Translations under genes and position numbers: made by a program
Shown: positions 1 to 64,000 of the stretch, one piece after another
Layout of the letters: every line of letters begins with the position of its first letter
How positions within the stretch are numbered: position 1 is the first letter of the stretch
Notes under the pieces: model-generated
The model's database searches: none
Told to the model about the DNA's origin: nothing
Seen by the model: the letters and a program-made list of their open reading frames with translations, nothing else
NCBI RefSeq assembly: GCF_947648125.1
Contig: NZ_CANSMR010000009.1
Coordinates: 124,001-188,000 of the forward strand
Direction: 5' to 3'
Length of the DNA stretch: 64,000 bases
Source of the DNA: an uncultured Bradyrhizobium sp.
GTDB taxonomy: Bacteria; Pseudomonadota; Alphaproteobacteria; Rhizobiales; Xanthobacteraceae

Positions 1-1
1 G

Positions 2-118
2 TTCGGTGAGCTCGACCGGCTCGGTTACGGCGGCTTCGTCGGCTGCGAATACAATCCGCGCGGCAAGACCACCGATGGTCTTGCCTGGTTCAAGCCCTAC
101 GCCGGAGTGAAGCCGTGA
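2..118 (+). CDS. Hydroxypyruvate isomerase family protein, C-terminal end (probable OtnI)
   Basis: Only the last 38 codons are in the window; the 5' part lies upstream. The tail reads GCEYNPRGKT followed by GLAWF, which matches the end of TIM-barrel hydroxypyruvate isomerase-like proteins (OtnI/Hyi), where a late Glu binds metal. Its TGA overlaps the GTG start of the next gene by four bases (GTGA), so the two are translationally coupled. OtnI normally isomerises 2-oxo-tetronate to 3-oxo-tetronate in four-carbon acid-sugar catabolism, the substrate of the downstream kinase. The assignment rests on a short fragment plus this neighbour, so Hyi cannot be excluded. Confidence 0.6.
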   Translation, partial: FGELDRLGYGGFVGCEYNPRGKTTDGLAWFKPYAGVKP

Positions 119-1389
119 CACTCGCACTCGGTTGCATCGCCGACGACTATACCGGCGCCTCCGACCTCGCCAACACGCTGACCCGCGCCGGCCTGCGCAC
201 GGTGCAGACCATCGGTGTGCCCGCCGACGATCTCGCGCTGCCGGAGGTCGACGCCGTCGTGGTGTCGCTGAAGAGCCGTTCGATCGAGGCCGGCCTTGCC
301 GTGACGCGTTCGCGCGCGGCGGAAGCCTGGCTGCGCGGCCGGGGCGCCGGGCATATCCTGTTCAAGATTTGCTCGACCTTCGATTCTACCGATGCCGGCA
401 ATATCGGTCCGGTGATGGACGCGCTGCGCGCCGACTCCAAGGACAATATCGTGCTGGTGACGCCGGCCTTCCCGGAAACCGGCCGCACCGTCTATCAGGG
501 CAATCTGTTCGTCGGCTCGGTGCCGCTGAACGAGAGCCCGCTGAAGGACCATCCGCTCAACCCGATGCACGATTCCAATCTGGTCCGCGTGCTGGCGCGC
601 CAGAGCAAGACCAAGGTCGGCCTGGTCGATCTGGCGACGCTGAGCCGCGGCACCGAGGCGGTTCGGGCCAAGCTCGCCGAGCTCGCGCGCGCTGGCATCG
701 GCGCTGCGATCGTCGACGCGGTGTTCGACCGCGACCTCGAGGCCATCGGGCAGGTGGCGCTGGATCATCGTCTGTCGGTCGGCGCCTCCGGCATCGGGCT
801 TGGATTGGCGCGGGCGCTGGCCGCTGGTAAGGCCAAATCGGCTGCCGTGAATGCTGCGACCAGCGCTGCGATCGGCGGGCCGGCCGCCTGCCTCGCCGGC
901 AGTTGCTCGCAGGCGACCCTGCGCCAGATCGCCAGCGCCGAGAAGGTGATGCCGGTCCTGCACCTCGATCCCGAGCGGGTGATCGCCGGCAAGGACGAGG
1001 CGCAGCGCGCGCTAGCCTGGGCCAAAGAGCGGCTCGGCACGGGTCCAATCCTGATCGCCAGCAGTTCGACTCCGGAGGAGGTGGCTGCTCTGCAATCCCG
1101 TCATGGCCGTGATGCAGCCGGACATGCGATCGAGCAGGCAATGGCCGACCTCGCTGAGGGGCTGGTGCGGTCGGGTGTGCACAGGCTGGTTGTCGCCGGT
1201 GGTGAAACTTCAGGCGCCGTGGTCGATCGCCTGGGTATCCCGGGATTCCTGGTCGGGGCGGAGATCGCTGCGGGCGTGCCGGTTCTGCGCGCGGTCGGCG
1301 CTGGAAAAGACGAGATGGTGCTTGCCCTGAAATCAGGCAATTTCGGCGGGCCGGAGTTCTTCTCGGACGCGCTGGCATTGATGCCTTGA
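115..1389 (+). CDS. otnK: 3-oxo-tetronate kinase (four-carbon acid sugar kinase family)
   Basis: A 424-residue protein of the DUF1537 family, normal length for OtnK. It starts with the family's N-terminal acidic motif (GCIADDYTGASDLANTL, residues 6-22) and ends with the glycine-rich nucleotide-binding part (VVAGGETSGAVVDRLG, about residues 360-375). OtnK phosphorylates 3-oxo-tetronate at O4; an aldolase (OtnC, not in the window) then makes dihydroxyacetone phosphate. The GTG start overlaps the stop of the preceding isomerase gene, which supports both the start and the pathway. Family membership is clear. The exact substrate (D- or L-threonate, erythronate or denovonate) depends on upstream genes that are not visible here. 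Confidence 0.9.
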   Translation: MTLALGCIADDYTGASDLANTLTRAGLRTVQTIGVPADDLALPEVDAVVVSLKSRSIEAGLAVTRSRAAEAWLRGRGAGHILFKICSTFDSTDAGNIGPVMDALRADSKDNIVLVTPAFPETGRTVYQGNLFVGSVPLNESPLKDHPLNPMHDSNLVRVLARQSKTKVGLVDLATLSRGTEAVRAKLAELARAGIGAAIVDAVFDRDLEAIGQVALDHRLSVGASGIGLGLARALAAGKAKSAAVNAATSAAIGGPAACLAGSCSQATLRQIASAEKVMPVLHLDPERVIAGKDEAQRALAWAKERLGTGPILIASSSTPEEVAALQSRHGRDAAGHAIEQAMADLAEGLVRSGVHRLVVAGGETSGAVVDRLGIPGFLVGAEIAAGVPVLRAVGAGKDEMVLALKSGNFGGPEFFSDALALMP

Positions 1390-1407
1390 TGCGCCTGTCG
1401 CGCATCA
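1387..1407 (+). terminator. Hairpin overlapping the otnK stop codon
   Basis: An 8-bp perfect stem (TGATGCGC / GCGCATCA) with a 5-nt loop begins at the otnK stop codon. No T-run follows, so intrinsic termination is doubtful; it may only protect the mRNA end. Confidence 0.3.
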
Positions 1408-1567
1408 TGTCGGGATGATGACTGATATCTCCGTAGTTCAACGGTGAACCAAATTAACCCTACTTAAGGAGGGGGGCTGGCTTTGATATCTGCGGCGCAC
1501 CGCCGCGCCATCAGTCTTGTTTCCGCACGAACGGGTCTAGCGAGCCCGGCACCCAAGAGACCCCACG

Positions 1568-3259
1568 ATGTTCGCCAAATTCTCGATCCGCGCCAAGATC
1601 ATTGCCGCGGTTGCGTTCCTGCTTGTTGCGCTGACGGGCATGGGCCTGCTTGCAGTCTGGAATATGCGGGCGATCAACGCCAGCACCGTCGACATCACGA
1701 CCAACTGGTTGCCGAGCGTGCGCGTGCTCGGCGAGCTGCGTGCCGGGGTCATCACCTACCGCAACGTGATCCGCGAACACATGCTCTCGGAAACGCTGGA
1801 AGAGAAGCTGGCCGCCGAAAAAACGCTCGCCAGCGTCGTCGAGATGACCGCCAAGACGCGGGTCAAGTACGAGCCGATGATCACTTCACCCGAAGAGCGG
1901 GCGCTCTACCGGCAGTGGTCCGACACCTGGGACAAGTACCGCAAGGGCACCGAGGAAGTGATGAGCCTGTCGCGCAAGGAAGCCGGCAAGCTTCCGCATG
2001 AGGCGCATGAGCTCAACACCAAGGTGGTGAACAAGATCGGTCTCGAAGCGGACGAGATCCTGAACAAGGACATCGAGCTCAACAACACCGGTGCGGACAA
2101 GGCCGCGCAGGATTCTGCCAACAATTACAGCTCGGCACTGATGATGGTCGCCATCTTGCTCGGCATTGCCATCCTGATCAGTGTCGGCGTCAGCTTCTAC
2201 ACGGTTCGCGACATCTCGTCGGGCATTGCCTCGATCGTCGCGCCGATGCAGGCGCTGGGCCGCGGCGACCTGACCGCCCAAGTGCCGCACCAGGGCGAGA
2301 AGACCGAGATCGGTGCCATGGCCGACACACTGCAGGTGTTCAAGGAGGCTCTGGTTGCCAAGAAAGCGGCCGATGAGGCCGCCGCTGCCGATGCCGAAGC
2401 CAAGATCGAGCGCGGCCGCCGGGTCGATACCATCACCCGCAATTTCGAGCAGATGATCGGTGAAATCGTGCAGACCGTGTCGTCGGCCTCGACCCAGCTC
2501 GAAGCCTCGGCCTCTACGCTGTCGTCGACCGCAAGACGTTCGCAGGAACTGACCACCTCGGTTGCCGCCGCGTCCGAGGAGGCCTCGACCAACGTCCAGT
2601 CGGTGGCGTCGGCGACCGAAGAGCTGTCGTCGTCGGTGACCGAGATCAGCCGCCAGGTCCAGGAGTCGGCGCGGATGGCCGGCGACGCCGTCGGCCAGGC
2701 GCGCACCACCAATGATCGCGTCAGCGAGCTGTCGAAGGCCGCCGCACGCATCGGCGACGTCGTCGAACTGATCAACACGATTGCCGGCCAGACCAATCTG
2801 CTGGCGCTGAACGCCACCATCGAGGCGGCGCGCGCCGGTGAAGCCGGCCGCGGCTTCGCGGTCGTGGCATCGGAGGTGAAGGCGCTGGCCGAGCAGACCG
2901 CGAAGGCGACCGGCGAGATCGGCCAGCAGATCGCCGGCATCCAGACCGCGACCCAGGAGTCGGTCGGCGCCATCAAGGAGATCTCGTCGACCATCGAGCG
3001 GCTGTCGGAGATCTCCTCCACCATCGCCGCCGCCGTCGAAGAGCAGGGCGCGGCGACGCAGGAGATTTCCCGCAACGTGCAGCAGGCGGCGCAGGGCACC
3101 CAGCAGGTCTCGGCCAACATCACCGACGTGCAGCACGGCGCCAACGAGACCGGCTCGGCTTCGACCCAGGTGCTGTCGGCGGCACAGTCGCTCTCGGGTG
3201 ACAGCAACCGCCTCAAGCTCGAGGTCGGCAAATTCCTCGACGCCGTCCGCGCGGCCTGA
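1568..3259 (+). CDS. Methyl-accepting chemotaxis protein (4HB sensor, HAMP, MCP signal domain)
   Basis: A 563-residue inner-membrane chemoreceptor. A first membrane helix lies at about residues 9-30. It is followed by a periplasmic, mostly helical region (32-185) like the 4HB_MCP sensor, a second membrane helix (about 190-212), a HAMP linker (to about 266) and a long cytoplasmic coiled coil. The hairpin tip that contacts CheA/CheW is clear near residues 396-445 ([20 protein letters not shown]). There is no PAS domain and no C-terminal CheR-binding pentapeptide. The gene is monocistronic: 178 nt upstream separate it from otnK, and a strong terminator follows. The next gene is a paralogue with a nearly identical signalling half. 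The ligand cannot be told from sequence. Confidence 0.95.
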
Positions 3260-3287
3260 CGCCGGCAAAATCTCCGACCATCAAACG

Positions 3288-3318
3288 ATGCCCGGTCGAG
3301 AGGCCGGGCATTTTCTTT
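3288..3318 (+). terminator. Rho-independent terminator after the first chemoreceptor
   Basis: A perfect 8-bp stem (ATGCCCGG / CCGGGCAT, 3288-3295 and 3304-3311) with an 8-nt loop is followed at once by a T-rich tract (TTTTCTTT). It lies 29 nt after the stop codon. This is the best intrinsic terminator in the window. Confidence 0.85.
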
Positions 3319-3450
3319 GCCGCGACGCGGTGCTCAGTAGTTCCACTGAATGTGTGATTAACGAACCGTAGTTCCGCGCGCGGTAACCTGCTGTGGCGCG
3401 ACGCGACCACCCGCACAGAATCGCGAAATCCATTCCAAACGAGGCACCGG

Positions 3451-5157
3451 ATGCTGTTCCTGCCGAGATTCCGCATTCTCACGAAGATACTGGCGATTGT
3501 GGGCGGTCTCTCGATCATCGCCGGGATGCTCGCCTATCTCGGGATCTCCTCGTTGAAATCGCTCAGCGAACACGGCGTCGTCACCGCGCGGGCTGCGGAA
3601 CGCGCGTTGTTGTCAGCTGAGGCCAACCAGAACGTGCTCGCGATCAATCGCGCCGAATTCCGCAGCGCGCTCGATCCGCGCGACGAGAACCGGCTCGCGG
3701 CACGATCCCTGATTGACGAGCAGTTCAAGTCGCTCGAGGAGCGCCTCGCCACGATCAGCAAGACGCAGGACCCGCAAACCATCGCGCTGCTGCCCGGCGT
3801 GCGATCGGCGCTGTCCGCCTATCAGGCTCAGTTGAAGCAGACGCTTGACGCGGTCGAGAGCGCGAAGGCGGTCGACCTGACCCAGTCCGCCGAGAAACTG
3901 CGCGATGTGGCGATGAAGAGCCGCGCGGCCGCGGAAGAGCTTCAGGCCAGGGTTCGGGCCGTCGCTGACCGCAAGGACGAGCGGGTCAGGGACAACGTCA
4001 AGGCCAGTGAGCAGGAATACGTATCGACCTCGGAGCTGTTGATCCTGCTTGCTGCTTCGGGGGTCCTGCTCGGGTTGCTGTTCGGCTTCGTCGTCGGACA
4101 ATACGGTGTCGCGAAGCCGATCCGTGCCGTCGTCGCGATGCTGCAGCAGCTTGCCGATGGCCAATATGACATCCCCGTGCACGGCACCGATCGCCGCGAC
4201 GAGGTCGGCGACGTCGCCAAGACCGCGCTTGTGTTCAAGGACAACGGCCTTGCCAAGGTCCGGATGGAGCGCGAGCAGAAGGAAATCGAAGCGCGCGCCG
4301 CCGCGCAGCGCCGCACCGACATGCTGCAGCTGGCCGATGGCTTTGAGCGCGCGGTCGGAGAGATCGTCGAGACCGTCGCATCCGCCTCGACGGAGCTCGA
4401 AGCGTCTGCGACCACGCTGACCTCGACCGCCGAGCGTTCGCAAAACCTTGCCACCACCGTTGCCGCTGCGTCGGAGGAAGCCACCACCAACGTCCAGTCG
4501 GTGGCGTCCGCAACCGAGGAACTGTCATCCTCCGTCAACGAGATCAGCCGGCAGGTGCAGGAATCGGCACGGATGGCGGGCGATGCCGTCAACCAGGCCC
4601 GTGCGACCAATGACCGGGTCGGGGAGCTGTCGAAGGCTGCCGCCCGGATCGGCGATGTGGTCGAGCTGATCAACACCATCGCCGGCCAGACCAATCTGCT
4701 GGCGCTGAACGCCACCATCGAGGCGGCGCGCGCCGGCGATGCCGGACGCGGCTTCGCCGTGGTGGCATCGGAGGTGAAGGCACTCGCGGAGCAGACCGCA
4801 AAGGCGACCGGAGAGATCGGCCAGCAAGTTTCCGGCATCCAGGCTGCGACTGAGGACTCCGTGGCCGCGATCCGTGCCATCGGCTCGACCATCGAGCGGC
4901 TCTCGGAGATCTCGTCCGCCATTGCCGCTGCGATCGAGGAGCAGGGCGCGGCGACGCAAGAAATATCCCGAAACGTGCAGCAGGCGGCGCAGGGCACCCA
5001 GCAGGTCTCGGCCAACATTACCGACGTGCAGCATGGCGCCAACGAGACCGGCTCGGCGTCGACCCAGGTGCTGTCGGCGGCACAGTCGCTCTCGGGTGAC
5101 AGCAGCCGCCTCAAGCTCGAAGTCGGCAAGTCCCTCAACGCGGTTCGCGCCGCCTGA
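3451..5157 (+). CDS. Methyl-accepting chemotaxis protein, paralogue of the preceding gene
   Basis: A 568-residue chemoreceptor: membrane helix at about residues 10-32, periplasmic helical sensor region (33-190), second membrane helix (about 193-216), HAMP, then a cytoplasmic signalling domain. From about residue 290 to the end it is almost identical to the preceding receptor, including the last 40 residues, which differ at only a few positions. The periplasmic halves are clearly different. This is a tandem duplication in which the sensor diverged while the CheA/CheW-binding part was kept or homogenised. A terminator separates the two genes, so each is probably transcribed on its own. The ligand is unknown. 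Confidence 0.95.
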
Positions 5158-5540
5158 TCCGGCGCCGGTCCGGCCATACAGACATCGTTGTCGGGGCAAC
5201 CGATCCCGGCGTGGTGAGCCGGCCGGCTCACCACGCTCTACATTTTCGCAGAGCAGCGATGCGCTAGCCTCGTGACGGCCGAAACGGCGTGCTCGGCCGG
5301 CGCATATTCGCAGCAGAGCCGTCTCTTTTTGACGATGATCCGAGCGCGATCGGCGGCACTGTGTCCGGCGTACCTGATCGGAGCGCACGGTCTCACGAAC
5401 TATGCCAAGGAAGTGAAGGCCGCGGCGGCTCCGCAGGTTGGCGTTTTGCCCGTCATCGGGTAAATCGGCCGCTGCGGAACGGCTTTTGCAATGTCGATTC
5501 CTCTGCCCGGGGCGGGCTTCATTTCGGGAATGCTGCTTTT
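5158..5540. other. 383-nt intergenic region between chemoreceptor and RND operon
   Basis: It holds a 28-bp perfect palindrome (5209-5236) near the end of the chemoreceptor gene. The rest (5237-5540) must carry the promoter of the efflux operon, but I see no convincing -35/-10 pair. A 63-codon frame from a GTG at 5272 to 5463 is open but has no recognisable product and no good ribosome site. Confidence 0.5.
5209..5236 (+). terminator. 28-bp perfect palindrome, probable terminator of the second chemoreceptor
   Basis: The half-site GCGTGGTGAGCCGG is followed directly by its exact reverse complement, 52 nt after the stop codon. In RNA it would fold into a very stable hairpin with a small GC loop. 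A weak T-containing tract (TCTACATTTTC) follows. Termination is more likely than a protein-binding site, but a perfect palindrome without spacer is unusual. Confidence 0.5.
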
Positions 5541-8500
5541 ATGATCGCACTGGTCCGTATCGCGCTGAGCCGGCCATATACTTTCGTCGTGCTCGCGATC
5601 CTGCTCTTGATCATTGGACCGCTGGCAGCGCTGCGCACGCCGACCGACATCTTTCCCGACATCCGAATCCCCGTGATCGGTGTGGTCTGGCAGTACACCG
5701 GCCTGCCGCCCGACCAGATGGCCGGCCGCATTACATCGCCGTTCCAGCGCGCGCTGACCACGACGGTCAACGACATCGAGCACATCACCGCCAACTCGTA
5801 TAACGGGTTCGGCATCATCAAGATCTTCTTCCAGCCCAATGTCGACATCCGCACCGCCAACGCGCAGGTCACCGCGATTTCGCAGACCCTGCTCAAGCAG
5901 ATGCCGCCGGGCGCGACGCCGCCGCTGATCCTGAACTACAGCGCCTCGACGGTTCCGATCATCCAGGTCGCGCTCTCCGGCGAAGGCCTGACCGAGCAGA
6001 ACCTCGCCGATATCGGCATCAACCAGCTGCGCACGCCGCTGGTCACGGTGCCTGGTGCTGCGATCCCGTATCCGTTCGGCGGCAAGCAGCGCCAGGTCCA
6101 GATCGATCTCAATTCGACCGCGCTGCAGGCGCGCGGCCTGTCGGGCCAGGACGTTGCCAACGCGCTCGCCGCGCAGAACCTGATCACGCCGGTCGGCACG
6201 CAGAAGATCGGCAATTTCGAATACACCGTAAACCTGAACAACTCGCCGCTCCGGATGGAGGAACTCGGCGATCTGCCGATCAAGCAGGTCAACGGCGCAA
6301 TGGTCTATGTCCGCGACGTCGCTACCGTTCGCGACGGCAACCCGCCGCAGACCAACATCGTCCATGTCGACGGCAACCGCTCGGTGCTGATGATGGTGCT
6401 GAAGGCCGGCGCCACCTCGACGCTCGATATCATCTCCGGCATCAAGCAGAAGGTGATCGACGTCAAGGACCAGATGCCGGACGCGCTCAAGATCGGCTTC
6501 ATCGGCGACCAGTCGGTGTTCGTCCGCGGCGCGATTACGGGCGTTGCCTTCGAGGGCGTGATCGCCGCGCTCTTGACCAGCGTGATGATCCTGTTGTTCC
6601 TCGGCAGCTGGCGCTCGACCGTCATCATCGCGGTGTCGATCCCGCTGTCGGTGCTCGGGGCCATCATCATGCTGTCCCTGATCGGCGAGACGCTGAACAT
6701 CATGACGCTCGGCGGCCTTGCGCTCGCGGTCGGCATCCTGGTCGACGACGCCACGGTGACGATCGAGAACATCAACTACCATCTCGAGCAGGGCAAGCCG
6801 GTCGAGCAGTCGATCCTCGACGGCGCCAACCAGATCGTGACGCCGGCCTTCGTCTCGCTGCTCTGTATCTGCATCGTGTTCGTGCCGATGTTCTTCCTGA
6901 CCGGCGTGGCGCGCTTCCTGTTCGTGCCGATGGCCGAAGCCGTGATGTTCGCGATGATCTGGTCGTTCATCCTGTCCCGCACCCTGGTGCCGACCATGGC
7001 GAACTATTTGCTGCAGGCGCACGTCCATCACGAGGGCGCGCCGCCGAAGTCGCGCAATCCTTTGGTCTGGTTCCAGCGCGGCTTCGAGGCGCGGTTCGAG
7101 CGCATCCGCGGCGGCTATCACGGTTTGCTCGAAATGGCGCTCGGCCACCGCACGGTGTTCGTCGGCGGCTTCCTCGCGGTCGTCGCAGCGTCGTTCCTGC
7201 TGGTGCCATTCCTCGGCCGCAACTTCTTCCCGTCGGTCGACGCCGGCAACATCCTGATGCATGTCCGCACCCAGGTCGGCACCCGCGTCGAGGAGACCGC
7301 CAACCAGCTCGCCGACATCCAGAAGGCGATCCGCAAGCTGGTGCCCGGCGAGATCGAGACCATGACCGACAACATCGGCATGCCGATCTCCGGCATCAAC
7401 ATGACCTACAATAACACCGGCGTGATCGGACCGCAGGACGGCGACATCCAGATCCGCCTGAAGGAAGGCCACAAGCCGACCGAGCAGCACGTCCGCGCAC
7501 TGCGTGAGCAGTTGCCGCGGCTGTTCCCGGGCACCAGCTTCGCGTTCCTGCCGGCCGACATCGTCAGCCAGATCCTGAACTTCGGCGCGCCGGCGCCGAT
7601 CGATTTGCAGATCCGCGGCGCCAACCTCGACGCCAACTTCGCCTACGCCAACAAGCTGCTGGCGAAGATCAAACGCATCCCCGGCATCGCCGACGCGCGG
7701 ATCCAACAGTCGCCGAACAATCCGACCTTCAACATCGACGTCGACCGCACCCGCGCCCAGTATGTCGGCCTGACCGAACGCGACGTCACCAACTCGCTGG
7801 TCGTCAACCTCGCCGGCTCCTCGCAGGTCGCGCCGACCTACTATCTCAATCCCGATAACGGCGTGTCCTATTCGATCGTGATGCAGACGCCGCAATACCA
7901 GATCGACTCGCTGAGCGCGCTGCAGACGCTGCCGATCACCGCGACCGGCAACACCCAGGCGCCGATCCTCGGCGGCATCGCCGACATCAAGCGCGCGACC
8001 TCGAGCGCGGTGGTGTCGCAATACGACATTCAGTCGCTGGTGCAGATCTACGCCACGACGCAAGGCCGCGATCTCGGCGGCGTCGCAACCGACGTGCGCC
8101 AGCTGATCGCCGACACCGCCAAGGAGGTGCCGAAGGGCTCTTCGGTCGTGCTGCTCGGTCAGGTGCAGACCATGAACTCGGCCTTCACCGGCCTGCTGTT
8201 CGGCCTGCTCGGCGCGGTCGTCTTGATCTACTTCCTGATCGTCGTGAACTTCCAGTCCTGGTCGGATCCGTTCGTGATCATTACGGCGCTGCCCGCCGCG
8301 CTTGCCGGCATCGTCTGGATGCTGTTCACGACCCAGACCACGCTGTCGGTTCCGGCGCTCACCGGCGCCATCATGTGCATGGGCGTCGCGACCGCCAACA
8401 GCGTGCTCGTGATCAGCTTCGCCCGCGAGCGCTATGAGGAACTCGGTGATCCCGTCGCGGCGGCGCTGGAGGCCGGCTTCGTCCGGTTCCGCCCGGTGCT

Positions 8501-8720
8501 GATGACCGCGCTCGCCATGATCATCGGCATGGCGCCGATGGCGTTGGGGCTCGGTGAGGGCGGCGAGCAGAACGCGCCGCTGGGCCGCGCCGTGATCGGC
8601 GGCCTGATCTTTGCAACCTTCGCGACGCTGATGTTTGTTCCCGTGGTATTCAGTATGGTACACAAGAAGCAAGGCGCCAAAGCCGCCGCCTCATCGGAGA
8701 TTCCGCATGCAGCCCACTGA
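5541..8720 (+). CDS. RND family efflux transporter permease (AcrB/MexF-type)
   Basis: An inner-membrane, proton-driven multidrug or solvent pump subunit of 1059 residues, the usual length. The open frame extends upstream to 5289, but the family's N-terminus (membrane helix starting RIALSRPYTFVVLAILLL, then the TDIFPDI segment) fits the ATG at 5541. The proton-relay motif of membrane helix 4 is present (GILVDDATVTIENINYHLE), as are the second-half membrane segments ending near residue 1040. The adaptor gene starts 14 nt before this gene ends. No outer-membrane channel gene follows, so the pump must borrow a TolC-type partner from elsewhere. No regulator lies next to it. The substrate is unknown. 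Confidence 0.93.
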   Translation: MIALVRIALSRPYTFVVLAILLLIIGPLAALRTPTDIFPDIRIPVIGVVWQYTGLPPDQMAGRITSPFQRALTTTVNDIEHITANSYNGFGIIKIFFQPNVDIRTANAQVTAISQTLLKQMPPGATPPLILNYSASTVPIIQVALSGEGLTEQNLADIGINQLRTPLVTVPGAAIPYPFGGKQRQVQIDLNSTALQARGLSGQDVANALAAQNLITPVGTQKIGNFEYTVNLNNSPLRMEELGDLPIKQVNGAMVYVRDVATVRDGNPPQTNIVHVDGNRSVLMMVLKAGATSTLDIISGIKQKVIDVKDQMPDALKIGFIGDQSVFVRGAITGVAFEGVIAALLTSVMILLFLGSWRSTVIIAVSIPLSVLGAIIMLSLIGETLNIMTLGGLALAVGILVDDATVTIENINYHLEQGKPVEQSILDGANQIVTPAFVSLLCICIVFVPMFFLTGVARFLFVPMAEAVMFAMIWSFILSRTLVPTMANYLLQAHVHHEGAPPKSRNPLVWFQRGFEARFERIRGGYHGLLEMALGHRTVFVGGFLAVVAASFLLVPFLGRNFFPSVDAGNILMHVRTQVGTRVEETANQLADIQKAIRKLVPGEIETMTDNIGMPISGINMTYNNTGVIGPQDGDIQIRLKEGHKPTEQHVRALREQLPRLFPGTSFAFLPADIVSQILNFGAPAPIDLQIRGANLDANFAYANKLLAKIKRIPGIADARIQQSPNNPTFNIDVDRTRAQYVGLTERDVTNSLVVNLAGSSQVAPTYYLNPDNGVSYSIVMQTPQYQIDSLSALQTLPITATGNTQAPILGGIADIKRATSSAVVSQYDIQSLVQIYATTQGRDLGGVATDVRQLIADTAKEVPKGSSVVLLGQVQTMNSAFTGLLFGLLGAVVLIYFLIVVNFQSWSDPFVIITALPAALAGIVWMLFTTQTTLSVPALTGAIMCMGVATANSVLVISFARERYEELGDPVAAALEAGFVRFRPVLMTALAMIIGMAPMALGLGEGGEQNAPLGRAVIGGLIFATFATLMFVPVVFSMVHKKQGAKAAASSEIPHAAH

Positions 8721-9909
8721 ACAGCGCCCACCGGTGTCCCGCCGGAGATGGGGCATATTCGGCGTGGTTGCACTGGTCGGCGCGGGGCTGATCGTCGGCA
8801 CCGGCATCCGCGCCCGTGAGGAGCAGGACAACCGGCTGAAGGAATGGACCGATGACCAGGCCATTCCGACGGTCGCCGTGGCGCTGCCCAACGCCAAGGC
8901 GCTGAGCCCCACGATCGACCTGCCGGGCCGGCTCGAAGCTTATTCCCGCGCGCCGATCTATGCCCGGGTGTCCGGCTATCTCAAGAACTGGGACGCCGAC
9001 ATCGGTGCTCGCGTCAAGACCGGCCAGGTAATCGCCGAGATCGAGGCGCCCGACCTCGACCAGCAATTGCTGCAGGCGCGCGCCGATCTCGCCAGCGCCC
9101 AGGCCTCGGCCAAGCTCTCCGAAGCCACGCTGAACCGGCGCAAGACGCTGGTCGCCTCGAACTTCGTCTCCGCCCAGGAAATCGACGAGCGCACCGCCGA
9201 CCTCTCCAACAAGAACGGTGCGGTCAGGGCCGGCCAGGCCAATGTCGAGCGGCTGGAAGCGCTCGCCGGCTACAAGAAGATCACGGCGCCGTTCGATGGC
9301 GTGGTGACCTCGCGCGACACCGACGTCGGCGCGCTGATCAACGCCGGCGGTAACTCGGGTCCCGCGATGTTCACGATCTCGGACATCACCAAGCTGCGCG
9401 TCTACGTCAACGTGCCGCAGAACTACGTCCCGGCGATCAAGATCGGCGCCAAGGCCTCGTTGGTATTGCCGGATTACCCGAACCGCAGCTTCCAGGCGAC
9501 GGTGGAAGCTTCCTCGCAGGCCGTCGATGTCGCGTCCGGCACGACGCGGATGCAGCTCGGGCTCGACAATTCCTCCGGCGAGCTGATGCCGGGCAGCTAT
9601 GCCAGCGTGAAGCTGAACTTGCAGCGCGAGGCCGCGCCGCTCAGCATTCCCGCCAGCGCGCTGATCTTCAACAGCAGCGGCCTGCGGGTCGCAACTGTCA
9701 GCCCCGATGACAAGGTGCTGTTCAAGACCGTGAAGATCGGCCGCGACCTCGGCAAGGAGATCGAGATCGCCTCGGGCCTCGCCCCCGACGACCGCATCAT
9801 CACCGCCCCGCCGGACGGACTCGCCGACGGCGATCATGTCCGCGTCACCGGCGCCGGCGCCAAGGGCAAGCCGACGACGGCGTCGGAAAAGCAGGATGCG
9901 AAGGGGTAG
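8707..9909 (+). CDS. RND efflux periplasmic adaptor (membrane fusion protein)
   Basis: A 400-residue HlyD/AcrA-type adaptor that links the permease to an outer-membrane channel. After a positively charged start comes one membrane anchor (about residues 17-36) with no lipobox cysteine. Next are the barrel-sandwich half (RAPIYARVSGYL; later KKITAPFDGVVTSR), a helical hairpin (about 105-180), a beta-barrel and a membrane-proximal domain. I chose the ATG at 8707 because the N-terminus is then a normal signal anchor. It overlaps the permease gene by 14 nt, so the two are coupled. The tail is rich in Lys and Gly. The order permease then adaptor is the reverse of acrAB. Confidence 0.92.
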   Translation: MQPTEQRPPVSRRRWGIFGVVALVGAGLIVGTGIRAREEQDNRLKEWTDDQAIPTVAVALPNAKALSPTIDLPGRLEAYSRAPIYARVSGYLKNWDADIGARVKTGQVIAEIEAPDLDQQLLQARADLASAQASAKLSEATLNRRKTLVASNFVSAQEIDERTADLSNKNGAVRAGQANVERLEALAGYKKITAPFDGVVTSRDTDVGALINAGGNSGPAMFTISDITKLRVYVNVPQNYVPAIKIGAKASLVLPDYPNRSFQATVEASSQAVDVASGTTRMQLGLDNSSGELMPGSYASVKLNLQREAAPLSIPASALIFNSSGLRVATVSPDDKVLFKTVKIGRDLGKEIEIASGLAPDDRIITAPPDGLADGDHVRVTGAGAKGKPTTASEKQDAKG

Positions 9910-9918
9910 CTTCCCCTT

Positions 9919-10006
9919 CGTCATGCCTGGGCTTGTCCCGGGCATCCACGTCTTCCTTTCTTTCGAGAGACAAAGACGTTGATGGCCGGGACGTGCCCGG
10001 CCATGA
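9919..10006. repeat. Palindromic intergenic repeat (CGTCATGCC...GGCATGAC type)
   Basis: Two inverted arms (CGTCATGCCTGGGCTTG and the diverged reverse copy ending CCCGGCCATGAC) flank a short A/T-richer centre with AAGACGTT/GACGTCTT-like bases. It lies between the convergent adaptor and thiolase genes. A similar element is at 34104-34180. Confidence 0.7.
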
Positions 10007-10023
10007 CATGCAGAAAGAGAGCC

Positions 10024-11535
10024 TCAGCCCACCCGCCATTCCAGCACGCCGTCACTCGCGGTGACGATGTTGCCCGTGCTGCCGACCGGCGTGCGGTCGA
10101 GGTCCTGCAGATACGCCAGCGTTGCCGCGTCACTCGCCGGGATGCGGCCGAGGGTGCGGCGGCCGTCCTCGGTGCGCAGCATGGTGACGCCATGCTCGAC
10201 CTCGCCATTGGCGCGATAGATCACGGTGAAGGCCTCGACCTTGCCTTTTCCCGTTGCCTCGGCGGTGAAGTCGGGCACGTTGCGCCTGTTGCGATCGGCC
10301 TCCGCCTGCACGCTCGTGTCCTGCTTGAGCGCGGCCGTCGGCGCCGCGCGCGACAGCACGAGGCCATGATGCTTGGTGACGAAGCCGCCCTGGCCGTAGA
10401 GCAGGCCGAGCGTGCCGCCGCTTCGGAGTTTGCGCACCATCGCGCAGGCCGAATGCGTCATGTAGGTGTTGAGCGGCGCGCCGAAGAACGTCAGACCGCC
10501 GGTCACGGTCGGCTGCACGTCGGCGCCGAGGCCGAGCGTCCGGCGCGCCATCTTCGGCACGCAGGGGAAGCAGCTATAGAGCTCGATCGCATCGAACTTC
10601 CTGCCGTCGCCGCCGACGAGGTCCATCACCGCCTTCAGCACCGCATTCTGCGCGTGGCTCTCCACGAACTGGTCGCGGATCAGATAGTCGCGCGGCTCTT
10701 CCGCCGAGGCGCCGCCGAGCGGATAGATCAGCTTGTCCTCGGGCACGCCGGCGGTGCGCGCTTTCGCAAGGCTGGTCAGGATCAGCGCGCCACCCATGTT
10801 CACCGTCGGGTTCGCCACCATCAGCTTGGTGTAGGGCCAGGCGATCATCCGGTTGTCCGGTGTCGCCGTGGTGATCTCCTCGCCGGTGAAGCGCTTCTTC
10901 AGCCAGGAGTTCGGATTGTCGGCGGCAACCCGCGCATAGGTCGACCACAGGTCGCCGGACTCCTTGAGCGCCTCACGCGGCGTCTGGCCCCAATGCGCAG
11001 AGGTCGCGGACTCATAGAGTGGGTAGACCGTGATCGGCCGGAACACGCCGAGCGCAACAGCCAGCGGCTTCTGGAATGCGGCGCCGCGCTTCGGCTCCTC
11101 CACGTCGTGCGCGAACGGTGTCCACGGCAATTCGACGCCGGCGCGCTGCGCCTTGGTTGCGGTCGATTGTGCCTCCGCGCCGCAAACTGCGGCAACGTTG
11201 CATTCGCCGCGCGCGATGCGTTGCGCCGCCTCGTGCAGGTAGCGGATCGGGCTCTCGCCGCCGACCGGGCCGTAATAGAGATGCGCTGGCGCGATGCCGA
11301 GCCGCTGCGCCAGCTGCTTCTCGGGATCGCGGTAGCGCCAGCTCAGGAAGTTGACGACATCGAGCGACTGCACGTCGGACAGCAGCTTTGCGCCGCTGTC
11401 GGCCTCGGCGCGCTTCAGTGCCTCTTCCAGCAAAGTGAGCGGCTCGAGGCCGGCGGCGATGTCCTTCGGACGATCGACGACCTCGCCGACGCCGACGATG
11501 ACGGGAATGCGGTCTTCGGGGATGCTGTTCGACAT
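10024..11535 (-). CDS. Thiolase-like protein (TLP1/SCP-x type) with extra C-terminal domain, lacking the usual active-site cysteine
   Basis: A 503-residue cytoplasmic protein with a thiolase fold (residues 9-410) and a C-terminal beta-rich extension (about 420-503) resembling the TLP1 additional C-terminal domain. Members are usually annotated acetyl-CoA acetyltransferase. In true SCP-x thiolases a Cys sits in a G-x-C-S-S-like loop; here that loop reads YGPVGGESPIRY, with Glu where Cys is expected. The late catalytic Cys-Gly motif is replaced by LLYGQGGF, and the HDCF-type His motif reads YSCF. It therefore probably binds acyl-CoA but may not do thiolysis. It stands between two repeats, with no operon partner on its strand within 140 nt. 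Confidence 0.75.
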   Translation of the reverse strand: MSNSIPEDRIPVIVGVGEVVDRPKDIAAGLEPLTLLEEALKRAEADSGAKLLSDVQSLDVVNFLSWRYRDPEKQLAQRLGIAPAHLYYGPVGGESPIRYLHEAAQRIARGECNVAAVCGAEAQSTATKAQRAGVELPWTPFAHDVEEPKRGAAFQKPLAVALGVFRPITVYPLYESATSAHWGQTPREALKESGDLWSTYARVAADNPNSWLKKRFTGEEITTATPDNRMIAWPYTKLMVANPTVNMGGALILTSLAKARTAGVPEDKLIYPLGGASAEEPRDYLIRDQFVESHAQNAVLKAVMDLVGGDGRKFDAIELYSCFPCVPKMARRTLGLGADVQPTVTGGLTFFGAPLNTYMTHSACAMVRKLRSGGTLGLLYGQGGFVTKHHGLVLSRAAPTAALKQDTSVQAEADRNRRNVPDFTAEATGKGKVEAFTVIYRANGEVEHGVTMLRTEDGRRTLGRIPASDAATLAYLQDLDRTPVGSTGNIVTASDGVLEWRVG

Positions 11536-11581
11536 TCTTGTTGCTTCACTCTGCGGTATTGGGCTCGGTGGTTGTTCTAGC

Positions 11582-11666
11582 CGTCATTGCGAGCGAAGCG
11601 AAGCAATCCATATCTCGACTCGGGGAAAGCTGGATTGCTTCGTCGCGTTGCTCCTCGCAACGACGG
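11582..11666. repeat. Palindromic intergenic repeat (CGTCATTGCGAGCGAAGC type)
   Basis: The left arm CGTCATTGCGAGCGAAGC with GAAGCAATCCA is mirrored by a right arm TGGATTGCTTCG ending CTCGCAACGACG, around a roughly 25-nt centre. It occupies most of the 142-nt gap between the thiolase-like and nitronate monooxygenase genes, which are both on the minus strand. Confidence 0.75.
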
Positions 11667-11677
11667 TGGTGCGTTGC

Positions 11678-12811
11678 TTACTCCGCCACCAGCGCGTTCA
11701 TGTGCTCGACGGCTTCGACAAAATCTTCCTTGAATTCCTGCACCACGGCGCCCGCCGACTTCACGCTGTCGACCAGGCCGACACCCTGACCGACGAAGTA
11801 GCTGACGAGATCGCGCGCCTTCTCGTTGCCGGCGGCAGCGGCGCGGTCGATCGCGTTGAAGGCGTCGCGGCTGATGATGCTTTGCAGCGGCATCGGCAGC
11901 GCGCCGGGGCTATCCGGCGAGCGGTCCCAGGCGTCGGTCCACACCGAACGGAGCTGCCGCGCCGGCTTGCCGGTGCGGCCCTTCGAGCGGATGGCGTCGC
12001 GCGAGGAGGCCGCGATCATCTTCTCGCGGAAGATCTCCGAGGTCTCCGACTCCACGGTGGCAAGCCACACCGAGCCGGTCCAGGCGCCGGCCGCGCCCAT
12101 CGCCATGCAGGCCGCCATCTGGCTGCCGGTCATGATGCCGCCGGCGGCGAGCACCGGCACGTCGCGGATCTTCCTGACCGCCTTGATCACCTCGGGCACC
12201 AGCACCATGGTCGAGACTTCGCCGCAATGGCCGCCGGCCTCGGTGCCCTGCGCGACGAGGATGTCGACGCCGGCCGCGACCTGGCGCAGTGCGTGCTCCT
12301 TGGAGCCGACCAGCGCCGCCACCGGCACGCCGTGCTTGCGGCCCATCTCGATCATCGCTTTCGGCGGCACGCCCAGCGCGTTCGCGATCAGCCTGATCGG
12401 ATGGCGGAACGAGACCTCGAGCAATTGCAGCGCCGTCTCGGCATCGAATGGCTGCGGCTGGTTGTCGGCGACACTCTGCGTCGTGAGCTCGATGTTGTAT
12501 TTCTTGAGGAGATTGCGGGTGAAATCGCGATGCTCCTGCGAAACGCGCTTTTCAAGGCTCTTCCACGTGACGTTCTTCTCACCCGCGGTCGAGATATTCT
12601 CGGGGATCAGCACGTCGATGCCGTAGGGCTTGCCGTCGACGTGATCGTCGATCCATTTCAATTCCTGCTCCAGCGTCTCCGGCAGATACCGGGTCGCGCC
12701 GAATACGCCGAAGCCGCCGGCGCGGCTGACCGCCGCCACAACGTCGCGGCAATGGCTGAAAGCGAGCAGGGGGAATTCAATTCCCAACATGTCGCAGATC
12801 GGTGATTTCAT
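11678..12811 (-). CDS. Nitronate monooxygenase family protein (2-nitropropane dioxygenase-like)
   Basis: A 377-residue FMN-dependent TIM-barrel enzyme that oxidises alkyl nitronates such as propionate 3-nitronate. Visible family parts are the N-terminal LLAFSHCRDVVAAVSRAGGFG (residues 14 on), the phosphate-binding loop VPVLAAGGIMTG (about 210-222) and the VAQGTEAGGHCGE stretch just before it. The ATG at 12811 has a GGGAGA ribosome site 8 nt upstream, so longer frames towards 13018 are not used. It is divergent from yghU across a 278-nt region. The family also contains enzymes acting on CoA-bound or unknown substrates, so the substrate is not certain. Confidence 0.88.
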   Translation of the reverse strand: MKSPICDMLGIEFPLLAFSHCRDVVAAVSRAGGFGVFGATRYLPETLEQELKWIDDHVDGKPYGIDVLIPENISTAGEKNVTWKSLEKRVSQEHRDFTRNLLKKYNIELTTQSVADNQPQPFDAETALQLLEVSFRHPIRLIANALGVPPKAMIEMGRKHGVPVAALVGSKEHALRQVAAGVDILVAQGTEAGGHCGEVSTMVLVPEVIKAVRKIRDVPVLAAGGIMTGSQMAACMAMGAAGAWTGSVWLATVESETSEIFREKMIAASSRDAIRSKGRTGKPARQLRSVWTDAWDRSPDSPGALPMPLQSIISRDAFNAIDRAAAAGNEKARDLVSYFVGQGVGLVDSVKSAGAVVQEFKEDFVEAVEHMNALVAE

Positions 12812-13089
12812 GGACTGGTTTTCTCCCGGCAGCCGTTTTTTGTGCTTGTTGGCATCAGGCTTCCGCGACGCTAGCGCATCATGGATGGTCAAGCCAAGCT
12901 GGTTTCCACTGCGGCGATCTTGCGTGCAGGCGCTGCTCTGGCAGCATCCCTCGCGACGCATTCCGCAAGGTAGAAAATGCGAGAACACAGGCTGGGCAAA
13001 GCCGAGCGCGCCCACCATCTAGTGCGGACGTGCGGATGGGCACGGCGGTCGCCGCCCCACCTTGGAAACGTAAACCGGGAGCCAACGAC

Positions 13090-13968
13090 GTGACTGACAC
13101 CTCTGACTACGAGCCTCCGAAAGTCTGGACCTGGAACAAGGAGAGCGGCGGGCGCTTCGCCAGCATCAACCGGCCGATCGCCGGTCCAACCCATGACAAG
13201 GAACTGCCGGTCGGCCGCCATCCGCTGCAACTTTACTCGCTGGCGACGCCGAACGGCGTCAAGGTTACCGTGATGCTGGAAGAGCTGCTCGCGGCGGGCC
13301 ACAAGGGTGCGGAATACGACGCCTGGCTGATCAAGATCGACGGCAACCAGTTCGGCAGCGGCTTCGTTGCGGTCAATCCGAATTCGAAGATCCCGGCGCT
13401 GATGGACCGCAGCGGACCGGAGCCGATCAGGGTGTTCGAGTCGGGCTCGATCCTGGTCTACCTCGCGGAAAAGTTCGGTGCGTTCCTGCCGACCGACGTC
13501 AAGACCCGCGCGGAAACCTTCTCCTGGTTGTTCTGGCAGATGGGCTCGGCGCCGTATCTCGGCGGCGGCTTCGGGCATTTCTATGCCTATGCGCCGACCA
13601 AGATCGAATACGCGATCGATCGCTTTGCGATGGAGGTGAAGCGCCAGCTCGACGTGCTCGACCGCAGGCTCGCCGACAACGAATATCTCGCCGGCGACGT
13701 CTACACCATCGCCGACATGGCGGTGTGGCCCTGGTACGGCGGTCTGGCCAAGGGGCTGCTTTATGGCGGCGGTGAATTCCTGTCGGTGCAGGACTACAAG
13801 AACGTGCAGCGCTGGACCGACGCGATCGCAGCACGGCCCGCGGTGAAGCGCGGCCGCATGGTCAACCGCACCTGGGGCGAGCCGTCGAGCCAGCTCCATG
13901 AGCGCCACGATGCCAGCGATTTCGAAACGAAGACGCAGGACAAGATCGGCGAGCCGGCGGCGTCGTAG
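13090..13968 (+). CDS. yghU: Glutathione-dependent disulfide-bond oxidoreductase YghU
   Basis: A 292-residue glutathione S-transferase-fold enzyme of the Nu class; E. coli YghU is 288 residues and matches nearly end to end. It has the YghU start (PPKVWTWNKESGGRFASINR), a thioredoxin-fold half with the TPNGVKVTVMLEELL helix and FVAVNPNSKIPAL, the GSH-contact FESGSILVYLAEKFG, then the all-helical half ending LHERHDASDFETKTQDK. It reduces small disulfides and organic hydroperoxides with two bound glutathiones. The GTG at 13090 was chosen because GGGAG lies 8 nt before it and the protein then starts where YghU does. It is monocistronic and divergent from the nitronate monooxygenase gene. Confidence 0.95.
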   Translation: MTDTSDYEPPKVWTWNKESGGRFASINRPIAGPTHDKELPVGRHPLQLYSLATPNGVKVTVMLEELLAAGHKGAEYDAWLIKIDGNQFGSGFVAVNPNSKIPALMDRSGPEPIRVFESGSILVYLAEKFGAFLPTDVKTRAETFSWLFWQMGSAPYLGGGFGHFYAYAPTKIEYAIDRFAMEVKRQLDVLDRRLADNEYLAGDVYTIADMAVWPWYGGLAKGLLYGGGEFLSVQDYKNVQRWTDAIAARPAVKRGRMVNRTWGEPSSQLHERHDASDFETKTQDKIGEPAAS

Positions 13969-13980
13969 CTGTACGGCTTT

Positions 13981-14084
13981 GTAGGGCGGATTAGCTGCGT
14001 AGGGCGGATTAGCCGAAGGCGTAATCCGCCATCGTGCGCGGGCAGATCGGCGGGTTACGCTGCGCTAACCCGCCCTACGCATCC
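13981..14084. repeat. Palindromic intergenic repeat (GTAGGGCGGATTAGC type)
   Basis: GTAGGGCGGATTAGC occurs twice in tandem, then GGCGTAATCCGCC, and near the end CGGGTTACGCTGCGC and AACCCGCCCTACGC as the inverse. It fills the gap between convergent yghU and the acetyltransferase gene. A sister copy is at 15012-15092. Confidence 0.75.
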
Positions 14085-14089
14085 GCGTT

Positions 14090-14365
14090 TCACCCCAACA
14101 AATCGTCGTACTCCGGATGCTTCTTCATGAAGCCCTGGATGAACTCGCATTTTACGACGAGCTTGATGTTCTGCGCGCGGACGGCGTCGAGTGTCGCGCG
14201 AGCGAGCTTCGAGCCGACGCCGCGGCCGCCGAGCTCCGGCGGCACCACGGTATGCACAAGCGTGATCGTATCCGGCGTCTTGCGGTAGACCACGAAGGCG
14301 GTGGTGCCATCGACGTCAAGTTCGAACCGGCTCTGTGCCGGGTTGTCGCGGAATGCTTCACTCAT
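14090..14365 (-). CDS. Small GNAT-type N-acetyltransferase (YjdJ/NATD1-like)
   Basis: A 91-residue protein of the minimal acetyltransferase family (COG2388, human NATD1/Gtlf3b-like). It has a short beta region with FVVYRKTPDTITLVHTVVP, the acetyl-CoA phosphate loop ELGGRGVGSKLARATLDAVR (about residues 43-62) and a C-terminal KHPEYDDLL typical of the family. It is half the size of ordinary GNAT enzymes, which is normal for this group. It sits 13 nt after the flavin reductase gene and is probably co-transcribed with it. The acyl acceptor is unknown. Confidence 0.85.
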   Translation of the reverse strand: MSEAFRDNPAQSRFELDVDGTTAFVVYRKTPDTITLVHTVVPPELGGRGVGSKLARATLDAVRAQNIKLVVKCEFIQGFMKKHPEYDDLLG

Positions 14366-14378
14366 TCGGTCGTCCTCG

Positions 14379-14996
14379 TTACGTGTTCTTCACACCTTCG
14401 GCCGCGGGAAACACCACGCGGTCGTCGGTGCGGCAGTAGCGGTCGGCGAACATACGGCCGATCGGGTGGTAACGCTCCATGTGGACGCGCATCGCATCAC
14501 GGTCCCACAATTCGTCGCGGATGTGGAAGTGGATGCCTTCGCCCATGATCAGCTGGCGATCGCCGTTGACGTCGATCAGCTTCCAGGTCTTGCACTCCAT
14601 CGCGAACGGCGCGTCGGCGAGCCGGGGCACCGCGATCTTGCTGGAGGGCGCGAGCTTCAGGCCGAGATAGCCGGGCTCGCCGATCTCGGGCGGGAAATCG
14701 CCCGAGGTCTCGTGCATCGGGCGCGCCAGCGGCTCGTCGGTGAGATTGACCACGAACTCGCCCAGGTGCTGGATATTGACCAGCGTGTCCTTCTCGCGGC
14801 CGTCCGGCCGTCGGTTGACCGCGAACATGCAGAGCGGCGGGTCCTCGCAGAACACGTTGAAGAACGAGAACGGCGCCGCGTTGACCACGCCGTCTGCGCC
14901 GAGGCTCGTCACCCAGGCGATCGGCCGCGGCAGCACGAAGGAGGTCAGCACCTTGTAGCGTTCGCGCTGGCTGAGGTCGCTTGGGGAATATTCCAT
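14379..14996 (-). CDS. Flavin reductase family protein (FMN-binding split barrel)
   Basis: A 205-residue flavoprotein of the DIM6/NTAB type. Visible features are RPIAWVTSLGADGVVNAAPFSFFN (about residues 25-48), the usual FMN-contact segment after the first strands, and DTLVNIQHLGEFVVNL (about 70-86). Members reduce FMN with NAD(P)H for a partner monooxygenase or have no known role. No flavin-dependent oxygenase partner is in the same operon; the nitronate monooxygenase 2 kb away uses bound FMN and does not need one. It is followed by the small acetyltransferase gene. Its own upstream region holds a palindromic repeat. Confidence 0.88.
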   Translation of the reverse strand: MEYSPSDLSQRERYKVLTSFVLPRPIAWVTSLGADGVVNAAPFSFFNVFCEDPPLCMFAVNRRPDGREKDTLVNIQHLGEFVVNLTDEPLARPMHETSGDFPPEIGEPGYLGLKLAPSSKIAVPRLADAPFAMECKTWKLIDVNGDRQLIMGEGIHFHIRDELWDRDAMRVHMERYHPIGRMFADRYCRTDDRVVFPAAEGVKNT

Positions 14997-15011
14997 GGGA
15001 TGATCCGAAGA

Positions 15012-15092
15012 GCGTAGGGCGGGTTAGCGAAAGCGTATCCCGCCGCCGAGGGTTCGGAAAGCAAAGGCGGGTTACGCTTGCGCGAACCCGCC
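15012..15092. repeat. Palindromic intergenic repeat (GTAGGGCGGGTTAGC type)
   Basis: GCGTAGGGCGGGTTAGCG is mirrored by GGCGGGTTACGCTTGCGCG and AACCCGCC. It is related to the copy at 13981-14084 and lies between the flavin reductase and acyl-CoA dehydrogenase genes, both on the minus strand. Confidence 0.75.
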
Positions 15093-15142
15093 TTGCAGAC
15101 TTGCTTCCTTACCACGCCCCGCGGGGAGTGGGGGCGCATCCA

Positions 15143-16417
15143 CTAGGTCATGCTCAATTCGTGGCGGCCGACCACCATCCAGTGCACCTCGTCCGGACCG
15201 TCGGCGAAGCGCAGATGGCGGACGTCCTGGTACATTTCGCCGAGCGGCGACCACTGCGAGATGCCGGTGGCGCCGTGCATCTGGATCGCCTGGTCGATCA
15301 CCTTGCAAGCGCGCTCGGGCACCATGGCCTTGACCATCGAGACCCAGACGCGGGCTTCCTTGTTGCCGAGCACGTCCATCGCCTTGGCCGCCTTCAACAC
15401 CATCAGGCGCATCGCTTCGATCTCGCAGCGGGCTTGGGCGATGATCTGCATGTTGCCGCCGAGATGGGCGATCTTCTTGCCGAACGCTTCGCGGGTGAGG
15501 CCGCGCTGCACCATCATGTCGAGCGCCTTCTCGGCCTTGCCGATGGTGCGCATGCAGTGATGGATACGGCCCGGTCCGAGGCGGACCTGCGAGATCTCGA
15601 AGCCGCGGCCTTCACCGAGCAGCATGTTCTCCTTCGGCACCTTCACATTGTTGAAGCGCAGATGCATGTGGCCGCGCGGTGCGTGATCATGGCCGAACAC
15701 GTGCATCGGGCCGAGGATCTCGACGCCGGGGGTGTCGATCGGCACCAGGATCTGCGACTGCTGCTTGCTCGGCGCCGCGTCGGGATTGGTCTTCACCATC
15801 ACGATCATGATCTTGCAGCGCGGATCGCCGGCGCCGGAGATGTAATACTTCTCGCCGTTGATCACCCACTCGTCGCCGACCAGCTTTGCGGTGGTCGAGA
15901 TGTTCTTGGCGTCGGAGGAGGCGACGTTCGGCTCTGTCATCGCATAGGCCGAGCGGATCTCGCCGTTGAGCAGCGGCTTCAGCCACTTCTCCTTCTGCGC
16001 CTTGGTGCCGACGCGCTCCAGAACTTCCATGTTGCCGGTGTCGGGGGCCGAGCAGTTCATGGTCTCGGAGGCCAGCGGGCTCTTGCCGAGCTCGGCGGCG
16101 ATGTAGGCGTAGTCGAGGTTGTTGAGGCCGTCGCCGGTTTCGGCGTCGGGCAGGAAGAAGTTCCAGAGACCGACTTCCTTGGCCTTGTCCTTGGCCTTCT
16201 GCAGGATCGCGAGCTGCTCGTCCGTGAAGCTCCAGCGGTTGGTCTTCTTCTCGCCGGCGCGATAGAACTCGACCGACATCGGGTCGACTGTGTCGCGGAT
16301 GAATTGCTTCACATGGTCGTACAGCGGGCGCACCTTGTCCGACATGCGGAGGTCGTTGAGCTCGTCGCCCGGATTGAGCGTGTAGTTCGTGGTGCGCGGC
16401 ACATAGGCATGCTTCAT
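15143..16417 (-). CDS. ACAD10/11-like acyl-CoA dehydrogenase family protein (LvaC-type candidate)
   Basis: A 424-residue flavoprotein with the acyl-CoA dehydrogenase fold: N-terminal helices (to about 150), beta domain with YAMTEPNVASSDA, and C-terminal helices with the FAD/dimer helix. It closely resembles the dehydrogenase half of human ACAD11, above all LGEGRGFEISQVRLGPGRIH and the ending RFADGPDEVHW. In classical members the base is a Glu in an E-G-T motif; here that position reads Asp406 (A-D-G-P). ACAD11 and bacterial LvaC eliminate phosphate from 4-phosphoacyl-CoA. The matching kinase lies 2.6 kb away. The ATG at 16417 follows GGGAGAAA at the right distance. Role in phosphate elimination is inference. 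Confidence 0.85.
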   Translation of the reverse strand: MKHAYVPRTTNYTLNPGDELNDLRMSDKVRPLYDHVKQFIRDTVDPMSVEFYRAGEKKTNRWSFTDEQLAILQKAKDKAKEVGLWNFFLPDAETGDGLNNLDYAYIAAELGKSPLASETMNCSAPDTGNMEVLERVGTKAQKEKWLKPLLNGEIRSAYAMTEPNVASSDAKNISTTAKLVGDEWVINGEKYYISGAGDPRCKIMIVMVKTNPDAAPSKQQSQILVPIDTPGVEILGPMHVFGHDHAPRGHMHLRFNNVKVPKENMLLGEGRGFEISQVRLGPGRIHHCMRTIGKAEKALDMMVQRGLTREAFGKKIAHLGGNMQIIAQARCEIEAMRLMVLKAAKAMDVLGNKEARVWVSMVKAMVPERACKVIDQAIQMHGATGISQWSPLGEMYQDVRHLRFADGPDEVHWMVVGRHELSMT

Positions 16418-16592
16418 TATCGTTTCTCCCGTGGCGAAGGCGTGTTTCGCGGCGGACAATAAACGCGTGCGACGCGAAGCGCGAGCACCGATTTTCCTGA
16501 TATCTCTACCGCATCGCGGAATATCACGACGGCGTTTCAAACGTTGTTTGAACGCCGCCGTGTACCGCGTGAAAGAGTCAGGCGGACGCCGG

Positions 16593-16970
16593 CTAGGTCA
16601 TCCGATGCATCGCGCAGATCTTGTTGCCGTCGAGGTCGCGCAAATAGGCGAGGTAGAGCTTGATGCCATTGCCCTCGCGCACGCCCGGCGGGTCCTCGCA
16701 GGTCTTGCCGCCATTGGCGATGCCGGCCGCGTGCCAGGCATGGACCTGCTCCGGCGAAGAGCAGGCAAAGCCGATCGTGCCGCCATTGGCGTGCGTCGCC
16801 GGTTCGCCGTTGATCGGCTTGGAAACCATGAAAATGCCGGCCTTGGTGAGGTACATAATGCGGTGACCGTCGACCCGGGCCGGCCGGACATCGAGCGTGC
16901 CGAGCAGCGCATCATAGAACGCCTTGGCCTTGTCCAGATCGTTGGTGCCAACCATCACGTGTGAAAACAT
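16593..16970 (-). CDS. VOC family protein (glyoxalase/bleomycin-resistance fold)
   Basis: A 125-residue single-module vicinal-oxygen-chelate protein. It starts with FSHVMVGTNDLDKAKAFYDALLG, the first beta-alpha unit with a metal-type His, and ends with YLRDLDGNKICAMHR. In many relatives the end reads D-P-D-G-N-x-I-E, and here the metal-ligand Glu position is Cys, so metal binding may be altered. The ATG at 16970 follows GGAGGATATTTC. It is on the same strand as the ACAD11-like gene with a 175-nt gap. The reaction cannot be predicted. Confidence 0.85.
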   Translation of the reverse strand: MFSHVMVGTNDLDKAKAFYDALLGTLDVRPARVDGHRIMYLTKAGIFMVSKPINGEPATHANGGTIGFACSSPEQVHAWHAAGIANGGKTCEDPPGVREGNGIKLYLAYLRDLDGNKICAMHRMT

Positions 16971-17114
16971 CTGAAATATCCTCCCTGCTTGTTGACGAAA
17001 GCCGCCTTGTTGCGTCCTTGCCGCTCGAACGCTTAGCAGCAGTTTTGCCGCGACGGAAGCGACGCTGCGTCGCGTGTGGCGTGGTGTGGCAACTTGAATC
17101 GAGGACCATCCCAT

Positions 17115-17236
17115 CGTCGTCCCGGCGCAGGCCGGGACCCATAACCACAAATGCCAACTGTTAGGTACCGCTGGAACGACGAGTCCCGTTCACTACAACT
17201 GCTGCGGCGTATGGGTCCCTGCTTTCGCAGGGACGA
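17115..17236. repeat. Family A intergenic repeat (CGTCGTCCC...GGGACGACG), copy 1
   Basis: The left arm CGTCGTCCCGGCGCAGGCCG (itself a small hairpin), then GGGACCCATAACCAC, is mirrored by a right arm TATGGGTCCCTGCTTTCGCA ending GGGACGAC. The two arms differ slightly. Located between two minus-strand genes. Confidence 0.85.
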
Positions 17237-17261
17237 CACCGGTGAAGCGGCAAGTGCGCGG

Positions 17262-18056
17262 CTAGAACGCCGTGTACCCGCCGTCGATCACGAAGCAATC
17301 CGCCGTATGATAGGACGACGCCTTGCTCATGAGGTAGACGGCGATGCCGCCGAAATCGCTCGGCTCGCCAAAGCGGCGTACCGGGATGCGCGGCATCACA
17401 TTGGCGACGAACTTGTCGTTGGCCATGATGCCGGCGGTCATGTCGCTCTTGATCCAGCCGGGCAGGATCGCATTTGCGGTGACGCCGTGGCGGGCAAGCT
17501 CGACGCCGAGCGCGCGGCACAGCGCGTTCAGCGCGGCCTTGGTGCCGGCATAGTGCTCGTTGCGTGCGGTGCCGAACAGCGAGGCGAGGCTCGAGGTTGC
17601 GACCAGCCGGCCGAACTTGTCGCCGGCCTCGGAGCGCTCGGTCATGTGGCGTGCCGCAGCCTGGAATACATGGAAGACGCCGTCGAGATTGGTCGCGAAC
17701 ATCTTGCGCCATTCCTCCTCGGTGCGGTCGATGAAGGAGCGGCGTCCGCCGCCGCCGATGCCGGCATTGGCGAAGCAGCCGTCGACGCGGCCGAAGGTGT
17801 CGAGCGTCGCCTTCATCGCGGTCTTGACCGAGCCGGGATCGGTGACGTCGCAGAATTGCGTCGCGACCTTGCCGGGCCCGGCCTTCATCGAGGCCGCGGC
17901 ATTGGCGTTTTTTTCCGCGTTGCGGCCCCAGATCGCGACGTTGCAGCCGGCGGCGTTGAGTGCCTGCGCGATGCCGAGGCCGATGCCGCCGTTGCCCCCG
18001 GTGATGACAGCGACGCGGCCGGTGAGATCGAAGATGCCACTCATTGGGGTTTCCAT
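17262..18056 (-). CDS. Short-chain dehydrogenase/reductase (SDR)
   Basis: A 264-residue classical SDR. The NAD(P)-binding TGGNGGIGLG motif is at about residues 18-27, NAG at about 95, and the catalytic Ser and Tyr-x-x-x-Lys appear as the SSLASLFGT stretch followed by HYAGTKAALN. The Rossmann strand 2 reads VAIWGRNAE, an Arg after the Gly that suggests NADP. Start could be the ATG at 18056 or 18044; neither has a clear ribosome site. It is divergent from the PaaG-like/kinase operon by 139 nt. In a levulinate-type pathway it could fill the LvaD step (reduction of a 4-oxoacyl-CoA); this is inference from position only. Confidence 0.88.
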   Translation of the reverse strand: METPMSGIFDLTGRVAVITGGNGGIGLGIAQALNAAGCNVAIWGRNAEKNANAAASMKAGPGKVATQFCDVTDPGSVKTAMKATLDTFGRVDGCFANAGIGGGGRRSFIDRTEEEWRKMFATNLDGVFHVFQAAARHMTERSEAGDKFGRLVATSSLASLFGTARNEHYAGTKAALNALCRALGVELARHGVTANAILPGWIKSDMTAGIMANDKFVANVMPRIPVRRFGEPSDFGGIAVYLMSKASSYHTADCFVIDGGYTAF

Positions 18057-18195
18057 TTGGTTTGGTGCGCGCTAATCACGCGTTCACGGATGGGCTTGCT
18101 GCCGACCATGGACAAGCCCGGCACAAAAATCAAATATGGGTCGAAGCATCGACCTACCGCGGTACCAACCGCCGAAGCAACGTAAAGAGGAAACC

Positions 18196-18990
18196 ATGCA
18201 GTTCAAGCACGTCACGCTCGACTTCGACGGATCGGTCGCGATCCTCAAACTCGACCATCAGGAAGTCATGAACGCTGTGTCGATCGACATGCTGGGCGGC
18301 CTTGCCGAGGCGCTCGATGCGATCGACGACAAGCGCGACGAGGTGCGCTGCCTGGTGATCACGGGCGCGGGCCGCGCCTTCTGCACCGGCGCCAATCTGC
18401 AGGGCCGCAACCAGCAGCAGAAGCCCGGCAAGAGCAACGCCGGCGCGGCGCTGGAGACCGCGTTCCATCCGTTCCTGCGCCGATTGCGTAAGCTGCACTG
18501 TCCGATCGTGACCGCGGTGAACGGGCCGGCTGCCGGTGCCGGCATGAGCTTCGCGTTGATGGGCGACCTCATCCTGTGCGCGCGCTCGTCCTATTTCCTG
18601 CAGGCGTTCCGCCGCATCGGCCTGGTGCCGGATTGCGGCTCGACCTGGCTGCTGCCGCGGCTGATCGGCAAGGCGCGTTCGGTCGAGCTGTCGCTGCTCG
18701 GCGAGCGGCTGCCGGCCGAGAAGGCGCTGGAATGGGGCCTCGTCAACCGCGTCTATGACGACGCCGCGCTGATGGAGGAGACCATGAAGCTGGCGCACGA
18801 TCTCGCCAACGGCCCGACCGTCGCGTTGTCGCTGATCCGCAAGCTCTATTGGGACAGCCCGGAGAATACCCTCGAGGATCAGCTCAATCTGGAATGCGAG
18901 TCGCAGCGCATTGCGGGCCGCGCCGAGGATTTCAAGGAAGGCGTCACCGCATTCCTCGAGAAGCGTCCGGCGAAGTTCAAGGGCAAATGA
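18196..18990 (+). CDS. Enoyl-CoA hydratase/isomerase family protein, PaaG-like
   Basis: A 264-residue crotonase-fold protein. The oxyanion-hole parts are present (GAGRAFCTGANLQGR; NGPAAGAGMSFALMGDLIL). The two catalytic Glu of true hydratases are missing: the first position is Ser (GAGMSFA) and the second Phe (LQAFRRIG). Instead the VPDCGSTWLLPRLIGKARS stretch matches PaaG, whose Asp in VPDxG is the isomerase base. So it is more likely a delta3-delta2 enoyl-CoA or epoxyphenylacetyl-CoA-type isomerase than a hydratase. AGAGGAAA precedes the ATG. Its TGA overlaps the kinase ATG (ATGA), so the two are tightly coupled, which argues for a shared pathway and against phenylacetate, whose other genes are absent. 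Confidence 0.87.
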   Translation: MQFKHVTLDFDGSVAILKLDHQEVMNAVSIDMLGGLAEALDAIDDKRDEVRCLVITGAGRAFCTGANLQGRNQQQKPGKSNAGAALETAFHPFLRRLRKLHCPIVTAVNGPAAGAGMSFALMGDLILCARSSYFLQAFRRIGLVPDCGSTWLLPRLIGKARSVELSLLGERLPAEKALEWGLVNRVYDDAALMEETMKLAHDLANGPTVALSLIRKLYWDSPENTLEDQLNLECESQRIAGRAEDFKEGVTAFLEKRPAKFKGK

Positions 18991-19973
18991 TCGAGACCGA
19001 GCTCAGGCGCTGCGTCGCCTCGTTTCATCCTGGCGCGACCGGCGTCACAGGCGCCGCGAAGCTCTCCGGCGGCGCCAGCCAGGAGACCTGGACGTTCGAC
19101 ATCGTGCACCCGAACGGCAATGTCGGCGCGATCCTGCGCCGCGCGCCGCCGGGCTACGGTGCGGCGCCCGGCCGCGCCGCCGGCCTCGAGGCCGAGGCGA
19201 CGCTGATGCAACTCGCGCATGACGCGGGCCTGCCGTCGCCGAAGGTGATGCATGTCCTGAGGCCGGAAGATGGCCTTGGTCGCGGCTTCATCATGGCGCG
19301 GGTCGAAGGCGAGACCATCGCGCGGAAAATTTTGCGTGACGAGGAATTTGCCAAGGCGCGGCCGATGCTGGCACGCCAGCTCGGCCGTGTCATCGCCGGC
19401 ATTCATGGCCTGCCGCAAGCAAAACTGCCGCAGCTGCGCGGCCTGACGGCGACCAAGGAGATCGAGGATCTCGCCCGTGAGTATCACAGCTTCAACTGGC
19501 CGCGGCCGGTGTTCGAGCTGGCGCTGCGGTGGCTGCGCGATCACGATCCCGGTCCGTCCTCGGAGGTGACGCTGGTGCATGGCGATTTCCGCCACGGCAA
19601 TCTGATCATCGGCCCCGACGGGGTGCGCGCGGTGCTCGACTGGGAGCTCGCGCATACCGGCGATCCCATGGAGGATCTCGGCTGGATTTGCGTCAATTCG
19701 TGGCGCTTCGGCGAGATCGACAAGCCGGTCGGCGGCTTCGGCTCCCGCGAGGATCTGTTCGCGGGTTACGCCGAGGCCGGCCGCAAGGTCGATCCTGATC
19801 GCGTGATGTTCTGGGAAGTGATGGGCACGCTGCGCTGGGGCGTGATGTGCTGCGGCATGATGCAGCGCTTCCGCCTGGGCCCCGATCACTCGATGGAGCG
19901 CGCGATGATCGGGCGGCGGGCGTCGGAGACCGAGATCGATCTGCTTAGGCTACTGGCACCGAGAGGCCGTTGA
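18987..19973 (+). CDS. Phosphotransferase family protein, ACAD11 kinase-like (LvaA-type candidate)
   Basis: A 328-residue kinase with the aminoglycoside phosphotransferase/choline kinase fold. The catalytic loop reads VHGDFRHGNLI (His198, Asp200, Asn205) and the metal-binding Asp is Asp218 in VLDWELAHTGDP. The glycine-rich start is LSGGASQETWTFD. This group is the stand-alone form of the N-terminal kinase of ACAD10/11, and Pseudomonas LvaA, which phosphorylates the 4-hydroxyl of 4-hydroxyacyl-CoA, belongs to it. It overlaps the PaaG-like gene by 4 nt and is followed after one base by the DUF6285 gene. It is often misread as an antibiotic resistance gene. The acyl-CoA substrate is inferred from family and context. 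Confidence 0.88.
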   Translation: MIETELRRCVASFHPGATGVTGAAKLSGGASQETWTFDIVHPNGNVGAILRRAPPGYGAAPGRAAGLEAEATLMQLAHDAGLPSPKVMHVLRPEDGLGRGFIMARVEGETIARKILRDEEFAKARPMLARQLGRVIAGIHGLPQAKLPQLRGLTATKEIEDLAREYHSFNWPRPVFELALRWLRDHDPGPSSEVTLVHGDFRHGNLIIGPDGVRAVLDWELAHTGDPMEDLGWICVNSWRFGEIDKPVGGFGSREDLFAGYAEAGRKVDPDRVMFWEVMGTLRWGVMCCGMMQRFRLGPDHSMERAMIGRRASETEIDLLRLLAPRGR

Positions 19974-19974
19974 G

Positions 19975-20352
19975 ATGCAGGACGAACCGACACCCACCGA
20001 ACTGATCAAGGCCGTCGCCGATTTCCTGCGCAACGAGATCGCACCCGCGATCAAGGGGCACAACAGCTTCAAGCTGCGCGTCGGCATCAACGCGCTCGAT
20101 CTGGTGACGCGGCAGCTCGCGCTTGCCGAGGTCGGCGATGCGACCGAGGCCGCGCGGCTGAAGGCGCTGCTCGACACGGATGGCACGCTGATGGAGCTGA
20201 ACCGCGCGCTGTCGGAGAAGATCGCAAGCGGCGAGGTCGACCTGGCAACGCCGGGGTTGCCTGAACATCTCTGGCAGACCACGATGGACAAGCTCGCGGT
20301 CGATCAGCCGAACTACGCGTCCTACAAGAGGGAACTGGGGAATAAGGTGTAG
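19975..20352 (+). CDS. DUF6285 protein, small partner of the kinase (LvaB-like by position)
   Basis: A 125-residue, mainly helical soluble protein with PTPTELIKAVADFLRNEI at the start, a central FKLRVGINALDLVTRQLAL helix and a C-terminal TTMDKLAVDQPNYASYKRE. It has no catalytic motif I can see. It starts one base after the kinase stop. Small proteins of this kind regularly follow ACAD11-type kinases. In the Pseudomonas levulinate operon the equivalent small protein LvaB is needed for kinase activity; I believe the families are the same, but this needs a profile comparison. It is convergent with the downstream hydratase gene, and a repeat lies in between. Confidence 0.8.
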   Translation: MQDEPTPTELIKAVADFLRNEIAPAIKGHNSFKLRVGINALDLVTRQLALAEVGDATEAARLKALLDTDGTLMELNRALSEKIASGEVDLATPGLPEHLWQTTMDKLAVDQPNYASYKRELGNKV

Positions 20353-20366
20353 CAAATATCCAAGTT

Positions 20367-20467
20367 CGTCATTCCGGGATGCGCCGATAGGCGCAGGCCC
20401 GGAATCCATACTCACGATGGTGGCTATGGATTCCGGGCTCGTCGCTTCGCGACGCCCCGGAATGACG
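20367..20467. repeat. Family B intergenic repeat (CGTCATTCCGGG...CCCCGGAATGACG), copy 1
   Basis: Inverted arms CGTCATTCCGGGATGCGCC and GACGCCCCGGAATGACG surround GGAATCCATA and its inverse TATGGATTCC. It lies between convergent genes. Related copies are at 27038-27119 and 49308-49383. Confidence 0.85.
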
Positions 20468-20481
20468 GAAGGAGAGAGCGT

Positions 20482-21261
20482 TTACCGCCCCAGCCACTTC
20501 GGCGGACGCTTCTCCGAAAACGCCTTCGGGCCCTCGATGTAATCCTGCGAGGCGGCCATCGCCTTCACCGCCGGATACTCGCGCTGCTCGGCCAGCGCCT
20601 GCTCCAGCGAGACTTCGAGGCCCTTCTGGATCGCTTGCTTGGAGGCACGGATCGACATCGGCGAGTTCTTGGCGATGGTCTCGGCCCAGCGCTCGGCGGC
20701 CGCCAGCGCCTCGCCCTGCGGCACCACCTCATTGACGAAGCCGAGCTCGAGGCCCTCCTTGGCGCTGACATGGCGCGCGGTCAGGATCATGCCCATGGCG
20801 CGCTTCAGCCCGATCTGGCGCGGCAAGCGGTGGACTCCGCCAGCGAGTGCCGCAAGGCCGACGCGCGGCTCGGGCAGGGCGAAGGTGGCATTTTCGGAGG
20901 CGATGATCAGGTCGCAGGCCAGCGCGATTTCGAACCCGCCGCCCATTGCGACGCCATTGACGGCGGCGATGATCGGCTTGTCGCAGTCGAAGCGGCTGGT
21001 CAGCCCGGCAAAGCCGCCCTTGTCCCAGCCGCGCTTGCCGCCGGCCGCCTGCCATTTCAGGTCGTTGCCGGCGCAGAACGCCTTGTCGCCGGCGCCGGTG
21101 ACGATCGCGACCCACTGCTCGGGGTCGGCGGAGAAGTCGTCGAACACCTTGTTGAGCTCGAAATGCGCGTCGATATGCAGCGCGTTGTAAACCTCGGGCC
21201 GCGACAGCGTCACGATGGTGATGGGACCCTTGCGCGTCACCTTGGAGAATTTCAGATCCAT
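20482..21261 (-). CDS. Enoyl-CoA hydratase (crotonase family)
   Basis: A 259-residue crotonase with both catalytic Glu present: the first in VAMGGGFEIALACD and the second in FALPEPRVGL. The first oxyanion loop is DKAFCAGNDLKW. It should therefore hydrate trans-2-enoyl-CoA. The LAGGVHRLPRQIG stretch also occurs in carnitinyl-CoA dehydratase-like members, so a specialised enoyl substrate is possible. It ends with FSEKRPPKWLGR, as is common in the family. It is divergent from the acyl-CoA dehydrogenase gene across 220 nt, which probably holds both promoters. Step 2 of beta-oxidation, cytoplasmic. Confidence 0.9.
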   Translation of the reverse strand: MDLKFSKVTRKGPITIVTLSRPEVYNALHIDAHFELNKVFDDFSADPEQWVAIVTGAGDKAFCAGNDLKWQAAGGKRGWDKGGFAGLTSRFDCDKPIIAAVNGVAMGGGFEIALACDLIIASENATFALPEPRVGLAALAGGVHRLPRQIGLKRAMGMILTARHVSAKEGLELGFVNEVVPQGEALAAAERWAETIAKNSPMSIRASKQAIQKGLEVSLEQALAEQREYPAVKAMAASQDYIEGPKAFSEKRPPKWLGR

Positions 21262-21481
21262 GTTTGCTCCCGTCGATTTTCTGCGGCGAAGAATATGGCT
21301 GATATCCTACCGCCTGCACCTCGTTCCGCGCCATCCAATTACGCAACGCCACCGCGCGCGCAAGCCTCATCGGCCTGCTTGACTTGGCGGCGTGCTTCTC
21401 ACCTTAATCGATCCGAACGCGGCTACGCGATAGCGTCTAAACGCAAAACCAGAATCAACAATATCTTCGGGAGTGACCGCC

Positions 21482-22756
21482 TTGGATTTCAATCTACCGG
21501 CTGACCTGACAGCCTATCTCGCCGAGCTCGATCGCTTCATCGAACGCGAGGTCAAGCCGCTGGAAGCGGCTGGCGACAACATCCGCTTCTTCGATCATCG
21601 CCGCGAATGGGCGCGCACCGATTTCGACAAGGGCGGCCTGCCACGCCATGAATGGGAATTGCTGCTGCGCAAGGTCAAGAACCTGGCGGATGCCGCCGGC
21701 CACCTGCGCTTCGCGATCCCGAAGCGTTACGGCGGCAAGGACGGCTCCAATCTCTGGATGGCTGTGATCCGCGAACACTTTGCCTCGAAAGGTCTCGGCC
21801 TGCACAACGATCTGCAGAACGAGCATTCGATCGTCGGCAATCTTCCGCTGGTCACCATGCTCGATCGCTATGGAACCGACGAGCAGAAGGCGATGATCGA
21901 CGGCTCGATCACGGGCAAGTACCGCATCACGTTTGGTCTTACGGAGCCCGAGCACGGCTCCGACGCCACGCACATGGAGACCAAGGCGGTGCAGGCGACC
22001 CGCGACAACGTCAAGGGCTGGATCATCAACGGCGAGAAGATGTGGACGACAGGCATGCATGTCGCGACCCACTGCGCGCTGTTTGCCCGCACCTCCGGCA
22101 ATGACGGCGACGCGCGCGGCATCAGCTGCTTCCTGGTGCCGGCGAAATCGCCGGGCGTGAAGGTCGAGGAGTATATGTGGACCTTCAACATGCCGACCGA
22201 TCATCCGCGGGTCAGCTTCACCGACGTGTTCGTGCCTGAGAATGCGCAGTTCGGCGAGGTCGGCCGCGGCCTGTCGCTGGCGCAATGTTTTGTCCATGAG
22301 AACCGCATCCGTCAGGCGGCAAGCTCGCTCGGCGCTGCGGTCTATTGCATTAATGAAAGTGTGAAGTATGCGCGCGAGCGAAAACCGTTCGGCAAGGCGC
22401 TGGCCGAGAACCAGGCGATCCAGTGGCCGCTGGTCGAGCTTGCGACCCAGGCCGAGATGCTGCGGCTGTTGATCCGCAAGACGGCGTGGGAGATGGATCA
22501 ACTGACCCAGGCGCAGGTCGAGCACACGTTGTCGGACCGGGTCTCGATGTGCAATTTCTGGGCAAACCGGCTGTGCTGCGAGGCCGCCGACCGCGCGATG
22601 CAGGTGCATGGCGGCATGGGTTATTCGCGGCACAAGCCGTTCGAGCACATCTACCGCCACCATCGCCGCTATCGCATCACCGAAGGCAGCGAGGAAATCC
22701 AGAAGCGCAAGGTGGCGGGCTTCCTGTTCGGCTACATGGGCGCCGGCAAGCACTGA
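21482..22756 (+). CDS. Acyl-CoA dehydrogenase
   Basis: A 424-residue flavoenzyme. It has the N-terminal helical domain, the beta domain with ITFGLTEPEHGSDATHME, the quinone/ETF-facing C-terminal helices and QVHGGMGYSRHKPFEHIYR. The catalytic base is present as Glu401 in RITEGSEEIQ, unlike the ACAD11-like gene at 15143. It therefore probably makes the 2,3 double bond in an acyl-CoA and passes electrons to ETF. The start is a choice between GTG at 21473 and TTG at 21482. I prefer the TTG because CGGGAG lies 8 nt before it, whereas it overlaps the GTG. A formaldehyde-activating-type gene follows 27 nt later. Confidence 0.9.
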   Translation: MDFNLPADLTAYLAELDRFIEREVKPLEAAGDNIRFFDHRREWARTDFDKGGLPRHEWELLLRKVKNLADAAGHLRFAIPKRYGGKDGSNLWMAVIREHFASKGLGLHNDLQNEHSIVGNLPLVTMLDRYGTDEQKAMIDGSITGKYRITFGLTEPEHGSDATHMETKAVQATRDNVKGWIINGEKMWTTGMHVATHCALFARTSGNDGDARGISCFLVPAKSPGVKVEEYMWTFNMPTDHPRVSFTDVFVPENAQFGEVGRGLSLAQCFVHENRIRQAASSLGAAVYCINESVKYARERKPFGKALAENQAIQWPLVELATQAEMLRLLIRKTAWEMDQLTQAQVEHTLSDRVSMCNFWANRLCCEAADRAMQVHGGMGYSRHKPFEHIYRHHRRYRITEGSEEIQKRKVAGFLFGYMGAGKH

Positions 22757-22783
22757 GGCCCTGAACCGAGGAGGGGGCACGGC

Positions 22784-23257
22784 ATGGAAGGCGGATGCAC
22801 CTGCGGAAACGTCCGCTACCGCCTCACCGGCGGGCCGCTGATCGTGCACGCCTGTCACTGCACCTGGTGCCAGCGCGAGACCGGCACCGTGCATGCGCTC
22901 AACGCGATGTACGAGGTCGAGCGGGTCGCGCACATCGCGGCCGAGCCCGAGATCGTCGACACGCCGTCGGCGAGCGGCAAGGGGCAGAAGATCGCCCGCT
23001 GCCCGCGCTGCAAGGTCGCGGTGTGGAGCAACTATCCCGGCGCGGGACCGGCGGTGCGCTTCGTCCGCGTCGGCACGCTGGATGATCCGGGCCAGTGCCC
23101 GCCTGACGTCCACATCTTCACCTCGTCCAAACAGCCCTGGGTGACGTTCCCGCCCGGAGCGAAGGTGTTCGCGGAGTATTACGATCGGAAGGAGGTCTGG
23201 CCGAATGAGGCGCAGGAGCGTTGGCGTCTTCTCCGGGAGAAGATGAAGAAGACTTGA
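22784..23257 (+). CDS. GFA family zinc protein (glutathione-dependent formaldehyde-activating/CENP-V-like)
   Basis: A 157-residue zinc-binding Mss4-like fold protein. It shows the GFA cysteine pattern GGCTCGNVRYRLTG, ACHCTWCQRETG (about residues 4-34) and a later CPRCKV pair (about 74-79). Most members have unknown activity; the name comes from glutathione-formaldehyde adduct formation in Paracoccus, and few members do this. It follows the acyl-CoA dehydrogenase gene by 27 nt with GAGGGGG upstream, so they are probably one transcript. It is convergent with the CoA-ligase gene. No formaldehyde dehydrogenase is nearby, so a role in C1 metabolism is not supported. Confidence 0.85.
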   Translation: MEGGCTCGNVRYRLTGGPLIVHACHCTWCQRETGTVHALNAMYEVERVAHIAAEPEIVDTPSASGKGQKIARCPRCKVAVWSNYPGAGPAVRFVRVGTLDDPGQCPPDVHIFTSSKQPWVTFPPGAKVFAEYYDRKEVWPNEAQERWRLLREKMKKT

Positions 23258-23270
23258 CGGCTCTCTCCAC

Positions 23271-23394
23271 CGTCGTCCCGGCGAAGGCCGGGACCCATAA
23301 CCGCGAGAGGTCGTTGGTGGAGAAGGATGGGGCCACAGCGTGTTGCCACCACCAACAACGGTGGCAATGGGTCCCGGCCTTCGCCGGGACGACG
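23271..23394. repeat. Family A intergenic repeat, copy 2
   Basis: Left arm CGTCGTCCCGGCGAAGGCCG then GGGACCCATAACC; right arm GGTGGCAATGGGTCCCGG then CCTTCGCCGGGACGACG. Each arm is itself a hairpin (GTCCCGGC/GCCGGGAC, loop GAAG). It lies between convergent genes and may act as a two-way terminator. Confidence 0.85.
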
Positions 23395-23399
23395 GAGGG

Positions 23400-24980
23400 C
23401 TAGTTCACCTGCCGGTCCTTCCCCACCCAGTACGGATCGCGCAAATTTCGTCGCAAAATCTTGCCCGACGGGTTGCGCGGCAGCGCCGGGATGAAGTCGA
23501 CCGATTTGGGCGTCTTGAATCCCGCGATCCGCTCGCGGGTGAAGTTAATGATGTCGGTCGCCGTCGCGCTCTTGCCCGGCTTCATTACGACCACCGCCTT
23601 CACCGCCTCGCCCCATTTGTCGTCGGGGATGCCGATCACTGCGGCTTCCGCCACGTCCGGGTGGTCGCAGAGCGCGCTCTCGACTTCGGCCGGATAGATG
23701 TTCTCGCCGCCGGAGATGATCATGTCCTTGATGCGGTCGTGGATGTAGAGATAGCCGTCACTGTCCATGTAGCCGGCATCGCCGGTGCGCAGCCAGCCGT
23801 CGCTATCGATGGTGCGCGCGGTGGCCTCGGGCAAATTCCAGTAGCCGGCCATGTTGGAGCCGGAGCGGGTGGCGATCTCGCCGACTTCGCCCGGCGGCAG
23901 CGGCTTGCCATCCGGATCGAGGATCGCAAGCTCGATGCCGGGCAGCGCCTTGCCGGCGGAGCGCATGCGGTCGAGCCCCTCGATGTGATCCTCCGGCGGC
24001 AGCGCGACGATGGTGCCGGTGGTCTCGGTCATGCCGTACATCTGCACGAAGCCGCATTTGAAGACCTCGATGCACTCCTTCAGCAGCGCCGCCGGGATCG
24101 GTGAGGCGCCGTAAAGCATGTATTTCAGGCGCGAGAAGTCGACCTGCCGCGCGCGGGGCTGCCGCACCACGAACTGCATCGCCGCCGGCACCATGAACAG
24201 CTTGGTGATGCCGGATTGCTCGAAGAAGTCGAGCACCTTGGTCGGGTCGAACTCGCGGGCGATCACGCCGCGGGCGCCGTGATAGAGCCCCATCACGCCC
24301 CAGCCGGAGCCGCCGATGTGGAAGATCGGCATCGCGACCAGCGAGACGTCGTCGGTGGTCCACCGGTTCCATTCCGGCTTCTCGGCCTCATTGCCGCTCT
24401 GCACGAGGTTGAGGAAGTTGGCGTGCGACAGCATCGCGCCCTTCGGCTTGCCCGTGGTGCCCGAGGTGTAGAGCTGGATCGCGATGTCCTTGGGCTCGAT
24501 CGCAACGCGCGGGTCGTCGCCGCTCTGCGCGTCGCGCCAGGCGAGATAGTCGGGCCATTCCGGCGCGCCGCCCTCGGTCGTGATGACGGTGCGGACGCTC
24601 GGCAGCTTGTCCCTGATGTTGCGCGCTTGCGTGATGAATTCGGGGCCGACGAACAGGGCGGGCGCCTTGCAGTCGTCGACGATGAAGGCGACCTCGGGGC
24701 CTGCGAGGCGCCAGTTCACCGGCGCCATCACCACGCCTGCCTTCATCGCCCCCATCAACAATTCGAAATAGAAGTCGCTGTTCTTGCCGAGATAGGCGAT
24801 CCGCTCGCCTTTCTTGATGCCCATCGCGATCAGCGCGTTGGCGACGCGGTTGGTGTTCGTGTCGAATTCGGCGAAGCTGGTTTGCCGGCCCTCGAACTCA
24901 TAGGCCAGCGCATCGCCGCGACCGTTAGCGCGGTCGCGCACCATGTCGGCAAGGTTGCTCAGTTTCGGCGCGTCGGACAT
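23400..24980 (-). CDS. Acyl-CoA synthetase (AMP-forming, ANL superfamily)
   Basis: A 526-residue adenylate-forming CoA ligase. It has the P-loop YTSGTTGKPKGAMLSH (about residues 165-180), the YGMTETTG A5 motif, GWLRTGDAGYMDSDGYLYIHDR (A7/A8, hinge) and the catalytic Lys near the end in LPRNPSGKILRRNLR. It activates a carboxylic acid to acyl-AMP and then acyl-CoA. The ATG at 24980 is preceded by CGGGGGAAAC. Chain length is not predictable; similarity to fatty-acid and bile-acid-type ligases is comparable. Together with the second ligase at 27152 it could feed the surrounding acyl-CoA enzymes, including the LvaE-like step. Confidence 0.9.
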   Translation of the reverse strand: MSDAPKLSNLADMVRDRANGRGDALAYEFEGRQTSFAEFDTNTNRVANALIAMGIKKGERIAYLGKNSDFYFELLMGAMKAGVVMAPVNWRLAGPEVAFIVDDCKAPALFVGPEFITQARNIRDKLPSVRTVITTEGGAPEWPDYLAWRDAQSGDDPRVAIEPKDIAIQLYTSGTTGKPKGAMLSHANFLNLVQSGNEAEKPEWNRWTTDDVSLVAMPIFHIGGSGWGVMGLYHGARGVIAREFDPTKVLDFFEQSGITKLFMVPAAMQFVVRQPRARQVDFSRLKYMLYGASPIPAALLKECIEVFKCGFVQMYGMTETTGTIVALPPEDHIEGLDRMRSAGKALPGIELAILDPDGKPLPPGEVGEIATRSGSNMAGYWNLPEATARTIDSDGWLRTGDAGYMDSDGYLYIHDRIKDMIISGGENIYPAEVESALCDHPDVAEAAVIGIPDDKWGEAVKAVVVMKPGKSATATDIINFTRERIAGFKTPKSVDFIPALPRNPSGKILRRNLRDPYWVGKDRQVN

Positions 24981-25074
24981 GTTTCCCCCGGGACGTCTTG
25001 TTTTGGTTGCGCGGAGTGTGGCGGCATCGCGCGGGAAAAACAATACGGGGGAGGTGGCCGCGACGTTTCAACAT

Positions 25075-25216
25075 CGTCGTCCCGGCCTAGTGCGCAATTG
25101 CGCACGGGGGCCGGGACCCATTGCCACAAATGTTGATGTGGCGCGACGCTGGGGCCACAGCGGACGCGAACGTCGCAATGCGGTGGCTATGGGTCCCGGC
25201 CTGCGCCGGGACGACG
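25075..25216. repeat. Family A intergenic repeat, copy 3, with internal insertion
   Basis: Left arm CGTCGTCCCGGCC is interrupted by a short palindromic insert (GTGCGCAATTGCGCAC), then GGGGGCCGGGACCCATTG. Right arm TATGGGTCCCGGCCTGCG ends CCGGGACGACG. This copy shows how the loop can be changed while the arms are kept. Confidence 0.8.
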
Positions 25217-25239
25217 GCAGAGGAGTTGGCGCGCGAGCT

Positions 25240-26115
25240 TCAACCTCGCGCCGCGCGATCCTTCTCGTTCTGGGCCTTGATCGAGTCGCGTGCCTTGGTC
25301 CAGTCGTCGTCGCTCCAGTCGCGGAGCTGGTAGAAATTGCCGCCCATCGCCAGCGCCTGCGCGCCGTCCATGGCGATGGTCTCGCCGTTGATCCAGTCGC
25401 AGCCGCCGGAGATCAGGAACACCGCGAGGTTCTGCAGCTCCTCCATAGTGCCGACCCGGCCCATCGGGTTCATCGCCTTGGTCCGCGCGCCGGCCTCGTC
25501 GCCGGGCTTGATGCGCTTGCTCATGCCCTCGGTCGGGATCTCGCCGGGCGCGATGGTGTTGAGGCGGATGCCGTGGCGGCCCCATTCGATCGCGAGCGAC
25601 ATCGTCATGGCATGGATCGCCGACTTGCTCATCGCCGACGGCACCACGTAAGGCGAGCCGTTGCGCACCCAGGTCACGGTGATCGACACCACGTTGCCGC
25701 GATGGCCGCCGGCGATCCAGCGCCGGCCCACCGCATGCGTGACGTAGAAGGTGCCGTGCATCACGATGTTGGCCACTGCATCGAACCCGCGCGCGGAGAG
25801 CTCTTCCGACCGCGAGATGAAATTGCCCGCGGCGTTGTTGATGAGATCGGTGAGCGGACCGCTGGTGGTCCAGATCGACTCGATCATCTCGTCGACCGCC
25901 ATCGCATTGCGGATATCGACGCCGTGGCTGACCACGCGTCCGCCATGCTCGGCCATCAATTCGGTGGCGGTCTCGTCGCAGACGCTCTTGCGGCGGCCGC
26001 AGATATGCACCTCGGCTCCGAGCTGCAGGAACCGCGTGGCCATGGCCTTGCCAAGGCCGGTGCCACCACCGGTTACCAGTATGCGCCGCCCGGCAAGAAG
26101 CTGGTCAGAGAACAT
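25240..26115 (-). CDS. SDR, 2,4-dienoyl-CoA reductase-like
   Basis: A 291-residue SDR that looks like mammalian-type DECR: TGGGTGLGK cofactor loop, INNAAGNFISRSEELSARGF (about residues 93-112; DECR has the same NNAAGNFIS stretch) and CDWINGETIAMDGAQ near the end. In place of the SDR Tyr-x-x-x-Lys there is VPSAMSKSAIHAM, with Ser before the Lys as in DECR, which uses a distant Tyr. It would reduce 2,4-dienoyl-CoA with NADPH during unsaturated fatty acid breakdown. The ATG at 26115 has GGAGGAAA upstream; the GTG four codons earlier overlaps that site. The divergent neighbour is a dienoyl-CoA isomerase-like gene, a matching function. Confidence 0.88.
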   Translation of the reverse strand: MFSDQLLAGRRILVTGGGTGLGKAMATRFLQLGAEVHICGRRKSVCDETATELMAEHGGRVVSHGVDIRNAMAVDEMIESIWTTSGPLTDLINNAAGNFISRSEELSARGFDAVANIVMHGTFYVTHAVGRRWIAGGHRGNVVSITVTWVRNGSPYVVPSAMSKSAIHAMTMSLAIEWGRHGIRLNTIAPGEIPTEGMSKRIKPGDEAGARTKAMNPMGRVGTMEELQNLAVFLISGGCDWINGETIAMDGAQALAMGGNFYQLRDWSDDDWTKARDSIKAQNEKDRAARG

Positions 26116-26143
26116 CGTTTCCTCCACGGGGGTTGTCAGTTAA

Positions 26144-26159
26144 TTGGTCGATTGACTAA
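26144..26159. promoter_or_regulatory. Imperfect 16-bp palindrome between dienoyl-CoA reductase and isomerase genes
   Basis: TTGGTCGATTGACTAA matches its reverse complement at 12 of 16 positions (TTnGTCnATnGACnAA). It sits in the 97-nt divergent promoter region. Size and symmetry fit a TetR-type repressor site, as commonly controls fatty-acid genes, but no such regulator is encoded nearby. Confidence 0.4.
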
Positions 26160-26212
26160 AAGCGGACAACGGCCTTTGTGTAAAGCGCCAACTCAAGGAC
26201 AAAGCGGAGGGA

Positions 26213-27028
26213 ATGATGGAAGATCGCGTTTCGATATCGATTTCAGACGGTATCGCCGATGTCCGCCTGGTGCGGGCGGACAAGATGAACGCGCTCGATG
26301 CCGCGATGTTCGAGGCATTGGTCGCCGCAACCGACCGGCTTTCCAAGGAAAAGGGCGTTCGGGTCGTCGTGTTGTCCGGCGAGGGACGGGCCTTTTGCGC
26401 CGGCCTCGACATGGGGCGGTTCGCCGCCATGAAGGATGGCGGTAACGGGGTGCCGGGCGGCGAGAACCGCGATCTCAGCATTCGCACCCATGGCAAGGCC
26501 AATTTCGCGCAGCAGGCGGTCTGGAGCTGGCGCCAGCTTCCGGTGCCGGTGATCGCCGCGGTCCACGGCGTCGCGTTCGGCGGCGGCTTCCAGCTCGCGC
26601 TCGGCGCCGACATGCGCTTCCTCTCGCAGGACGCGCGGATGTCGATCATGGAGATCAAATGGGGCCTCGTCCCCGACATGGCCGGCACGCCGATCCTCGC
26701 GAGCCTCGTGCGCGACGATATCCTGCGCGAGCTCACCTATACCGGCCGCATCTTCTCGGCGCAGGAAGCACAGAGCTACGGCCTTGCCACCCGCGTCTGT
26801 GACGACCCGCGCGCCGCCGCGCTCGAGGTCGCGCGCGAGATCGCCGGCAAGAGCCCGGATGCGATCCGTGCCGCGAAGCGGATGCTGAACAATCTGTCGG
26901 TCGATCCGGCGGCCGCGCTGCTTGCGGAATCGGTCGAGCAGCAGAAGTTGCTCGGCAGCCCGAACCAGACCGAATCCGTGCGCGCCAATCTGGAGAAGCG
27001 CGCGCCAAGGTTTGCGGATGTTGGGTAG
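26213..27028 (+). CDS. Crotonase family protein, delta3,5-delta2,4-dienoyl-CoA isomerase-like
   Basis: A 271-residue crotonase. The first hydratase Glu is replaced by Gln (FGGGFQLALGAD), while the second region reads MEIKWGLVPDMAGT. The spacing of Glu and Asp there (E-x-x-x-G-L-x-x-D) is that of ECH1 dienoyl-CoA isomerase (EVDVGLAAD), whose Glu and Asp are catalytic. So isomerisation of 3,5-dienoyl-CoA is more likely than hydration. Two in-frame ATGs (26213, 26216) follow GGAGGGA; the second has better spacing. It is divergent from a 2,4-dienoyl-CoA reductase-like gene; the pair would complete oxidation of unsaturated chains. Confidence 0.87.
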   Translation: MMEDRVSISISDGIADVRLVRADKMNALDAAMFEALVAATDRLSKEKGVRVVVLSGEGRAFCAGLDMGRFAAMKDGGNGVPGGENRDLSIRTHGKANFAQQAVWSWRQLPVPVIAAVHGVAFGGGFQLALGADMRFLSQDARMSIMEIKWGLVPDMAGTPILASLVRDDILRELTYTGRIFSAQEAQSYGLATRVCDDPRAAALEVAREIAGKSPDAIRAAKRMLNNLSVDPAAALLAESVEQQKLLGSPNQTESVRANLEKRAPRFADVG

Positions 27029-27037
27029 ACGCAGCGC

Positions 27038-27119
27038 CGTCATTCCGGGATGGTCCGAAGGACCAGTCCTAGCATCTCGAGATTCCGGGTTCGATGCTGC
27101 GCATTGCCCCGGAATGACG
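27038..27119. repeat. Family B intergenic repeat, copy 2
   Basis: CGTCATTCCGGGATGGTCC and the inverse GCCCCGGAATGACG flank a centre with TCTCGAGATTCCGGGTTCG. It lies between two plus-strand genes (isomerase and CoA ligase). Confidence 0.85.
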
Positions 27120-27151
27120 ACTTAACCCGACGACAGATCGGACAGCGACAA

Positions 27152-28696
27152 ATGGAAACGTCCCAACCCTTTCTCGGTATCGTCAGCGGCGGTCGCCGGC
27201 GCGATCACGCGGCGGTCGCCGAGCGCACCGACCGCATTGCCAGCGGCCTGAACAAGCTCGGCGTCAAGCCGGGTGACAGCGTCTGCATGCTGATGCGCAA
27301 CGACATTGCGTTCATCGAGGCTGCCTACGCGGCGATGCGGCTCGGCGCCTACGGCGTGCCGATCAACTGGCACTTCAAGCCGGAGGAGATCAACTACGTC
27401 CTGACGGATTCCGGCACGCGGGTCCTGGTCGGCCATGCCGACATGCTGCATCCGCTGCGCGGCGCGATCCCGCCCGATGTCACCGTACTCAGCGTGCCGA
27501 CGCCGCCGGAAATCCTCGCCAACTACAAGATCAACCCCGATCATCTCGCGACACCCGACTTCGCGATCGACTTCGAATCCTGGCTCGCCCAATTCCCGCG
27601 CTATGACGGCCCTGTGGTGCCGCAGCCGCAGAACATGATCTACACTTCGGGCACGACGGGCCATCCGAAGGGCGTGCGCCGCTTCGCGCCGACGCCGGAG
27701 CAGACCGCCAATGCGGAAGCGATGCGCGGGATGATCTACGGCCTGAAGCCCGGGGCGCGCGCGATCCTGCCCGGACCGCTCTATCATTCGGCGCCGAATT
27801 CCTTCGGACTGCGTTCCGGCAAGCTCGGCGGCGCGCTGGTGCTGATGCCGCGCTTCGACGCGGAGGAATTTCTGCAGCTGATCGAGCGCGAGAAGATCGA
27901 CACCATCTTCATGGTGCCGACCATGTTCATCCGCCTGATGAAGCTGCCGGAGGAGGCGCGCCGGAAGTACGACATGTCGTCGCTGCGCCACATCATCCAT
28001 GCCGCCGCGCCCTGTCCGCCCGACGTCAAGCGCGCCATGATCGAATGGTGGGGGCCGGTGATCTACGAATTCTACGGATCGACCGAGTCAGGTGCGGTGA
28101 CGTTCGCCAATTCCGAGGACGCGCTGAAGAAGCCCGGCACGGTCGGAAAGATCTCGCCCGGCGCCGAGCTTCGCTTCATCGGCGACGACGGCAAGGAGGT
28201 GCCACAGGGGCAGATCGGCGAGATCTACTCGCGGATCGCGGGCAATCCCGACTTTACCTATCACAACAAGTCCGAGAAGCGCGCCGAGATCGATCGGCAG
28301 GGATTCATCACTTCGGGCGACGTCGGCTATATCGACGCGGACGGCTACGTCTTCATCTGCGACCGCAAGCGCGACATGGTGATCTCGGGCGGCGTCAACA
28401 TCTATCCGGCCGAGATCGAGGCCGTGCTGCATGCGGTGCCCGGCGTGCATGATTGCGCGGTGTTCGGCATTCCCGACGCCGAGTTCGGCGAGGCGCTGAT
28501 GGCGGTGGTCGAGCCGCAGCCCGGCGTGACGCTCGACATCGCCTCGGTCCGCGCCCAGCTCAAGACCGCGCTCGCCGACTACAAGGTGCCCAAGCACATC
28601 GAGATCCAGTCCAACCTGCCGCGGGAGGATTCCGGAAAGATCTTCAAGCGCCGGCTGCGTGACCCGTATTGGGAGCGGGCGGGGCGGAGGATCTAG
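27152..28696 (+). CDS. Acyl-CoA synthetase (AMP-forming, ANL superfamily)
   Basis: A 514-residue adenylate-forming ligase with MIYTSGTTGHPKGVRRF (about residues 165-181), YEFYGSTESGAVT (A5), FITSGDVGYIDADGYVFICDR (A7/A8) and LPREDSGKIFKRRLR with the catalytic Lys. The N-terminus is shorter than in the ligase at 23400, beginning directly with the DHAAVAERTDRIASGL helix. No good ribosome site precedes the ATG at 27152, so the start is uncertain. It lies 123 nt after the dienoyl-CoA isomerase gene with a repeat in the gap. Substrate unknown; probably a short or branched acid linked to this island. Confidence 0.88.
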   Translation: METSQPFLGIVSGGRRRDHAAVAERTDRIASGLNKLGVKPGDSVCMLMRNDIAFIEAAYAAMRLGAYGVPINWHFKPEEINYVLTDSGTRVLVGHADMLHPLRGAIPPDVTVLSVPTPPEILANYKINPDHLATPDFAIDFESWLAQFPRYDGPVVPQPQNMIYTSGTTGHPKGVRRFAPTPEQTANAEAMRGMIYGLKPGARAILPGPLYHSAPNSFGLRSGKLGGALVLMPRFDAEEFLQLIEREKIDTIFMVPTMFIRLMKLPEEARRKYDMSSLRHIIHAAAPCPPDVKRAMIEWWGPVIYEFYGSTESGAVTFANSEDALKKPGTVGKISPGAELRFIGDDGKEVPQGQIGEIYSRIAGNPDFTYHNKSEKRAEIDRQGFITSGDVGYIDADGYVFICDRKRDMVISGGVNIYPAEIEAVLHAVPGVHDCAVFGIPDAEFGEALMAVVEPQPGVTLDIASVRAQLKTALADYKVPKHIEIQSNLPREDSGKIFKRRLRDPYWERAGRRI

Positions 28697-28711
28697 GGGC
28701 AGCAAACTCGC

Positions 28712-28844
28712 TGTCGTCCCGGGCAAGCGAAGCGCGACCCGGGATCCATAACCACAAATCCATGGGTTGCGCGCAGCTGTGGCCCCAGCCTGATTTAACC
28801 ACAGCCGCCGGTGGTTATGGGTCCCTGCTTTCGCAGGGACGACG
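28712..28844. repeat. Family A intergenic repeat, copy 4
   Basis: TGTCGTCCCGGGCAAGCG, GCGACCCGGGATCCATAACC on the left; GGTGGTTATGGGTCCCTG and CTTTCGCAGGGACGACG on the right. The left arm has diverged more than the right. It is in the 240-nt gap before ppc. Confidence 0.8.
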
Positions 28845-28936
28845 GGCGAGTGTGCACCGCTTCCAAGTTCATCTTGCGCTGCGGCAAAAAAAGCGCACAC
28901 TCCGGAGGAACCCGGCAGCCTCTGGAGTAGCCCGCC

Positions 28937-31729
28937 ATGTCACCCCAGACCATGCCTTCCGAGACCGATCTCGGTGCCAGGAGTGCCGCGGAAAAGGCGG
29001 CACAAGAGGAGGATGCACGGCTCCGGAACGACATCCGGCTCCTCGGGCGCGTGCTGGGCGACACCGTGCGCGACCAGGAAGGGGCCGATGTGTTCGACCT
29101 GGTCGAACGCATCCGCCAGACTTCGGTCCGGTTCCATCGCGACGAGGACAAGCTGGCGCGGCGGGAGCTGGAAGGCATCCTCGACGGCATGTCGATCGCC
29201 GAGACGCTGCAGATCGTCCGCGCCTTCAGCTATTTCTCCCACCTCGCCAATATCGCCGAGGACCAGAACAACATCCGCCAGATGCGCAGCAGCGGCCCCA
29301 GCGGGGCGCCGCGGCCGAGCACGCTGGAGCAGACGCTGATCCATGCCCGCCAGGCCGGCATCAGCCCGGCCGACCTGCGCAGCTTTTTCAAAAGTGCGCT
29401 GGTCAGCCCGGTCTTGACGGCGCATCCGACCGAGGTCCGCCGCAAGAGCACGATGGACCGCGAGATGGAGATCGCGCATCTGCTCGACCGCCGCGAGCGG
29501 CTAGAGATGACGCCGGAGGAGAGCGAAGCCAGCGACGAGCAGCTCCGCCGCGCGGTTGTGACGCTGTGGCAGACCAACCTGCTGCGCCGGACCAAGCTCA
29601 CCGTGCTCGACGAGGTGGCCAACGGCCTGTCGTTCTACGATTACACTTTCCTGCAGGAAGTCCCGCGCGTGCACTGCGCGCTGGAGGACCGCCTGAACAA
29701 GGAGGGCGGCGAGGCGGGCGAACTCGCCTCGTTCCTCCGGATGGGAAGCTGGATCGGCGGTGACCGCGACGGCAATCCGTTCGTCACGGCGGAGGTGATG
29801 CGCGGCACGCTGCGGCTGCAGTCGAGCCGGGTGCTCAGCTTCTATCTCGAGGAGCTGCACGCGCTTGGCGCCGAACTGTCGCTGGCAGCACACCTCGCCG
29901 ATGTCTCGGACGAACTGAGGATTCTTGCTGAGCGTTCGCCGGACACCTCGCCGCATCGGAGCGGCGAGCCCTATCGTCTGGCGGTATCGGGCATCTATGC
30001 GCGGCTCGCGGCCACCGCGATGCGGCTTGAGGTCGAGACCACGCGGCCGCCGGTCGGCAAGGCCGAGCCTTATGCCAGCGTGAATGAATTCCAGGCCGAT
30101 CTCGACGTGCTCAACCGCTCACTGATCGCGAACAATTCCGGCGTGATCGCGCGCGGCCGGCTGCGGCAGTTGCGGCGCGCGGTGGATTGCTTCGGCTTCC
30201 ATCTGGCGCGGCTCGACATCCGCCAGAACTCGGCGGTGCATGAGCGCACCGTCGCCGAGCTGCTCGACACCGCAAATCCCGGCATGTCCTATCTGGCGCT
30301 CGGCGAGGATGCGCGCGTCAGCCTGCTGCTCGGCGAATTGCGCAATGCGCGGCCGTTGGCCTCGCCCTTCGTCAAATATTCCGAGGAGACCCAAAGCGAG
30401 CTCGCCGTCTTCCGGGCCGCGGCTGAAGCCCACGCCAGGTTCGGTCCGGAGGTGATCTCCCAGTGCATCATCTCGATGTGCAAGGGCATGTCCGACATGC
30501 TCGAGGTCGCGGTGCTCCTGAAGGAGGTCGGGCTAGTCAACCCGTCCGGCCGCAGCGCCATCAACATCGTGCCGCTGTTCGAGACCATCGAGGATCTGCA
30601 GGCCTCGAGCGGCATCATGGACCGCATGCTGGTGTTGCACGACTATCGCAAGCTGGTCGACAGTCTCGGCAGCGTGCAGGAGGTGATGCTCGGTTATTCC
30701 GACAGCAACAAGGACGGCGGCTTCGTCACCTCGGGCTGGGAACTCTACAAGGCCGAGATCGGCCTCGTCGAGGTGTTCGAGCGTCACGGCGTGCGGCTGC
30801 GCCTGTTCCATGGCCGCGGCGGCTCGGTCGGCCGCGGCGGCGGCCCGAGCTATGATGCGATCATCGCGCAGCCCGGCGGCGCGGTGAACGGCCAGATCCG
30901 CATCACCGAGCAGGGCGAGATCATTTCCTCGAAATATTCCAATGCCGAGGTCGGCCGCAGCAATCTGGAGATCCTGGCCGCGGCTACGCTGGAAACCAGC
31001 CTGCTGCAGCCGCGGCAGAGCGCGCCGCGCCCCGAATATCTCAAGGCGATGGAAGAGATTTCCGCGCTCGCCTTCAAGGCCTATCGGGGCCTCGTCTATG
31101 AGACCGAAGGCTTCGCCGACTATTTCTGGGGTTCGACGGTCATCAACGAGATCGCGACCTTGAACATCGGCAGCCGTCCGGCCTCGCGCAAGAAGACCCG
31201 CGAGATCGAGGACCTGCGCGCCATTCCCTGGGTGTTCTCCTGGGCGCAATGCCGGCTGATGCTGCCGGGTTGGTATGGCTTCGGCAGCGCGGTCGAGACC
31301 TGGATTGCCGGGCACCCGGAGCAGGGCATGCCGTTCCTACAGGAGCTCTACAGAGAATGGCCGTTCTTCCGCACACTGCTCTCCAACATGGACATGGTGC
31401 TGGCGAAGAGCTCGATCGCCATCGCCTCGCGCTATGCCGAGCTGGTGCCCGACGTCGCACTGCGCGAGAATATCTTCGGCCAGATCCGCCGCGAGTGGCA
31501 TCTTTCGATCGAGACGCTGCTCGACATCATGGGCCACGACCGGCTGCTGCAGGGCAACCCGCTGCTGGAGCGCGGCATCCGCAACCGCTTTCCCTATCTC
31601 GACCCGCTCAATCACGTGCAGGTCGAACTGCTGAAGGTGCACCGCGCGCAGAACCCGGACGAGCAGGTGCTGCGCGGGATTCAGATCACGATCAATGGGA
31701 TCTCGGCTGGCTTGCGGAACAGCGGCTAG
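28937..31729 (+). CDS. ppc: Phosphoenolpyruvate carboxylase
   Basis: A 930-residue cytoplasmic enzyme that carboxylates phosphoenolpyruvate with bicarbonate to oxaloacetate, refilling the TCA cycle. All key motifs are visible: [13 protein letters not shown] with catalytic His163, [11 protein letters not shown] (about residues 593-603), [19 protein letters not shown] with His625, and the C-terminal allosteric/active-site tail. The usual last residues are Q-N-T-G; here they are R-N-S-G. The N-terminus carries an acidic, Ala-rich extension of about 25 residues. The gene is monocistronic, flanked by family A repeats on both sides. It is a housekeeping gene inside a catabolic island. Confidence 0.97.
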
Positions 31730-31735
31730 TCACAG

Positions 31736-31856
31736 CGTCGTCCCGGCGAAGGCCGGGACCCATAACCACGACCGGTGTTGTTGCGAGAAGCTGGAGCCCC
31801 AGCTTTTTGAACAATCGACACTGGTGGTTATGGGTCCCTGCTTTCGCAGGGACGAC
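31736..31856. repeat. Family A intergenic repeat, copy 5
   Basis: CGTCGTCCCGGCGAAGGCCG then GGGACCCATAACCACG; right arm TGGTGGTTATGGGTCCCTG then CTTTCGCAGGGACGAC. It lies between convergent ppc and the SMP-30-type gene. Confidence 0.85.
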
Positions 31857-31868
31857 AGCGTCTTGATA

Positions 31869-32981
31869 TCAACAGTTGTGCGCGCCTCTTGTCTCCACAT
31901 ACACCGCATACAATGACTGGCTCGCGGTCATGAACAGGCGGTTGCGCTTCTTGCCGCCGAAGGTGAGGTTGGCGCAGGTCTCCGGCAGCAGGATCTGGCC
32001 GATGCGCTGGCCGTCGGGCGCGAACACCTGCACGCCGTCATAGCCCGGGCCGACCCAGCCGGCGCCGACCCAGATGTTGCCGTCGATGTCGACACGCATG
32101 CCGTCAGGGAAGCCTGACTTGCCGTCCAGCGTCATGTCGATCAGCGTGCGCGGGTTCGAGAGCTTGTCGCCGTTGAGGTCGTACTGCCAGACGATGTTCT
32201 TGGCGTTCGGATAGTGCGTGATGCCGGTGTCGCAGACATAGACCTTCTTGTAGTCGTGGCTGAAGGCGATGCCGTTCGGCTTGAACGGTTCGTCGGCAAC
32301 CTTGGTGATCTGTCCGGTCACGGCATCGATGCGGTAGACGGCTTCCTTCTGGTAGGGCTGGTTCGAGCCGGTGTTGGCGCGCTGGCCCTCGTAGATCGAG
32401 ACCGCGCCATAGCCGGGATCGGTGAACCAGATCGACTTGTCGTTGGGATGCACGACCATGTCGTTCGGCCCATTGAGCTGCTTGCCATTGGCCTGCTCGG
32501 CCAACGAGGTGACGGTTCCGTCGTGCTCGTAGCGTACCAGCCGCGTGCGCTCGGCGGTGATCTGGCGGCCCTCGAAATCGAAGGTCGAGCCGTTGGCCTC
32601 GTTCGACGGCTTGTGGAACTGCTCGGAGATGTGGCCGTCATCGTCGAGATAGCGCAACTGCCGGTTGGCCGGGATATCGCTCCACACCAGATACTGGCCC
32701 TGTGCGTTCCAGGCCGGGCCTTCCGCCCAGAGGCAGCCGGTGTACAGCCGCTTGATCGCGGTGTTGCCGACCTTGGCCTTGAAGCGCTTGTCGTCGATCA
32801 CGACGATGTCAGGATCCGGATAACGCTGCGGCTCCGCATTGCGGCCGAAGTCGCGCGCTGCAGCATCGGATGCAGCCATCGCGGTTGCAGCAAGCGCGGT
32901 TGCGCCGCGCAAAATGGTTCGACGGTCGAACGCCTTCGCGCCGTCGCTCTCGTGTTGCTCTGTGTTGTTTGGATTTGTCAC
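31869..32981 (-). CDS. Secreted SMP-30/gluconolactonase/LRE family protein with Tat-type signal
   Basis: A 370-residue protein with a six-bladed beta-propeller of the SMP-30/gluconolactonase type. The N-terminus has a twin-arginine signal (DRRTILRGATALAATAMAAS, about residues 18-37), so it is probably folded in the cytoplasm and exported. Metal-site segments include the N-terminal AEGPAW Glu, the LNGPNDMVVHPN Asn and the PDGMRVDIDGNIWVG Asp. Members are calcium- or zinc-dependent lactonases acting on sugar lactones. The GTG at 32981 follows GGGAGGACTTTC, a strong site, so the longer frame to 33041 is rejected. It stands alone; the lactone substrate is unknown. Confidence 0.87.
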   Translation of the reverse strand: MTNPNNTEQHESDGAKAFDRRTILRGATALAATAMAASDAAARDFGRNAEPQRYPDPDIVVIDDKRFKAKVGNTAIKRLYTGCLWAEGPAWNAQGQYLVWSDIPANRQLRYLDDDGHISEQFHKPSNEANGSTFDFEGRQITAERTRLVRYEHDGTVTSLAEQANGKQLNGPNDMVVHPNDKSIWFTDPGYGAVSIYEGQRANTGSNQPYQKEAVYRIDAVTGQITKVADEPFKPNGIAFSHDYKKVYVCDTGITHYPNAKNIVWQYDLNGDKLSNPRTLIDMTLDGKSGFPDGMRVDIDGNIWVGAGWVGPGYDGVQVFAPDGQRIGQILLPETCANLTFGGKKRNRLFMTASQSLYAVYVETRGAHNC

Positions 32982-33138
32982 GAAAGTCCTCCCAGGCTTT
33001 TTTTTATCGGGAGGACGATCATGCGCCCGCAATTCGGGCACAATGCGGGCACGCTATGAAGAAACAACCAAAGAGTGTGCCGCCCCGGCGAATTCGCCGA
33101 GGCGACTTTTCATAAAACTGTCAGATCGGATCCCAAGT

Positions 33139-34053
33139 TCAGATCGGATCCCAGGTGAAGACGTCAGCCGAGCGGTCGAGCTTGGCGAACGATCCCTTCA
33201 GCGCCGGCATGCCGTGTTCGGCAATGGTCTCGGGCGTCCAGCCTTCGCCGCGATGAACCGAGCGCACCGGGCGATGCTGGCCGAACAGGAAGATCTCGTT
33301 CATGCGCACGCCGAAGATCTGCCCGGTGACGTCCTTGGCGGCGTCCGAGAGCAGATAGGCGCAGACCGGCGCGATCTTCTCCGGGCCCATCTGCTTGATC
33401 TTCTCGACGCGCGCCTTCTCGGCATCGGTCTCGGTCGGAATGGTGCCGATCATGCGGGTCCAGGCGAACGGCGACACGCAGTTCGAGCGCACGTTGAAGC
33501 GACCCATGTCGAGCGCGATCGACTTCGACAGCCCGACGATACCGAGCTTGGCGGCGGCGTAGTTGGCCTGGCCGTAATTGCCGATCAGGCCGGAGGTCGA
33601 GGTGAAGTGCACGAACGACCCCGACTCCTGCTCGCGGTAGATGCGTGCCGCAGCGTGGCTGACATAGAACGAGCCCATCAGGTGCACCTTGATAACGGCC
33701 TCGAAGGCTTCCACGCTCATCTTGTGGAAGATCATGTCGCGCAGGATGCCGGCATTGTTGACGACGCCGTCGAGCCGGCCGAAATGATCGGTCGCGGTCT
33801 TGACGATCTTGCTGGCGGGGATCGCTTCCGCCACCGATTCAAAGTTGGCGACCGCAGTGCCGCCGCGCTTCTTGATCTCCTCGACGACCTCCTCGGCGGG
33901 CGCCGCGCTCGAGCCGCCACCGTCGGCAGCGCCGCCGGGATCGTTGACCACGACCTTGGCGCCTTCCGCCGCGCAGAGCAGCGCAATCTCGCGGCCGATG
34001 CCGCGGCCGGCGCCGGTGACGATGATGACCTTATCCTGCAATGATTTTGCCAT
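33139..34053 (-). CDS. SDR, MFE-2-type (3R)-hydroxyacyl-CoA dehydrogenase-like
   Basis: A 304-residue SDR with TGAGRGIGREIALLCAAEGA, then VVVNDPGG and a Gly/Ser-rich loop, NNAGILRDMIF (about residues 99-109), the Ser of TSTSGLIGNYGQ and YAAAKLGIVGLSK. The VNDPGG and NAGILRDxxF segments are hallmarks of the dehydrogenase domain of peroxisomal multifunctional enzyme type 2. Its C-terminus is longer than in plain SDRs. AAGGAGAA precedes the ATG at 34053. It likely follows the thiolase and DUF35 genes in one transcript (158-nt gap with a repeat), suggesting one acyl chain-shortening pathway. Substrate size unknown. Confidence 0.87.
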   Translation of the reverse strand: MAKSLQDKVIIVTGAGRGIGREIALLCAAEGAKVVVNDPGGAADGGGSSAAPAEEVVEEIKKRGGTAVANFESVAEAIPASKIVKTATDHFGRLDGVVNNAGILRDMIFHKMSVEAFEAVIKVHLMGSFYVSHAAARIYREQESGSFVHFTSTSGLIGNYGQANYAAAKLGIVGLSKSIALDMGRFNVRSNCVSPFAWTRMIGTIPTETDAEKARVEKIKQMGPEKIAPVCAYLLSDAAKDVTGQIFGVRMNEIFLFGQHRPVRSVHRGEGWTPETIAEHGMPALKGSFAKLDRSADVFTWDPI

Positions 34054-34103
34054 GTGGGTTCTCCTTGTTGCTGTGTGTCCGCAGGCCGATGCAGAGCCCC
34101 ACT

Positions 34104-34180
34104 CGTCATGCGAGGGCTTGACCCGCGCATCCATCCTTCGTCAGAAGGGGATGGATTGCCGGGTCAAGCCCGGCAATGAC
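34104..34180. repeat. Palindromic intergenic repeat (CGTCATGCGAGGGCTTG type)
   Basis: CGTCATGCGAGGGCTTGACC with GCGCATCCATCC is mirrored by GGATGGATTGCCGGGTC then AAGCCCGGCAATGAC. It is related to 9919-10006 and sits between the thiolase and SDR genes. Confidence 0.75.
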
Positions 34181-34211
34181 AGATCGGGCGCTGCGCTCGC
34201 GCCGGCCATTG

Positions 34212-35351
34212 CTATCGTTCGTTCGTAAAGATGATCGTGCCTGACGCGGCGAACATGCCGCCGACGCCGTGGCAGACCGAGATCTTCGCATTCGGCACCT
34301 GCGCCGGCGCGATGCCGCGCATCTGCCGCACGCTCTCCTGCAACGCGTACATGCCGTACATGCCGGAGTGCATGTAGCTCAGCCCGCCGCCATTGGTGTT
34401 GAGCGGCAGCTTGCCGCCGGGGCGGGTGTTGCCGTCGGCGATGAACTTGCCGGTTTCCTCATGCGGCATGAAGCCGAGGTCGCCGAGGCCGTAGAGCGGC
34501 AAATGCGCGAAGGCGTCGTAGATCATCAGATGATCGACGTCCTTGTGGGCGATGCCGGCCTCCTTGAATGCGAGCGGGCCTGCCACCTTGAAGGCACGCG
34601 ACGAGTCAAACGTCTTCATCTGGCTGACCATCGGCGTTTCCACGCTCTCGCCGGTGCCGAGGATGTAGACCGGCTTTTGCGGGAAGTCCTTGGCGCGGTC
34701 GGCCGAGGTGAGGATCAGCGCGCCGCCGCCGTCGGTGACGAGGCAGCATTGCAAGAGCCGGAACGGATAGGCGATCATCCGCGAGTTCAAGACGTCAGCG
34801 ACCGTAATCGGATCCTTCATAGTCGCGCGCGGGTTCTTCGCCGCCCATTCGCGCTGCACGACGGCAACCATCGCGAGCTGCTCATGCGTGATGCCGTGCG
34901 TCTTCATGAAACGCAGCACCGGAATCGGGAACATGCTCGGCGGCCCGTAGACGCCGAACGGCGACTCGAACTGGCCGTTGAGGCTGTCGGGTGCGGTAAA
35001 GCGCGGCTGCTTGCCGATCATCGACTTGCCGCTCTCGGCATGCGTGATCAGCACGGTCTTGCAGAGGCCGGCCTCGATCGCCGCAGCCGCGTGGCGGACA
35101 TGCAGCATGAAAGAGCAGCCGCCGACCGAGGTGCCGTCGACCCAGGTCGGCGTGATGCCGAGATAGTGCGCCATCTGCTGCGGGGTCTCGACCGCGGTAG
35201 CAAAGCCGTCGATGTCGGACAGTTTTAGGCCGGCGTCCGCAATCACGTTCAGCGCCGCGTCCGCGTGCAGCTGGATCTGCGACATGTTCGGGATGACCCC
35301 GAGTTCGGTGGTTTCGGCCGCACCGACGACGGCAACCTGATTCCTGCGCAT
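34212..35351 (-). CDS. Thiolase family protein (SCP-x/Ltp-type) paired with a DUF35 protein
   Basis: A 379-residue thiolase-fold protein. A cysteine sits in the right loop (GTSVGGCSFMLHVRHA, about residue 80) and the C-terminus has ISVCHGVGGMFAASGT. The usual His motif (HDAF/HDCF) reads YDAF (MIYDAFAHLPLY). Tyr at this point is found in Ltp2-type aldolases, which split side-chain CoA esters by retro-aldol reaction with a DUF35 partner. The neighbour starting four bases upstream is exactly such a DUF35 protein. So the pair may be an aldolase or an acyltransferase complex instead of a plain acetyl-CoA acetyltransferase. ATG 35351 is preferred over GTG 35354 for spacing to AAAGGGG. Confidence 0.82.
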   Translation of the reverse strand: MRRNQVAVVGAAETTELGVIPNMSQIQLHADAALNVIADAGLKLSDIDGFATAVETPQQMAHYLGITPTWVDGTSVGGCSFMLHVRHAAAAIEAGLCKTVLITHAESGKSMIGKQPRFTAPDSLNGQFESPFGVYGPPSMFPIPVLRFMKTHGITHEQLAMVAVVQREWAAKNPRATMKDPITVADVLNSRMIAYPFRLLQCCLVTDGGGALILTSADRAKDFPQKPVYILGTGESVETPMVSQMKTFDSSRAFKVAGPLAFKEAGIAHKDVDHLMIYDAFAHLPLYGLGDLGFMPHEETGKFIADGNTRPGGKLPLNTNGGGLSYMHSGMYGMYALQESVRQMRGIAPAQVPNAKISVCHGVGGMFAASGTIIFTNER

Positions 35352-35355
35352 CACA

Positions 35356-35769
35356 TTACCCCTTTGCCGGGCGGAACAAAGGAAGGGTGATCTTGTCGTC
35401 GAGGGCCTCGAAGGCGACCTCGAGCGGCATGTCGAGCTCGAGCGCTTCCGGCGTCTGCGGACAATCGATGATGTTGCTCATCATGCGCGGGCCCTCATCG
35501 AGCTCGACGATGGCGATCGCATAAGGCGGCGTGAAGCCGGGTGCGGCAGGACGATGATTGATGACGTAGCTGTACAGCTTGCCCTTGCCGCTGGCCTTGA
35601 AGATCGAGACCTTGCGCGAGGCGCAGGAAGGGCAGAACGGCCGCGGCGGAAAGTAGACATTGGCGCAGGCGTCGCAGCGCTGCAGGCGTAGTTCGCCGGC
35701 CTTGGTGCCGTCCCAGAAATGCTGGGTCTCAGGTGTCGGTTTTGGTTTCGCGCGCGCGGGCTCGGCCAT
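35356..35769 (-). CDS. Zn-ribbon/OB-fold protein (DUF35 family)
   Basis: A 137-residue protein with a rubredoxin-like zinc ribbon near the start (CDACANVYFPPRPFCPSC, Cys at about 32, 35, 46 and 49) and an OB-fold (about 60-130) with YSYVINHRPAAPGFTPPYA. DUF35 proteins bind thiolase-fold partners and hold the acyl-CoA; known pairs include the archaeal HMG-CoA synthase complex and Ltp2-ChsH2 of steroid side-chain degradation. The stop lies four bases before the thiolase ATG, so the two are translated together. Divergent from a HAAT transporter by 255 nt. Confidence 0.88.
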   Translation of the reverse strand: MAEPARAKPKPTPETQHFWDGTKAGELRLQRCDACANVYFPPRPFCPSCASRKVSIFKASGKGKLYSYVINHRPAAPGFTPPYAIAIVELDEGPRMMSNIIDCPQTPEALELDMPLEVAFEALDDKITLPLFRPAKG

Positions 35770-35952
35770 GTCTGATGTCTCCTCCCGAAATCGTTACGGT
35801 CTTGATGCGCCATTGGACCAACGGCCGTCAACGGTCCATCCACGCCCCGCGCAGCGGCCTGTGTCCCGCGCATGCCGCATATTCCGCCCCTCGCACAATT
35901 GCTAAGGCCGTGATGCTTGTGTCGCTCCGGTCCGGCGCGTAGAAGGGCCGCG

Positions 35953-36007
35953 GTCCAAGATACGTCCAAGATACGTCGAAGACCGGTCCACGAGACGTCC
36001 AAGACAC
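35953..36007. repeat. Five tandem 11-bp repeats just upstream of a transporter operon
   Basis: Units start at 35953, 35964, 35975, 35986 and 35997, exactly 11 bp apart. The first two are identical (GTCCAAGATAC); the others are GTCGAAGACCG, GTCCACGAGAC and GTCCAAGACAC. The array ends three bases before the GGAGG ribosome site of the binding-protein gene. Unlike the other intergenic repeats it is direct, not inverted. Confidence 0.85.
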
Positions 36008-36024
36008 CCGGGAGGAATAACATC

Positions 36025-37272
36025 ATGCTGAGGATCATCGGCGCGGCACTCGCTGCCAGCCTCGCATTTGCCACGCAGGCAATGGCCGCCGACGCACCGT
36101 CGGAAATCAAGATCGGGACGCTCTACGCGTCCTCGGGGCGCTACGCCTCGATCTCGATGCCGGTCTACAGCTCGCTCAAATTGTGGGTCGAGCAGAAGAA
36201 CGCCGAGGGTGGCGTGTTCGTGAAGGCTTTCGACAAGAAGATCCCGATCAAGCTCGTCTCTTATGACGACCAGAGCAACACGGCGACCGCCTCGACGCTT
36301 TATAATCAGCTCGTCACCCAGGATAAGGTTGACCTGCTGGTCGCTGATTCCGGATCGGTGCTCACGGCGCCCGCGGTCGCGATCGCGCGCGACCACAAGA
36401 TGTTCCTGTTCGACCAGACCGGCACCGGCGCAAGCTTCTTCTCCAAGGACAATCCCTACATCGCGCTGATGGCCGACCCGGTGTCGACCGTGTGGCCGAA
36501 GCCGGTGGCGGACTTCATCAGCCATGATGGTCCGGGCCTCGGCATCAAGAAGATCGCCATCCTCTACGCGACCAACGAGTTCACCGGCACCCAGGCCAAC
36601 GCGTTCCGCAAGTTCGTCAAGGAGTCCGGCGCGCCGATCGAGATCGTCTACGACCAGGGCGTTCCGACCGAGACCACCAACTACAACGTCATCATCAACA
36701 ACATCAGCAACACCAATCCCGACGCGGTGATCCATTTCGGCTACGCGCCGAACGACATCGCCTTCCTGCGTAACGTCCAGGACGTCGGCACCAAGTTCAA
36801 GATGCTGTTCGCGATCTATGCCGGTCTCGAGACCGAGCTGCTCGAGAAGAACGTCGGCGCCAAGGGCCTGGAACACATCTGGACCTATGTGCCGCCGTCC
36901 GAGCTGGATTATCCCGTCAATTTCGGGATGAACATGAAGGATTTCCGCGCCGCCTGGCTGAAGAAGTACAACGACGGCAAGATGGAGTTCGGCTTCAACG
37001 CGGTGGCCGGCTACACCACTGCGCTGGTGATCGAGAAGACGCTGTCGGTTGCGACGAGCCTCGACCAGATGGAGCTGCGCCGCGCGGTGTTCTCGCTCAG
37101 CGGCCAGCTCAAGACGCTGGACGGCACCTTCGCGCTGGATGAGACCGGCGGCCAGATCGGCGAATTGACGCCGCTCGGCCAGCTCACGGTCGACGAGCAT
37201 GATCACATCAAGTTCGTCTCGATCTATCCGCACGAGACCGCCACCGGCAAGCCGATCTATCCGGCGCCGTGA
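36025..37272 (+). CDS. HAAT-type ABC transporter substrate-binding protein
   Basis: A 415-residue periplasmic binding protein of the type-1 fold used by branched-chain amino acid (Liv) transporters. A Sec signal peptide (LRIIGAALAASLAFATQAMA) ends at about residue 21. Lobe 1 begins EIKIGTLYASSGRYAS; the ligand-site DSGSVLTAPAVAIA follows near residue 110. A strong GGGAGGAATAAC precedes the ATG at 36025, directly after five 11-bp repeats. It heads an operon of two permeases, two ATPases, an amidase and a DUF2848 gene, so the ligand may be an amide or another hydrolysable nitrogen compound. That is inference. Confidence 0.9.
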   Translation: MLRIIGAALAASLAFATQAMAADAPSEIKIGTLYASSGRYASISMPVYSSLKLWVEQKNAEGGVFVKAFDKKIPIKLVSYDDQSNTATASTLYNQLVTQDKVDLLVADSGSVLTAPAVAIARDHKMFLFDQTGTGASFFSKDNPYIALMADPVSTVWPKPVADFISHDGPGLGIKKIAILYATNEFTGTQANAFRKFVKESGAPIEIVYDQGVPTETTNYNVIINNISNTNPDAVIHFGYAPNDIAFLRNVQDVGTKFKMLFAIYAGLETELLEKNVGAKGLEHIWTYVPPSELDYPVNFGMNMKDFRAAWLKKYNDGKMEFGFNAVAGYTTALVIEKTLSVATSLDQMELRRAVFSLSGQLKTLDGTFALDETGGQIGELTPLGQLTVDEHDHIKFVSIYPHETATGKPIYPAP

Positions 37273-37317
37273 TGCAGGTGAGTGTGGCAGGCGCAACCTT
37301 CGGCGGCGAGCGGTAGC

Positions 37318-38241
37318 ATGACCTATGCGCTCGTTGCCGGCGTGCTGTTTGGGCTGTATTTCAGCCTGGTCGGCATCGGCCTCAATCTCGTGTTCGGCGT
37401 CATGCGCATCGTCAACCTTGCGCATGGCGACATCCTGATGCTGGGCGCCTTCATCGCGCTCGGCGTGGTCGGCATTGCCGGCATCGACCCGCTGTTCGCG
37501 GTGCCGCTGGCCTTCATGGTCTTCGTGCTCGCGGGCGTGCTGCTGTACTGGGTGCTGGTGCCGCGGCTGCAGGGCTCGGCCAACCCGGAAATGCTGTCGA
37601 TCATCTTGTTCTTCGGCCTGTCGCAGGTGATCGAAGCCGTCACCACGATCTTCGCCGGCACCAGCGAGCGGTCGATCCAGAGCCGGCTGCTCGGCACCGT
37701 GTTCACGACCATCAAGGTCAAGTGGTTCGGCGGCAAGGCCGGCGGGGCAGGGCCGATCCAGATCTTCGGCCAGGGCTTTCCCGCGCCCTGGGTGATCGCG
37801 GCGATCACCAGCCTGATCGCGATTGGGTTTGTCTATCTCTATCTCTACCACACGCGGCTCGGCACCCTGACCCGCGCGGTGATGTCGCGCCGTGACGAGG
37901 CGTTGGCGACCGGCATCGACGTCGATCGCGTCTCGGCGGCGGCGTTCGGCATCGGGCTCGGCATCGCGGCGGTGGCCGGCGTGTTCGCGCCCTTCATGTT
38001 CGGCTCGGTGACGCCGGCCTTCGGCGCCGATGCGACGGTGACCTCGTTTGCGATCGTGGTGCTCGGCTCGCTCGGCAATCCGCTCGGCACCGCGCTCGGC
38101 GGCGTCGTCTACGGCCTGTGCTACATGCTGGTGCAGACCTATCTCAGTTCCTGGGCCGACCTCTTGCCCTATGTGTTGTTGATCGTGATCCTGTTGTTGC
38201 GCCCGAGCGGTCTGCTCGGAAGGCGGGTGCGCGTTGCATAA
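37318..38241 (+). CDS. HAAT-type ABC transporter permease (LivH-like)
   Basis: A 307-residue inner-membrane permease with about eight membrane helices. The start YALVAGVLFGLYFSLVGIGL and the following FGVMRIVNLAHGDILMLGAF (about residues 24-45) are characteristic of LivH. A longer first half than E. coli LivH includes a polar loop (about 115-155). The ATG at 37318 has only a weak ribosome site. It overlaps the LivM-like gene by 8 nt. Works with the binding protein upstream and the two ATPases downstream. Confidence 0.92.
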   Translation: MTYALVAGVLFGLYFSLVGIGLNLVFGVMRIVNLAHGDILMLGAFIALGVVGIAGIDPLFAVPLAFMVFVLAGVLLYWVLVPRLQGSANPEMLSIILFFGLSQVIEAVTTIFAGTSERSIQSRLLGTVFTTIKVKWFGGKAGGAGPIQIFGQGFPAPWVIAAITSLIAIGFVYLYLYHTRLGTLTRAVMSRRDEALATGIDVDRVSAAAFGIGLGIAAVAGVFAPFMFGSVTPAFGADATVTSFAIVVLGSLGNPLGTALGGVVYGLCYMLVQTYLSSWADLLPYVLLIVILLLRPSGLLGRRVRVA

Positions 38242-39154
38242 TGCATCGAAGCACCTGCTGTTCATCCTGGCGCCGCTGGTGGTGGTGTTCGCGCTGCTGC
38301 CCGGCGTCTATCAAAACCATCTGCTGCTGTTCAACTTCGTGATCTTCCTGATCCTCGCGCAGGGCGTGAACATCATCTATGGTTTCACCGGTTATCTGCC
38401 GTTCGGCTATGTCGGCTTCTTCGGGGCCGGCGCCTACGGCTTTGCCATCATGGTGATGCATCTGCAGACGCCGGCGCCGCTCGCGGTGCTGGTCGGCGGT
38501 GCCGTCGCGGTGGCGCTCGGCCTGTTGCTGACGCCGTTGCTGCGGCTGTCGGGCGCGTATTTCGCGATCGCCAATCTCGCGGCCTCGCTCGCGGTGCTGC
38601 ACTTCGTCGCCAACCCGGCGCTGGAGGGGATCACCAAGGGGCCCTACGGCGTGTCGCTCACCGGCACGTTCAACCCGACCCACGCGTACTACGCGGCTGT
38701 CGTCGTGATGGCGCTGACGGTCGGCGCGGTCATCTATCTCAAGAACTCGCCGTTCGGCCTGGCGCTGCAGGCCGTGCGCGAGGATGCGGTGTCGGCCTCG
38801 ATGGCCGGGGTCAACATCATCAAGATGCGGGTGATCGCCTGGCTTGCGTCGGCGCTGGTCGCCGGTCTCGCCGGCGGCATCTACGCCTGGTACGTCTCGG
38901 TGTTCTATCCGGACAACGTGTTCTCCGGCGAGTTCTCGATCTTTGCGATCGTGTTCGCGTTGTTCGGCGGTGTCGCCACCATCACCGGACCGATCGTCGG
39001 CGTGCTCATTCTCTACGGCATCTACAATCTGATCGGCTTCACCACGCCGCAATATTTCCAGCTGATCTATGGCCTCCTGATCATGGGACTGGTGCTGTTC
39101 CTGCCCGCAGGGCTGGTGTCGCTGGCGACGCGCAGGGGGTGGCATGTCCCCTGA
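38234..39154 (+). CDS. HAAT-type ABC transporter permease (LivM-like)
   Basis: A 306-residue inner-membrane permease with 8-10 helices. It shows NIIYGFTGYLPFGYVGFFGAGAY-type sequence near residues 40-62 and the cytoplasmic EAA-like loop with LALQAVREDAVSASMAGVN (about 175-193) that contacts the ATPases. Translation must begin at a TTG (38234) or further in; the TTG overlaps the previous stop region, typical of coupling. The next gene starts 11 nt before this one ends. Confidence 0.9.
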   Translation: MHNASKHLLFILAPLVVVFALLPGVYQNHLLLFNFVIFLILAQGVNIIYGFTGYLPFGYVGFFGAGAYGFAIMVMHLQTPAPLAVLVGGAVAVALGLLLTPLLRLSGAYFAIANLAASLAVLHFVANPALEGITKGPYGVSLTGTFNPTHAYYAAVVVMALTVGAVIYLKNSPFGLALQAVREDAVSASMAGVNIIKMRVIAWLASALVAGLAGGIYAWYVSVFYPDNVFSGEFSIFAIVFALFGGVATITGPIVGVLILYGIYNLIGFTTPQYFQLIYGLLIMGLVLFLPAGLVSLATRRGWHVP

Positions 39155-39875
39155 GCAAAACTCCATCCTCAAGGTCTCGAAGCTGGTCAAACGCTTCGGT
39201 GGCTTCCACGCGCTCGACGGCTTGAGCTTTCACGTCGTGCCGGGCGAGATCCTCGGCCTGGTCGGTCCGAACGGCTCCGGCAAGACCACGGCGATCAACG
39301 TGATCTCGGGCCTTTATGCGCCTGATGGCGGTGAAGTGGTGTTCGACGGCGCGTCCTCCGGTGGCGTCGCCTCGCACAAGCTGGTTCACCGCGGCATCAA
39401 CCGCACCTTCCAGGTGCCGAAGCCGTTCCTGTCGCTCACGGTGCGCGAGAACATCCAGGTGGCGCTGGCCTATGGCGGCGCGACTGGGACGCCGCCGTCG
39501 ATCGCCGAGCTGCTTGAGGAATACCGGCTCAAGGAGGTCGCCGACCGGCCTGCCGCCGATCTCAACAGCGCGCAGCAGAAGATGCTCGATCTCACCCGCG
39601 CGCTCGCCACGCGTCCGCGGCTGCTGCTGCTCGACGAGCTCGCGGCCGGCCTCAATCCGGCGGAGCTCGACTGGATCGCCGGCCGCATCAAGGCGCTGGC
39701 CGCGACCGGCATGGCGATCATCGTGGTCGAGCATCTGATGGGCTTCATCGAGCAGATCACCGACCGCGTCATCGTGCTCAATGCGGGCAAGGAGATCTTC
39801 GAGGGTACTCTCGCGACCGCGGTACGCGAGCCTCAAGTGATCGAGGTGTTTCTGGGAGGCGAGCATGCCCACTGA
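39144..39875 (+). CDS. HAAT-type ABC transporter ATPase (LivG-like) with unusual signature motif
   Basis: A 243-residue ATP-binding subunit. Walker A is intact (GPNGSGKTT, about residues 38-46), and the LivG-type FQVPKPFLSLTVRENIQVAL follows. The ABC signature, usually L-S-G/Y-G-Q, reads LNSAQQKML, and Walker B reads LLLLDELAAGLNPAE with Leu in place of the usual Pro after Asp-Glu. The catalytic Glu and the switch His (VVEHLMGFIEQ) remain. Its partner ATPase has a perfect signature, so ATP sites may be asymmetric. It overlaps both neighbours (11 nt each). Confidence 0.92.
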   Translation: MSPEQNSILKVSKLVKRFGGFHALDGLSFHVVPGEILGLVGPNGSGKTTAINVISGLYAPDGGEVVFDGASSGGVASHKLVHRGINRTFQVPKPFLSLTVRENIQVALAYGGATGTPPSIAELLEEYRLKEVADRPAADLNSAQQKMLDLTRALATRPRLLLLDELAAGLNPAELDWIAGRIKALAATGMAIIVVEHLMGFIEQITDRVIVLNAGKEIFEGTLATAVREPQVIEVFLGGEHAH

Positions 39876-40584
39876 TGCAGCGTCGCTTCTGGACGCCAAG
39901 GGCGTCGATGCCGGCTACGGCACCATGCAGGTGTTGTGGGGCGTCGATCTCGACGTCCGCCCCGGCGAGACCGTGCTGCTGCTCGGCGCCAATGGCGCGG
40001 GCAAGACCACGTTCCTGAAATCGCTGGTCGGCCTGATCGAGGCCCGCAACGGCCACATCAGGCTCGGCGGCGAGGACATCACCAGAATGCGATCTTCGGA
40101 CCGCATGAAGCGCGGCATGACCTACATGTCGGAGCTTGCGGTATTTCCCGATCTGTCGATCGAGGAGAACATCCGCGTCGGCGCGCAGGCGCTCGGCCAT
40201 GCCAATCCGGGCGCGCGGGTCGACGAATTGTACGGCCTGTTCCCGGTGCTGCGCGACAAGCGCCGCGACCCGGCCTCCAGCCTGTCCGGCGGCCAGCGCA
40301 AGATGCTCGGCATCGCCAAGGCGCTGTCGGCCGAGCCGAAACTGCTGGTCATGGACGAGCCCTCGGCCGGGCTGTCGCCGCTGTTCGTCAAGGAGGTGCT
40401 TCGCGCCTTGTCGAGCCTGCAGGGCCGCGGACTGGCGCTCTTGATCGCCGAGCAAAATATCGGTTTCCTAGAGATCGCCACCCGCGTGTTCGTGCTGGAA
40501 GGCGGGCGGATCCGCTTCTCCGGCACGGTGGCCGAGATGAGCGGCAATGAAGAGCTGCACCGGGCCTATTTCGGGCTGAAGTGA
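39865..40584 (+). CDS. HAAT-type ABC transporter ATPase (LivF-like)
   Basis: A 239-residue ATP-binding subunit with Walker A GANGAGKTT (about residues 36-44), signature LSGGQRKMLGIAKAL (about 139-153), Walker B LLVMDEPSAGLSP and the late LIAEQNIGFLEIATR with Gln in place of the usual switch His, which is typical of LivF. It overlaps the LivG-like gene by 11 nt. A stem-loop follows its stop, and then the amidase gene 110 nt later. Confidence 0.93.
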   Translation: MPTDAASLLDAKGVDAGYGTMQVLWGVDLDVRPGETVLLLGANGAGKTTFLKSLVGLIEARNGHIRLGGEDITRMRSSDRMKRGMTYMSELAVFPDLSIEENIRVGAQALGHANPGARVDELYGLFPVLRDKRRDPASSLSGGQRKMLGIAKALSAEPKLLVMDEPSAGLSPLFVKEVLRALSSLQGRGLALLIAEQNIGFLEIATRVFVLEGGRIRFSGTVAEMSGNEELHRAYFGLK

Positions 40585-40591
40585 CGCGGGC

Positions 40592-40613
40592 GCGCCGATC
40601 TGGAAATCGGCGC
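40592..40613 (+). terminator. Stem-loop after the first HAAT transporter genes
   Basis: GCGCCGAT and ATCGGCGC form an 8-bp perfect stem with loop CTGGAA, 7 nt after the LivF-like stop. No T-run follows, so it may attenuate or stabilise, not fully terminate, before the amidase gene. Confidence 0.4.
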
Positions 40614-40694
40614 CGGTTCGCGCAACAATCAGCTGCAAGACCATTTGAATTGCAAGCCAGCCAGCCGTGAAGTGCAAGCCTTAAAGTGAAAGCC

Positions 40695-42044
40695 ATGCCC
40701 AAAAATCCGACACTCGCCTCCCTTGCCGCCGATCTCGCCAGCGGCGCGACCTCCGCCCGCAAGCTCGTCGAGCAATGCATCGCCAGGATCGCCGATCCGT
40801 CGGGCGAGGGCCAGCGCACCTTCATCCATGTCGACCGCGACGCCGCGCTGGATGCCGCCGACGCCATGGACCGGCTGCGCAAGGCCAATGCGGCGCCGTC
40901 GCCGTTTGCCGGCATTCCGGTCTCGATCAAGGACCTGTTCGACATCAAGGGACAGGTGACGCGTGCCGGCTCCCGGGCGCTCGATGATTCCGCGCCGGCG
41001 GATGCCGATGCGCCTGCCGTGGCGCGGCTCAAGCGCGCCGGCTTCATCGTGATCGGCCGTACCAACATGACCGAGTTCGCCTATTCGGGCATCGGCATCA
41101 ATCCGCATTACGGCACCCCGAAGAGCGCCTGGAACCGAAGCGTCGGGCATGTGCCCGGCGGCTCGTCTTCGGGTGCGGCGGTCTCGATCGCCGACGGCAT
41201 GGCGTTCGGCGCGCTCGGCACCGACACCGGCGGCTCCTGCCGGATTCCGGCCGCCTTCAACGGCATCGTCGGCTACAAGCCGACCCAGCGCCGGATTCCG
41301 CTCGATGGCGGCGTGCCGCTGTCGTTCACCCTGGACAGCTACGGCCCGCTGGCCAATTCAGTCGCCTGCTGTGCCGTGCTCGATGCGGTGCTGGCCGACG
41401 AGCCGGTGACGCCGATCGCCCCGCGCCCGGTGAAGGGCATGCGGCTTGCGGTGCCGACCACGGTCGTGCTCGACGACCTCGACGATGCCGTCGCAAAAAC
41501 CTTCGAGCGCGCGCTGGCGGCGCTGTCGCACGCTGGTGCGTTGATCGAGCGGATCGAGGTGCCCGAACTGCTCGATGTCGGCATGATGAACACCAAGGGC
41601 GGGTTTTCCGCGGCCGAGAGCTATGCCTGGCACCGCTTCCTGCTGGCCAGCAAGGGCGACATCTACGATCCCCGCGTCGCGGTGCGGATCCAGCGCGGCG
41701 AGGGCTTCCTGGCGGCCGACTATATCGACCTCATCAACGCGCGGCGCTCGTTCATCGCCCGGACCGAGGCGCGCATCGCGCCCTATGACGCGATGGTGCT
41801 GCCGACCACGGCGAACCTGCCGCCGACCATTGCGAGCCTCGCCGACGACAAGGCATTCGCCACGGAGAACCTGCGCGCGCTGCGCAATCCCTCGCTGATC
41901 AACGTGCTCGACGGTTGCGCCATCTCGCTGCCCGCGCATCGCGAGGGCGAGGCGCCGGTCGGCCTGATGCTCGCCGCCGCGGGCGGTTCGGATCGCCGCA
42001 TCTTCGAGCTTGCGGCCGGAATGGAGACCGTCATCCGTGTTTGA
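40695..42044 (+). CDS. Amidase (amidase signature family)
   Basis: A 449-residue hydrolase with the Ser-cisSer-Lys triad of the amidase signature family: Lys79 in VSIKDLFD, cis-Ser157 in PGGSSSGAAVS and nucleophile Ser181 in GTDTGGSCRIPAAF. It cleaves an amide to acid plus ammonia or amine. GatA is excluded by context, since gatB and gatC are absent. The ATG at 40695 is chosen; a GTG at 40686 is in frame. The next gene overlaps by 8 nt. Being placed behind a HAAT transporter suggests that the imported compound, or a breakdown product, is an amide, ureide or peptide-like molecule. Confidence 0.9.
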   Translation: MPKNPTLASLAADLASGATSARKLVEQCIARIADPSGEGQRTFIHVDRDAALDAADAMDRLRKANAAPSPFAGIPVSIKDLFDIKGQVTRAGSRALDDSAPADADAPAVARLKRAGFIVIGRTNMTEFAYSGIGINPHYGTPKSAWNRSVGHVPGGSSSGAAVSIADGMAFGALGTDTGGSCRIPAAFNGIVGYKPTQRRIPLDGGVPLSFTLDSYGPLANSVACCAVLDAVLADEPVTPIAPRPVKGMRLAVPTTVVLDDLDDAVAKTFERALAALSHAGALIERIEVPELLDVGMMNTKGGFSAAESYAWHRFLLASKGDIYDPRVAVRIQRGEGFLAADYIDLINARRSFIARTEARIAPYDAMVLPTTANLPPTIASLADDKAFATENLRALRNPSLINVLDGCAISLPAHREGEAPVGLMLAAAGGSDRRIFELAAGMETVIRV

Positions 42045-42723
42045 TCTCACCTTCAATGTCGACGACAAGGGCGTCGCCACGCCGCTCACGCTCGAAATCA
42101 CGCAGGCCGTGATCGCCGGCTGGACCGGCCGCGATCCGGTGGCGCGCGACAAGCACATCGCCGAGCTCGAAGCGCTCGGCATCGCGCGGCCCGCGACGAC
42201 GCCGATCTATTACCGCTGCTCGGCGCGCCGGCTCACCTTTGCCGACACCATCGAGGTCTGCGGCGAGGATTCGAGCGGCGAGGTCGAGTTCGTGCTGATC
42301 GGCTGGCAGGGTCGCACCTTCGTCGGCTGCGGCTCCGATCATACCGACCGCAAGGTCGAGAGCTATAGCGTCACGGTGTCGAAGCAGATGTGCGACAAGC
42401 CGATGGCGGCCGAACTCTGGGAGCTCGAGGATGTCATTGGCCATTGGGACCAGCTCATCCTGCGGTCCTGGGCCACAATCGGCGGTCAGCGCGTGCTCTA
42501 CCAGGAAGGCACCCTCGATCACATGCTACCGGTGAAGGACCTCATCGCGCGCGGCTTCGACAAGGGCGCGTTGCCCGACGGCTGCGCCATGTTCGGCGGC
42601 ACCTTCGCGGCCAAGGGTGGCATCCGCCCGGCCAGCCGCTTCGAGTTTGAGCTGGAAGACCCGGTGCTCAAGCGGAAGATCAGCCACGGATATGATGTGG
42701 TCACGCTGCCGGTCAGGGGCTGA
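42037..42723 (+). CDS. DUF2848 protein
   Basis: A 228-residue protein of the DUF2848 family, whose fold resembles fumarylacetoacetate hydrolase-like enzymes. Visible stretches are VLIGWQGRTFVGCGSDHTDRK, with a possible metal-site His/Asp, SKQMCDKPMAAELWELED and FGGTFAAKGGIRPASRFEF near the end. No biochemical role is established that I know of. The GTG start at 42037 overlaps the amidase stop by 8 nt, so the two proteins are made together and probably act one after the other on the same compound. Confidence 0.87.
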   Translation: MFDLTFNVDDKGVATPLTLEITQAVIAGWTGRDPVARDKHIAELEALGIARPATTPIYYRCSARRLTFADTIEVCGEDSSGEVEFVLIGWQGRTFVGCGSDHTDRKVESYSVTVSKQMCDKPMAAELWELEDVIGHWDQLILRSWATIGGQRVLYQEGTLDHMLPVKDLIARGFDKGALPDGCAMFGGTFAAKGGIRPASRFEFELEDPVLKRKISHGYDVVTLPVRG

Positions 42724-42771
42724 TCTTTCCGCGCGTGATCGTGTCGAGAGCTAGTCGGCACTTCCTCCGCA

Positions 42772-42889
42772 CGTCGTCCCTGCGAAAGCAGGGACCCATA
42801 CGCAGCGGCTCTCGCAAAGGGCATGCGGCCAGACGGCTTTCTCACAACCAGCATCTGTGGTTATGGTCCCTGCTTTCGCAGGAACGACG
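42772..42889. repeat. Family A intergenic repeat, copy 6
   Basis: CGTCGTCCCTGCGAAAGCAG then GGACCCATACGC; right arm TGTGGTTATGGTCCCTG then CTTTCGCAGGAACGACG. It lies in the 248-nt gap between DUF2848 and the dioxygenase gene. The right arm has two point changes. Confidence 0.8.
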
Positions 42890-42971
42890 CCGTGATTGTG
42901 GCGGCGTTCCCGGCATATTTGGATCGGAAATCGGGTGGCGCCAGCCGTGCTCATGGGCCAGATTCCGCCTC

Positions 42972-43715
42972 ATGACAGCAACAGCCAAAACCCTCACCCG
43001 TCCCGCCAGTGGCATTCCCGCCCGCGTTGACGCACTCGACTGGGACCAGATCACCACCGACCTCGGCGGGCAGGGCTGCGCCGTCCTCAAGGGCTTGCTG
43101 ACGCCAGAGGAATGCGATGCCGTCGCCGCGCTCTATCCCGACGACAGCCGGTTCCGCAGCCGGGTCGTGATGGGCCGCCACGGTTTTGGCCGCGGCGAAT
43201 ACAAGTATTTTTCCTATCCGCTGCCGGACCTGATCGCGGAGCTGCGGCCGGCGCTCTATGCGCGGCTGACCGCGACGGCCAATCGCTGGAACGAGACGAT
43301 GGGGATCGAGATCAGCTATCCTCCGTCGCACGCGGCGTTCCTGAAGCGCTGCCATGATGCCGGGCAGACGCGGCCGACGCCGCTGCTGCTGCAATATGGC
43401 GAGGACGACTACAATTGCCTGCACCAGGATCTCTATGGCGAGCACGTGTTCCCGATCCAGGTCGCGATCCTGCTGTCGCAGCCGGGGCGCGATTTCACTG
43501 GCGGCGAGTTCGTGCTGACCGAGCAGCGGCCGCGGATGCAGTCGCGGCCCGAGGTGGTGCCGCTGACCAAGGGCGATGCGGTGGCGTTTGCCGTGCATCA
43601 TCGTCCGGTGCAGGGGACACGTGGGCCGTATCGTGTCAATCTGCGCCATGGCGTCAGTCGGATCAGGTCCGGCCATCGCCACACCGTTGGCGTGATCTTC
43701 CACGACGCAAAGTGA
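42972..43715 (+). CDS. 2OG-Fe(II) oxygenase family protein (prolyl-hydroxylase-like fold)
   Basis: A 247-residue Fe(II)/2-oxoglutarate dioxygenase. The iron-binding His151-x-Asp153 is in CLHQDLYGEHVF, the distal His is His226 in LRHGVSRIRSGHRHTVG, and Arg236 there is the likely 2-oxoglutarate ligand. It closely matches a conserved proteobacterial group that is often found beside alkB, as here (13-nt gap). The target is unknown; the position suggests a part in the alkylation damage response or hydroxylation of a protein. The ATG at 42972 gives a normal N-terminus; the frame is open far upstream through a repeat and is not coding there. Confidence 0.88.
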   Translation: MTATAKTLTRPASGIPARVDALDWDQITTDLGGQGCAVLKGLLTPEECDAVAALYPDDSRFRSRVVMGRHGFGRGEYKYFSYPLPDLIAELRPALYARLTATANRWNETMGIEISYPPSHAAFLKRCHDAGQTRPTPLLLQYGEDDYNCLHQDLYGEHVFPIQVAILLSQPGRDFTGGEFVLTEQRPRMQSRPEVVPLTKGDAVAFAVHHRPVQGTRGPYRVNLRHGVSRIRSGHRHTVGVIFHDAK

Positions 43716-43728
43716 GTGCGAGAAGGGC

Positions 43729-44382
43729 GTGGCCGCTGATCTGTTCGAGATAATTGGCGATGCGCGGCCGCCGCGCGAAGTGATCGCGGATGGTGCGCTG
43801 CTGTTGCGCGGCTTTGTCCGGCCGTTCGAGGCCGAGCTGATCCCGGCATTGCGTGTGATCGTCAAGCAGGCTCCGTTCCGGCATCTGATCACGCCGGGCG
43901 GCCACCGGATGTCGGTCGCGATGACCAATTGCGGCAGCGTCGGCTGGGTCTCCGACGCGAGCGGCTATCGCTATGATCCGATCGATCCGGACTCCGGACA
44001 ACCCTGGCCTGAAATGCCGGAGGTATTGCGAAGGCTCGCCGCTGGCGCCGCCGCCGCGGCCGGCTTCCACGGCTTCGCGCCACAGGCCTGCCTGATCAAT
44101 CGCTATGTCCCCGGCGCAAAATTGTCGCTGCATCAGGACAAGGACGAGCTCGATTACGGCGCACCGATCGTTTCGATCTCGCTCGGGCTGCCGGCGGTCT
44201 TCCTGTTCGGCGGCCTGAAGCGCAGCGATACGCCGCGCCGCTATCGGCTCGAACATGGCGACGTTGCGGTGTGGGGCGGGCCGTCACGGCTGTTTTATCA
44301 TGGCGTCGCGGCGCTCGCCGATGGCGAGCACAGCGTGCTCGGGCGCCAGCGCATCAATTTGACCTTCCGCAAGGTGCGCTGA
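43729..44382 (+). CDS. alkB: Alpha-ketoglutarate-dependent DNA dioxygenase AlkB
   Basis: A 217-residue DNA repair enzyme that oxidatively removes methyl groups from 1-methyladenine and 3-methylcytosine. All active-site residues match E. coli AlkB: His135-x-Asp137 (LSLHQDKDELD), His191 (LFYHGVAAL), and Arg208 and Arg214 in GRQRINLTFRK for 2-oxoglutarate. The substrate-lid MSVAMTNCGSVGWVSD and LINRYVPGAKLS are also as in AlkB. The GTG start is 13 nt after the other dioxygenase gene, so they form an operon. No Ada-type regulator gene is next to it. Confidence 0.95.
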   Translation: MAADLFEIIGDARPPREVIADGALLLRGFVRPFEAELIPALRVIVKQAPFRHLITPGGHRMSVAMTNCGSVGWVSDASGYRYDPIDPDSGQPWPEMPEVLRRLAAGAAAAAGFHGFAPQACLINRYVPGAKLSLHQDKDELDYGAPIVSISLGLPAVFLFGGLKRSDTPRRYRLEHGDVAVWGGPSRLFYHGVAALADGEHSVLGRQRINLTFRKVR

Positions 44383-44408
44383 AGCGCTGGGTGGTCTAGA
44401 CTTGGCGG

Positions 44409-45623
44409 ATGACCACCAAGGCCGACCGCGCGGTCAACCGCACCGGCGTCTATCTCGCCGTGCTGCAGCTAGTCTTCACGCTGGGCTGGACCACCTATCT
44501 GATCTATCTGCCCAAGCTGTGTGCCGATGTCGGCATCGCGCCGTCAACCGTCATCCTGATCCTGATGATGGACCAGGGCATCTTCACCATTACCGATACC
44601 GCGATGGGCATGGCCGCCGACAGGATTGCGAGCCTGGTCGGCCGTCTCGGCCTGTTCGTCGGCGTTCTCGCCGCGATCTCCTGCGCCGCCTTCGTCGCGC
44701 TGCCCTATGTGGCCGGCACCGGGCCGGGTGCGAAATTCTGGCTGATCGCGTTGATCGTGATCTGGGCTGTCACATCGTCGGCCTTGCGCGCGCCGCCGCT
44801 GACGCTGCTCGGCAAGTATCGCGCGCAACCCTCGGTGCCGTTCCTCGCTGCGCTGGCGATGCTGGGCTACGGCATCGCGGGCGCGGTCTCGCCCTATCTC
44901 GCCGTCGTGCTGCGCGATCACGACGCGCGGCTGCCGTTCGTGCTGTCGGGCGCTGTGCTGCTGCTGACGGCGCTCGCGTTCTCAGGGATCGAGCGCCGCG
45001 TCGCCGAGGAGGCGCAGCCGGAGCGGCTCGCACCACCGGCCAAGCGGCTCGGAGCGGTGCCGATGTTCCTGATCGCGTCGATGGTGCTGCTCTCGCTCGG
45101 CTATCAGCTGCACTTCAACATCAACAGCGCCCCGTTCTATTTGCGCTTTGCCAAATCAGATGAGTTGCAATGGCTGATGCCGGTGTTCTGGATCGGCTTC
45201 AACATCGCGATGTTTCCGGCGAGCATTGTCGTCAAGCATCGCGGCGGCCTGATCGTGATGGGCGCGGCGGGATTGCTCGGCGCATTCGCCATCGTCGCCG
45301 CGGAGGTTGCGGGCAGCCTCAACGTCCTGATCGTGGCGCAGTTCATGGCGGGAGCGGCGTGGGGCTGCATGCTGATGAGCGCGGTGTCCGCAGCTCTTGC
45401 GATCGGGGAGACCGGCGCGGAGGGCAAGGTCACGGGCCTCGTGTTCTCGGCGCTGGCGCTCGCGACCTTTGCGCGGATGGCGGCGGTCGCGGGCGGCCTG
45501 CAGAAGATACCGGACTATGCGCCGCTGGTGCACTGGGCGCCGGTCGCCTGCTGGTCGGTCGCCGGCGCCGGTCTGCTGGTGATCGCCGCGTCGCGGCTGC
45601 AACGCGGGGTGAAGAGCACCTAG
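44409..45623 (+). CDS. MFS transporter
   Basis: A 404-residue inner-membrane carrier with about 12 predicted helices in two halves, split by a polar loop (about residues 193-215, RRVAEEAQPERLAPPAKRLG). The motif-A-like loop between helices 2 and 3 reads TDTAMGMAADRIASLVGRLG. It starts 26 nt after alkB and may be transcribed with it, but a functional link is not evident. Its stop codon overlaps the stop of the convergent ThDP-enzyme gene by three bases. Substrate unknown; a drug/metabolite exporter or an aromatic-acid carrier for the neighbouring hpa operon are both possible. Confidence 0.87.
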   Translation: MTTKADRAVNRTGVYLAVLQLVFTLGWTTYLIYLPKLCADVGIAPSTVILILMMDQGIFTITDTAMGMAADRIASLVGRLGLFVGVLAAISCAAFVALPYVAGTGPGAKFWLIALIVIWAVTSSALRAPPLTLLGKYRAQPSVPFLAALAMLGYGIAGAVSPYLAVVLRDHDARLPFVLSGAVLLLTALAFSGIERRVAEEAQPERLAPPAKRLGAVPMFLIASMVLLSLGYQLHFNINSAPFYLRFAKSDELQWLMPVFWIGFNIAMFPASIVVKHRGGLIVMGAAGLLGAFAIVAAEVAGSLNVLIVAQFMAGAAWGCMLMSAVSAALAIGETGAEGKVTGLVFSALALATFARMAAVAGGLQKIPDYAPLVHWAPVACWSVAGAGLLVIAASRLQRGVKST

Positions 45624-47248
45624 TTATTTCGCGCCGGATGGATGAAAGCCCAGGGGCTGACTTCCGAATCCGTAGGCACTTCCACCGAGATCACGTAGGG
45701 GCCGCCATCGGCGAGCGCCTTCTCCAGCACGGGCCGGAAATGATCGGGTGAGGTGACGCGCGCGGCACCGACACCGAAGGACTCCGCGAGCTTGACGAAG
45801 TCCGGATTGACCAGGTCGGAGGCGACGACGCGGCCGTCGAAGCGCTCGCGCTGGTCGCGGCGGACATTGCCATAGGCGTTGTTGTTGAACACCAGCGTCA
45901 CCACGCCGATCTTGAACTGCACGGCAGTGGCGAGCTCCTGCACGCCGAACATGAAGCCGCCGTCGCCGGTGATCGCAACCACCGGCTTGTTCGGATTGGC
46001 GACCTTGGCGCCAAGCGCGGTCGGGAAGCCCGAGCCGAGCGTGCCCTGATAGCCCGAGGTGACGAAGGTGCGCGGTTCGTAGATCGGAAAACCGTACCAG
46101 GAGGCGAAGCCGACCTGCGACAGCTCATCGGTGACGATGGCGTTCGCCGGCAGCACCTCGCGCAGGATCTTCAAATAGGCCATCTGCGGCTGGATGCGCC
46201 GGATCTCCAGCTCGGTGGCCGCGGTCGCCTCGCGGATCGCGGTGCGGCGGCCCGAGGTCTTGCTATAGCCGGCCTTGCGGACGGCCGCGACGAGATCGGC
46301 GGTGCCGGCCTTGGCGTCCGCGATCACGCCGGCGTCGGCCGGCCAGCGGCGCAGCTCGACCGGATCGATGTCGATCCGCACGCATTTCAGTCCGGGCGGC
46401 TGATAAGGCCAGCGCGACATCGTCGGCAGCTCCATGCGAGTGCCGATGCCGATCATCAGGTCGGTCCTCGGCCATAGCTTGTAGGCCGCAGCCATCGTGA
46501 GCCCGAGCTCATGCGCGTTGGAGACGATGCCGCGGCCGCTGCGGAATGCGACCACCGGCGCGTCGATCATCTCGGCCAGCTCGAGGATCTCCTCGCCGGC
46601 CCCGATGGCGCCGCTGCCGACGAAGATCATCGGCGCCTTGCTGCCGGCGATCAGATCGGCGGCCGCCTCGATGCGGTCCGGATCGGGCTGCGGCGCCGGC
46701 AATGGATCGAACGGCTTGACGGGGGCAACCTGGGTGCGCTGGGTGAACACGTCCCAGGGCATCTCCAGCGAAGCCGGGCCGCGCCGGCCCGACAGCATCT
46801 CCTGGAATGCGCGCGACACCATCGCGGGCGCGTTGTCGGGATATTCGATCCGGTCAGCCCATTTCACGAAGGTGCGCAGCGTCGCAAGCTGGTCCGGCAT
46901 CTCGTGCAAATGGCCGCGGCCCTTGCCGAGGAATTGCGTCGGCACCTGGCCGGTCAGGCATAGCACCGGCTCGTTGCAGCCGAATGCGGTCAGCAGCGCC
47001 GCCGAGGCGTTGAGCACGCCGGGGCCGGGCACCACGCTGAACACGCCGGGCTTGCCAGAGGACCGGGCATAGCCGAACGCCATGTAGCCGCAGGCCTGCT
47101 CATGCCGGGCGCCGATCACCTTGAGCTGCGCCTGGTGGAACGCATCGAACAGGCCATAGATCTGCGCGCCGGGCAGGCCGAACACGGTGTCGACGCCGTG
47201 GGCGACGAGGCCGTTGACGATCGCTTCGCCGCCGGATGTTGAGGTCAT
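45620..47248 (-). CDS. Thiamine-diphosphate-dependent enzyme (acetolactate synthase-like) at the end of the hpa operon
   Basis: A 542-residue ThDP enzyme with the three domains of the acetohydroxyacid synthase/pyruvate oxidase/decarboxylase family. The catalytic Glu50 lies in IGARHEQACGYMAFGYAR, and the cofactor motif GDGGFMFGVQ...VFNNNAYGN spans about residues 428-461. No regulatory subunit gene (ilvN) is nearby, so it is unlikely to be the biosynthetic acetolactate synthase. The FAH-type gene ends 24 nt upstream, so it is probably the last gene of the hpa operon. The reaction might involve an arylpyruvate or the pathway products pyruvate and succinic semialdehyde; this is a guess. Start ATG 47248; GTG 47260 is possible. 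Confidence 0.88.
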   Translation of the reverse strand: MTSTSGGEAIVNGLVAHGVDTVFGLPGAQIYGLFDAFHQAQLKVIGARHEQACGYMAFGYARSSGKPGVFSVVPGPGVLNASAALLTAFGCNEPVLCLTGQVPTQFLGKGRGHLHEMPDQLATLRTFVKWADRIEYPDNAPAMVSRAFQEMLSGRRGPASLEMPWDVFTQRTQVAPVKPFDPLPAPQPDPDRIEAAADLIAGSKAPMIFVGSGAIGAGEEILELAEMIDAPVVAFRSGRGIVSNAHELGLTMAAAYKLWPRTDLMIGIGTRMELPTMSRWPYQPPGLKCVRIDIDPVELRRWPADAGVIADAKAGTADLVAAVRKAGYSKTSGRRTAIREATAATELEIRRIQPQMAYLKILREVLPANAIVTDELSQVGFASWYGFPIYEPRTFVTSGYQGTLGSGFPTALGAKVANPNKPVVAITGDGGFMFGVQELATAVQFKIGVVTLVFNNNAYGNVRRDQRERFDGRVVASDLVNPDFVKLAESFGVGAARVTSPDHFRPVLEKALADGGPYVISVEVPTDSEVSPWAFIHPARNN

Positions 47249-47272
47249 GGCACTGTCCACTTGCTTGCGGGG

Positions 47273-48145
47273 TTAGCTGGCTTCGTCGACGACGCCGTTG
47301 CGCAGGATACCGACGCCTTCGGCCTCGACCTCGACGACATCGCCGGGCTTCAGATAGCGCGGCGGATCGAACCGCGCTCCTGCGCCGGTAGGCGTCCCCG
47401 TGACGATGATGTCGCCGGGAACCAGCGTCGTGAAGGTCGAGATGTAGTTGATGAGGTAGCGAAAGCCGAAGATCAAGCGCGAGGTGCGGTCGTCTTGCCT
47501 GACTTCGCCGTTGACTCGCGTGGTCAGCCGGATGTCGGCGATCTGCGCCTCGCCGGTGTAAGGCACGATCCACGGGCCGAGACTGCCGGTGGAATCGAAG
47601 TTCTTGCCCTGGGTGACATTGAATTTGGCATGGCGCACCCAGTCGCGGATGGTGCCTTCATTGCAGAGCGTGATCGCGGCGATGTGATCGAGCGCAGCGC
47701 TCTCGGGGATATGCCGGCCGGCCTTGCCGATCACCAGCACCAGCTCGCCCTCATAGTCGAGCTGCGGCGAGACGCGCGGCCGCACCACCGGCGTGTTGTG
47801 ACCCACAAAGGAGCGCGGCACCCGCAGGAACATGCTCGGATATTTCGGCGCGTCCGAGCCGTCCTTGTACTCGGCATTGCGGTCGGGATAGTTGACGCCG
47901 ATGCAGATGATCTTGTCCGGCGCCGGGATCGGTGGTTGCCAGGTGACCGCATCAAGCGCGACGTCGGGCGCGCGCTTGGCAGCGTCCTCAACGAGGTTGG
48001 TCAGCGCGCCGGCGGCGATCGCCTCGCGCAGCGTCGGATAGTCCTTGGCGAAGCGTGAGGAGAGGTCGACGATGCCGGTGTCGGTGACGGTGCCATATTT
48101 CGTGGCGCCGTTGGCGGAATAGGTGGCGAGGCGAGGAGAAGGCAT
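47273..48145 (-). CDS. Fumarylacetoacetate hydrolase-type protein, probable HpaG-like decarboxylase/isomerase
   Basis: A 290-residue FAH-family enzyme. The metal-binding Glu pair is in LDYEGELVLVIGKAGRHI, and other family marks are IICIGVNYPDRNAEY and PGDIIVTGTPTGAGA. In the homoprotocatechuate pathway the FAH-fold HpaG (HpcE) decarboxylates 5-oxo-pent-3-ene-1,2,5-tricarboxylate and isomerises the product. E. coli HpaG has two fused FAH modules; here there is one. Position between hpaD and the ThDP gene supports the role. The gap to hpaD holds a family A repeat. Start ATG 48145 or 48157; neither has a good ribosome site. Confidence 0.83.
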   Translation of the reverse strand: MPSPRLATYSANGATKYGTVTDTGIVDLSSRFAKDYPTLREAIAAGALTNLVEDAAKRAPDVALDAVTWQPPIPAPDKIICIGVNYPDRNAEYKDGSDAPKYPSMFLRVPRSFVGHNTPVVRPRVSPQLDYEGELVLVIGKAGRHIPESAALDHIAAITLCNEGTIRDWVRHAKFNVTQGKNFDSTGSLGPWIVPYTGEAQIADIRLTTRVNGEVRQDDRTSRLIFGFRYLINYISTFTTLVPGDIIVTGTPTGAGARFDPPRYLKPGDVVEVEAEGVGILRNGVVDEAS

Positions 48146-48163
48146 TAGCAGTCCCATAATTGG

Positions 48164-48283
48164 TGTCGTCCCTGCGAAAGCAGGGACCCATAACCACAGG
48201 CTTCACATTCGGGCACGCTGGGCGACGATCTTATCCAAAACACGGGCCGGTGGTTATGGGTCCCGGCTTTCGCCGGGACGACG
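48164..48283. repeat. Family A intergenic repeat, copy 7, inside the hpa operon
   Basis: TGTCGTCCCTGCGAAAGCAG then GGACCCATAACCAC; right arm GGTGGTTATGGGTCCCGG then CTTTCGCCGGGACGACG. It separates hpaD from the FAH-type gene, which are on one strand. Confidence 0.85.
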
Positions 48284-48301
48284 TGTGGAGGGAGGCGTGC
48301 A

Positions 48302-49285
48302 CTAGTCCGCAACGAGCACGTCGGCGACGAAGCGCGGCTCGCGCACCGCCTGGCCCGCGAAGGTCGAACCTTCCTCGAACCAGGAGCGCGGCGCCGGTGC
48401 GCCCCACAGCGTCTGGCGGCGCGGATCGCGCAGCGACCAGCGCAACGGCTCATGGTCGTGATCGCCGGTGAAATAGTCGCTGGTGTAGAGCTCGATGCGA
48501 TGGCCGTCGGGATCGCGGATGTAGAGGAAGAAGGCGTTCGAGATGCCGTGCCGGCCCGGGCCGCGCTCGATGTTCGCGAGGAAGCCGGAGGAGGCCATCA
48601 CGTCGCAGAGATGTACGATGTTCATCGCGGTCGGCACCCAATAGGCGATGTGGTGCAGGCGCGGGCCACGGCCGTTGGTGATGGCGAAGTCGTGGACATT
48701 GCCCTTGCGGTGCATCCAGGCGGCGGCGATGCGGCCGTTGTCGCCGTCCTCCTCGGCATATTCGGTGAGCCGGAAACCGAGCCGGGCGTAGAAGTCGACG
48801 GTGTCCTGCACCTCGGCGGCGAACACATTGAAATGGTCGAGCCGCTGCGGATGGCAGCCCTTGTAGAGATCGTAGCGCCGCAAGAGATGCGGGCGCTTCT
48901 CCATCGTGGCGTAGAGCTCGATCTGGAAGCCGAACGGATCGGTGAATTGCAGCGTGCGGCCCTGGAACGGCTGGTCGACGAATGCGTAGGCGATGCCGTT
49001 CTCGGAGAAGAAGGCGGCCGCCTTGTCGAGGTCGCCGTCATTGCCGACCTTGAAGCCGAGGCGGTTGCAGGCGGCCTTCGCTGCCTTGCGCAGCACCACC
49101 GAGTGATGCTGGTGCTCCTCGCTGGCGCGCAGATACACCGATTTGTCGTCGCGGTCCTCGATATGGAGGCCGACGGTCTTCTCGTAGAAGGCGGCGCTCT
49201 TCTCCAGGTCCGTGACGTCGAGCACGGCATGGCTGCAGCGGATGATGTTGAACGGCGGATCGAAGACGTGTGTCGGCACTGGCAT
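48302..49285 (-). CDS. hpaD: 3,4-dihydroxyphenylacetate 2,3-dioxygenase (extradiol, VOC type)
   Basis: A 327-residue type I extradiol dioxygenase with two glyoxalase-like halves. The catalytic C-terminal half carries the metal triad: His151 (RLDHFNVF), His212 (RLHHIAYW) and Glu264 (HRIELYTSDYF). The spacing matches the Fe/Mn homoprotocatechuate dioxygenases of Brevibacterium and Arthrobacter, and the long tail after residue 270 is also typical. Note that E. coli HpaD belongs to a different (LigB-type) family, so this is the Gram-positive-like alternative. It opens the ring of homoprotocatechuate. ATG 49285 follows GAGGGA. Family B repeat lies between it and hpaE. Confidence 0.9.
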   Translation of the reverse strand: MPVPTHVFDPPFNIIRCSHAVLDVTDLEKSAAFYEKTVGLHIEDRDDKSVYLRASEEHQHHSVVLRKAAKAACNRLGFKVGNDGDLDKAAAFFSENGIAYAFVDQPFQGRTLQFTDPFGFQIELYATMEKRPHLLRRYDLYKGCHPQRLDHFNVFAAEVQDTVDFYARLGFRLTEYAEEDGDNGRIAAAWMHRKGNVHDFAITNGRGPRLHHIAYWVPTAMNIVHLCDVMASSGFLANIERGPGRHGISNAFFLYIRDPDGHRIELYTSDYFTGDHDHEPLRWSLRDPRRQTLWGAPAPRSWFEEGSTFAGQAVREPRFVADVLVAD

Positions 49286-49307
49286 GGCGTGTTCCCTCAA
49301 TTTTATC

Positions 49308-49383
49308 CGTCATTCCGGGGCGATGCGTAGCATCGAACCCGGAACCTCGAGGTTCCGGGTTCGCTTCGCGCCCCGGAACGACG
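49308..49383. repeat. Family B intergenic repeat, copy 3, inside the hpa operon
   Basis: CGTCATTCCGGGGCGATG and GCGCCCCGGAACGACG form the outer arms, with GGAACCTCGAGGTTCC as a perfect inner palindrome. It lies between hpaE and hpaD on the same transcript. Confidence 0.85.
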
Positions 49384-49386
49384 GGT

Positions 49387-50931
49387 TCAAATTCCCAGTT
49401 TCTGAATCTTGTGCGTCCCGCGCGCGAGCGAGACGTGCTTGGTTTCCATGTAGAAGTCGAACGAGTAGTCGCCGCCGTCGCGGCCGATGCCGGACGCTTT
49501 CATGCCGCCGAACGGGGTCGGCAGATGGCGGACGTTTTCCGAGTTGAGCCAGATCATGCCGGCTTCGAGCGCGTCCGCGACACGCAGCGCACGGCCCACG
49601 TCGCCGGTCCAGACATAGCCGGCAAGGCCGTACTGCACGCCGTTGGCGATCTCGATGGCGTCAGCCTCGTCGCGGAACGGGATCACGGTCAGGAACGGAC
49701 CGAACACCTCCTGCTGGGCGACGCGCATCTTGGCATTGGCGCCGGTGACGAGGGTTGGCTGCACATAGTGCCCGCCGCCCGGACCGTCATGCGGCTTGCC
49801 GCCGACCGCGATCGTCGCGCCGTCCTGCTTGGCGACGTCGAAATAGCTGCACACTTTGGCGAAGTGCCGTTCGTGGATCAGCGGCCCGATCTCCGTCGCC
49901 GGATCGAGGGGGTGACCGACCTTGAGTGCCTTCACGCGCGCGGTCAGCTTCTCGATGAATTTTTCGGCGATGCTCTCCTGGACCAGGAGGCGGCTCGACG
50001 AGGTGCAGCGCTCGCCGTTGAGCGAGTAGATCATGAACACGACGGCATCGAGCGCACGGTCGAGATCGGCATCGTCGAACACGATCACCGGGTTCTTGCC
50101 GCCGAGCTCGAAATGCACCCGCTTCAGGGTCGGTGCACCCTGCGCCATGATTGCCGAGCCCGTCGTGCTCTCGCCGACGAAGCCGATCGCCTTGATCGCG
50201 GGGTGTTCGGTCAGGGCCTTGCCGGCGTCCTCGCCGAAGCCGTGCACGGTGTTGAACACGCCGTCGGGCAGACCGGCCTGCTTGGCCAGCTTGACCAGCA
50301 GGTCGGCGGTCACCGGCGACCACTCGGCCGGCTTGTGCACGACCGTGCAGCCCGCGGCCAGCGCCGGCGCGATCTTCCAGGTCGACAGCATGAACGGCGT
50401 GTTCCACGGCGTGATCACGCCGACCGGGCCGATCGGCACGCGGGTCGAGATGTTCCAGTGCTCGTCCGAGGGCGTGTTGAGGCCGTCGCGGGCCTCGCCG
50501 CATTTGTCGGCGAAGAAGCGGAAATTCTCGGCGGCGCGGATCGCGGCCTTGGCCATGAAGCGGTGCGCCTGGCCGGTATCGATGCATTCGAGCACGGCGA
50601 TGTCGTCGGCGCGCTCCTCGATCGCGTCCGCCACGCGGTGCAGCAGCTTGCGCCGCTGCGCCGCCGGCATGTCGCGCCAGGCCTTGAAGGCCTTGGACGC
50701 GGCGGTTGCGGCCCGGTCGATATCCTCGGCGTTGCCGCGCGCGACAGTCGCCAGCACGGTGCCGTCGATCGGCGATTTCGTCTCGAAGGTCTGGCCGGAG
50801 GCCGCCGGCACGACCTTGCCGTCGATCACGTGGCCGATGCCTTCGGCTTTCAACTTCGCGAGCAGTGGACCGGCGCGATCGCGGTTGGCCTGGAACACGT
50901 CGGCTGTGGATTTCGGGGTGGCTTTATCCAT
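49387..50931 (-). CDS. hpaE: 5-carboxymethyl-2-hydroxymuconate semialdehyde dehydrogenase
   Basis: A 514-residue aldehyde dehydrogenase. The general base Glu275 is in HFELGGKNPVIVF and the nucleophile Cys309 is in NGERCTSSSRLLV; the cofactor loop reads GFVGESTTG. The HpaE type is indicated by FGGMKASGIGRDGGDYSFDFY near the end and, above all, by position. It oxidises the ring-cleavage aldehyde to 5-carboxymethyl-2-hydroxymuconate with NAD. It starts 8 nt inside the end of hpaF, so the two are coupled. About 25 residues at the N-terminus precede the usual start of the family. Confidence 0.92.
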   Translation of the reverse strand: MDKATPKSTADVFQANRDRAGPLLAKLKAEGIGHVIDGKVVPAASGQTFETKSPIDGTVLATVARGNAEDIDRAATAASKAFKAWRDMPAAQRRKLLHRVADAIEERADDIAVLECIDTGQAHRFMAKAAIRAAENFRFFADKCGEARDGLNTPSDEHWNISTRVPIGPVGVITPWNTPFMLSTWKIAPALAAGCTVVHKPAEWSPVTADLLVKLAKQAGLPDGVFNTVHGFGEDAGKALTEHPAIKAIGFVGESTTGSAIMAQGAPTLKRVHFELGGKNPVIVFDDADLDRALDAVVFMIYSLNGERCTSSSRLLVQESIAEKFIEKLTARVKALKVGHPLDPATEIGPLIHERHFAKVCSYFDVAKQDGATIAVGGKPHDGPGGGHYVQPTLVTGANAKMRVAQQEVFGPFLTVIPFRDEADAIEIANGVQYGLAGYVWTGDVGRALRVADALEAGMIWLNSENVRHLPTPFGGMKASGIGRDGGDYSFDFYMETKHVSLARGTHKIQKLGI

Positions 50932-51322
50932 TGACCGTCTCCACCTTCAGTGCGTCGTGGATGTTGTTGCGTTTCCAGCTCGTTTCCTTGTCGTTGATCT
51001 GCATGTCGAACGACAGAGCGAACTTGCTGTTGGCGAATACCGGATCGAGATGGGCCGACAGCGCCTTGAAGATGTGCTCGCCGGCCTTCTTGCGGGTGGC
51101 GAGGTCGCGGCCTTCGCCGAGACGGAGCACCATGTCGAGGAAGCCGTAATTCTTGCGGCCGTCGGCGATCGCGTAGTGCTCGCATCTGATGGCGCGGACC
51201 CGGATGCCGCCGAGCGGGAAGATGCCGGTCTCGACCGCGGCCTTGCGGACCAGTTCGACGGTCGCACCCATGTCGACGAGGCCGTCGAGATTGGCGGAGT
51301 ATTCAAGCGTGAAATGCGGCAT
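50924..51322 (-). CDS. hpaF: 5-carboxymethyl-2-hydroxymuconate delta-isomerase
   Basis: A 132-residue protein of the tautomerase (MIF-like) superfamily. The N-terminal Pro2, which is the catalytic base after Met removal, is present (MPHFTLEYSANL). The TGIFPLGGIRVRAIR stretch (about residues 32-46) and LSFDMQINDKETSWKRNNIH near the end match E. coli HpaF/CHMI along the whole length. It isomerises 5-carboxymethyl-2-hydroxymuconate. AGGAGAG precedes the ATG. hpaE overlaps by 8 nt, and hpaH ends 21 nt upstream. Confidence 0.95.
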   Translation of the reverse strand: MPHFTLEYSANLDGLVDMGATVELVRKAAVETGIFPLGGIRVRAIRCEHYAIADGRKNYGFLDMVLRLGEGRDLATRKKAGEHIFKALSAHLDPVFANSKFALSFDMQINDKETSWKRNNIHDALKVETVNG

Positions 51323-51343
51323 GCAGCTCTCCTGCTGAGTGCG

Positions 51344-52150
51344 TCAGGCGAAGTAGCAGCTCACGGAACCGTAAGGTCCGTAGTCGGCCTGGATGGTGTC
51401 GCCCTTGCGGGTCTCGATCGGGCGGATGAAGGAGCCTGCCAGCACGATCTGTCCGGCCTCCAGCGCCAGCCCGTTCGGGGCGATCTTGTTGGCGAGCCAC
51501 GCCACCGCGGTCGCCGGATGATTCAACACGCCGGCGGCGAGACCGGTTTCCTCCAGCTGGCCGTTGCGGAAGCACAGCGCGCCGATCCAGCGCAGGTCGG
51601 CTTCGAGCGGGCGGATCGGCCGGCCGCCGAGCACGATGCCGGCATTGGCGGCGTTGTCGGCGATGGTGTCGAAGATCTTGCGCGTCGCCTTGGTCTCGGG
51701 GTCGACGCGCTCGACCCTGGTATCCAGAATCTCCAGCGCCGGCACCACGAAGTCGGTGGCGTTGAGCACGTCGAACAGCGTGCAGTTCGGCCCTGCGAGG
51801 CGATGCTTCATCACGAAGGCGAGCTCGGCCTCGACGCGGGTTGCGATGAAGCGGTCGGTCGGCACCAGCCCGCCATCGGCAAAGAACATGTCGTCGAGCA
51901 GGATGCCGGAATCCGGCTCGTCGATATTGAGCGCGCTCTGCATCGCCTTCGAGGTCAGGCCGATCTTGTGGCCCTTGACGACGCGGCCCTGCGCCACCTT
52001 CATCTCGACCCAGGCCTTCTGAATCGCGTAAGCGTCTTCGAGGGTAATGCGGGGGTATTCCAGCGAGAGCTGGCGGATTTGCTTGCGGGTCTTTTCCGCA
52101 TTGTCGAGCCGCTCGGCGGCAGCGCGGATATCGTCCTTGGAGAGGGCCAT
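51344..52150 (-). CDS. hpaH: 2-oxo-hept-3-ene-1,7-dioate hydratase
   Basis: A 268-residue FAH-fold hydratase of the MhpD/HpaH type. It has AYAIQKAWVEMKVAQGRVVKGHKIGLTSK-type sequence (about residues 40-68), the metal-site region EAELAFVMKHRL with Glu, and the C-terminal GDTIQADYGPYGSVSCYF that is typical of HpaH. It adds water to 2-oxo-hept-3-ene-1,7-dioate, giving the substrate of the HpaI aldolase. It is the first gene of the minus-strand hpa operon, divergent from hpaR by 110 nt with a palindrome in between. Confidence 0.94.
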   Translation of the reverse strand: MALSKDDIRAAAERLDNAEKTRKQIRQLSLEYPRITLEDAYAIQKAWVEMKVAQGRVVKGHKIGLTSKAMQSALNIDEPDSGILLDDMFFADGGLVPTDRFIATRVEAELAFVMKHRLAGPNCTLFDVLNATDFVVPALEILDTRVERVDPETKATRKIFDTIADNAANAGIVLGGRPIRPLEADLRWIGALCFRNGQLEETGLAAGVLNHPATAVAWLANKIAPNGLALEAGQIVLAGSFIRPIETRKGDTIQADYGPYGSVSCYFA

Positions 52151-52183
52151 GCGTGCTACACAAAAGTGGATGTCGGGAGATGA

Positions 52184-52195
52184 TTAACATGTTAA
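52184..52195. promoter_or_regulatory. Perfect 12-bp palindrome, candidate HpaR operator
   Basis: TTAACATGTTAA lies in the 110-nt region between divergent hpaH and hpaR, 34 nt before the hpaH start. MarR-type repressors bind such AT-rich palindromes and often control both themselves and the divergent operon. Binding is inferred. Confidence 0.55.
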
Positions 52196-52260
52196 GTGAA
52201 TTCCCGCAAACTGAATCAGAGCATGTTGCAATGCAAAAGTTTGCCGTGGTGAATTGAGCG

Positions 52261-52794
52261 ATGGCGCGCAAAAATTCGAACGACATGCGGTCAGGGCAGG
52301 GCGACGATCCGTCTTCGCGACGGACCCCGATGCGCGAGTTCTCACGCTCGCTGCCGATGTCGCTGCTCCGTGCGCGCGAGGCGGTGATGCGGCAATTCCG
52401 TCCGTCGTTGCGCAATCACGGGCTGACCGAGCAGCAGTGGCGGATCCTGCGTGCGCTCACCGCGGTCGATGAGATCGAGGTCACCGAGCTCGCCCGCGTG
52501 GCGTTTCTGCTCGGCCCGAGCCTGTCGCGCATCCTGCGCGATCTCGACGCCCGCGCGTTGATCGAGCGCAAGGCGGCGGAGAATGACGGGCGGCGCGCGG
52601 TGGTCTCGATCTCCGCCAAGGGGTTGAAGCTGATCGAGGCGGTGGCGCCGACGTCGGAGGCGATCTACGCCGAGATCACACGACGATATGGCGCGCGCAA
52701 GCTTGCCGAGTTGCACGAAATGCTGGGCGCGCTGGAGGCAAGTCTCGCCGGCATGGGCTCGGCCGATGATGCCGAAGTCGAGGCCGACGAGTAG
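52261..52794 (+). CDS. hpaR: MarR-type regulator of homoprotocatechuate degradation
   Basis: A 177-residue winged-helix repressor. The core from about residue 30 matches HpaR: SLLRAREAVMRQFRPSLRNHGLTEQQWRILRAL, as two joined stretches, then LLGPSLSRILRDLDARALIERK (recognition helix and wing) and NDGRRAVVSISAKGLKL. HpaR represses the meta-cleavage operon until 4-hydroxyphenylacetate or homoprotocatechuate binds. An N-terminal extension of about 25 basic, polar residues and an acidic C-terminal tail are extra compared with E. coli HpaR. An internal ATG at 52330 would give the shorter form. Divergent position from hpaH strongly supports the call. Confidence 0.92.
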   Translation: MARKNSNDMRSGQGDDPSSRRTPMREFSRSLPMSLLRAREAVMRQFRPSLRNHGLTEQQWRILRALTAVDEIEVTELARVAFLLGPSLSRILRDLDARALIERKAAENDGRRAVVSISAKGLKLIEAVAPTSEAIYAEITRRYGARKLAELHEMLGALEASLAGMGSADDAEVEADE

Positions 52795-52819
52795 TCGCGA
52801 CGATGCGCGACCTTGCCGC

Positions 52820-53815
52820 TCAGGCCATGTAGGGGACGCGCGAGATCACGTTGATGGCGCGGAATTCGGCAATCCAGCCGGCGACCTTGGAGTGCGACCA
52901 TTCGATATGGCGGCGCAAGGTCGCGGCGGCCGCCTCGCCGTCGCGCGCGCGCAAGGCTTCGAAGATCACCAGATGCTCGTCCATGAAGGAATCGATCTGC
53001 GGCGCGGTCAGCGCGACCTGGATGTGCTTGCCGATCACGAAGGCGCAGTGGGTGCGCTTGAGGGCTTCGATCATCTCGCGATTGGTGCCGTAACCCAGGC
53101 AGCGGATGTGGAGGTCGCCCTCGATCTCATCGAGCTCGCCGACGCCGACGCGGCTGCGGAATTGGATGCCCTCGCGCAGCCGCTCCGCCATCCGGTCAAG
53201 CAGGGCGGCGGGAATCCTCGCCGCAGCGGATTTGAGCAGCAGCGGCTCGAGGGTTGCGCGCACCTCGAAGATGTCGCGGAGGCGATCCTCATCCAGCGGC
53301 ACGACGTACCAGTGCGCCTTGGCGCCTTTCTCCAGGATTCCGATCGCCTGCGCACGTAGCAGCAGATTGCGCGCAACCGTGCGCCCCACACGGAAGTGCC
53401 GTGCCAGCGCGAGCTCGCTGACGCGGAAGCGCCCGAACAGCGACCGGTAGATGATCTCGCGTTCGAGCTTGTAATAGAGTGCATCCCAGGCGTCGCTGCG
53501 CACCGCCTCGACGGGGCCGTCGGTCAGCCCGAACATCTGCGGCGTGATCGGGACGCGCCGCGGGTCGACCTGGCGCTTGCCGGCGATCACGCCGCGGCCG
53601 TCGAACCGGCGCACCAGGCCGATGCGCTCGAGCTGTTCGAAGGCCTGCCGTACCGGCGAGCGGCTGGAGCCGAACAAGGTCGCGATCGCCGATTCGGAGA
53701 GAACCGTGCCGGCTGGCACGTCACCGGCCCGGATGTGCCTTGCCAATGCGCTCTTGATCAGCGCGTAGGCCGGCTGTTTCCGTCTGGTCTGCGATTTCGC
53801 TCTTGGAATCGACAT
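52820..53815 (-). CDS. GntR-family regulator with two winged-helix segments and an FCD domain
   Basis: A 331-residue regulator. The first winged helix (about residues 15-78) has LSESAIATLFGSSRSPVRQAFEQL. A second helix-turn-helix-like segment (about 108-172) has FRVSELALARHFRVGRTVAR and the wing KGAKAHWYVVP. An all-helical FCD ligand domain follows (about 176-315) with a likely metal/ligand His pair (GDLHIRCLG; RRHIEWSH). Most FadR/FCD regulators have one winged helix and are 220-250 residues. It is divergent from the second HAAT/sugar-acid operon across 289 nt and probably controls it. Start at 53815 is uncertain; 53857 is also in frame. Confidence 0.85.
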   Translation of the reverse strand: MSIPRAKSQTRRKQPAYALIKSALARHIRAGDVPAGTVLSESAIATLFGSSRSPVRQAFEQLERIGLVRRFDGRGVIAGKRQVDPRRVPITPQMFGLTDGPVEAVRSDAWDALYYKLEREIIYRSLFGRFRVSELALARHFRVGRTVARNLLLRAQAIGILEKGAKAHWYVVPLDEDRLRDIFEVRATLEPLLLKSAAARIPAALLDRMAERLREGIQFRSRVGVGELDEIEGDLHIRCLGYGTNREMIEALKRTHCAFVIGKHIQVALTAPQIDSFMDEHLVIFEALRARDGEAAAATLRRHIEWSHSKVAGWIAEFRAINVISRVPYMA

Positions 53816-53839
53816 CGATGACTGCCCGCCGGTCACACT

Positions 53840-53849
53840 ATCACGTGAT
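53840..53849. promoter_or_regulatory. Perfect 10-bp palindrome upstream of the GntR-type gene
   Basis: ATCACGTGAT lies 25 nt before the regulator start. It could be an autoregulatory site; short palindromes of this size also occur by chance. Confidence 0.3.
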
Positions 53850-53906
53850 CCCGTCATGGTCGCTGGTAGCAGGCATTTACGCACCGTTGCCAGCGAACTT
53901 TTGACT

Positions 53907-53925
53907 ATTGCGTGCAATGTGCAAT
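53907..53925. promoter_or_regulatory. Inverted repeat and tandem heptamer in the GntR/transporter divergent region
   Basis: ATTGCGTGCAAT (inverted ATTGC/GCAAT, 2-nt centre) overlaps a tandem GTGCAATGTGCAAT. A TTGACT hexamer (53901-53906), a possible -35 element for the transporter operon, abuts it. A regulator bound here would block that promoter. Confidence 0.45.
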
Positions 53926-54104
53926 CATGTTTAGCTATGTCACACGCCAGATTGATGGTCGCCGTTGCGCGTCTTGTGCGCTGCAGCGGCGCTCACGTTT
54001 GTTCGCCGCGCCGATTGATGGCTGCGGATAGGACAGCAGATCGACGCGTCAGCTCGTTTCAACGCAGCCGACATGCAAGTTCGGCGCACCAAAGGGAGGA
54101 TTGA

Positions 54105-55250
54105 ATGAAACTGACGAGGCGTGAGTTTTCCGCCGGCTTGGCGGCAGGTCTCGCTGCTCCCGCGCTGATGCGCAGCGCTTGGGCGCAAGGGGCGACGATC
54201 AAGATCGGCATGTGCGTGCCGGTGACCGGACCGGCTGCGGAGCAGGGCCTGTGGGCCCAGAACGGCGCCAAGCTGGCGCTGGCCGCGGTCAATAAGGCCG
54301 GTGGCGTGCTCGGCAAGCAGGTCGAGCTCGTCATCGAGGACGATCAGACCACCAATCCGGGCATCGTGCTGGCGTTCTCCAAGCTCGCCGCGCAATCCGA
54401 CATCGTTGCCTTCCTCGGCTCGATCCGCTCGACCCAGGTGCAGGCGATGGCGCCCGACGTGATCAAGGTCGGCAAGCCCGTGATGATCGGCGGCACCAAT
54501 CCCGATCTCACCCATTCCGGCAATCCCTGGTTGTTCCGCTTCCGCCCGAATGACAATTATTCCGGCCGCGTGATCGCCGATTTCGGCGTCAACACGCTCG
54601 GTAAGAAGAAATGGGCGATCGTGCATTCCACCGACGCCTTCGGCACCGCGGGCGGCAAGGCGCTGTCAGAGGCGCTGACCAAGCTCGGCGCGCCGCCGGT
54701 GCTTGACCAGGGCTACGCCAACCAGAGCCAGGACTTCACCCCGGTCGTGCTGGCCGTGAAGCAGTCCGGCGCTGACGTGCTCGGCACCTATTTCACCTTC
54801 GAGAACGATCTCGGCATCTTTGCCCGGCAGTTACGCCAACTCGGCGTCAACATCCCCTGGGTCGGCTCGCCCTCGGTGGTGGCGGTCTCCTCGACCAAGC
54901 TCGCCGGCCCGGCGCTGTTCGGCACCTACGGGGTCGCCGACTTCGCCGAAGATTCGAGCGATACCGCGAAGGCGTTCGGCAAGTCCTATCGTGATGCCTA
55001 CAAGACCGCGCCCGACAACCAGGCCGCCTGGCCGTATGATGCGATCACCATCCTGTCGGCGGCGATCAACAAGGCCGGTTCGACCGATCCGACCAAGATC
55101 CGCGACGCCATCCTGGCGACGCAAAAATTCGCCGGCGCCGAAGGCGAGTACAATTTCGACAAGAACGGCGACGGTCTGCACGGCTACAACGTCGTGAAGA
55201 ACGACAAGGGCAAGATCGTCTACGACAAGCACATCGACTTCAACGATTGA
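54105..55250 (+). CDS. HAAT-type ABC transporter substrate-binding protein with Tat-like signal
   Basis: A 381-residue periplasmic binding protein of the Liv type. The N-terminus LTRREFSAGLAAGLAAPALM has a twin-arginine motif followed by a hydrophobic stretch, with likely cleavage after AWA (about residue 27). Lobe 1 begins IKIGMCVPVTGPAAEQG. GGTNPDLTHSGNPWLFR lies where ligand contacts are expected. AAGGGAGGATTGA gives a strong ribosome site. It leads an operon with the transporter subunits and three sugar-acid-type enzymes, so the ligand may be a sugar acid rather than an amino acid. A stable hairpin follows its stop codon. Confidence 0.92.
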   Translation: MKLTRREFSAGLAAGLAAPALMRSAWAQGATIKIGMCVPVTGPAAEQGLWAQNGAKLALAAVNKAGGVLGKQVELVIEDDQTTNPGIVLAFSKLAAQSDIVAFLGSIRSTQVQAMAPDVIKVGKPVMIGGTNPDLTHSGNPWLFRFRPNDNYSGRVIADFGVNTLGKKKWAIVHSTDAFGTAGGKALSEALTKLGAPPVLDQGYANQSQDFTPVVLAVKQSGADVLGTYFTFENDLGIFARQLRQLGVNIPWVGSPSVVAVSSTKLAGPALFGTYGVADFAEDSSDTAKAFGKSYRDAYKTAPDNQAAWPYDAITILSAAINKAGSTDPTKIRDAILATQKFAGAEGEYNFDKNGDGLHGYNVVKNDKGKIVYDKHIDFND

Positions 55251-55257
55251 TCGCGGC

Positions 55258-55288
55258 TCGGCCTCGCCGGCGAAACCGGCGAGGCCGA
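55258..55288 (+). terminator. Strong stem-loop between binding protein and permease genes
   Basis: A perfect 13-bp GC-rich stem (TCGGCCTCGCCGG and its reverse complement) with loop CGAAA starts 8 nt after the binding-protein stop. No T-run follows. Such hairpins let binding protein mRNA outlast the rest of the operon, through partial termination or exonuclease blocking. Confidence 0.6.
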
Positions 55289-55322
55289 TCTTCTGCGCAC
55301 ACTGTTCGGATCGAGCGCCGTC

Positions 55323-56198
55323 ATGGATCTGGTCTTACAACTGCTGTTCACCGGCATCGGCATCGGCGCGGTCTACGCGCTGGTGGCGCTCGGCTTCGTG
55401 CTGATCTTCCGCGCCACCAACGTGGTGAACTTCGCGCAGGGCGAATTCTCGATGGTCGCCGCCTATCTGATGGTGGTGTTCTCGGTCGATCTCGGCTGGC
55501 CTTACTGGCTGTCGTTCCTGATCGCGCTCGCCGGCATGGCGCTGTTCGGCGTCATCTTCAATCTCGGCGTCTACTATCCGCTGCGCCACCGCACCTATCT
55601 GCCTGTCATCATCGCCACCATCGGCGCCTCGATCTTGCTGTCGAACTCGGTGCTGGCGATCTACGGTCCGCAGCCGCAGGTGCTGCAGGGCTGGTTCGAG
55701 ACGCCCGGCATCCAGCTCGGCCCGGTCTATCTCGACAGCCAATATCTGCTGATCATTGGCGTCACGATCCTCCTGGTGCTGTTCAACTTCTGGTTCTTCG
55801 AGAAGACGCTGCTCGGCAAGAAGCTGCAGGCGACCTCGCAGGACAAGGAGATGGCCTCGCTGCTCGGCATTTCCGTCTCCACCATGATCATGATCACCTT
55901 CATCTACTCGGCCGTGCTCGGCGGTCTCGCCGGCATCCTGGTGGCGCCCGTGCTGTTCGTCTCGATCCAGATGGGCTCGACCATCGCGCTGAAGGCGTTT
56001 GCCGCGACCATCATCGGCGGCTTCGGCGACGTCGCCGGCGCCATCGTCGGTGGTCTGGCGCTCGGCGTGATCGAGACGTTCGGCGCCGCCTATATCTCGG
56101 TGCCGTACAAGGACGGCTTTGCCTTCCTGGTGCTGATCGCTTTCCTGGTGTTCCGGCCGCAGGGCATCTTCGGCGAACGCGTCGCGGAGAAAGCATGA
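55323..56198 (+). CDS. HAAT-type ABC transporter permease (LivH-like)
   Basis: A 291-residue inner-membrane permease with about eight helices. VYALVALGFVLIFRATNVVN followed by FAQGEFSMVAAYL (about residues 19-50) is the LivH hallmark, and GLAGILVAPVLFVSIQMGS lies in the second half. The ATG at 55323 gives the usual N-terminus (MDLVLQLLFTGIGIG). Its TGA overlaps the ATG of the permease-ATPase fusion (ATGA). Confidence 0.93.
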   Translation: MDLVLQLLFTGIGIGAVYALVALGFVLIFRATNVVNFAQGEFSMVAAYLMVVFSVDLGWPYWLSFLIALAGMALFGVIFNLGVYYPLRHRTYLPVIIATIGASILLSNSVLAIYGPQPQVLQGWFETPGIQLGPVYLDSQYLLIIGVTILLVLFNFWFFEKTLLGKKLQATSQDKEMASLLGISVSTMIMITFIYSAVLGGLAGILVAPVLFVSIQMGSTIALKAFAATIIGGFGDVAGAIVGGLALGVIETFGAAYISVPYKDGFAFLVLIAFLVFRPQGIFGERVAEKA

Positions 56199-57967
56199 GC
56201 GCCAGCGACAACATGATCCCGGCGCCAGCCGTGCGCTCGAAACCGCTGATCATCCGTCATCTGCCGTATTTCGTCGGCGCGGCCGCGCTGGTGGCGCTCG
56301 CCGCCGGCATGCAGTTCGACGGCTACATCCTCAATATCCTGCTGCAGGCGACGACCTTCTCGATCGCGGTGTTCGGGCTTTCGGTCGTGCTCGGCTTGTG
56401 CGGCCAGATCAACCTGGCGCAGGCCGCGTTCTTCGGCTTCGGTGCCTATGCCGTCGGCCTCGGGACTGCCGACCTGCATCTGAACTTCTGGCTCTGCCTG
56501 GTTGGCGCCTGCGCGATCACGCTGGTCGCCGGCGCGTTTCTGGGCATGTCGACGTTGAGGCTGGGCGGGCATTATCTCGCGATGGTGACGATCTCCTTCC
56601 AGCAGATCGTGACGCTGGTGATGATCAACGCCATCGGCGTGACCCACGGGCCGGACGGCGTCGCCAACATTCGCCGGCCCGAGCTGTTCCAGTCCTCGCA
56701 GAGCTATCTCGCCTTCTGCGTCGCGATGCTCGCGATCGTCGGCTATCTGGTCTGGCATCTGCCTGACACCAAGCTTGGCCGCGCCATGCGCGCGGTGCGC
56801 GATAACGAGCTCGCGGCCGGCGTCAACGGCATCGACGTGTTCCGCACCAAGGTCTACGCCTTTGCGGTATGCGCGGTGCTCGGCGGCCTCGCGGGCGGCT
56901 TGTTCGCCGGCGGCTTTGCCTATGTCAGTCCGGACCAGTTCTCGTTCGCGGAATCCATTCAGTTCCTGACCATGTCGCTGCTCGGCGGCGTGGCCTCGCC
57001 GATCGGCTCGGCGATCGGCACCGGGCTGTTGATCCTGATCCCGGAATGGCTGCGCTTCCTGAAGAGCGTGCCGGGCCTCTACCTCGCGATCTACGGCCTG
57101 TCGGTGATCCTGATCATCCGCTTCATGCCGGACGGCATCTGGGGCTTCGTGTCCGATGCGTTCACGCGCTGGCGCGCCCACACCAAGGCGCCGCCGGTTG
57201 CCGGAGCGCTCCTGCTCAAGCCCGCGACGACTGGCGGCGACATCGTGCTCGAAGTCACCGGGCTCTCGAAGCATTTCGGCGGCCTCAAGGCGGTCGACGG
57301 CGTCGACATCGCGGTGAAGCGTGGCAGCGTGCATGCGCTGATCGGACCGAATGGCTCGGGCAAGACCACGACGCTGAACGTGCTGTCCGGTCTCTACAAG
57401 GCGACCGCGGGCAAGATCGTGCTCGACGGCACCGACATCACCAGCATGGCGCCGCATCAGCGCACTGCGGCGGGTCTCGGACGCACCTTCCAGAACATCC
57501 GCCTGTTTCGCTCGATGACGGCGCTCGAGAACGTCGAGATCGGCGCCGAGCGGCCCGGCAACACCATGATCGGGAAGGGCGACGATGCGCTGACCGAGCG
57601 CGCGATGGAGGCGCTGACCTTCGTCGGTCTCGGCAACCGCGCCAACGAGCTGATCTCGAGCTTCTCCTATGGCCACCAGCGCCTGATCGAGATCGCCCGC
57701 GCGCTGGCGTCGAACCCGACCCTGCTGCTGCTCGACGAGCCGGCCGCCGGCCTCAACTCGACCGAGAAGCTCGAGCTGCACGAGCTGCTCAAGCGCATCG
57801 CAGCGCAGGGTCTCACCATCCTGATCATCGATCACGACATGACGTTGGTCTCGGAAGCCGCCCAGCACATCACCGTGCTGAACTTCGGACGCCGCATCGC
57901 GGACGGCGAGTCCATGGCGGTGCTGCGTCATCCCGACGTCGTCTCCGCCTATCTCGGGAGCGAATGA
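56195..57967 (+). CDS. Fused HAAT ABC transporter permease-ATPase (LivM-LivG)
   Basis: A 590-residue fusion. The first part (about 1-330) is a LivM-type permease with LGLCGQINLAQAAFFGFGAY and the ATPase-contact loop RAMRAVRDNELAAGVNGIDV. The second part (about 345-590) is a complete LivG-type ATPase with Walker A GPNGSGKTT, signature FSYGHQRLIEIARAL, Walker B LLLLDEPAAGLNS and switch His in IIDHDMTLVSE. The two are joined by a short linker. No stop or frameshift separates them. In the first transporter of this window these are two genes. It overlaps both neighbours by four bases. Confidence 0.93.
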   Translation: MSASDNMIPAPAVRSKPLIIRHLPYFVGAAALVALAAGMQFDGYILNILLQATTFSIAVFGLSVVLGLCGQINLAQAAFFGFGAYAVGLGTADLHLNFWLCLVGACAITLVAGAFLGMSTLRLGGHYLAMVTISFQQIVTLVMINAIGVTHGPDGVANIRRPELFQSSQSYLAFCVAMLAIVGYLVWHLPDTKLGRAMRAVRDNELAAGVNGIDVFRTKVYAFAVCAVLGGLAGGLFAGGFAYVSPDQFSFAESIQFLTMSLLGGVASPIGSAIGTGLLILIPEWLRFLKSVPGLYLAIYGLSVILIIRFMPDGIWGFVSDAFTRWRAHTKAPPVAGALLLKPATTGGDIVLEVTGLSKHFGGLKAVDGVDIAVKRGSVHALIGPNGSGKTTTLNVLSGLYKATAGKIVLDGTDITSMAPHQRTAAGLGRTFQNIRLFRSMTALENVEIGAERPGNTMIGKGDDALTERAMEALTFVGLGNRANELISSFSYGHQRLIEIARALASNPTLLLLDEPAAGLNSTEKLELHELLKRIAAQGLTILIIDHDMTLVSEAAQHITVLNFGRRIADGESMAVLRHPDVVSAYLGSE

Positions 57968-58695
57968 TGCCGCTGCTCGAAATCCGCAATCTCGTGGTCC
58001 GCTACGGCGAGATCGAGGCCCTGCGCGGCGTCACCATCGCCGTGGAGCAGGGCCAGGTGGTCACGCTGCTCGGTGCCAATGGCGCCGGCAAGTCGACCAC
58101 GCTGCGCGCGATCTCAGGCCTCGCCAAGCCCGCCTCCGGCGACATCCTGTTCGACGGTCATTCGATCGCGGGCCTCGGGCCGGAAGCGATCGTGCGGCTC
58201 GGAATCTCCCATGTGCCGGAAGGCCGCCGCGTGTTCCCGGGCCTCACCGTGAAAGAGAACATCATGCTCGGCGCGTCGAACCGGAAGGTCGGGGCGTCGC
58301 AGATCTCGCGCGAGGCCGACGCGATGTTCGACCTGTTCCCGGACATCCGCGCCTTCTCCAACGCGCTCGGCTGGACGCTGTCCGGCGGCCAGTTGCAGAT
58401 GGTCGCGGTCGCGCGCGGGCTGATGGCCAAGCCGCGGCTGCTGCTGCTCGACGAGCCGTCGCTTGGGCTCGCGCCCGTGATCGTACAGGCGGTGTTCCGC
58501 ATCATTTCGCAGATCAGGAAGGACACCACGGTCTTGCTCGTCGAGCAAAATGCGCGCATGGGACTTTCGGTCGCCGATCACGGCTTCGTCCTGGAAACCG
58601 GGCGGATCGTGCTGGGCGGCAAGCCCGACGAATTGTGGGGCAACGAAGCCATCGCCGCGGCCTATCTCGGCGGTCATGCCAAAACCCACGCCTGA
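57964..58695 (+). CDS. HAAT-type ABC transporter ATPase (LivF-like)
   Basis: A 243-residue ATP-binding subunit with Walker A GANGAGKST (about residues 38-46), signature LSGGQLQMVAVARGL, Walker B LLLLDEPSLGLAP and Gln in LLVEQNARMGLSVADHG, typical of LivF. Two adjacent ATGs (57964, 57967) follow GGGAGCGA; the first makes an ATGA overlap with the fusion gene. It completes the transporter and is followed 36 nt later by the dehydrogenase gene. Confidence 0.93.
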   Translation: MMPLLEIRNLVVRYGEIEALRGVTIAVEQGQVVTLLGANGAGKSTTLRAISGLAKPASGDILFDGHSIAGLGPEAIVRLGISHVPEGRRVFPGLTVKENIMLGASNRKVGASQISREADAMFDLFPDIRAFSNALGWTLSGGQLQMVAVARGLMAKPRLLLLDEPSLGLAPVIVQAVFRIISQIRKDTTVLLVEQNARMGLSVADHGFVLETGRIVLGGKPDELWGNEAIAAAYLGGHAKTHA

Positions 58696-58731
58696 CAATT
58701 CACTGTGCTGTATCGAGCGAGCTAGTTTTTC

Positions 58732-59817
58732 ATGGTCACCATCAAGGTCGATAACCTCATCAACTTCGTCTCCGAAGTGTTTTCGCATTCGGAGTCCTCT
58801 CCGGAAGAGGCAAAGCGCATCGCGACCTACCTGACGACCGCGAACCTCACCGGCCATGACAGCCACGGCGTGATCCGCGTGCCCGTCTATGTCCGTTGGA
58901 AGAAGATGGGCTCGATCGTGCCGAACCAGACCCCGGAGGTCGTCGTCGACACGCCGTCGCTCGCGGTGGTCGACGGCAAGTTCGGCTATGGCCAGACCGT
59001 CACGCCGGTTGCAGTGAGACTCGGCATCGAGAAGTGCAAGAAGGCGGGGCTCGCCGCCGTCGCGCTGCGCAACTCGGGCCATCTCGGCCGCGTCGGCGAC
59101 TGGGCCGAAATGGCCGCCGCCGAAGGCCTCGTCTCGGTTCATTTCGTGACCGCTGCGGGCTCGCTGCTGGTCGCGCCTTACGGCGGTGTCGAGAAGCGGC
59201 TGTCGACCGCGCCGTATTGTGTCGGCATTCCGCGCCAGGGCCAGGATCCGATCGTGCTGGATTTCGCGACATCCGTTGTCGCCGAGGGCAAGTGTCTTGT
59301 GGCGAGCCGTGGTGGCAAGAAGCTGCCGATCGGCGCGCTGGTCGATGCCGACGGCACGCTCAGCGAGGATCCGCACGTGCTGTATGGTCCGTACACATCA
59401 GACGGGCCGCGCGACCACACCAAGGGAACCGGCGCGATCCGCGCCTTCGGCGATCACAAGGGCTCTGGCCTTGCCTTCATCTGCGAATTGCTTGGCGGCG
59501 CGCTGACCGGCACCGGCGCGACGTCGTCGGACCGGCGTTTCGCCAACGGCATGATGGCGTTCTACATCGATCCCAAGGTGATCGACACCAGCAATTTCTT
59601 CGACGGCGAAATCACCCGCTACACCGATTTCATCCGCGCCACGAAGCCGATCGCGGGCACGGAGTCCGTGCTGGTTCCGGGCGATCCCGAGCGGAAAACC
59701 CGTGCCGATCGCACCAGGAATGGCATCCCCTTGCCTGACGACACCTGGGCGGCGATAGTGAATACCGCGCGCGAAGTCGGCGTCAGCGAAGTTTCGATCC
59801 AGCGGGCGACCAGCTGA
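58732..59817 (+). CDS. Ldh family oxidoreductase (malate/L-lactate dehydrogenase-like, LDH2)
   Basis: A 361-residue NAD(P)-dependent 2-hydroxyacid dehydrogenase of the LDH2/MDH2 family, which is unrelated to classical lactate dehydrogenase. Typical segments are HDSHGVIRVPVY (about residues 43-54, catalytic His), NSGHLGRVGDWAE (about 114-126), DFATSVVAEGKC and the nucleotide loop FGDHKGSGLAFICELLGGAL. Members include 2,3-diketogulonate reductase, ureidoglycolate and sulfolactate dehydrogenases. The neighbouring aldolase and dehydratase suggest a sugar-acid or 2-hydroxy-diacid substrate. Confidence 0.9.
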   Translation: MVTIKVDNLINFVSEVFSHSESSPEEAKRIATYLTTANLTGHDSHGVIRVPVYVRWKKMGSIVPNQTPEVVVDTPSLAVVDGKFGYGQTVTPVAVRLGIEKCKKAGLAAVALRNSGHLGRVGDWAEMAAAEGLVSVHFVTAAGSLLVAPYGGVEKRLSTAPYCVGIPRQGQDPIVLDFATSVVAEGKCLVASRGGKKLPIGALVDADGTLSEDPHVLYGPYTSDGPRDHTKGTGAIRAFGDHKGSGLAFICELLGGALTGTGATSSDRRFANGMMAFYIDPKVIDTSNFFDGEITRYTDFIRATKPIAGTESVLVPGDPERKTRADRTRNGIPLPDDTWAAIVNTAREVGVSEVSIQRATS

Positions 59818-59856
59818 GGCTCGTCCCCCAATAAACCGCAAAGGGAAACGCGATCA

Positions 59857-60633
59857 ATGGCAAACAAGGTCAAGCAAGTCTGGGCATCAGGCAAGGCGGT
59901 GGTGAACGCGTGGCTCGCGATCCCCTCCGGGTTCTCGGCCGAAGTGATCGCGCAATGCGGCTTCGACAGCGTCACCGTCGACATGCAGCATGGCGTGCAG
60001 GATTATCAGTCGATGGTGCAGTGCTTCCAGTCGATGCATGCCCATCCGGTCACGCCGATGGTCCGTGTGCCGTGGAATGAGCCGGGCATCATCGGCAAGG
60101 TGCTGGACGGCGGCGCCTACGGCGTGATCTGCCCGATGGTCAACACGCCGCAGGAAGCCAAGAACCTGGTTTCCTATGCCAAGTATCCGCCGAAGGGCGT
60201 GCGCTCCAACGGCCCGATCCGCGCCGGCATGTACGGCTCGGCCGGCACCTATCAGCAGACCGCCAACGACGAGATCGTGCTGCTGCCGATGATGGAGACC
60301 AAGACCGCGGTCGAGAACATGGAAGCGATCCTCGATGTCGAAGGCATCGACGGCGTCTATATCGGTCCGTCCGATCTCGGCTTCTCCTACGGTCTGGTGC
60401 CGAAGCTCGATCGCGATGAGCCCGAGATCCTCAAGATCTACGAGAAGATCATCAAGGAATGCGGCAAGCGCGGCCTCAACCCGGGTATCCACTGCTCCGG
60501 CGCCGAGGGCGCGGAGCGCGCGATCAACATGGGCTTCAAGCTCGTGACGCTGTCGAACGAAGTCGGCCTGATGCAGGTCTACGCAAGGATGCAGGTCAAT
60601 CAGACCCGAGAGAAGTCCGGCGGCAAGGCGTAA
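59857..60633 (+). CDS. HpcH/HpaI aldolase family protein
   Basis: A 258-residue class II (metal-dependent) aldolase with a TIM barrel. Residues that match HpaI by position are His45 (VDMQHGVQ), Arg70 (PMVRVPWNEP), Glu147 (LLPMMETKTAVENM) and Asp173 (YIGPSDLGF). The Glu before His45 in HpaI (D-x-E-H) is Gln here. These enzymes split 2-oxo-3-deoxy or 4-hydroxy-2-oxo acids into pyruvate and an aldehyde. By context it would act after the dehydratase on a 2-keto-3-deoxy sugar acid. Because the hpa operon 7 kb away lacks an aldolase gene, a role there cannot be excluded. Confidence 0.9.
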   Translation: MANKVKQVWASGKAVVNAWLAIPSGFSAEVIAQCGFDSVTVDMQHGVQDYQSMVQCFQSMHAHPVTPMVRVPWNEPGIIGKVLDGGAYGVICPMVNTPQEAKNLVSYAKYPPKGVRSNGPIRAGMYGSAGTYQQTANDEIVLLPMMETKTAVENMEAILDVEGIDGVYIGPSDLGFSYGLVPKLDRDEPEILKIYEKIIKECGKRGLNPGIHCSGAEGAERAINMGFKLVTLSNEVGLMQVYARMQVNQTREKSGGKA

Positions 60634-60656
60634 GATCTGTCCGCAATGTTAGCTCT

Positions 60657-60805
60657 GCTCCCTCGCCCCGCTCTTGCGGGGAGAGGGTTGGGGTGAGGGG
60701 CTTCTATCCGGCGAGCACCATCTTTGTAACTGACATTGTGCCTCGCCCCTCACCCGGATTGCTGACGCAATCCGACCTCTCCCTGCAAAGAGCGGGGAGA
60801 GGTGA
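60657..60805. repeat. Long intergenic repeat (CCCTCGCCCCGCTCTTGCGG type)
   Basis: The left arm CCTCGCCCCGCTCTTGCGGG then GAGAGGGTTGGGGTGAGGGG is mirrored by CCTCGCCCCTCACCCGG and CTCCCTGCAAAGAGCGGGG then AGAGGTG. It lies between aldolase and dehydratase on the same strand. It differs from families A and B and is the only copy here. Confidence 0.8.
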
Positions 60806-60828
60806 AGAAAACACCAAGGAGAACTCCC

Positions 60829-62352
60829 ATGGCCTCGGCTCAAGTGATCCGTCTGCACGCCGACGACAGCGTCCTGATCGCGCGCGCGAGCCTGCCGCCG
60901 GGGCTGGAGGTCGCCGACGGCATCACCACGGTCGATCGCATCCCCGCGGGGCACAAGGTCGCGATCAAGCCGATCGCGGCAGGCGAGCCGGTCCGGCGCT
61001 ACGGCCAGATCATCGGCTTTGCGACCCAGCCGATCGCGCCCGGCCAGCACGTGCATACGCAGAACTGCGGGATGGGCGATTTTGCCAAGGACTATGCCTA
61101 TGGCGTCGACGTCAAGCCGGTGCCGAACTTCGATCTGCCGGCGACCTTCGAGGGTATTCGCCGCGCCGACGGCCGCGTCGCGACGCGCAACTATATCGGC
61201 ATCCTCACCTCGGTGAATTGCAGCGCTCATGTCGCCGGCATCGTCGCCGACATGTTCAAGAAAAATCCGTTCACCGGCGACAACCCGCTGGCCGATTTCC
61301 CGAATGTCGACGGCGTCGTCGCGCTGACCCACAAGACCGGCTGCGGCATGACCCAGGACGAGCCGTTGGCGCTGCTTCGCCGCACGCTCGGCGGCTATGC
61401 CCGGCACGTCAATTTCTCTAACGTCATTGTCCTCGGCCTCGGCTGCGAGGTGAACCAGATCGGCGGCCTGATGCAGGAACAGAAGCTCGCCGGCCGTCTG
61501 CGTGCGATGGACATCCAGGAGGTCGGCGGCACGCGCAAGACCGTGGAGGCCGGCGTGGCCTTCGTGAAGGAAGCGCTCACCGACGCCAACAAGGTCAAGC
61601 GCGAGGCGGTGCCGGCGAGCGAGTTGACCGTAGCGCTGCAATGCGGCGGCTCGGATGGTTATTCCGGCGTGTCGGCCAATCCGGCGCTCGGCGCGGCGAG
61701 CGATCTGCTGGTCCGCCACGGCGGCACCGTGATCCTCTCGGAGACGCCGGAGACCTACGGCGCCGAGCATCTGCTAACCCGTCGCGCCGTCAGCCGCGAG
61801 GTCGGCGAGAAGCTGGTCGGCCTGATGCGCTGGTGGGAGGAATACACCCAGCGCGAAGGCGCCGAGATGAACGCCAATCCGAGCCCCGGCAACAAGGCCG
61901 GCGGCCTCACCACGATCCTTGAGAAGTCGCTCGGCGCGATGGCCAAGGCCGGCAGCACCAACCTCGTCGATGTCCTGCACTACGCCGAGCCCGTCACCAA
62001 GAAGGGTTTTGTGTTCATGGACACGCCCGGCTACGACCCGGTCGCCGCCACCGGGCAGGTCGCCGGCGGTGCCAACCTCGTCTGCTTCACCACCGGCCGT
62101 GGCAGCGTGTTCGGCTGCAAGCCCGCGCCGTCGATCAAGCTCGCCACCAACACGCCGATGTACAAGCGGATGCAAGACGACATGGACGTCAATTGCGGCA
62201 CCATCCTCGACGGCGAGGAGAGCGTGCAGGAATGCGGCCAGCGCATCTTCGACCTGATCCTCAAGACCGCCTCGGGCCAGCCGACCAAGAGCGAGAGCTT
62301 TGATTTCGGCGGCGCCGAGTTCGCGCCGTGGGTCCTGGGCGCGACGATGTAG
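60829..62352 (+). CDS. UxaA family altronate/galactarate-type dehydratase
   Basis: A 507-residue iron-dependent hydro-lyase. It has an N-terminal SAF domain (about residues 1-80, with RIPAGHKVAIKPIAAGEPVR) and a large domain with TRNYIGILTSVNCSAHVAG, HKTGCGMTQDEPL, LGLGCEVNQIGGL and QCGGSDGYSGVSANPALG; the Cys in these stretches are likely metal ligands. AAGGAGAA precedes the ATG. Known members dehydrate D-altronate or D-galactarate to 2-keto-3-deoxy acids, which an HpaI-type aldolase can split. Sulfolactate sulfo-lyase (SuyAB) is related but made as two proteins. The true substrate is not determined by sequence. Confidence 0.9.
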   Translation: MASAQVIRLHADDSVLIARASLPPGLEVADGITTVDRIPAGHKVAIKPIAAGEPVRRYGQIIGFATQPIAPGQHVHTQNCGMGDFAKDYAYGVDVKPVPNFDLPATFEGIRRADGRVATRNYIGILTSVNCSAHVAGIVADMFKKNPFTGDNPLADFPNVDGVVALTHKTGCGMTQDEPLALLRRTLGGYARHVNFSNVIVLGLGCEVNQIGGLMQEQKLAGRLRAMDIQEVGGTRKTVEAGVAFVKEALTDANKVKREAVPASELTVALQCGGSDGYSGVSANPALGAASDLLVRHGGTVILSETPETYGAEHLLTRRAVSREVGEKLVGLMRWWEEYTQREGAEMNANPSPGNKAGGLTTILEKSLGAMAKAGSTNLVDVLHYAEPVTKKGFVFMDTPGYDPVAATGQVAGGANLVCFTTGRGSVFGCKPAPSIKLATNTPMYKRMQDDMDVNCGTILDGEESVQECGQRIFDLILKTASGQPTKSESFDFGGAEFAPWVLGATM

Positions 62353-62383
62353 TTTAGGGCTGCGATCTAGCCTTATACTCCGC

Positions 62384-62502
62384 TGTCGTCCCTGCGAAAG
62401 CAGGGACCCATACCGCGCGATCTATCGATTGAAGGCGGTCGCAGACACCTTCCGCATGACCACGGCCGGTGGTTATGGGTCCCTGCTTTCGCAGGGACGA
62501 CA
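62384..62502. repeat. Family A intergenic repeat, copy 8
   Basis: TGTCGTCCCTGCGAAAGCAG then GGACCCATACCGCG; right arm CCGGTGGTTATGGGTCCCTG then CTTTCGCAGGGACGACA. It follows the dehydratase gene and probably ends the operon. Confidence 0.85.
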
Positions 62503-62529
62503 AGGAAGTACGTTGGCGAATGAAGCTTC

Positions 62530-62564
62530 CCGGATTACGCTTCGCTCCATCCGGGCTACGGACT
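62530..62564. repeat. Short palindromic repeat (CCCGGATTACGC...ATCCGGGCTACGG)
   Basis: CCCGGATTACGCTTCGCTCC and ATCCGGGCTACGG form a small imperfect inverted repeat just before the SGNH hydrolase gene. A similar sequence (GTAGCCCCGTTGGCTCC, ATCCGGGCTACGG) lies just after that gene at 63091-63119, so the gene is bracketed by two copies. Confidence 0.6.
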
Positions 62565-62578
62565 GAATGGGGGGCAAG

Positions 62579-63082
62579 ATGCGCGCGCGCCGATTGGGAA
62601 TCATCGGATGCCTCGCATTCCTCGCCGCCTTCAGTCTCGGCGTCGGTTCGGCTGACGCCGCAACCATCGTGGCACTCGGCGCGAGCAACACCTACGGCAA
62701 GGGCGTGGCGCGTAACCAGGCCTATCCCGCGCAGCTCGAAGCGATCTTGCGGGCGAAGGGGTTGAGCGTCCGCGTCGTGAACGCCGGCATCAATGGCGAC
62801 ACCACGGAAGGGATGCTGCAACGTCTGGACCGCGCCGTGCCGAACGGGACCCGTGCGGTGATTCTACAGCCGGGCGGCAATGATCGGCGCAAGGGCAGCC
62901 CCGACCGGACCGCGGATATTCAAAGCCGCCTCAGCGCCCGTGGCATCGCGGTGGTCATGCTCTCCAACGGGATGCTGCACGGGCTGCCCCATCAGCCCGA
63001 TGGTGTGCATCTGACCCCCGAGGGCTATCACATGCTCGCCGAGCAGCTTGCGTCGCAGGTATCCGGCGCGATCGGGCGCTAG
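62579..63082 (+). CDS. Small exported SGNH/GDSL hydrolase
   Basis: A 167-residue protein with a signal peptide (RRLGIIGCLAFLAAFSLG, cleavage near ADA, about residue 27) and the four SGNH blocks: Ser36 in ALGASNTYGKG, Gly/Asn in VNAGINGDTT, Asn101 in PGGND, and Asp141-x-x-His144 in PDGVHLTPEGY. It is probably a periplasmic esterase or thioesterase like TesA. Block III to block V is about 40 residues instead of about 80 in TesA, so part of the usual fold is missing. ATG 62579 is preceded by GGGGGGC; an ATG four codons earlier overlaps it. It is bracketed by two small repeats. Confidence 0.83.
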   Translation: MRARRLGIIGCLAFLAAFSLGVGSADAATIVALGASNTYGKGVARNQAYPAQLEAILRAKGLSVRVVNAGINGDTTEGMLQRLDRAVPNGTRAVILQPGGNDRRKGSPDRTADIQSRLSARGIAVVMLSNGMLHGLPHQPDGVHLTPEGYHMLAEQLASQVSGAIGR

Positions 63083-63090
63083 CGATCACG

Positions 63091-63119
63091 TAGCCCCGTT
63101 GGCTCCATCCGGGCTACGG
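63091..63119. repeat. Second copy of the short CCATCCGGGCTACGG repeat
   Basis: GTAGCCCCGTTGGCTCC is followed by ATCCGGGCTACGG, an imperfect hairpin 9 nt after the SGNH hydrolase stop. It could serve as its terminator. Confidence 0.5.
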
Positions 63120-63216
63120 CTTCGCCCTTGCCTTGGGCAACCGCTGCCCGTTGTTAGTGCTTGATCCATACCGGAACCAGTGTTCTGCTCAAAAAAGCTG
63201 CTGGAGTCCTCGGTCC

Positions 63217-64000
63217 GTGTCGATCTTCGTCGCACTGCATCACGTCACGCACTACAAATACGATCGGCCGATCGATCTCGGGCCCCAGACCATTCGGCTC
63301 CGGCCCGCGCCGCATACTCGCACGCCGATCCTGAGCTATTCGCTCAAGGTCACGCCATCAAATCACTTCGTGAATTGGCAGCAAGACCCGCAGGGCAACT
63401 GGCTGGCGCGCTACGTGTTTCCGGAGAAGGCGACCGAGCTCAAGGTCGAGGTCGACTTCACCGCGCAGATGACGGTGGTCAACCCGTTCGACTTCTTCGT
63501 CGAGCCTTACGCCAACGGCTTTCCGTTCGAATATCCCGCCGATCTCAAGACCGAGCTCGCGCCCTATCTTGAGACCGACGAGCCGGGCCCATTGCTCGCG
63601 GCCTACCTGAAGGAGATTCCGCGCCAGGCCGACTCGACCGTCAATTTCCTGGTCGCGCTGAACGCGCAGCTGCAGAAGAAGATCGGCTACGTGATCCGCA
63701 TGGAGGCCGGCATCCAGACGCCGGAGGAGACGCTGGCCGCGGGCTCCGGCTCCTGCCGCGACTCGGCGTGGCTCTTGATCCAGGCGCTGCGCCATCTCGG
63801 GCTCGCCGCGCGTTTCGTCTCCGGATACCTGATTCAGCTGCGGCCCGACATCGATCCGCTCGAGGGGCCGCGCGAGGTCGAGAGCGATTTCACCGACCTG
63901 CACGCCTGGGCCGAAGTCTATCTGCCGGGTGCGGGCTGGATCGGGTTCGATGTAACCTCCGGCATGCTGACGGGCGAAGGGCACATCCCGGTCTGCGCCA
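63217..64000 (+). CDS. Transglutaminase-like family protein, 5' part (probable DUF2126-type large protein)
   Basis: The frame is open from the GTG at 63217 to the window end (261 codons seen, no stop), so the gene is cut. The N-terminal beta domain starts [20 protein letters not shown] with [13 protein letters not shown]. The transglutaminase/protease-like core has Cys180 ([12 protein letters not shown]), His229 ([12 protein letters not shown]) and Asp245 (WIGFDVTSG), a complete catalytic triad. Proteins with this start in Bradyrhizobium and relatives are usually about 1100 residues with a C-terminal DUF2126 domain, often beside alpha-E and circularly permuted ATP-grasp genes. GGAG lies 10 nt before the start. 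The function of this class is unknown. Confidence 0.88.

Follow-up and report, generated by a model that had tools for sequence, protein, structure and literature searches.

Two described systems come closest to the locus analysed here: the lva operon of Pseudomonas putida, and mammalian ACAD10 and ACAD11 with their split bacterial homologues. Growth of P. putida on levulinate is reported to require lvaA, lvaB and lvaC, and LvaAB to phosphorylate 4HV-CoA (PMC6692424). In ACAD11 the HCMR motif is reported to be essential and D753 to be catalytic (PMC12440821). For ACAD10, 4-phospho-2-enoyl and 2,4-dienoyl intermediates have been postulated (PMC11342911). Among the papers listed by the literature search, the on-topic ones concern levulinate and ACAD10/11; the search returned no described gene cluster of the present kind and no mention of DUF6285.

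The window, the whole 64,000-nucleotide stretch of DNA from an uncultured Bradyrhizobium sp. that was analysed, resembles the lva operon in having an APH-fold kinase gene followed directly by the gene of a DUF6285 (LvaB-family) protein, with an acyl-CoA ligase, an SDR and an HCMR-type dehydrogenase near the kinase. It differs in that the kinase belongs to a sister clade, the HCMR dehydrogenase belongs to another clade and lies on the strand opposite to the kinase, and two crotonases and a second dehydrogenase, ACAD2, are present besides. ACAD10 and ACAD11 are by far the best characterised match of the enzyme at 15143-16417, which has equal active-site residues, but the window kinase is of the DUF6285-partnered kind. 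Ordinary acyl-CoA dehydrogenases (CarC, MCAD and others) share the domains and the catalytic Glu of ACAD2; ACAD2 however forms a distinct clade with invariant residues of its own, found almost only together with the kinase in the samples searched.

Organization of the locus

The features of the locus are as follows.

15143..16417, minus strand: acyl-CoA dehydrogenase, ACAD10/11 kind, with residues of the phosphate-eliminating type (ACAD11 match, R/HCMR/Asp residues, tree)
16593..16958, start uncertain, possibly to 17081, minus strand: VOC (glyoxalase-fold) protein (PF00903, 28.7 bits on 16593-17081; start 16958 from a codon-bias gene call)
17262..18056, minus strand: SDR oxidoreductase (PF13561/PF00106)
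18057..18195: divergent intergenic region between the SDR and isomerase genes
18196..18990, plus strand: PaaG-like enoyl-CoA hydratase/isomerase, NCBIfam PRK05981 (NF004635, 499.6 bits, cut-off 351)
18987..19973, plus strand: APH-fold kinase of the LvaA type (clade KIN-A), catalytic Asp and Asn present (PF01636, 121.6 bits; tree)
19975..20352, plus strand: DUF6285 protein, LvaB family, kinase partner (PF19802, 106 bits, cut-off 28.1)
20482..21261, minus strand: ECH2, crotonase-family hydratase (PF00378, 212 bits)
21473..22756, plus strand: ACAD2, acyl-CoA dehydrogenase with ordinary catalytic Glu, constant kinase companion (Pfam, co-occurrence, residues)
22784..23257, plus strand: GFA-domain protein directly 3' of ACAD2 (PF04828, 95.7 bits)
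23400..25043, gene call start 24980, minus strand: acyl-CoA ligase, PRK06187 subfamily (656 bits, cut-off 476)
27152..28696, ORF opening at 27050, plus strand: acyl-CoA ligase, PRK12406 subfamily (931 bits, cut-off 701)

The genes of the original prediction, among them the two CoA ligases (both AMP-ligases), are present as open reading frames with Pfam domains; it had missed the VOC protein, the second crotonase and ACAD2. Pfam recognises all three acyl-CoA dehydrogenase domains (N-terminal, middle and C-terminal) in the 15143-16417 product. The isomerase has the Pfam ECH_1 domain and scores 279.9 bits with PaaG TIGR02280, under the cut-off of 345.15. Its predicted coupling to the kinase by an ATGA overlap (18987-18990), and the one-base gap between the kinase and the DUF6285 start, are both in the sequence. 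The ACAD, VOC and SDR genes lie on the minus strand and the isomerase, kinase and DUF6285 genes on the plus strand. Thus the two sets are divergent and do not form a single operon. ECH2 is kept beside the module across the window's genus and family. In Sulfitobacter sp. M368 a VOC gene is also found near the orthologue of the 15143-16417 dehydrogenase.

The kinase and its DUF6285 partner

Two P. putida lva-type operons (KH-21-134 and 31753) have in the lvaB place a small gene whose product matches PF19802. The window DUF6285 protein, a single match in the 8.57 Mb host genome, therefore belongs to the LvaB family, as had been proposed. The DUF6285 gene directly follows the kinase gene, or is fused to it, in all 54 loci of this kinase type that were examined, which argues that the pairing is not due to chance. 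Fusions (L043, L045, L046, L047) occur in both the KIN-A branch and the LvaA-like branch of the kinase tree.

Two sequence comparisons, of the kinase with macrolide kinases and of DUF6285 with LvaB, had been set beforehand as refutation tests, and the locus passed both. The kinase scores 140-156 bits (32-35% identity, BLAST) with the lva-type kinases of two Pseudomonadaceae operons, a remote 47 bits with ACAD11 and at most 28.5 bits with macrolide kinases. In a tree that includes ACAD11 as a row, it falls in a clade sister to the LvaA-type kinases. The host genome has an ACAD10/11-type kinase-dehydrogenase pair on another contig (G000:C27), whose kinase scores 247 bits with ACAD11. Of the joint ACAD11/LvaA assignment made at first, the LvaA side thus holds as a sister relation, and the ACAD11 side was rejected on the tree and on 47 versus 247 bits within the same genome.

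The catalytic Asp and Asn are kept in 158/158 aligned bacterial kinases. Models of the ACAD11 kinase have two arginines, R86 and R176, in contact with CoA. R176 is conserved neither in KIN-A nor among the LvaA-type kinases; for R86 a clear counterpart is missing, its alignment column being placed inexactly. APH-fold kinases are diverse, and in many genomes this one sits among housekeeping genes. These features would suit a substrate other than a hydroxyacyl-CoA, for instance a free alcohol or a cofactor. Such a substrate is nevertheless unlikely: the kinase is sister to LvaA and has the same partner protein, and acyl-CoA genes adjoin it in the window's genus and family, in G191 and in Sulfitobacter. 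Additional conserved neighbours of the kinase, counted by family/locus labels with frames antisense to the kinase or ACAD2 ignored, include recG (9 labels), a DUF502 protein (8) and a thiolase whose C-terminal domain is SCP-x-like (6). This neighbourhood more likely reflects inherited position on the chromosome than function. A TRCF-type helicase is also in the neighbour list, its count probably coming from RecG cross-matches.

The ACAD11-kind dehydrogenase

The 15143-16417 dehydrogenase had been described as strongly like the dehydrogenase half of ACAD11, and so it is. It scores 396 bits with ACAD11 (8v3u), 366 with 4hr3, a relative of unnamed function, and 142 with the next solved structure. 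By these bit scores ACAD11 is nearer to it than other dehydrogenases are, ACAD11 not being a row of the dehydrogenase tree. Equivalents of R626, H634, R637 and D753 are present in it and in 152/152 aligned HCMR proteins.

It falls outside the LvaC clade in the tree and has 31-32% identity to LvaC-type proteins, and its identification as LvaC was rejected on these grounds. With the dehydrogenase outside the LvaC clade and the kinase not of ACAD11 type, the locus is not a rearranged lva operon, and the proposal of a split, rearranged Lva version is not supported. A levulinate (LvaABCDE) pathway in split form would account for the LvaAB kind of the kinase and DUF6285 protein and for the SDR and CoA ligases nearby. 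It is very improbable, since besides the placement of the dehydrogenase the SDR has only 32-35% identity to the SDRs of lva-type plasmid operons (L055, L152), and no homologue of LvaR, LvaF or LvaG was seen by Pfam among the 28 of 54 window gene calls scanned. As candidates for LvaD and LvaE, the window SDR and ligases have matches at the level of generic families.

Orthologues of the 15143-16417 dehydrogenase, taken at 70% identity or more, are almost confined to kinase-bearing genomes: 13 of 14 carriers in a phylum sample of 299 genomes and 10 of 11 in a second sample, of 160 genomes of the class, also have the kinase. The fourteenth carrier (G193) has neither DUF6285 nor ACAD2. The two genes share a contig in G147 and G191, about 15 and 31 kb apart. 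No kinase of the three kinds was found in any of eight regions of 17-19 kb around orthologues outside the genus and family (L054, L139-L145). Conversely, 13 of the 19 kinase genomes of the phylum sample have the ACAD11-kind enzyme and six do not. The pairing of this enzyme with the kinase, as first proposed, is therefore a frequent association but not a constant one; ACAD2 is the constant companion.

ACAD2, the strict companion of the kinase

ACAD2 is present in 49/49 genomes that have the kinase at 240 bits or more, the threshold to which this count is restricted, and in five further genomes of the 385 of the class. Outside the first sample the two co-occur in 44/44 genomes. Of the 299 genomes of the phylum sample, 26 have DUF6285, and ACAD2 is confined to 19 of these. 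Fisher tests were set aside because they take no account of kinship among genomes. At the low end bit scores alone fail to separate the kinase clades, the KIN-A kinase of G087, accompanied by ACAD2, scoring 189 bits and the kinase of G016, which lacks ACAD2, 193 bits; G087, G214 and G250 were assigned to KIN-A by the tree together with ACAD2 adjacency. The gene order is kinase-DUF6285-ACAD2 in G191, G543, G087, G214 and G250, and ACAD2-kinase-DUF6285 in G408, G506 and G401; in G259 ACAD2 lies close to the kinase on the opposite strand. Sulfitobacter pontiacus has the row ligase-kinase-DUF6285-ACAD2-crotonase. Where ACAD2 is detached, a Suv3-type helicase and a ferredoxin-like gene (3 labels each) are its neighbours. 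Eight genomes of 1.3-1.8 Mb (G340, G455, G546, G618, G315, G527, G602, G345) retain kinase, DUF6285 and ACAD2; their sole ACAD11-like match comes with an ACAD10-type kinase in the same genome.

ACAD2 does not have the Arg/HCMR/Asp site of the ACAD10/11 or LvaC type. In 51/51 rows it has Phe, Gln, Ala and Ser at the Arg, His, Cys and Arg positions, and Glu replaces the catalytic Asp in 50/51, the remaining row having a gap.

The constancy of ACAD2 raises the possibility, a tentative one, that kinase, DUF6285 and ACAD2 are the functional unit and the ACAD11-kind enzyme a mere neighbour. ACAD2, with Glu as base, would oxidise the phosphorylated acyl-CoA and pass electrons to ETF; phosphate would be lost as 2,4-dienoyl-CoA forms, and the isomerase and hydratases would process this product, in an oxidative variant of the ACAD10/11 reaction. 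The co-occurrence counts, including DUF6285 in all 19 ACAD2 carriers of the phylum sample, the nearness of ACAD2 to the kinase in several families and the retention of the trio in the eight small genomes are in keeping with it, as are the intermediates already postulated for ACAD10. However, the Phe, Gln and Ser of ACAD2 at R626, H634 and R637 give no sign of phosphorylated-chain binding, and co-occurrence is no proof of action on one molecule. In addition, three genomes have ACAD2 and no kinase match (G410, 98% complete; G583, 83%; G587, 86%). It is conceivable, if doubtful, that LvaABC and ACAD10/11 have a so far undescribed third counterpart in the trio: a kinase-dependent acyl-CoA system that couples phosphorylation to a dehydrogenase of the ordinary Glu type, linked to ETF, in place of the redox-neutral HCMR enzyme.

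Proposed pathway

The reading given the greatest weight here, at roughly even probability, is an LvaAB-like hydroxyacyl-CoA kinase feeding β-oxidation, a scheme in which ACAD2 is obligatory and phosphate is probably eliminated by the ACAD11-type enzyme. The genes, their families, the residues, the co-occurrence and the fusions are observations; every reaction, the substrate and the order of steps we infer as follows. The products of 18987-20352 would form a two-subunit kinase, DUF6285 being the structural partner, that transfers phosphate to the hydroxyl group of a hydroxyacyl-CoA, the 4-hydroxy form being the most likely. A dehydrogenase with the R/HCMR/Asp site, probably the 15143-16417 enzyme, would then remove the phosphate and leave a 2-enoyl-CoA for β-oxidation. 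In genomes without an enzyme of the ACAD11 kind, a resident ACAD10-type enzyme may take this role. The flanking β-oxidation steps on the same compound class would fall to the ligases, to ACAD2 and to the crotonases, among them the PaaG-like isomerase; ACAD2 would be indispensable to the pathway.

In favour of this kinase-and-elimination scheme are the LvaB kinship of DUF6285 together with the lva requirements reported for P. putida, the linkage and fusions of kinase and DUF6285, the R/HCMR/Asp residues of the 15143-16417 enzyme, the near-confinement of its orthologues to kinase genomes, and the constancy of ACAD2. Several observations were counted against it: the absence of the ACAD11-kind enzyme from six of the 19 kinase genomes, the kinase-free state of all eight orthologue regions, and the lack of conservation at R176 and of a clear counterpart of R86. 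Sequence also does not fix the kinase substrate. Of 36 hand-chosen genomes, 34 of which have the kinase of the window type, 35 carry an ACAD10-type kinase (over 300 bits); the HCMR enzyme might thus act with the ACAD10-type kinase alone.

Significance

A family match links DUF6285 to LvaB, and gene fusions, at least two of them separate, link it to the kinase. The analysis also corrects the pairing of dehydrogenase and kinase clade: the strict companion of the kinase is ACAD2, not the 15143-16417 enzyme, and ACAD2 stands out because in the samples of the class it is present almost exactly where the kinase is. Because the steadiest companion of the kinase is this ordinary-looking dehydrogenase, the locus suggests a variant of the hydroxy-acid pathway that has not been described, and a candidate uncharacterised route for hydroxylated acids becomes directly testable with three genes.

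Gene organization

The genes on which the original prediction of a split, levulinate (LvaABCDE)/ACAD11-like pathway relied are present at the positions it had assigned to them.

15143-16417, minus strand: acyl-CoA dehydrogenase of the ACAD11 kind
Beside it, minus strand: VOC protein, then SDR
Divergent from these: isomerase-like crotonase, APH kinase (18987-19973, plus strand) and DUF6285 protein (19975-20352, plus strand)
20482-21261, minus strand: second crotonase (ECH2)
21473-22756, plus strand: second dehydrogenase, ACAD2
Beyond ACAD2: GFA-domain protein and ligase

In the sequence, the kinase gene overlaps the isomerase-like crotonase gene by ATGA and the DUF6285 gene starts one base past the kinase gene. 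DUF6285 has a single match in the 8.57 Mb genome. The best named matches in plasmid records are from Sulfitobacter, both for the kinase (49%) and for the 15143-16417 dehydrogenase (72-74%), from which we infer that the host most probably belongs to the Alphaproteobacteria. The regions 10024-14996 and 31869-35354 have the look of a catabolic island, with thiolase-like, nitronate monooxygenase, flavin reductase, SMP-30/gluconolactonase-like and SDR genes and one for a protein with an SCP-x-like thiolase C-terminal domain.

The kinase and its small partner

The window kinase scores 47 bits against the ACAD11 kinase, and its best match of solved structure is 3dxp (63 bits). A kinase on contig C27 of the same genome, which has its own adjoining ACAD, scores 247 bits against the ACAD11 kinase. 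In a tree of 75 kinases, chosen from 159 by thinning on similarity with a cap at 75, the window kinase belongs to a clade of 14, KIN-A (99/95), with 52 LvaA-like kinases as its sister group (86/65). These two groups are joined (100/98), and ACAD11 and the C27 type form a separate group (100/100). Thus the window kinase is not of the ACAD11 type. The alignment comprised 158 bacterial kinases (58 + 92 + 8), every one of which keeps the catalytic Asp and Asn.

Elsewhere in the genome, stretch 7094-9621 of L137 (G000:C27:14000-31000) holds an ACAD10/11-type kinase adjoining a dehydrogenase with the HCMR active-site motif, the known split 4-hydroxy-acid pair. L138 (G000:C3:366000-382000) brings together genes for an APH kinase, a ligase, a crotonase, an SDR and a dehydrogenase; its kinase is a long branch in neither clade.

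DUF6285 follows the kinase or is fused to it in 54 of 54 KIN-A loci examined (19 phylum-sample genomes and 35 of 44 further class genomes, the 35 being those with a locus available). The two form a single ORF in three loci of the KIN-A branch (L045, L046, L047) and one of the other branch (L043); fusion therefore arose at least twice. A recG and a DUF502 gene lie near the kinase in many class members (L323-L326, L329, L330, L338, L340, L343, L344, L347).

Published work on the lva genes describes LvaB as a 12 kDa interaction partner of LvaA, reports that levulinate growth is abolished in lvaA, lvaB and lvaC mutants, and numbers the genes from PP_2790 (LvaR) to PP_2797 (LvaG) (PMC6692424). An lva-type kinase alignment scanned against named genomes gave 396 relatives, of which 80 were kept and five loci inspected. 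L155 and L168, both named P. putida, carry genes for a PrpR-like regulator, a kinase, a 118-aa protein, a dehydrogenase, an SDR, a ligase, a DUF485 protein and an acetate symporter. In the remaining three loci, of which L188 is named P. putida, the small gene is followed by one for a histidine phosphatase. Against a PF19802 cut-off of 28.1 bits, the two 118-aa proteins score 72.2 and 76.1 bits, and their equivalents in L188 and the Azotobacter plasmid L152 with 62.0 and 73.5 bits, making four matches among the four lvaB-place proteins tested. As predicted, the DUF6285 protein is of the LvaB family; the step to KT2440 LvaB itself is by gene order and organism, because KT2440 lies outside the loci compared.

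In lva-like clusters of Stutzerimonas and Pseudomonas (L055, L188, L190, L179) DUF6285 sits between the kinase and the histidine phosphatase gene. A similar P. citronellolis cluster is reported to have no lvaB homologue; its ORF numbering jumps from 0390 to 0393 at the lvaB place, and numbers are skipped elsewhere too (PMC6692424). An overlooked DUF6285 gene is possible there.

The 15143-16417 dehydrogenase

The proposed likeness of this enzyme to ACAD11 was borne out by a score of 396 bits. The LvaC-place protein of L168 (7963-9132) scores 200 bits, half as much, which is discrepant with the published LvaC identities to ACAD10/11 of 62% and 56% (PMC11342911). The key residues of mouse ACAD11, R626, H634, R637 and D753, are described as common to LvaC (PMC12440821). 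HCMR is found in 152 of 154 proteins gathered as ACAD11- or LvaC-like, and the upstream Arg and the Asp in all 152, which were selected on HCMR alone.

A dehydrogenase tree of 70 rows was drawn from 206 proteins, some of them one gene present in two loci, and the program gave a long-branch warning. The enzyme falls in a subclade of 17 (100/100) inside a clade of 29 (100/99) that includes the C27-type ACADs. The LvaC clade (16 rows) and ACAD2 (25 rows) lie apart, and the reading of the enzyme as LvaC was rejected. The name ACAD10/11 clade rests on the 396-bit match, because ACAD11 itself is no row of the tree.

Co-occurrence of ACAD2 with the kinase

DUF6285 occurs in 26 of the 299 phylum-sample genomes, and the kinase was searched for in these 26. 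The kinase scores 240 bits or higher in sixteen of them; in three more (G087, G214, G250; 189-228 bits) the tree places it in KIN-A, and in the last seven it scores 130-193 bits. ACAD2, an unexpected companion of the kinase, was found (E <= 1e-140) in 19 of the 299 genomes, exactly the sixteen plus the three. For five of the seven low-scoring genomes a 19 kb region was inspected (L040-L044). In four of these the kinase has a neighbouring dehydrogenase with HCMR and Asp, and none is present in the L044 region.

The class sample gave a kinase match (E <= 1e-35) in 87 of 385 genomes. ACAD2 is present in all 49 that reach 240 bits, 44 of them new relative to the first sample, and in two of the 38 below (G087, G299). 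Three class genomes have ACAD2 and no kinase match: G410 (98% complete), G583 (83%) and G587 (86%).

The association is more than mere linkage, because ACAD2 is on another contig or far from the kinase in 6 of 19 genomes; where the genes are close, order and strand vary between families. In several families both look like they occupy inherited chromosomal places, and the association may thus reflect the two genes being kept or lost together no less than their being transferred together. The counts are inflated by shared ancestry. A Sulfitobacter pontiacus plasmid (L049, 7415-14619) carries a compact one-strand row of ligase, kinase, DUF6285, ACAD2, crotonase, hydratase and thiolase, a convenient test system.

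Of the 299 phylum-sample genomes, 14 have an orthologue of the 15143-16417 enzyme (at least 70% identity), and 13 of these 14 also have the kinase. Among 160 class genomes there are 11 with an orthologue, ten of which carry a kinase scoring 240 bits or higher. The other one, G422, is 83% complete and absent from the kinase matches; a further match, in G083, is 59% identical, and that genome has no DUF6285 or ACAD2 match. No kinase was found in 17-19 kb regions round eight orthologues. Six of the 19 phylum-sample kinase genomes have no orthologue, among them G289, of the window's family, which keeps the SDR, isomerase, kinase, DUF6285, ECH2 and ACAD2. When 48 class genomes were searched (G299, G410, G583, G587 and 44 with the kinase), all gave some match to the enzyme at E <= 1e-42, with at least 50% identity in 46; G343 (42%) and G587 (37%) are below. 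An ACAD10-type kinase (>300 bits) is in 35 of 36 genomes chosen for test, the exception being G343.

Proposed mechanism

The published ACAD10 proposal has C2 proton loss and hydride transfer to FAD giving 4-phospho-2-enoyl-CoA, then phosphate loss to 2,4-dienoyl-CoA and hydride return to 2-enoyl-CoA (PMC11342911). If that chemistry is assumed, a 4-hydroxyacyl-CoA would be phosphorylated by the kinase and DUF6285 and would then lose its phosphate through the action of an HCMR enzyme, in this locus most likely 15143-16417; ACAD2, the crotonases and ligases would provide activation and the remaining β-oxidation steps. We infer every reaction in this pathway. It leaves the strict tie of ACAD2 to the kinase unexplained, for which a better account would be that ACAD2 itself oxidises the phosphorylated or a precursor acyl-CoA, with ETF. 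However, the phosphate-binding residues are absent from ACAD2: in 51 of 51 rows the upstream Arg is Phe, and Gln, Ala and Ser stand at the His, Cys and Arg positions of the HCMR motif; Glu replaces Asp in 50 of 51, with one gap.

The component proteins are of known families. No description of the clade combination or of the kinase-DUF6285-ACAD2 association was found in the literature searched for them.
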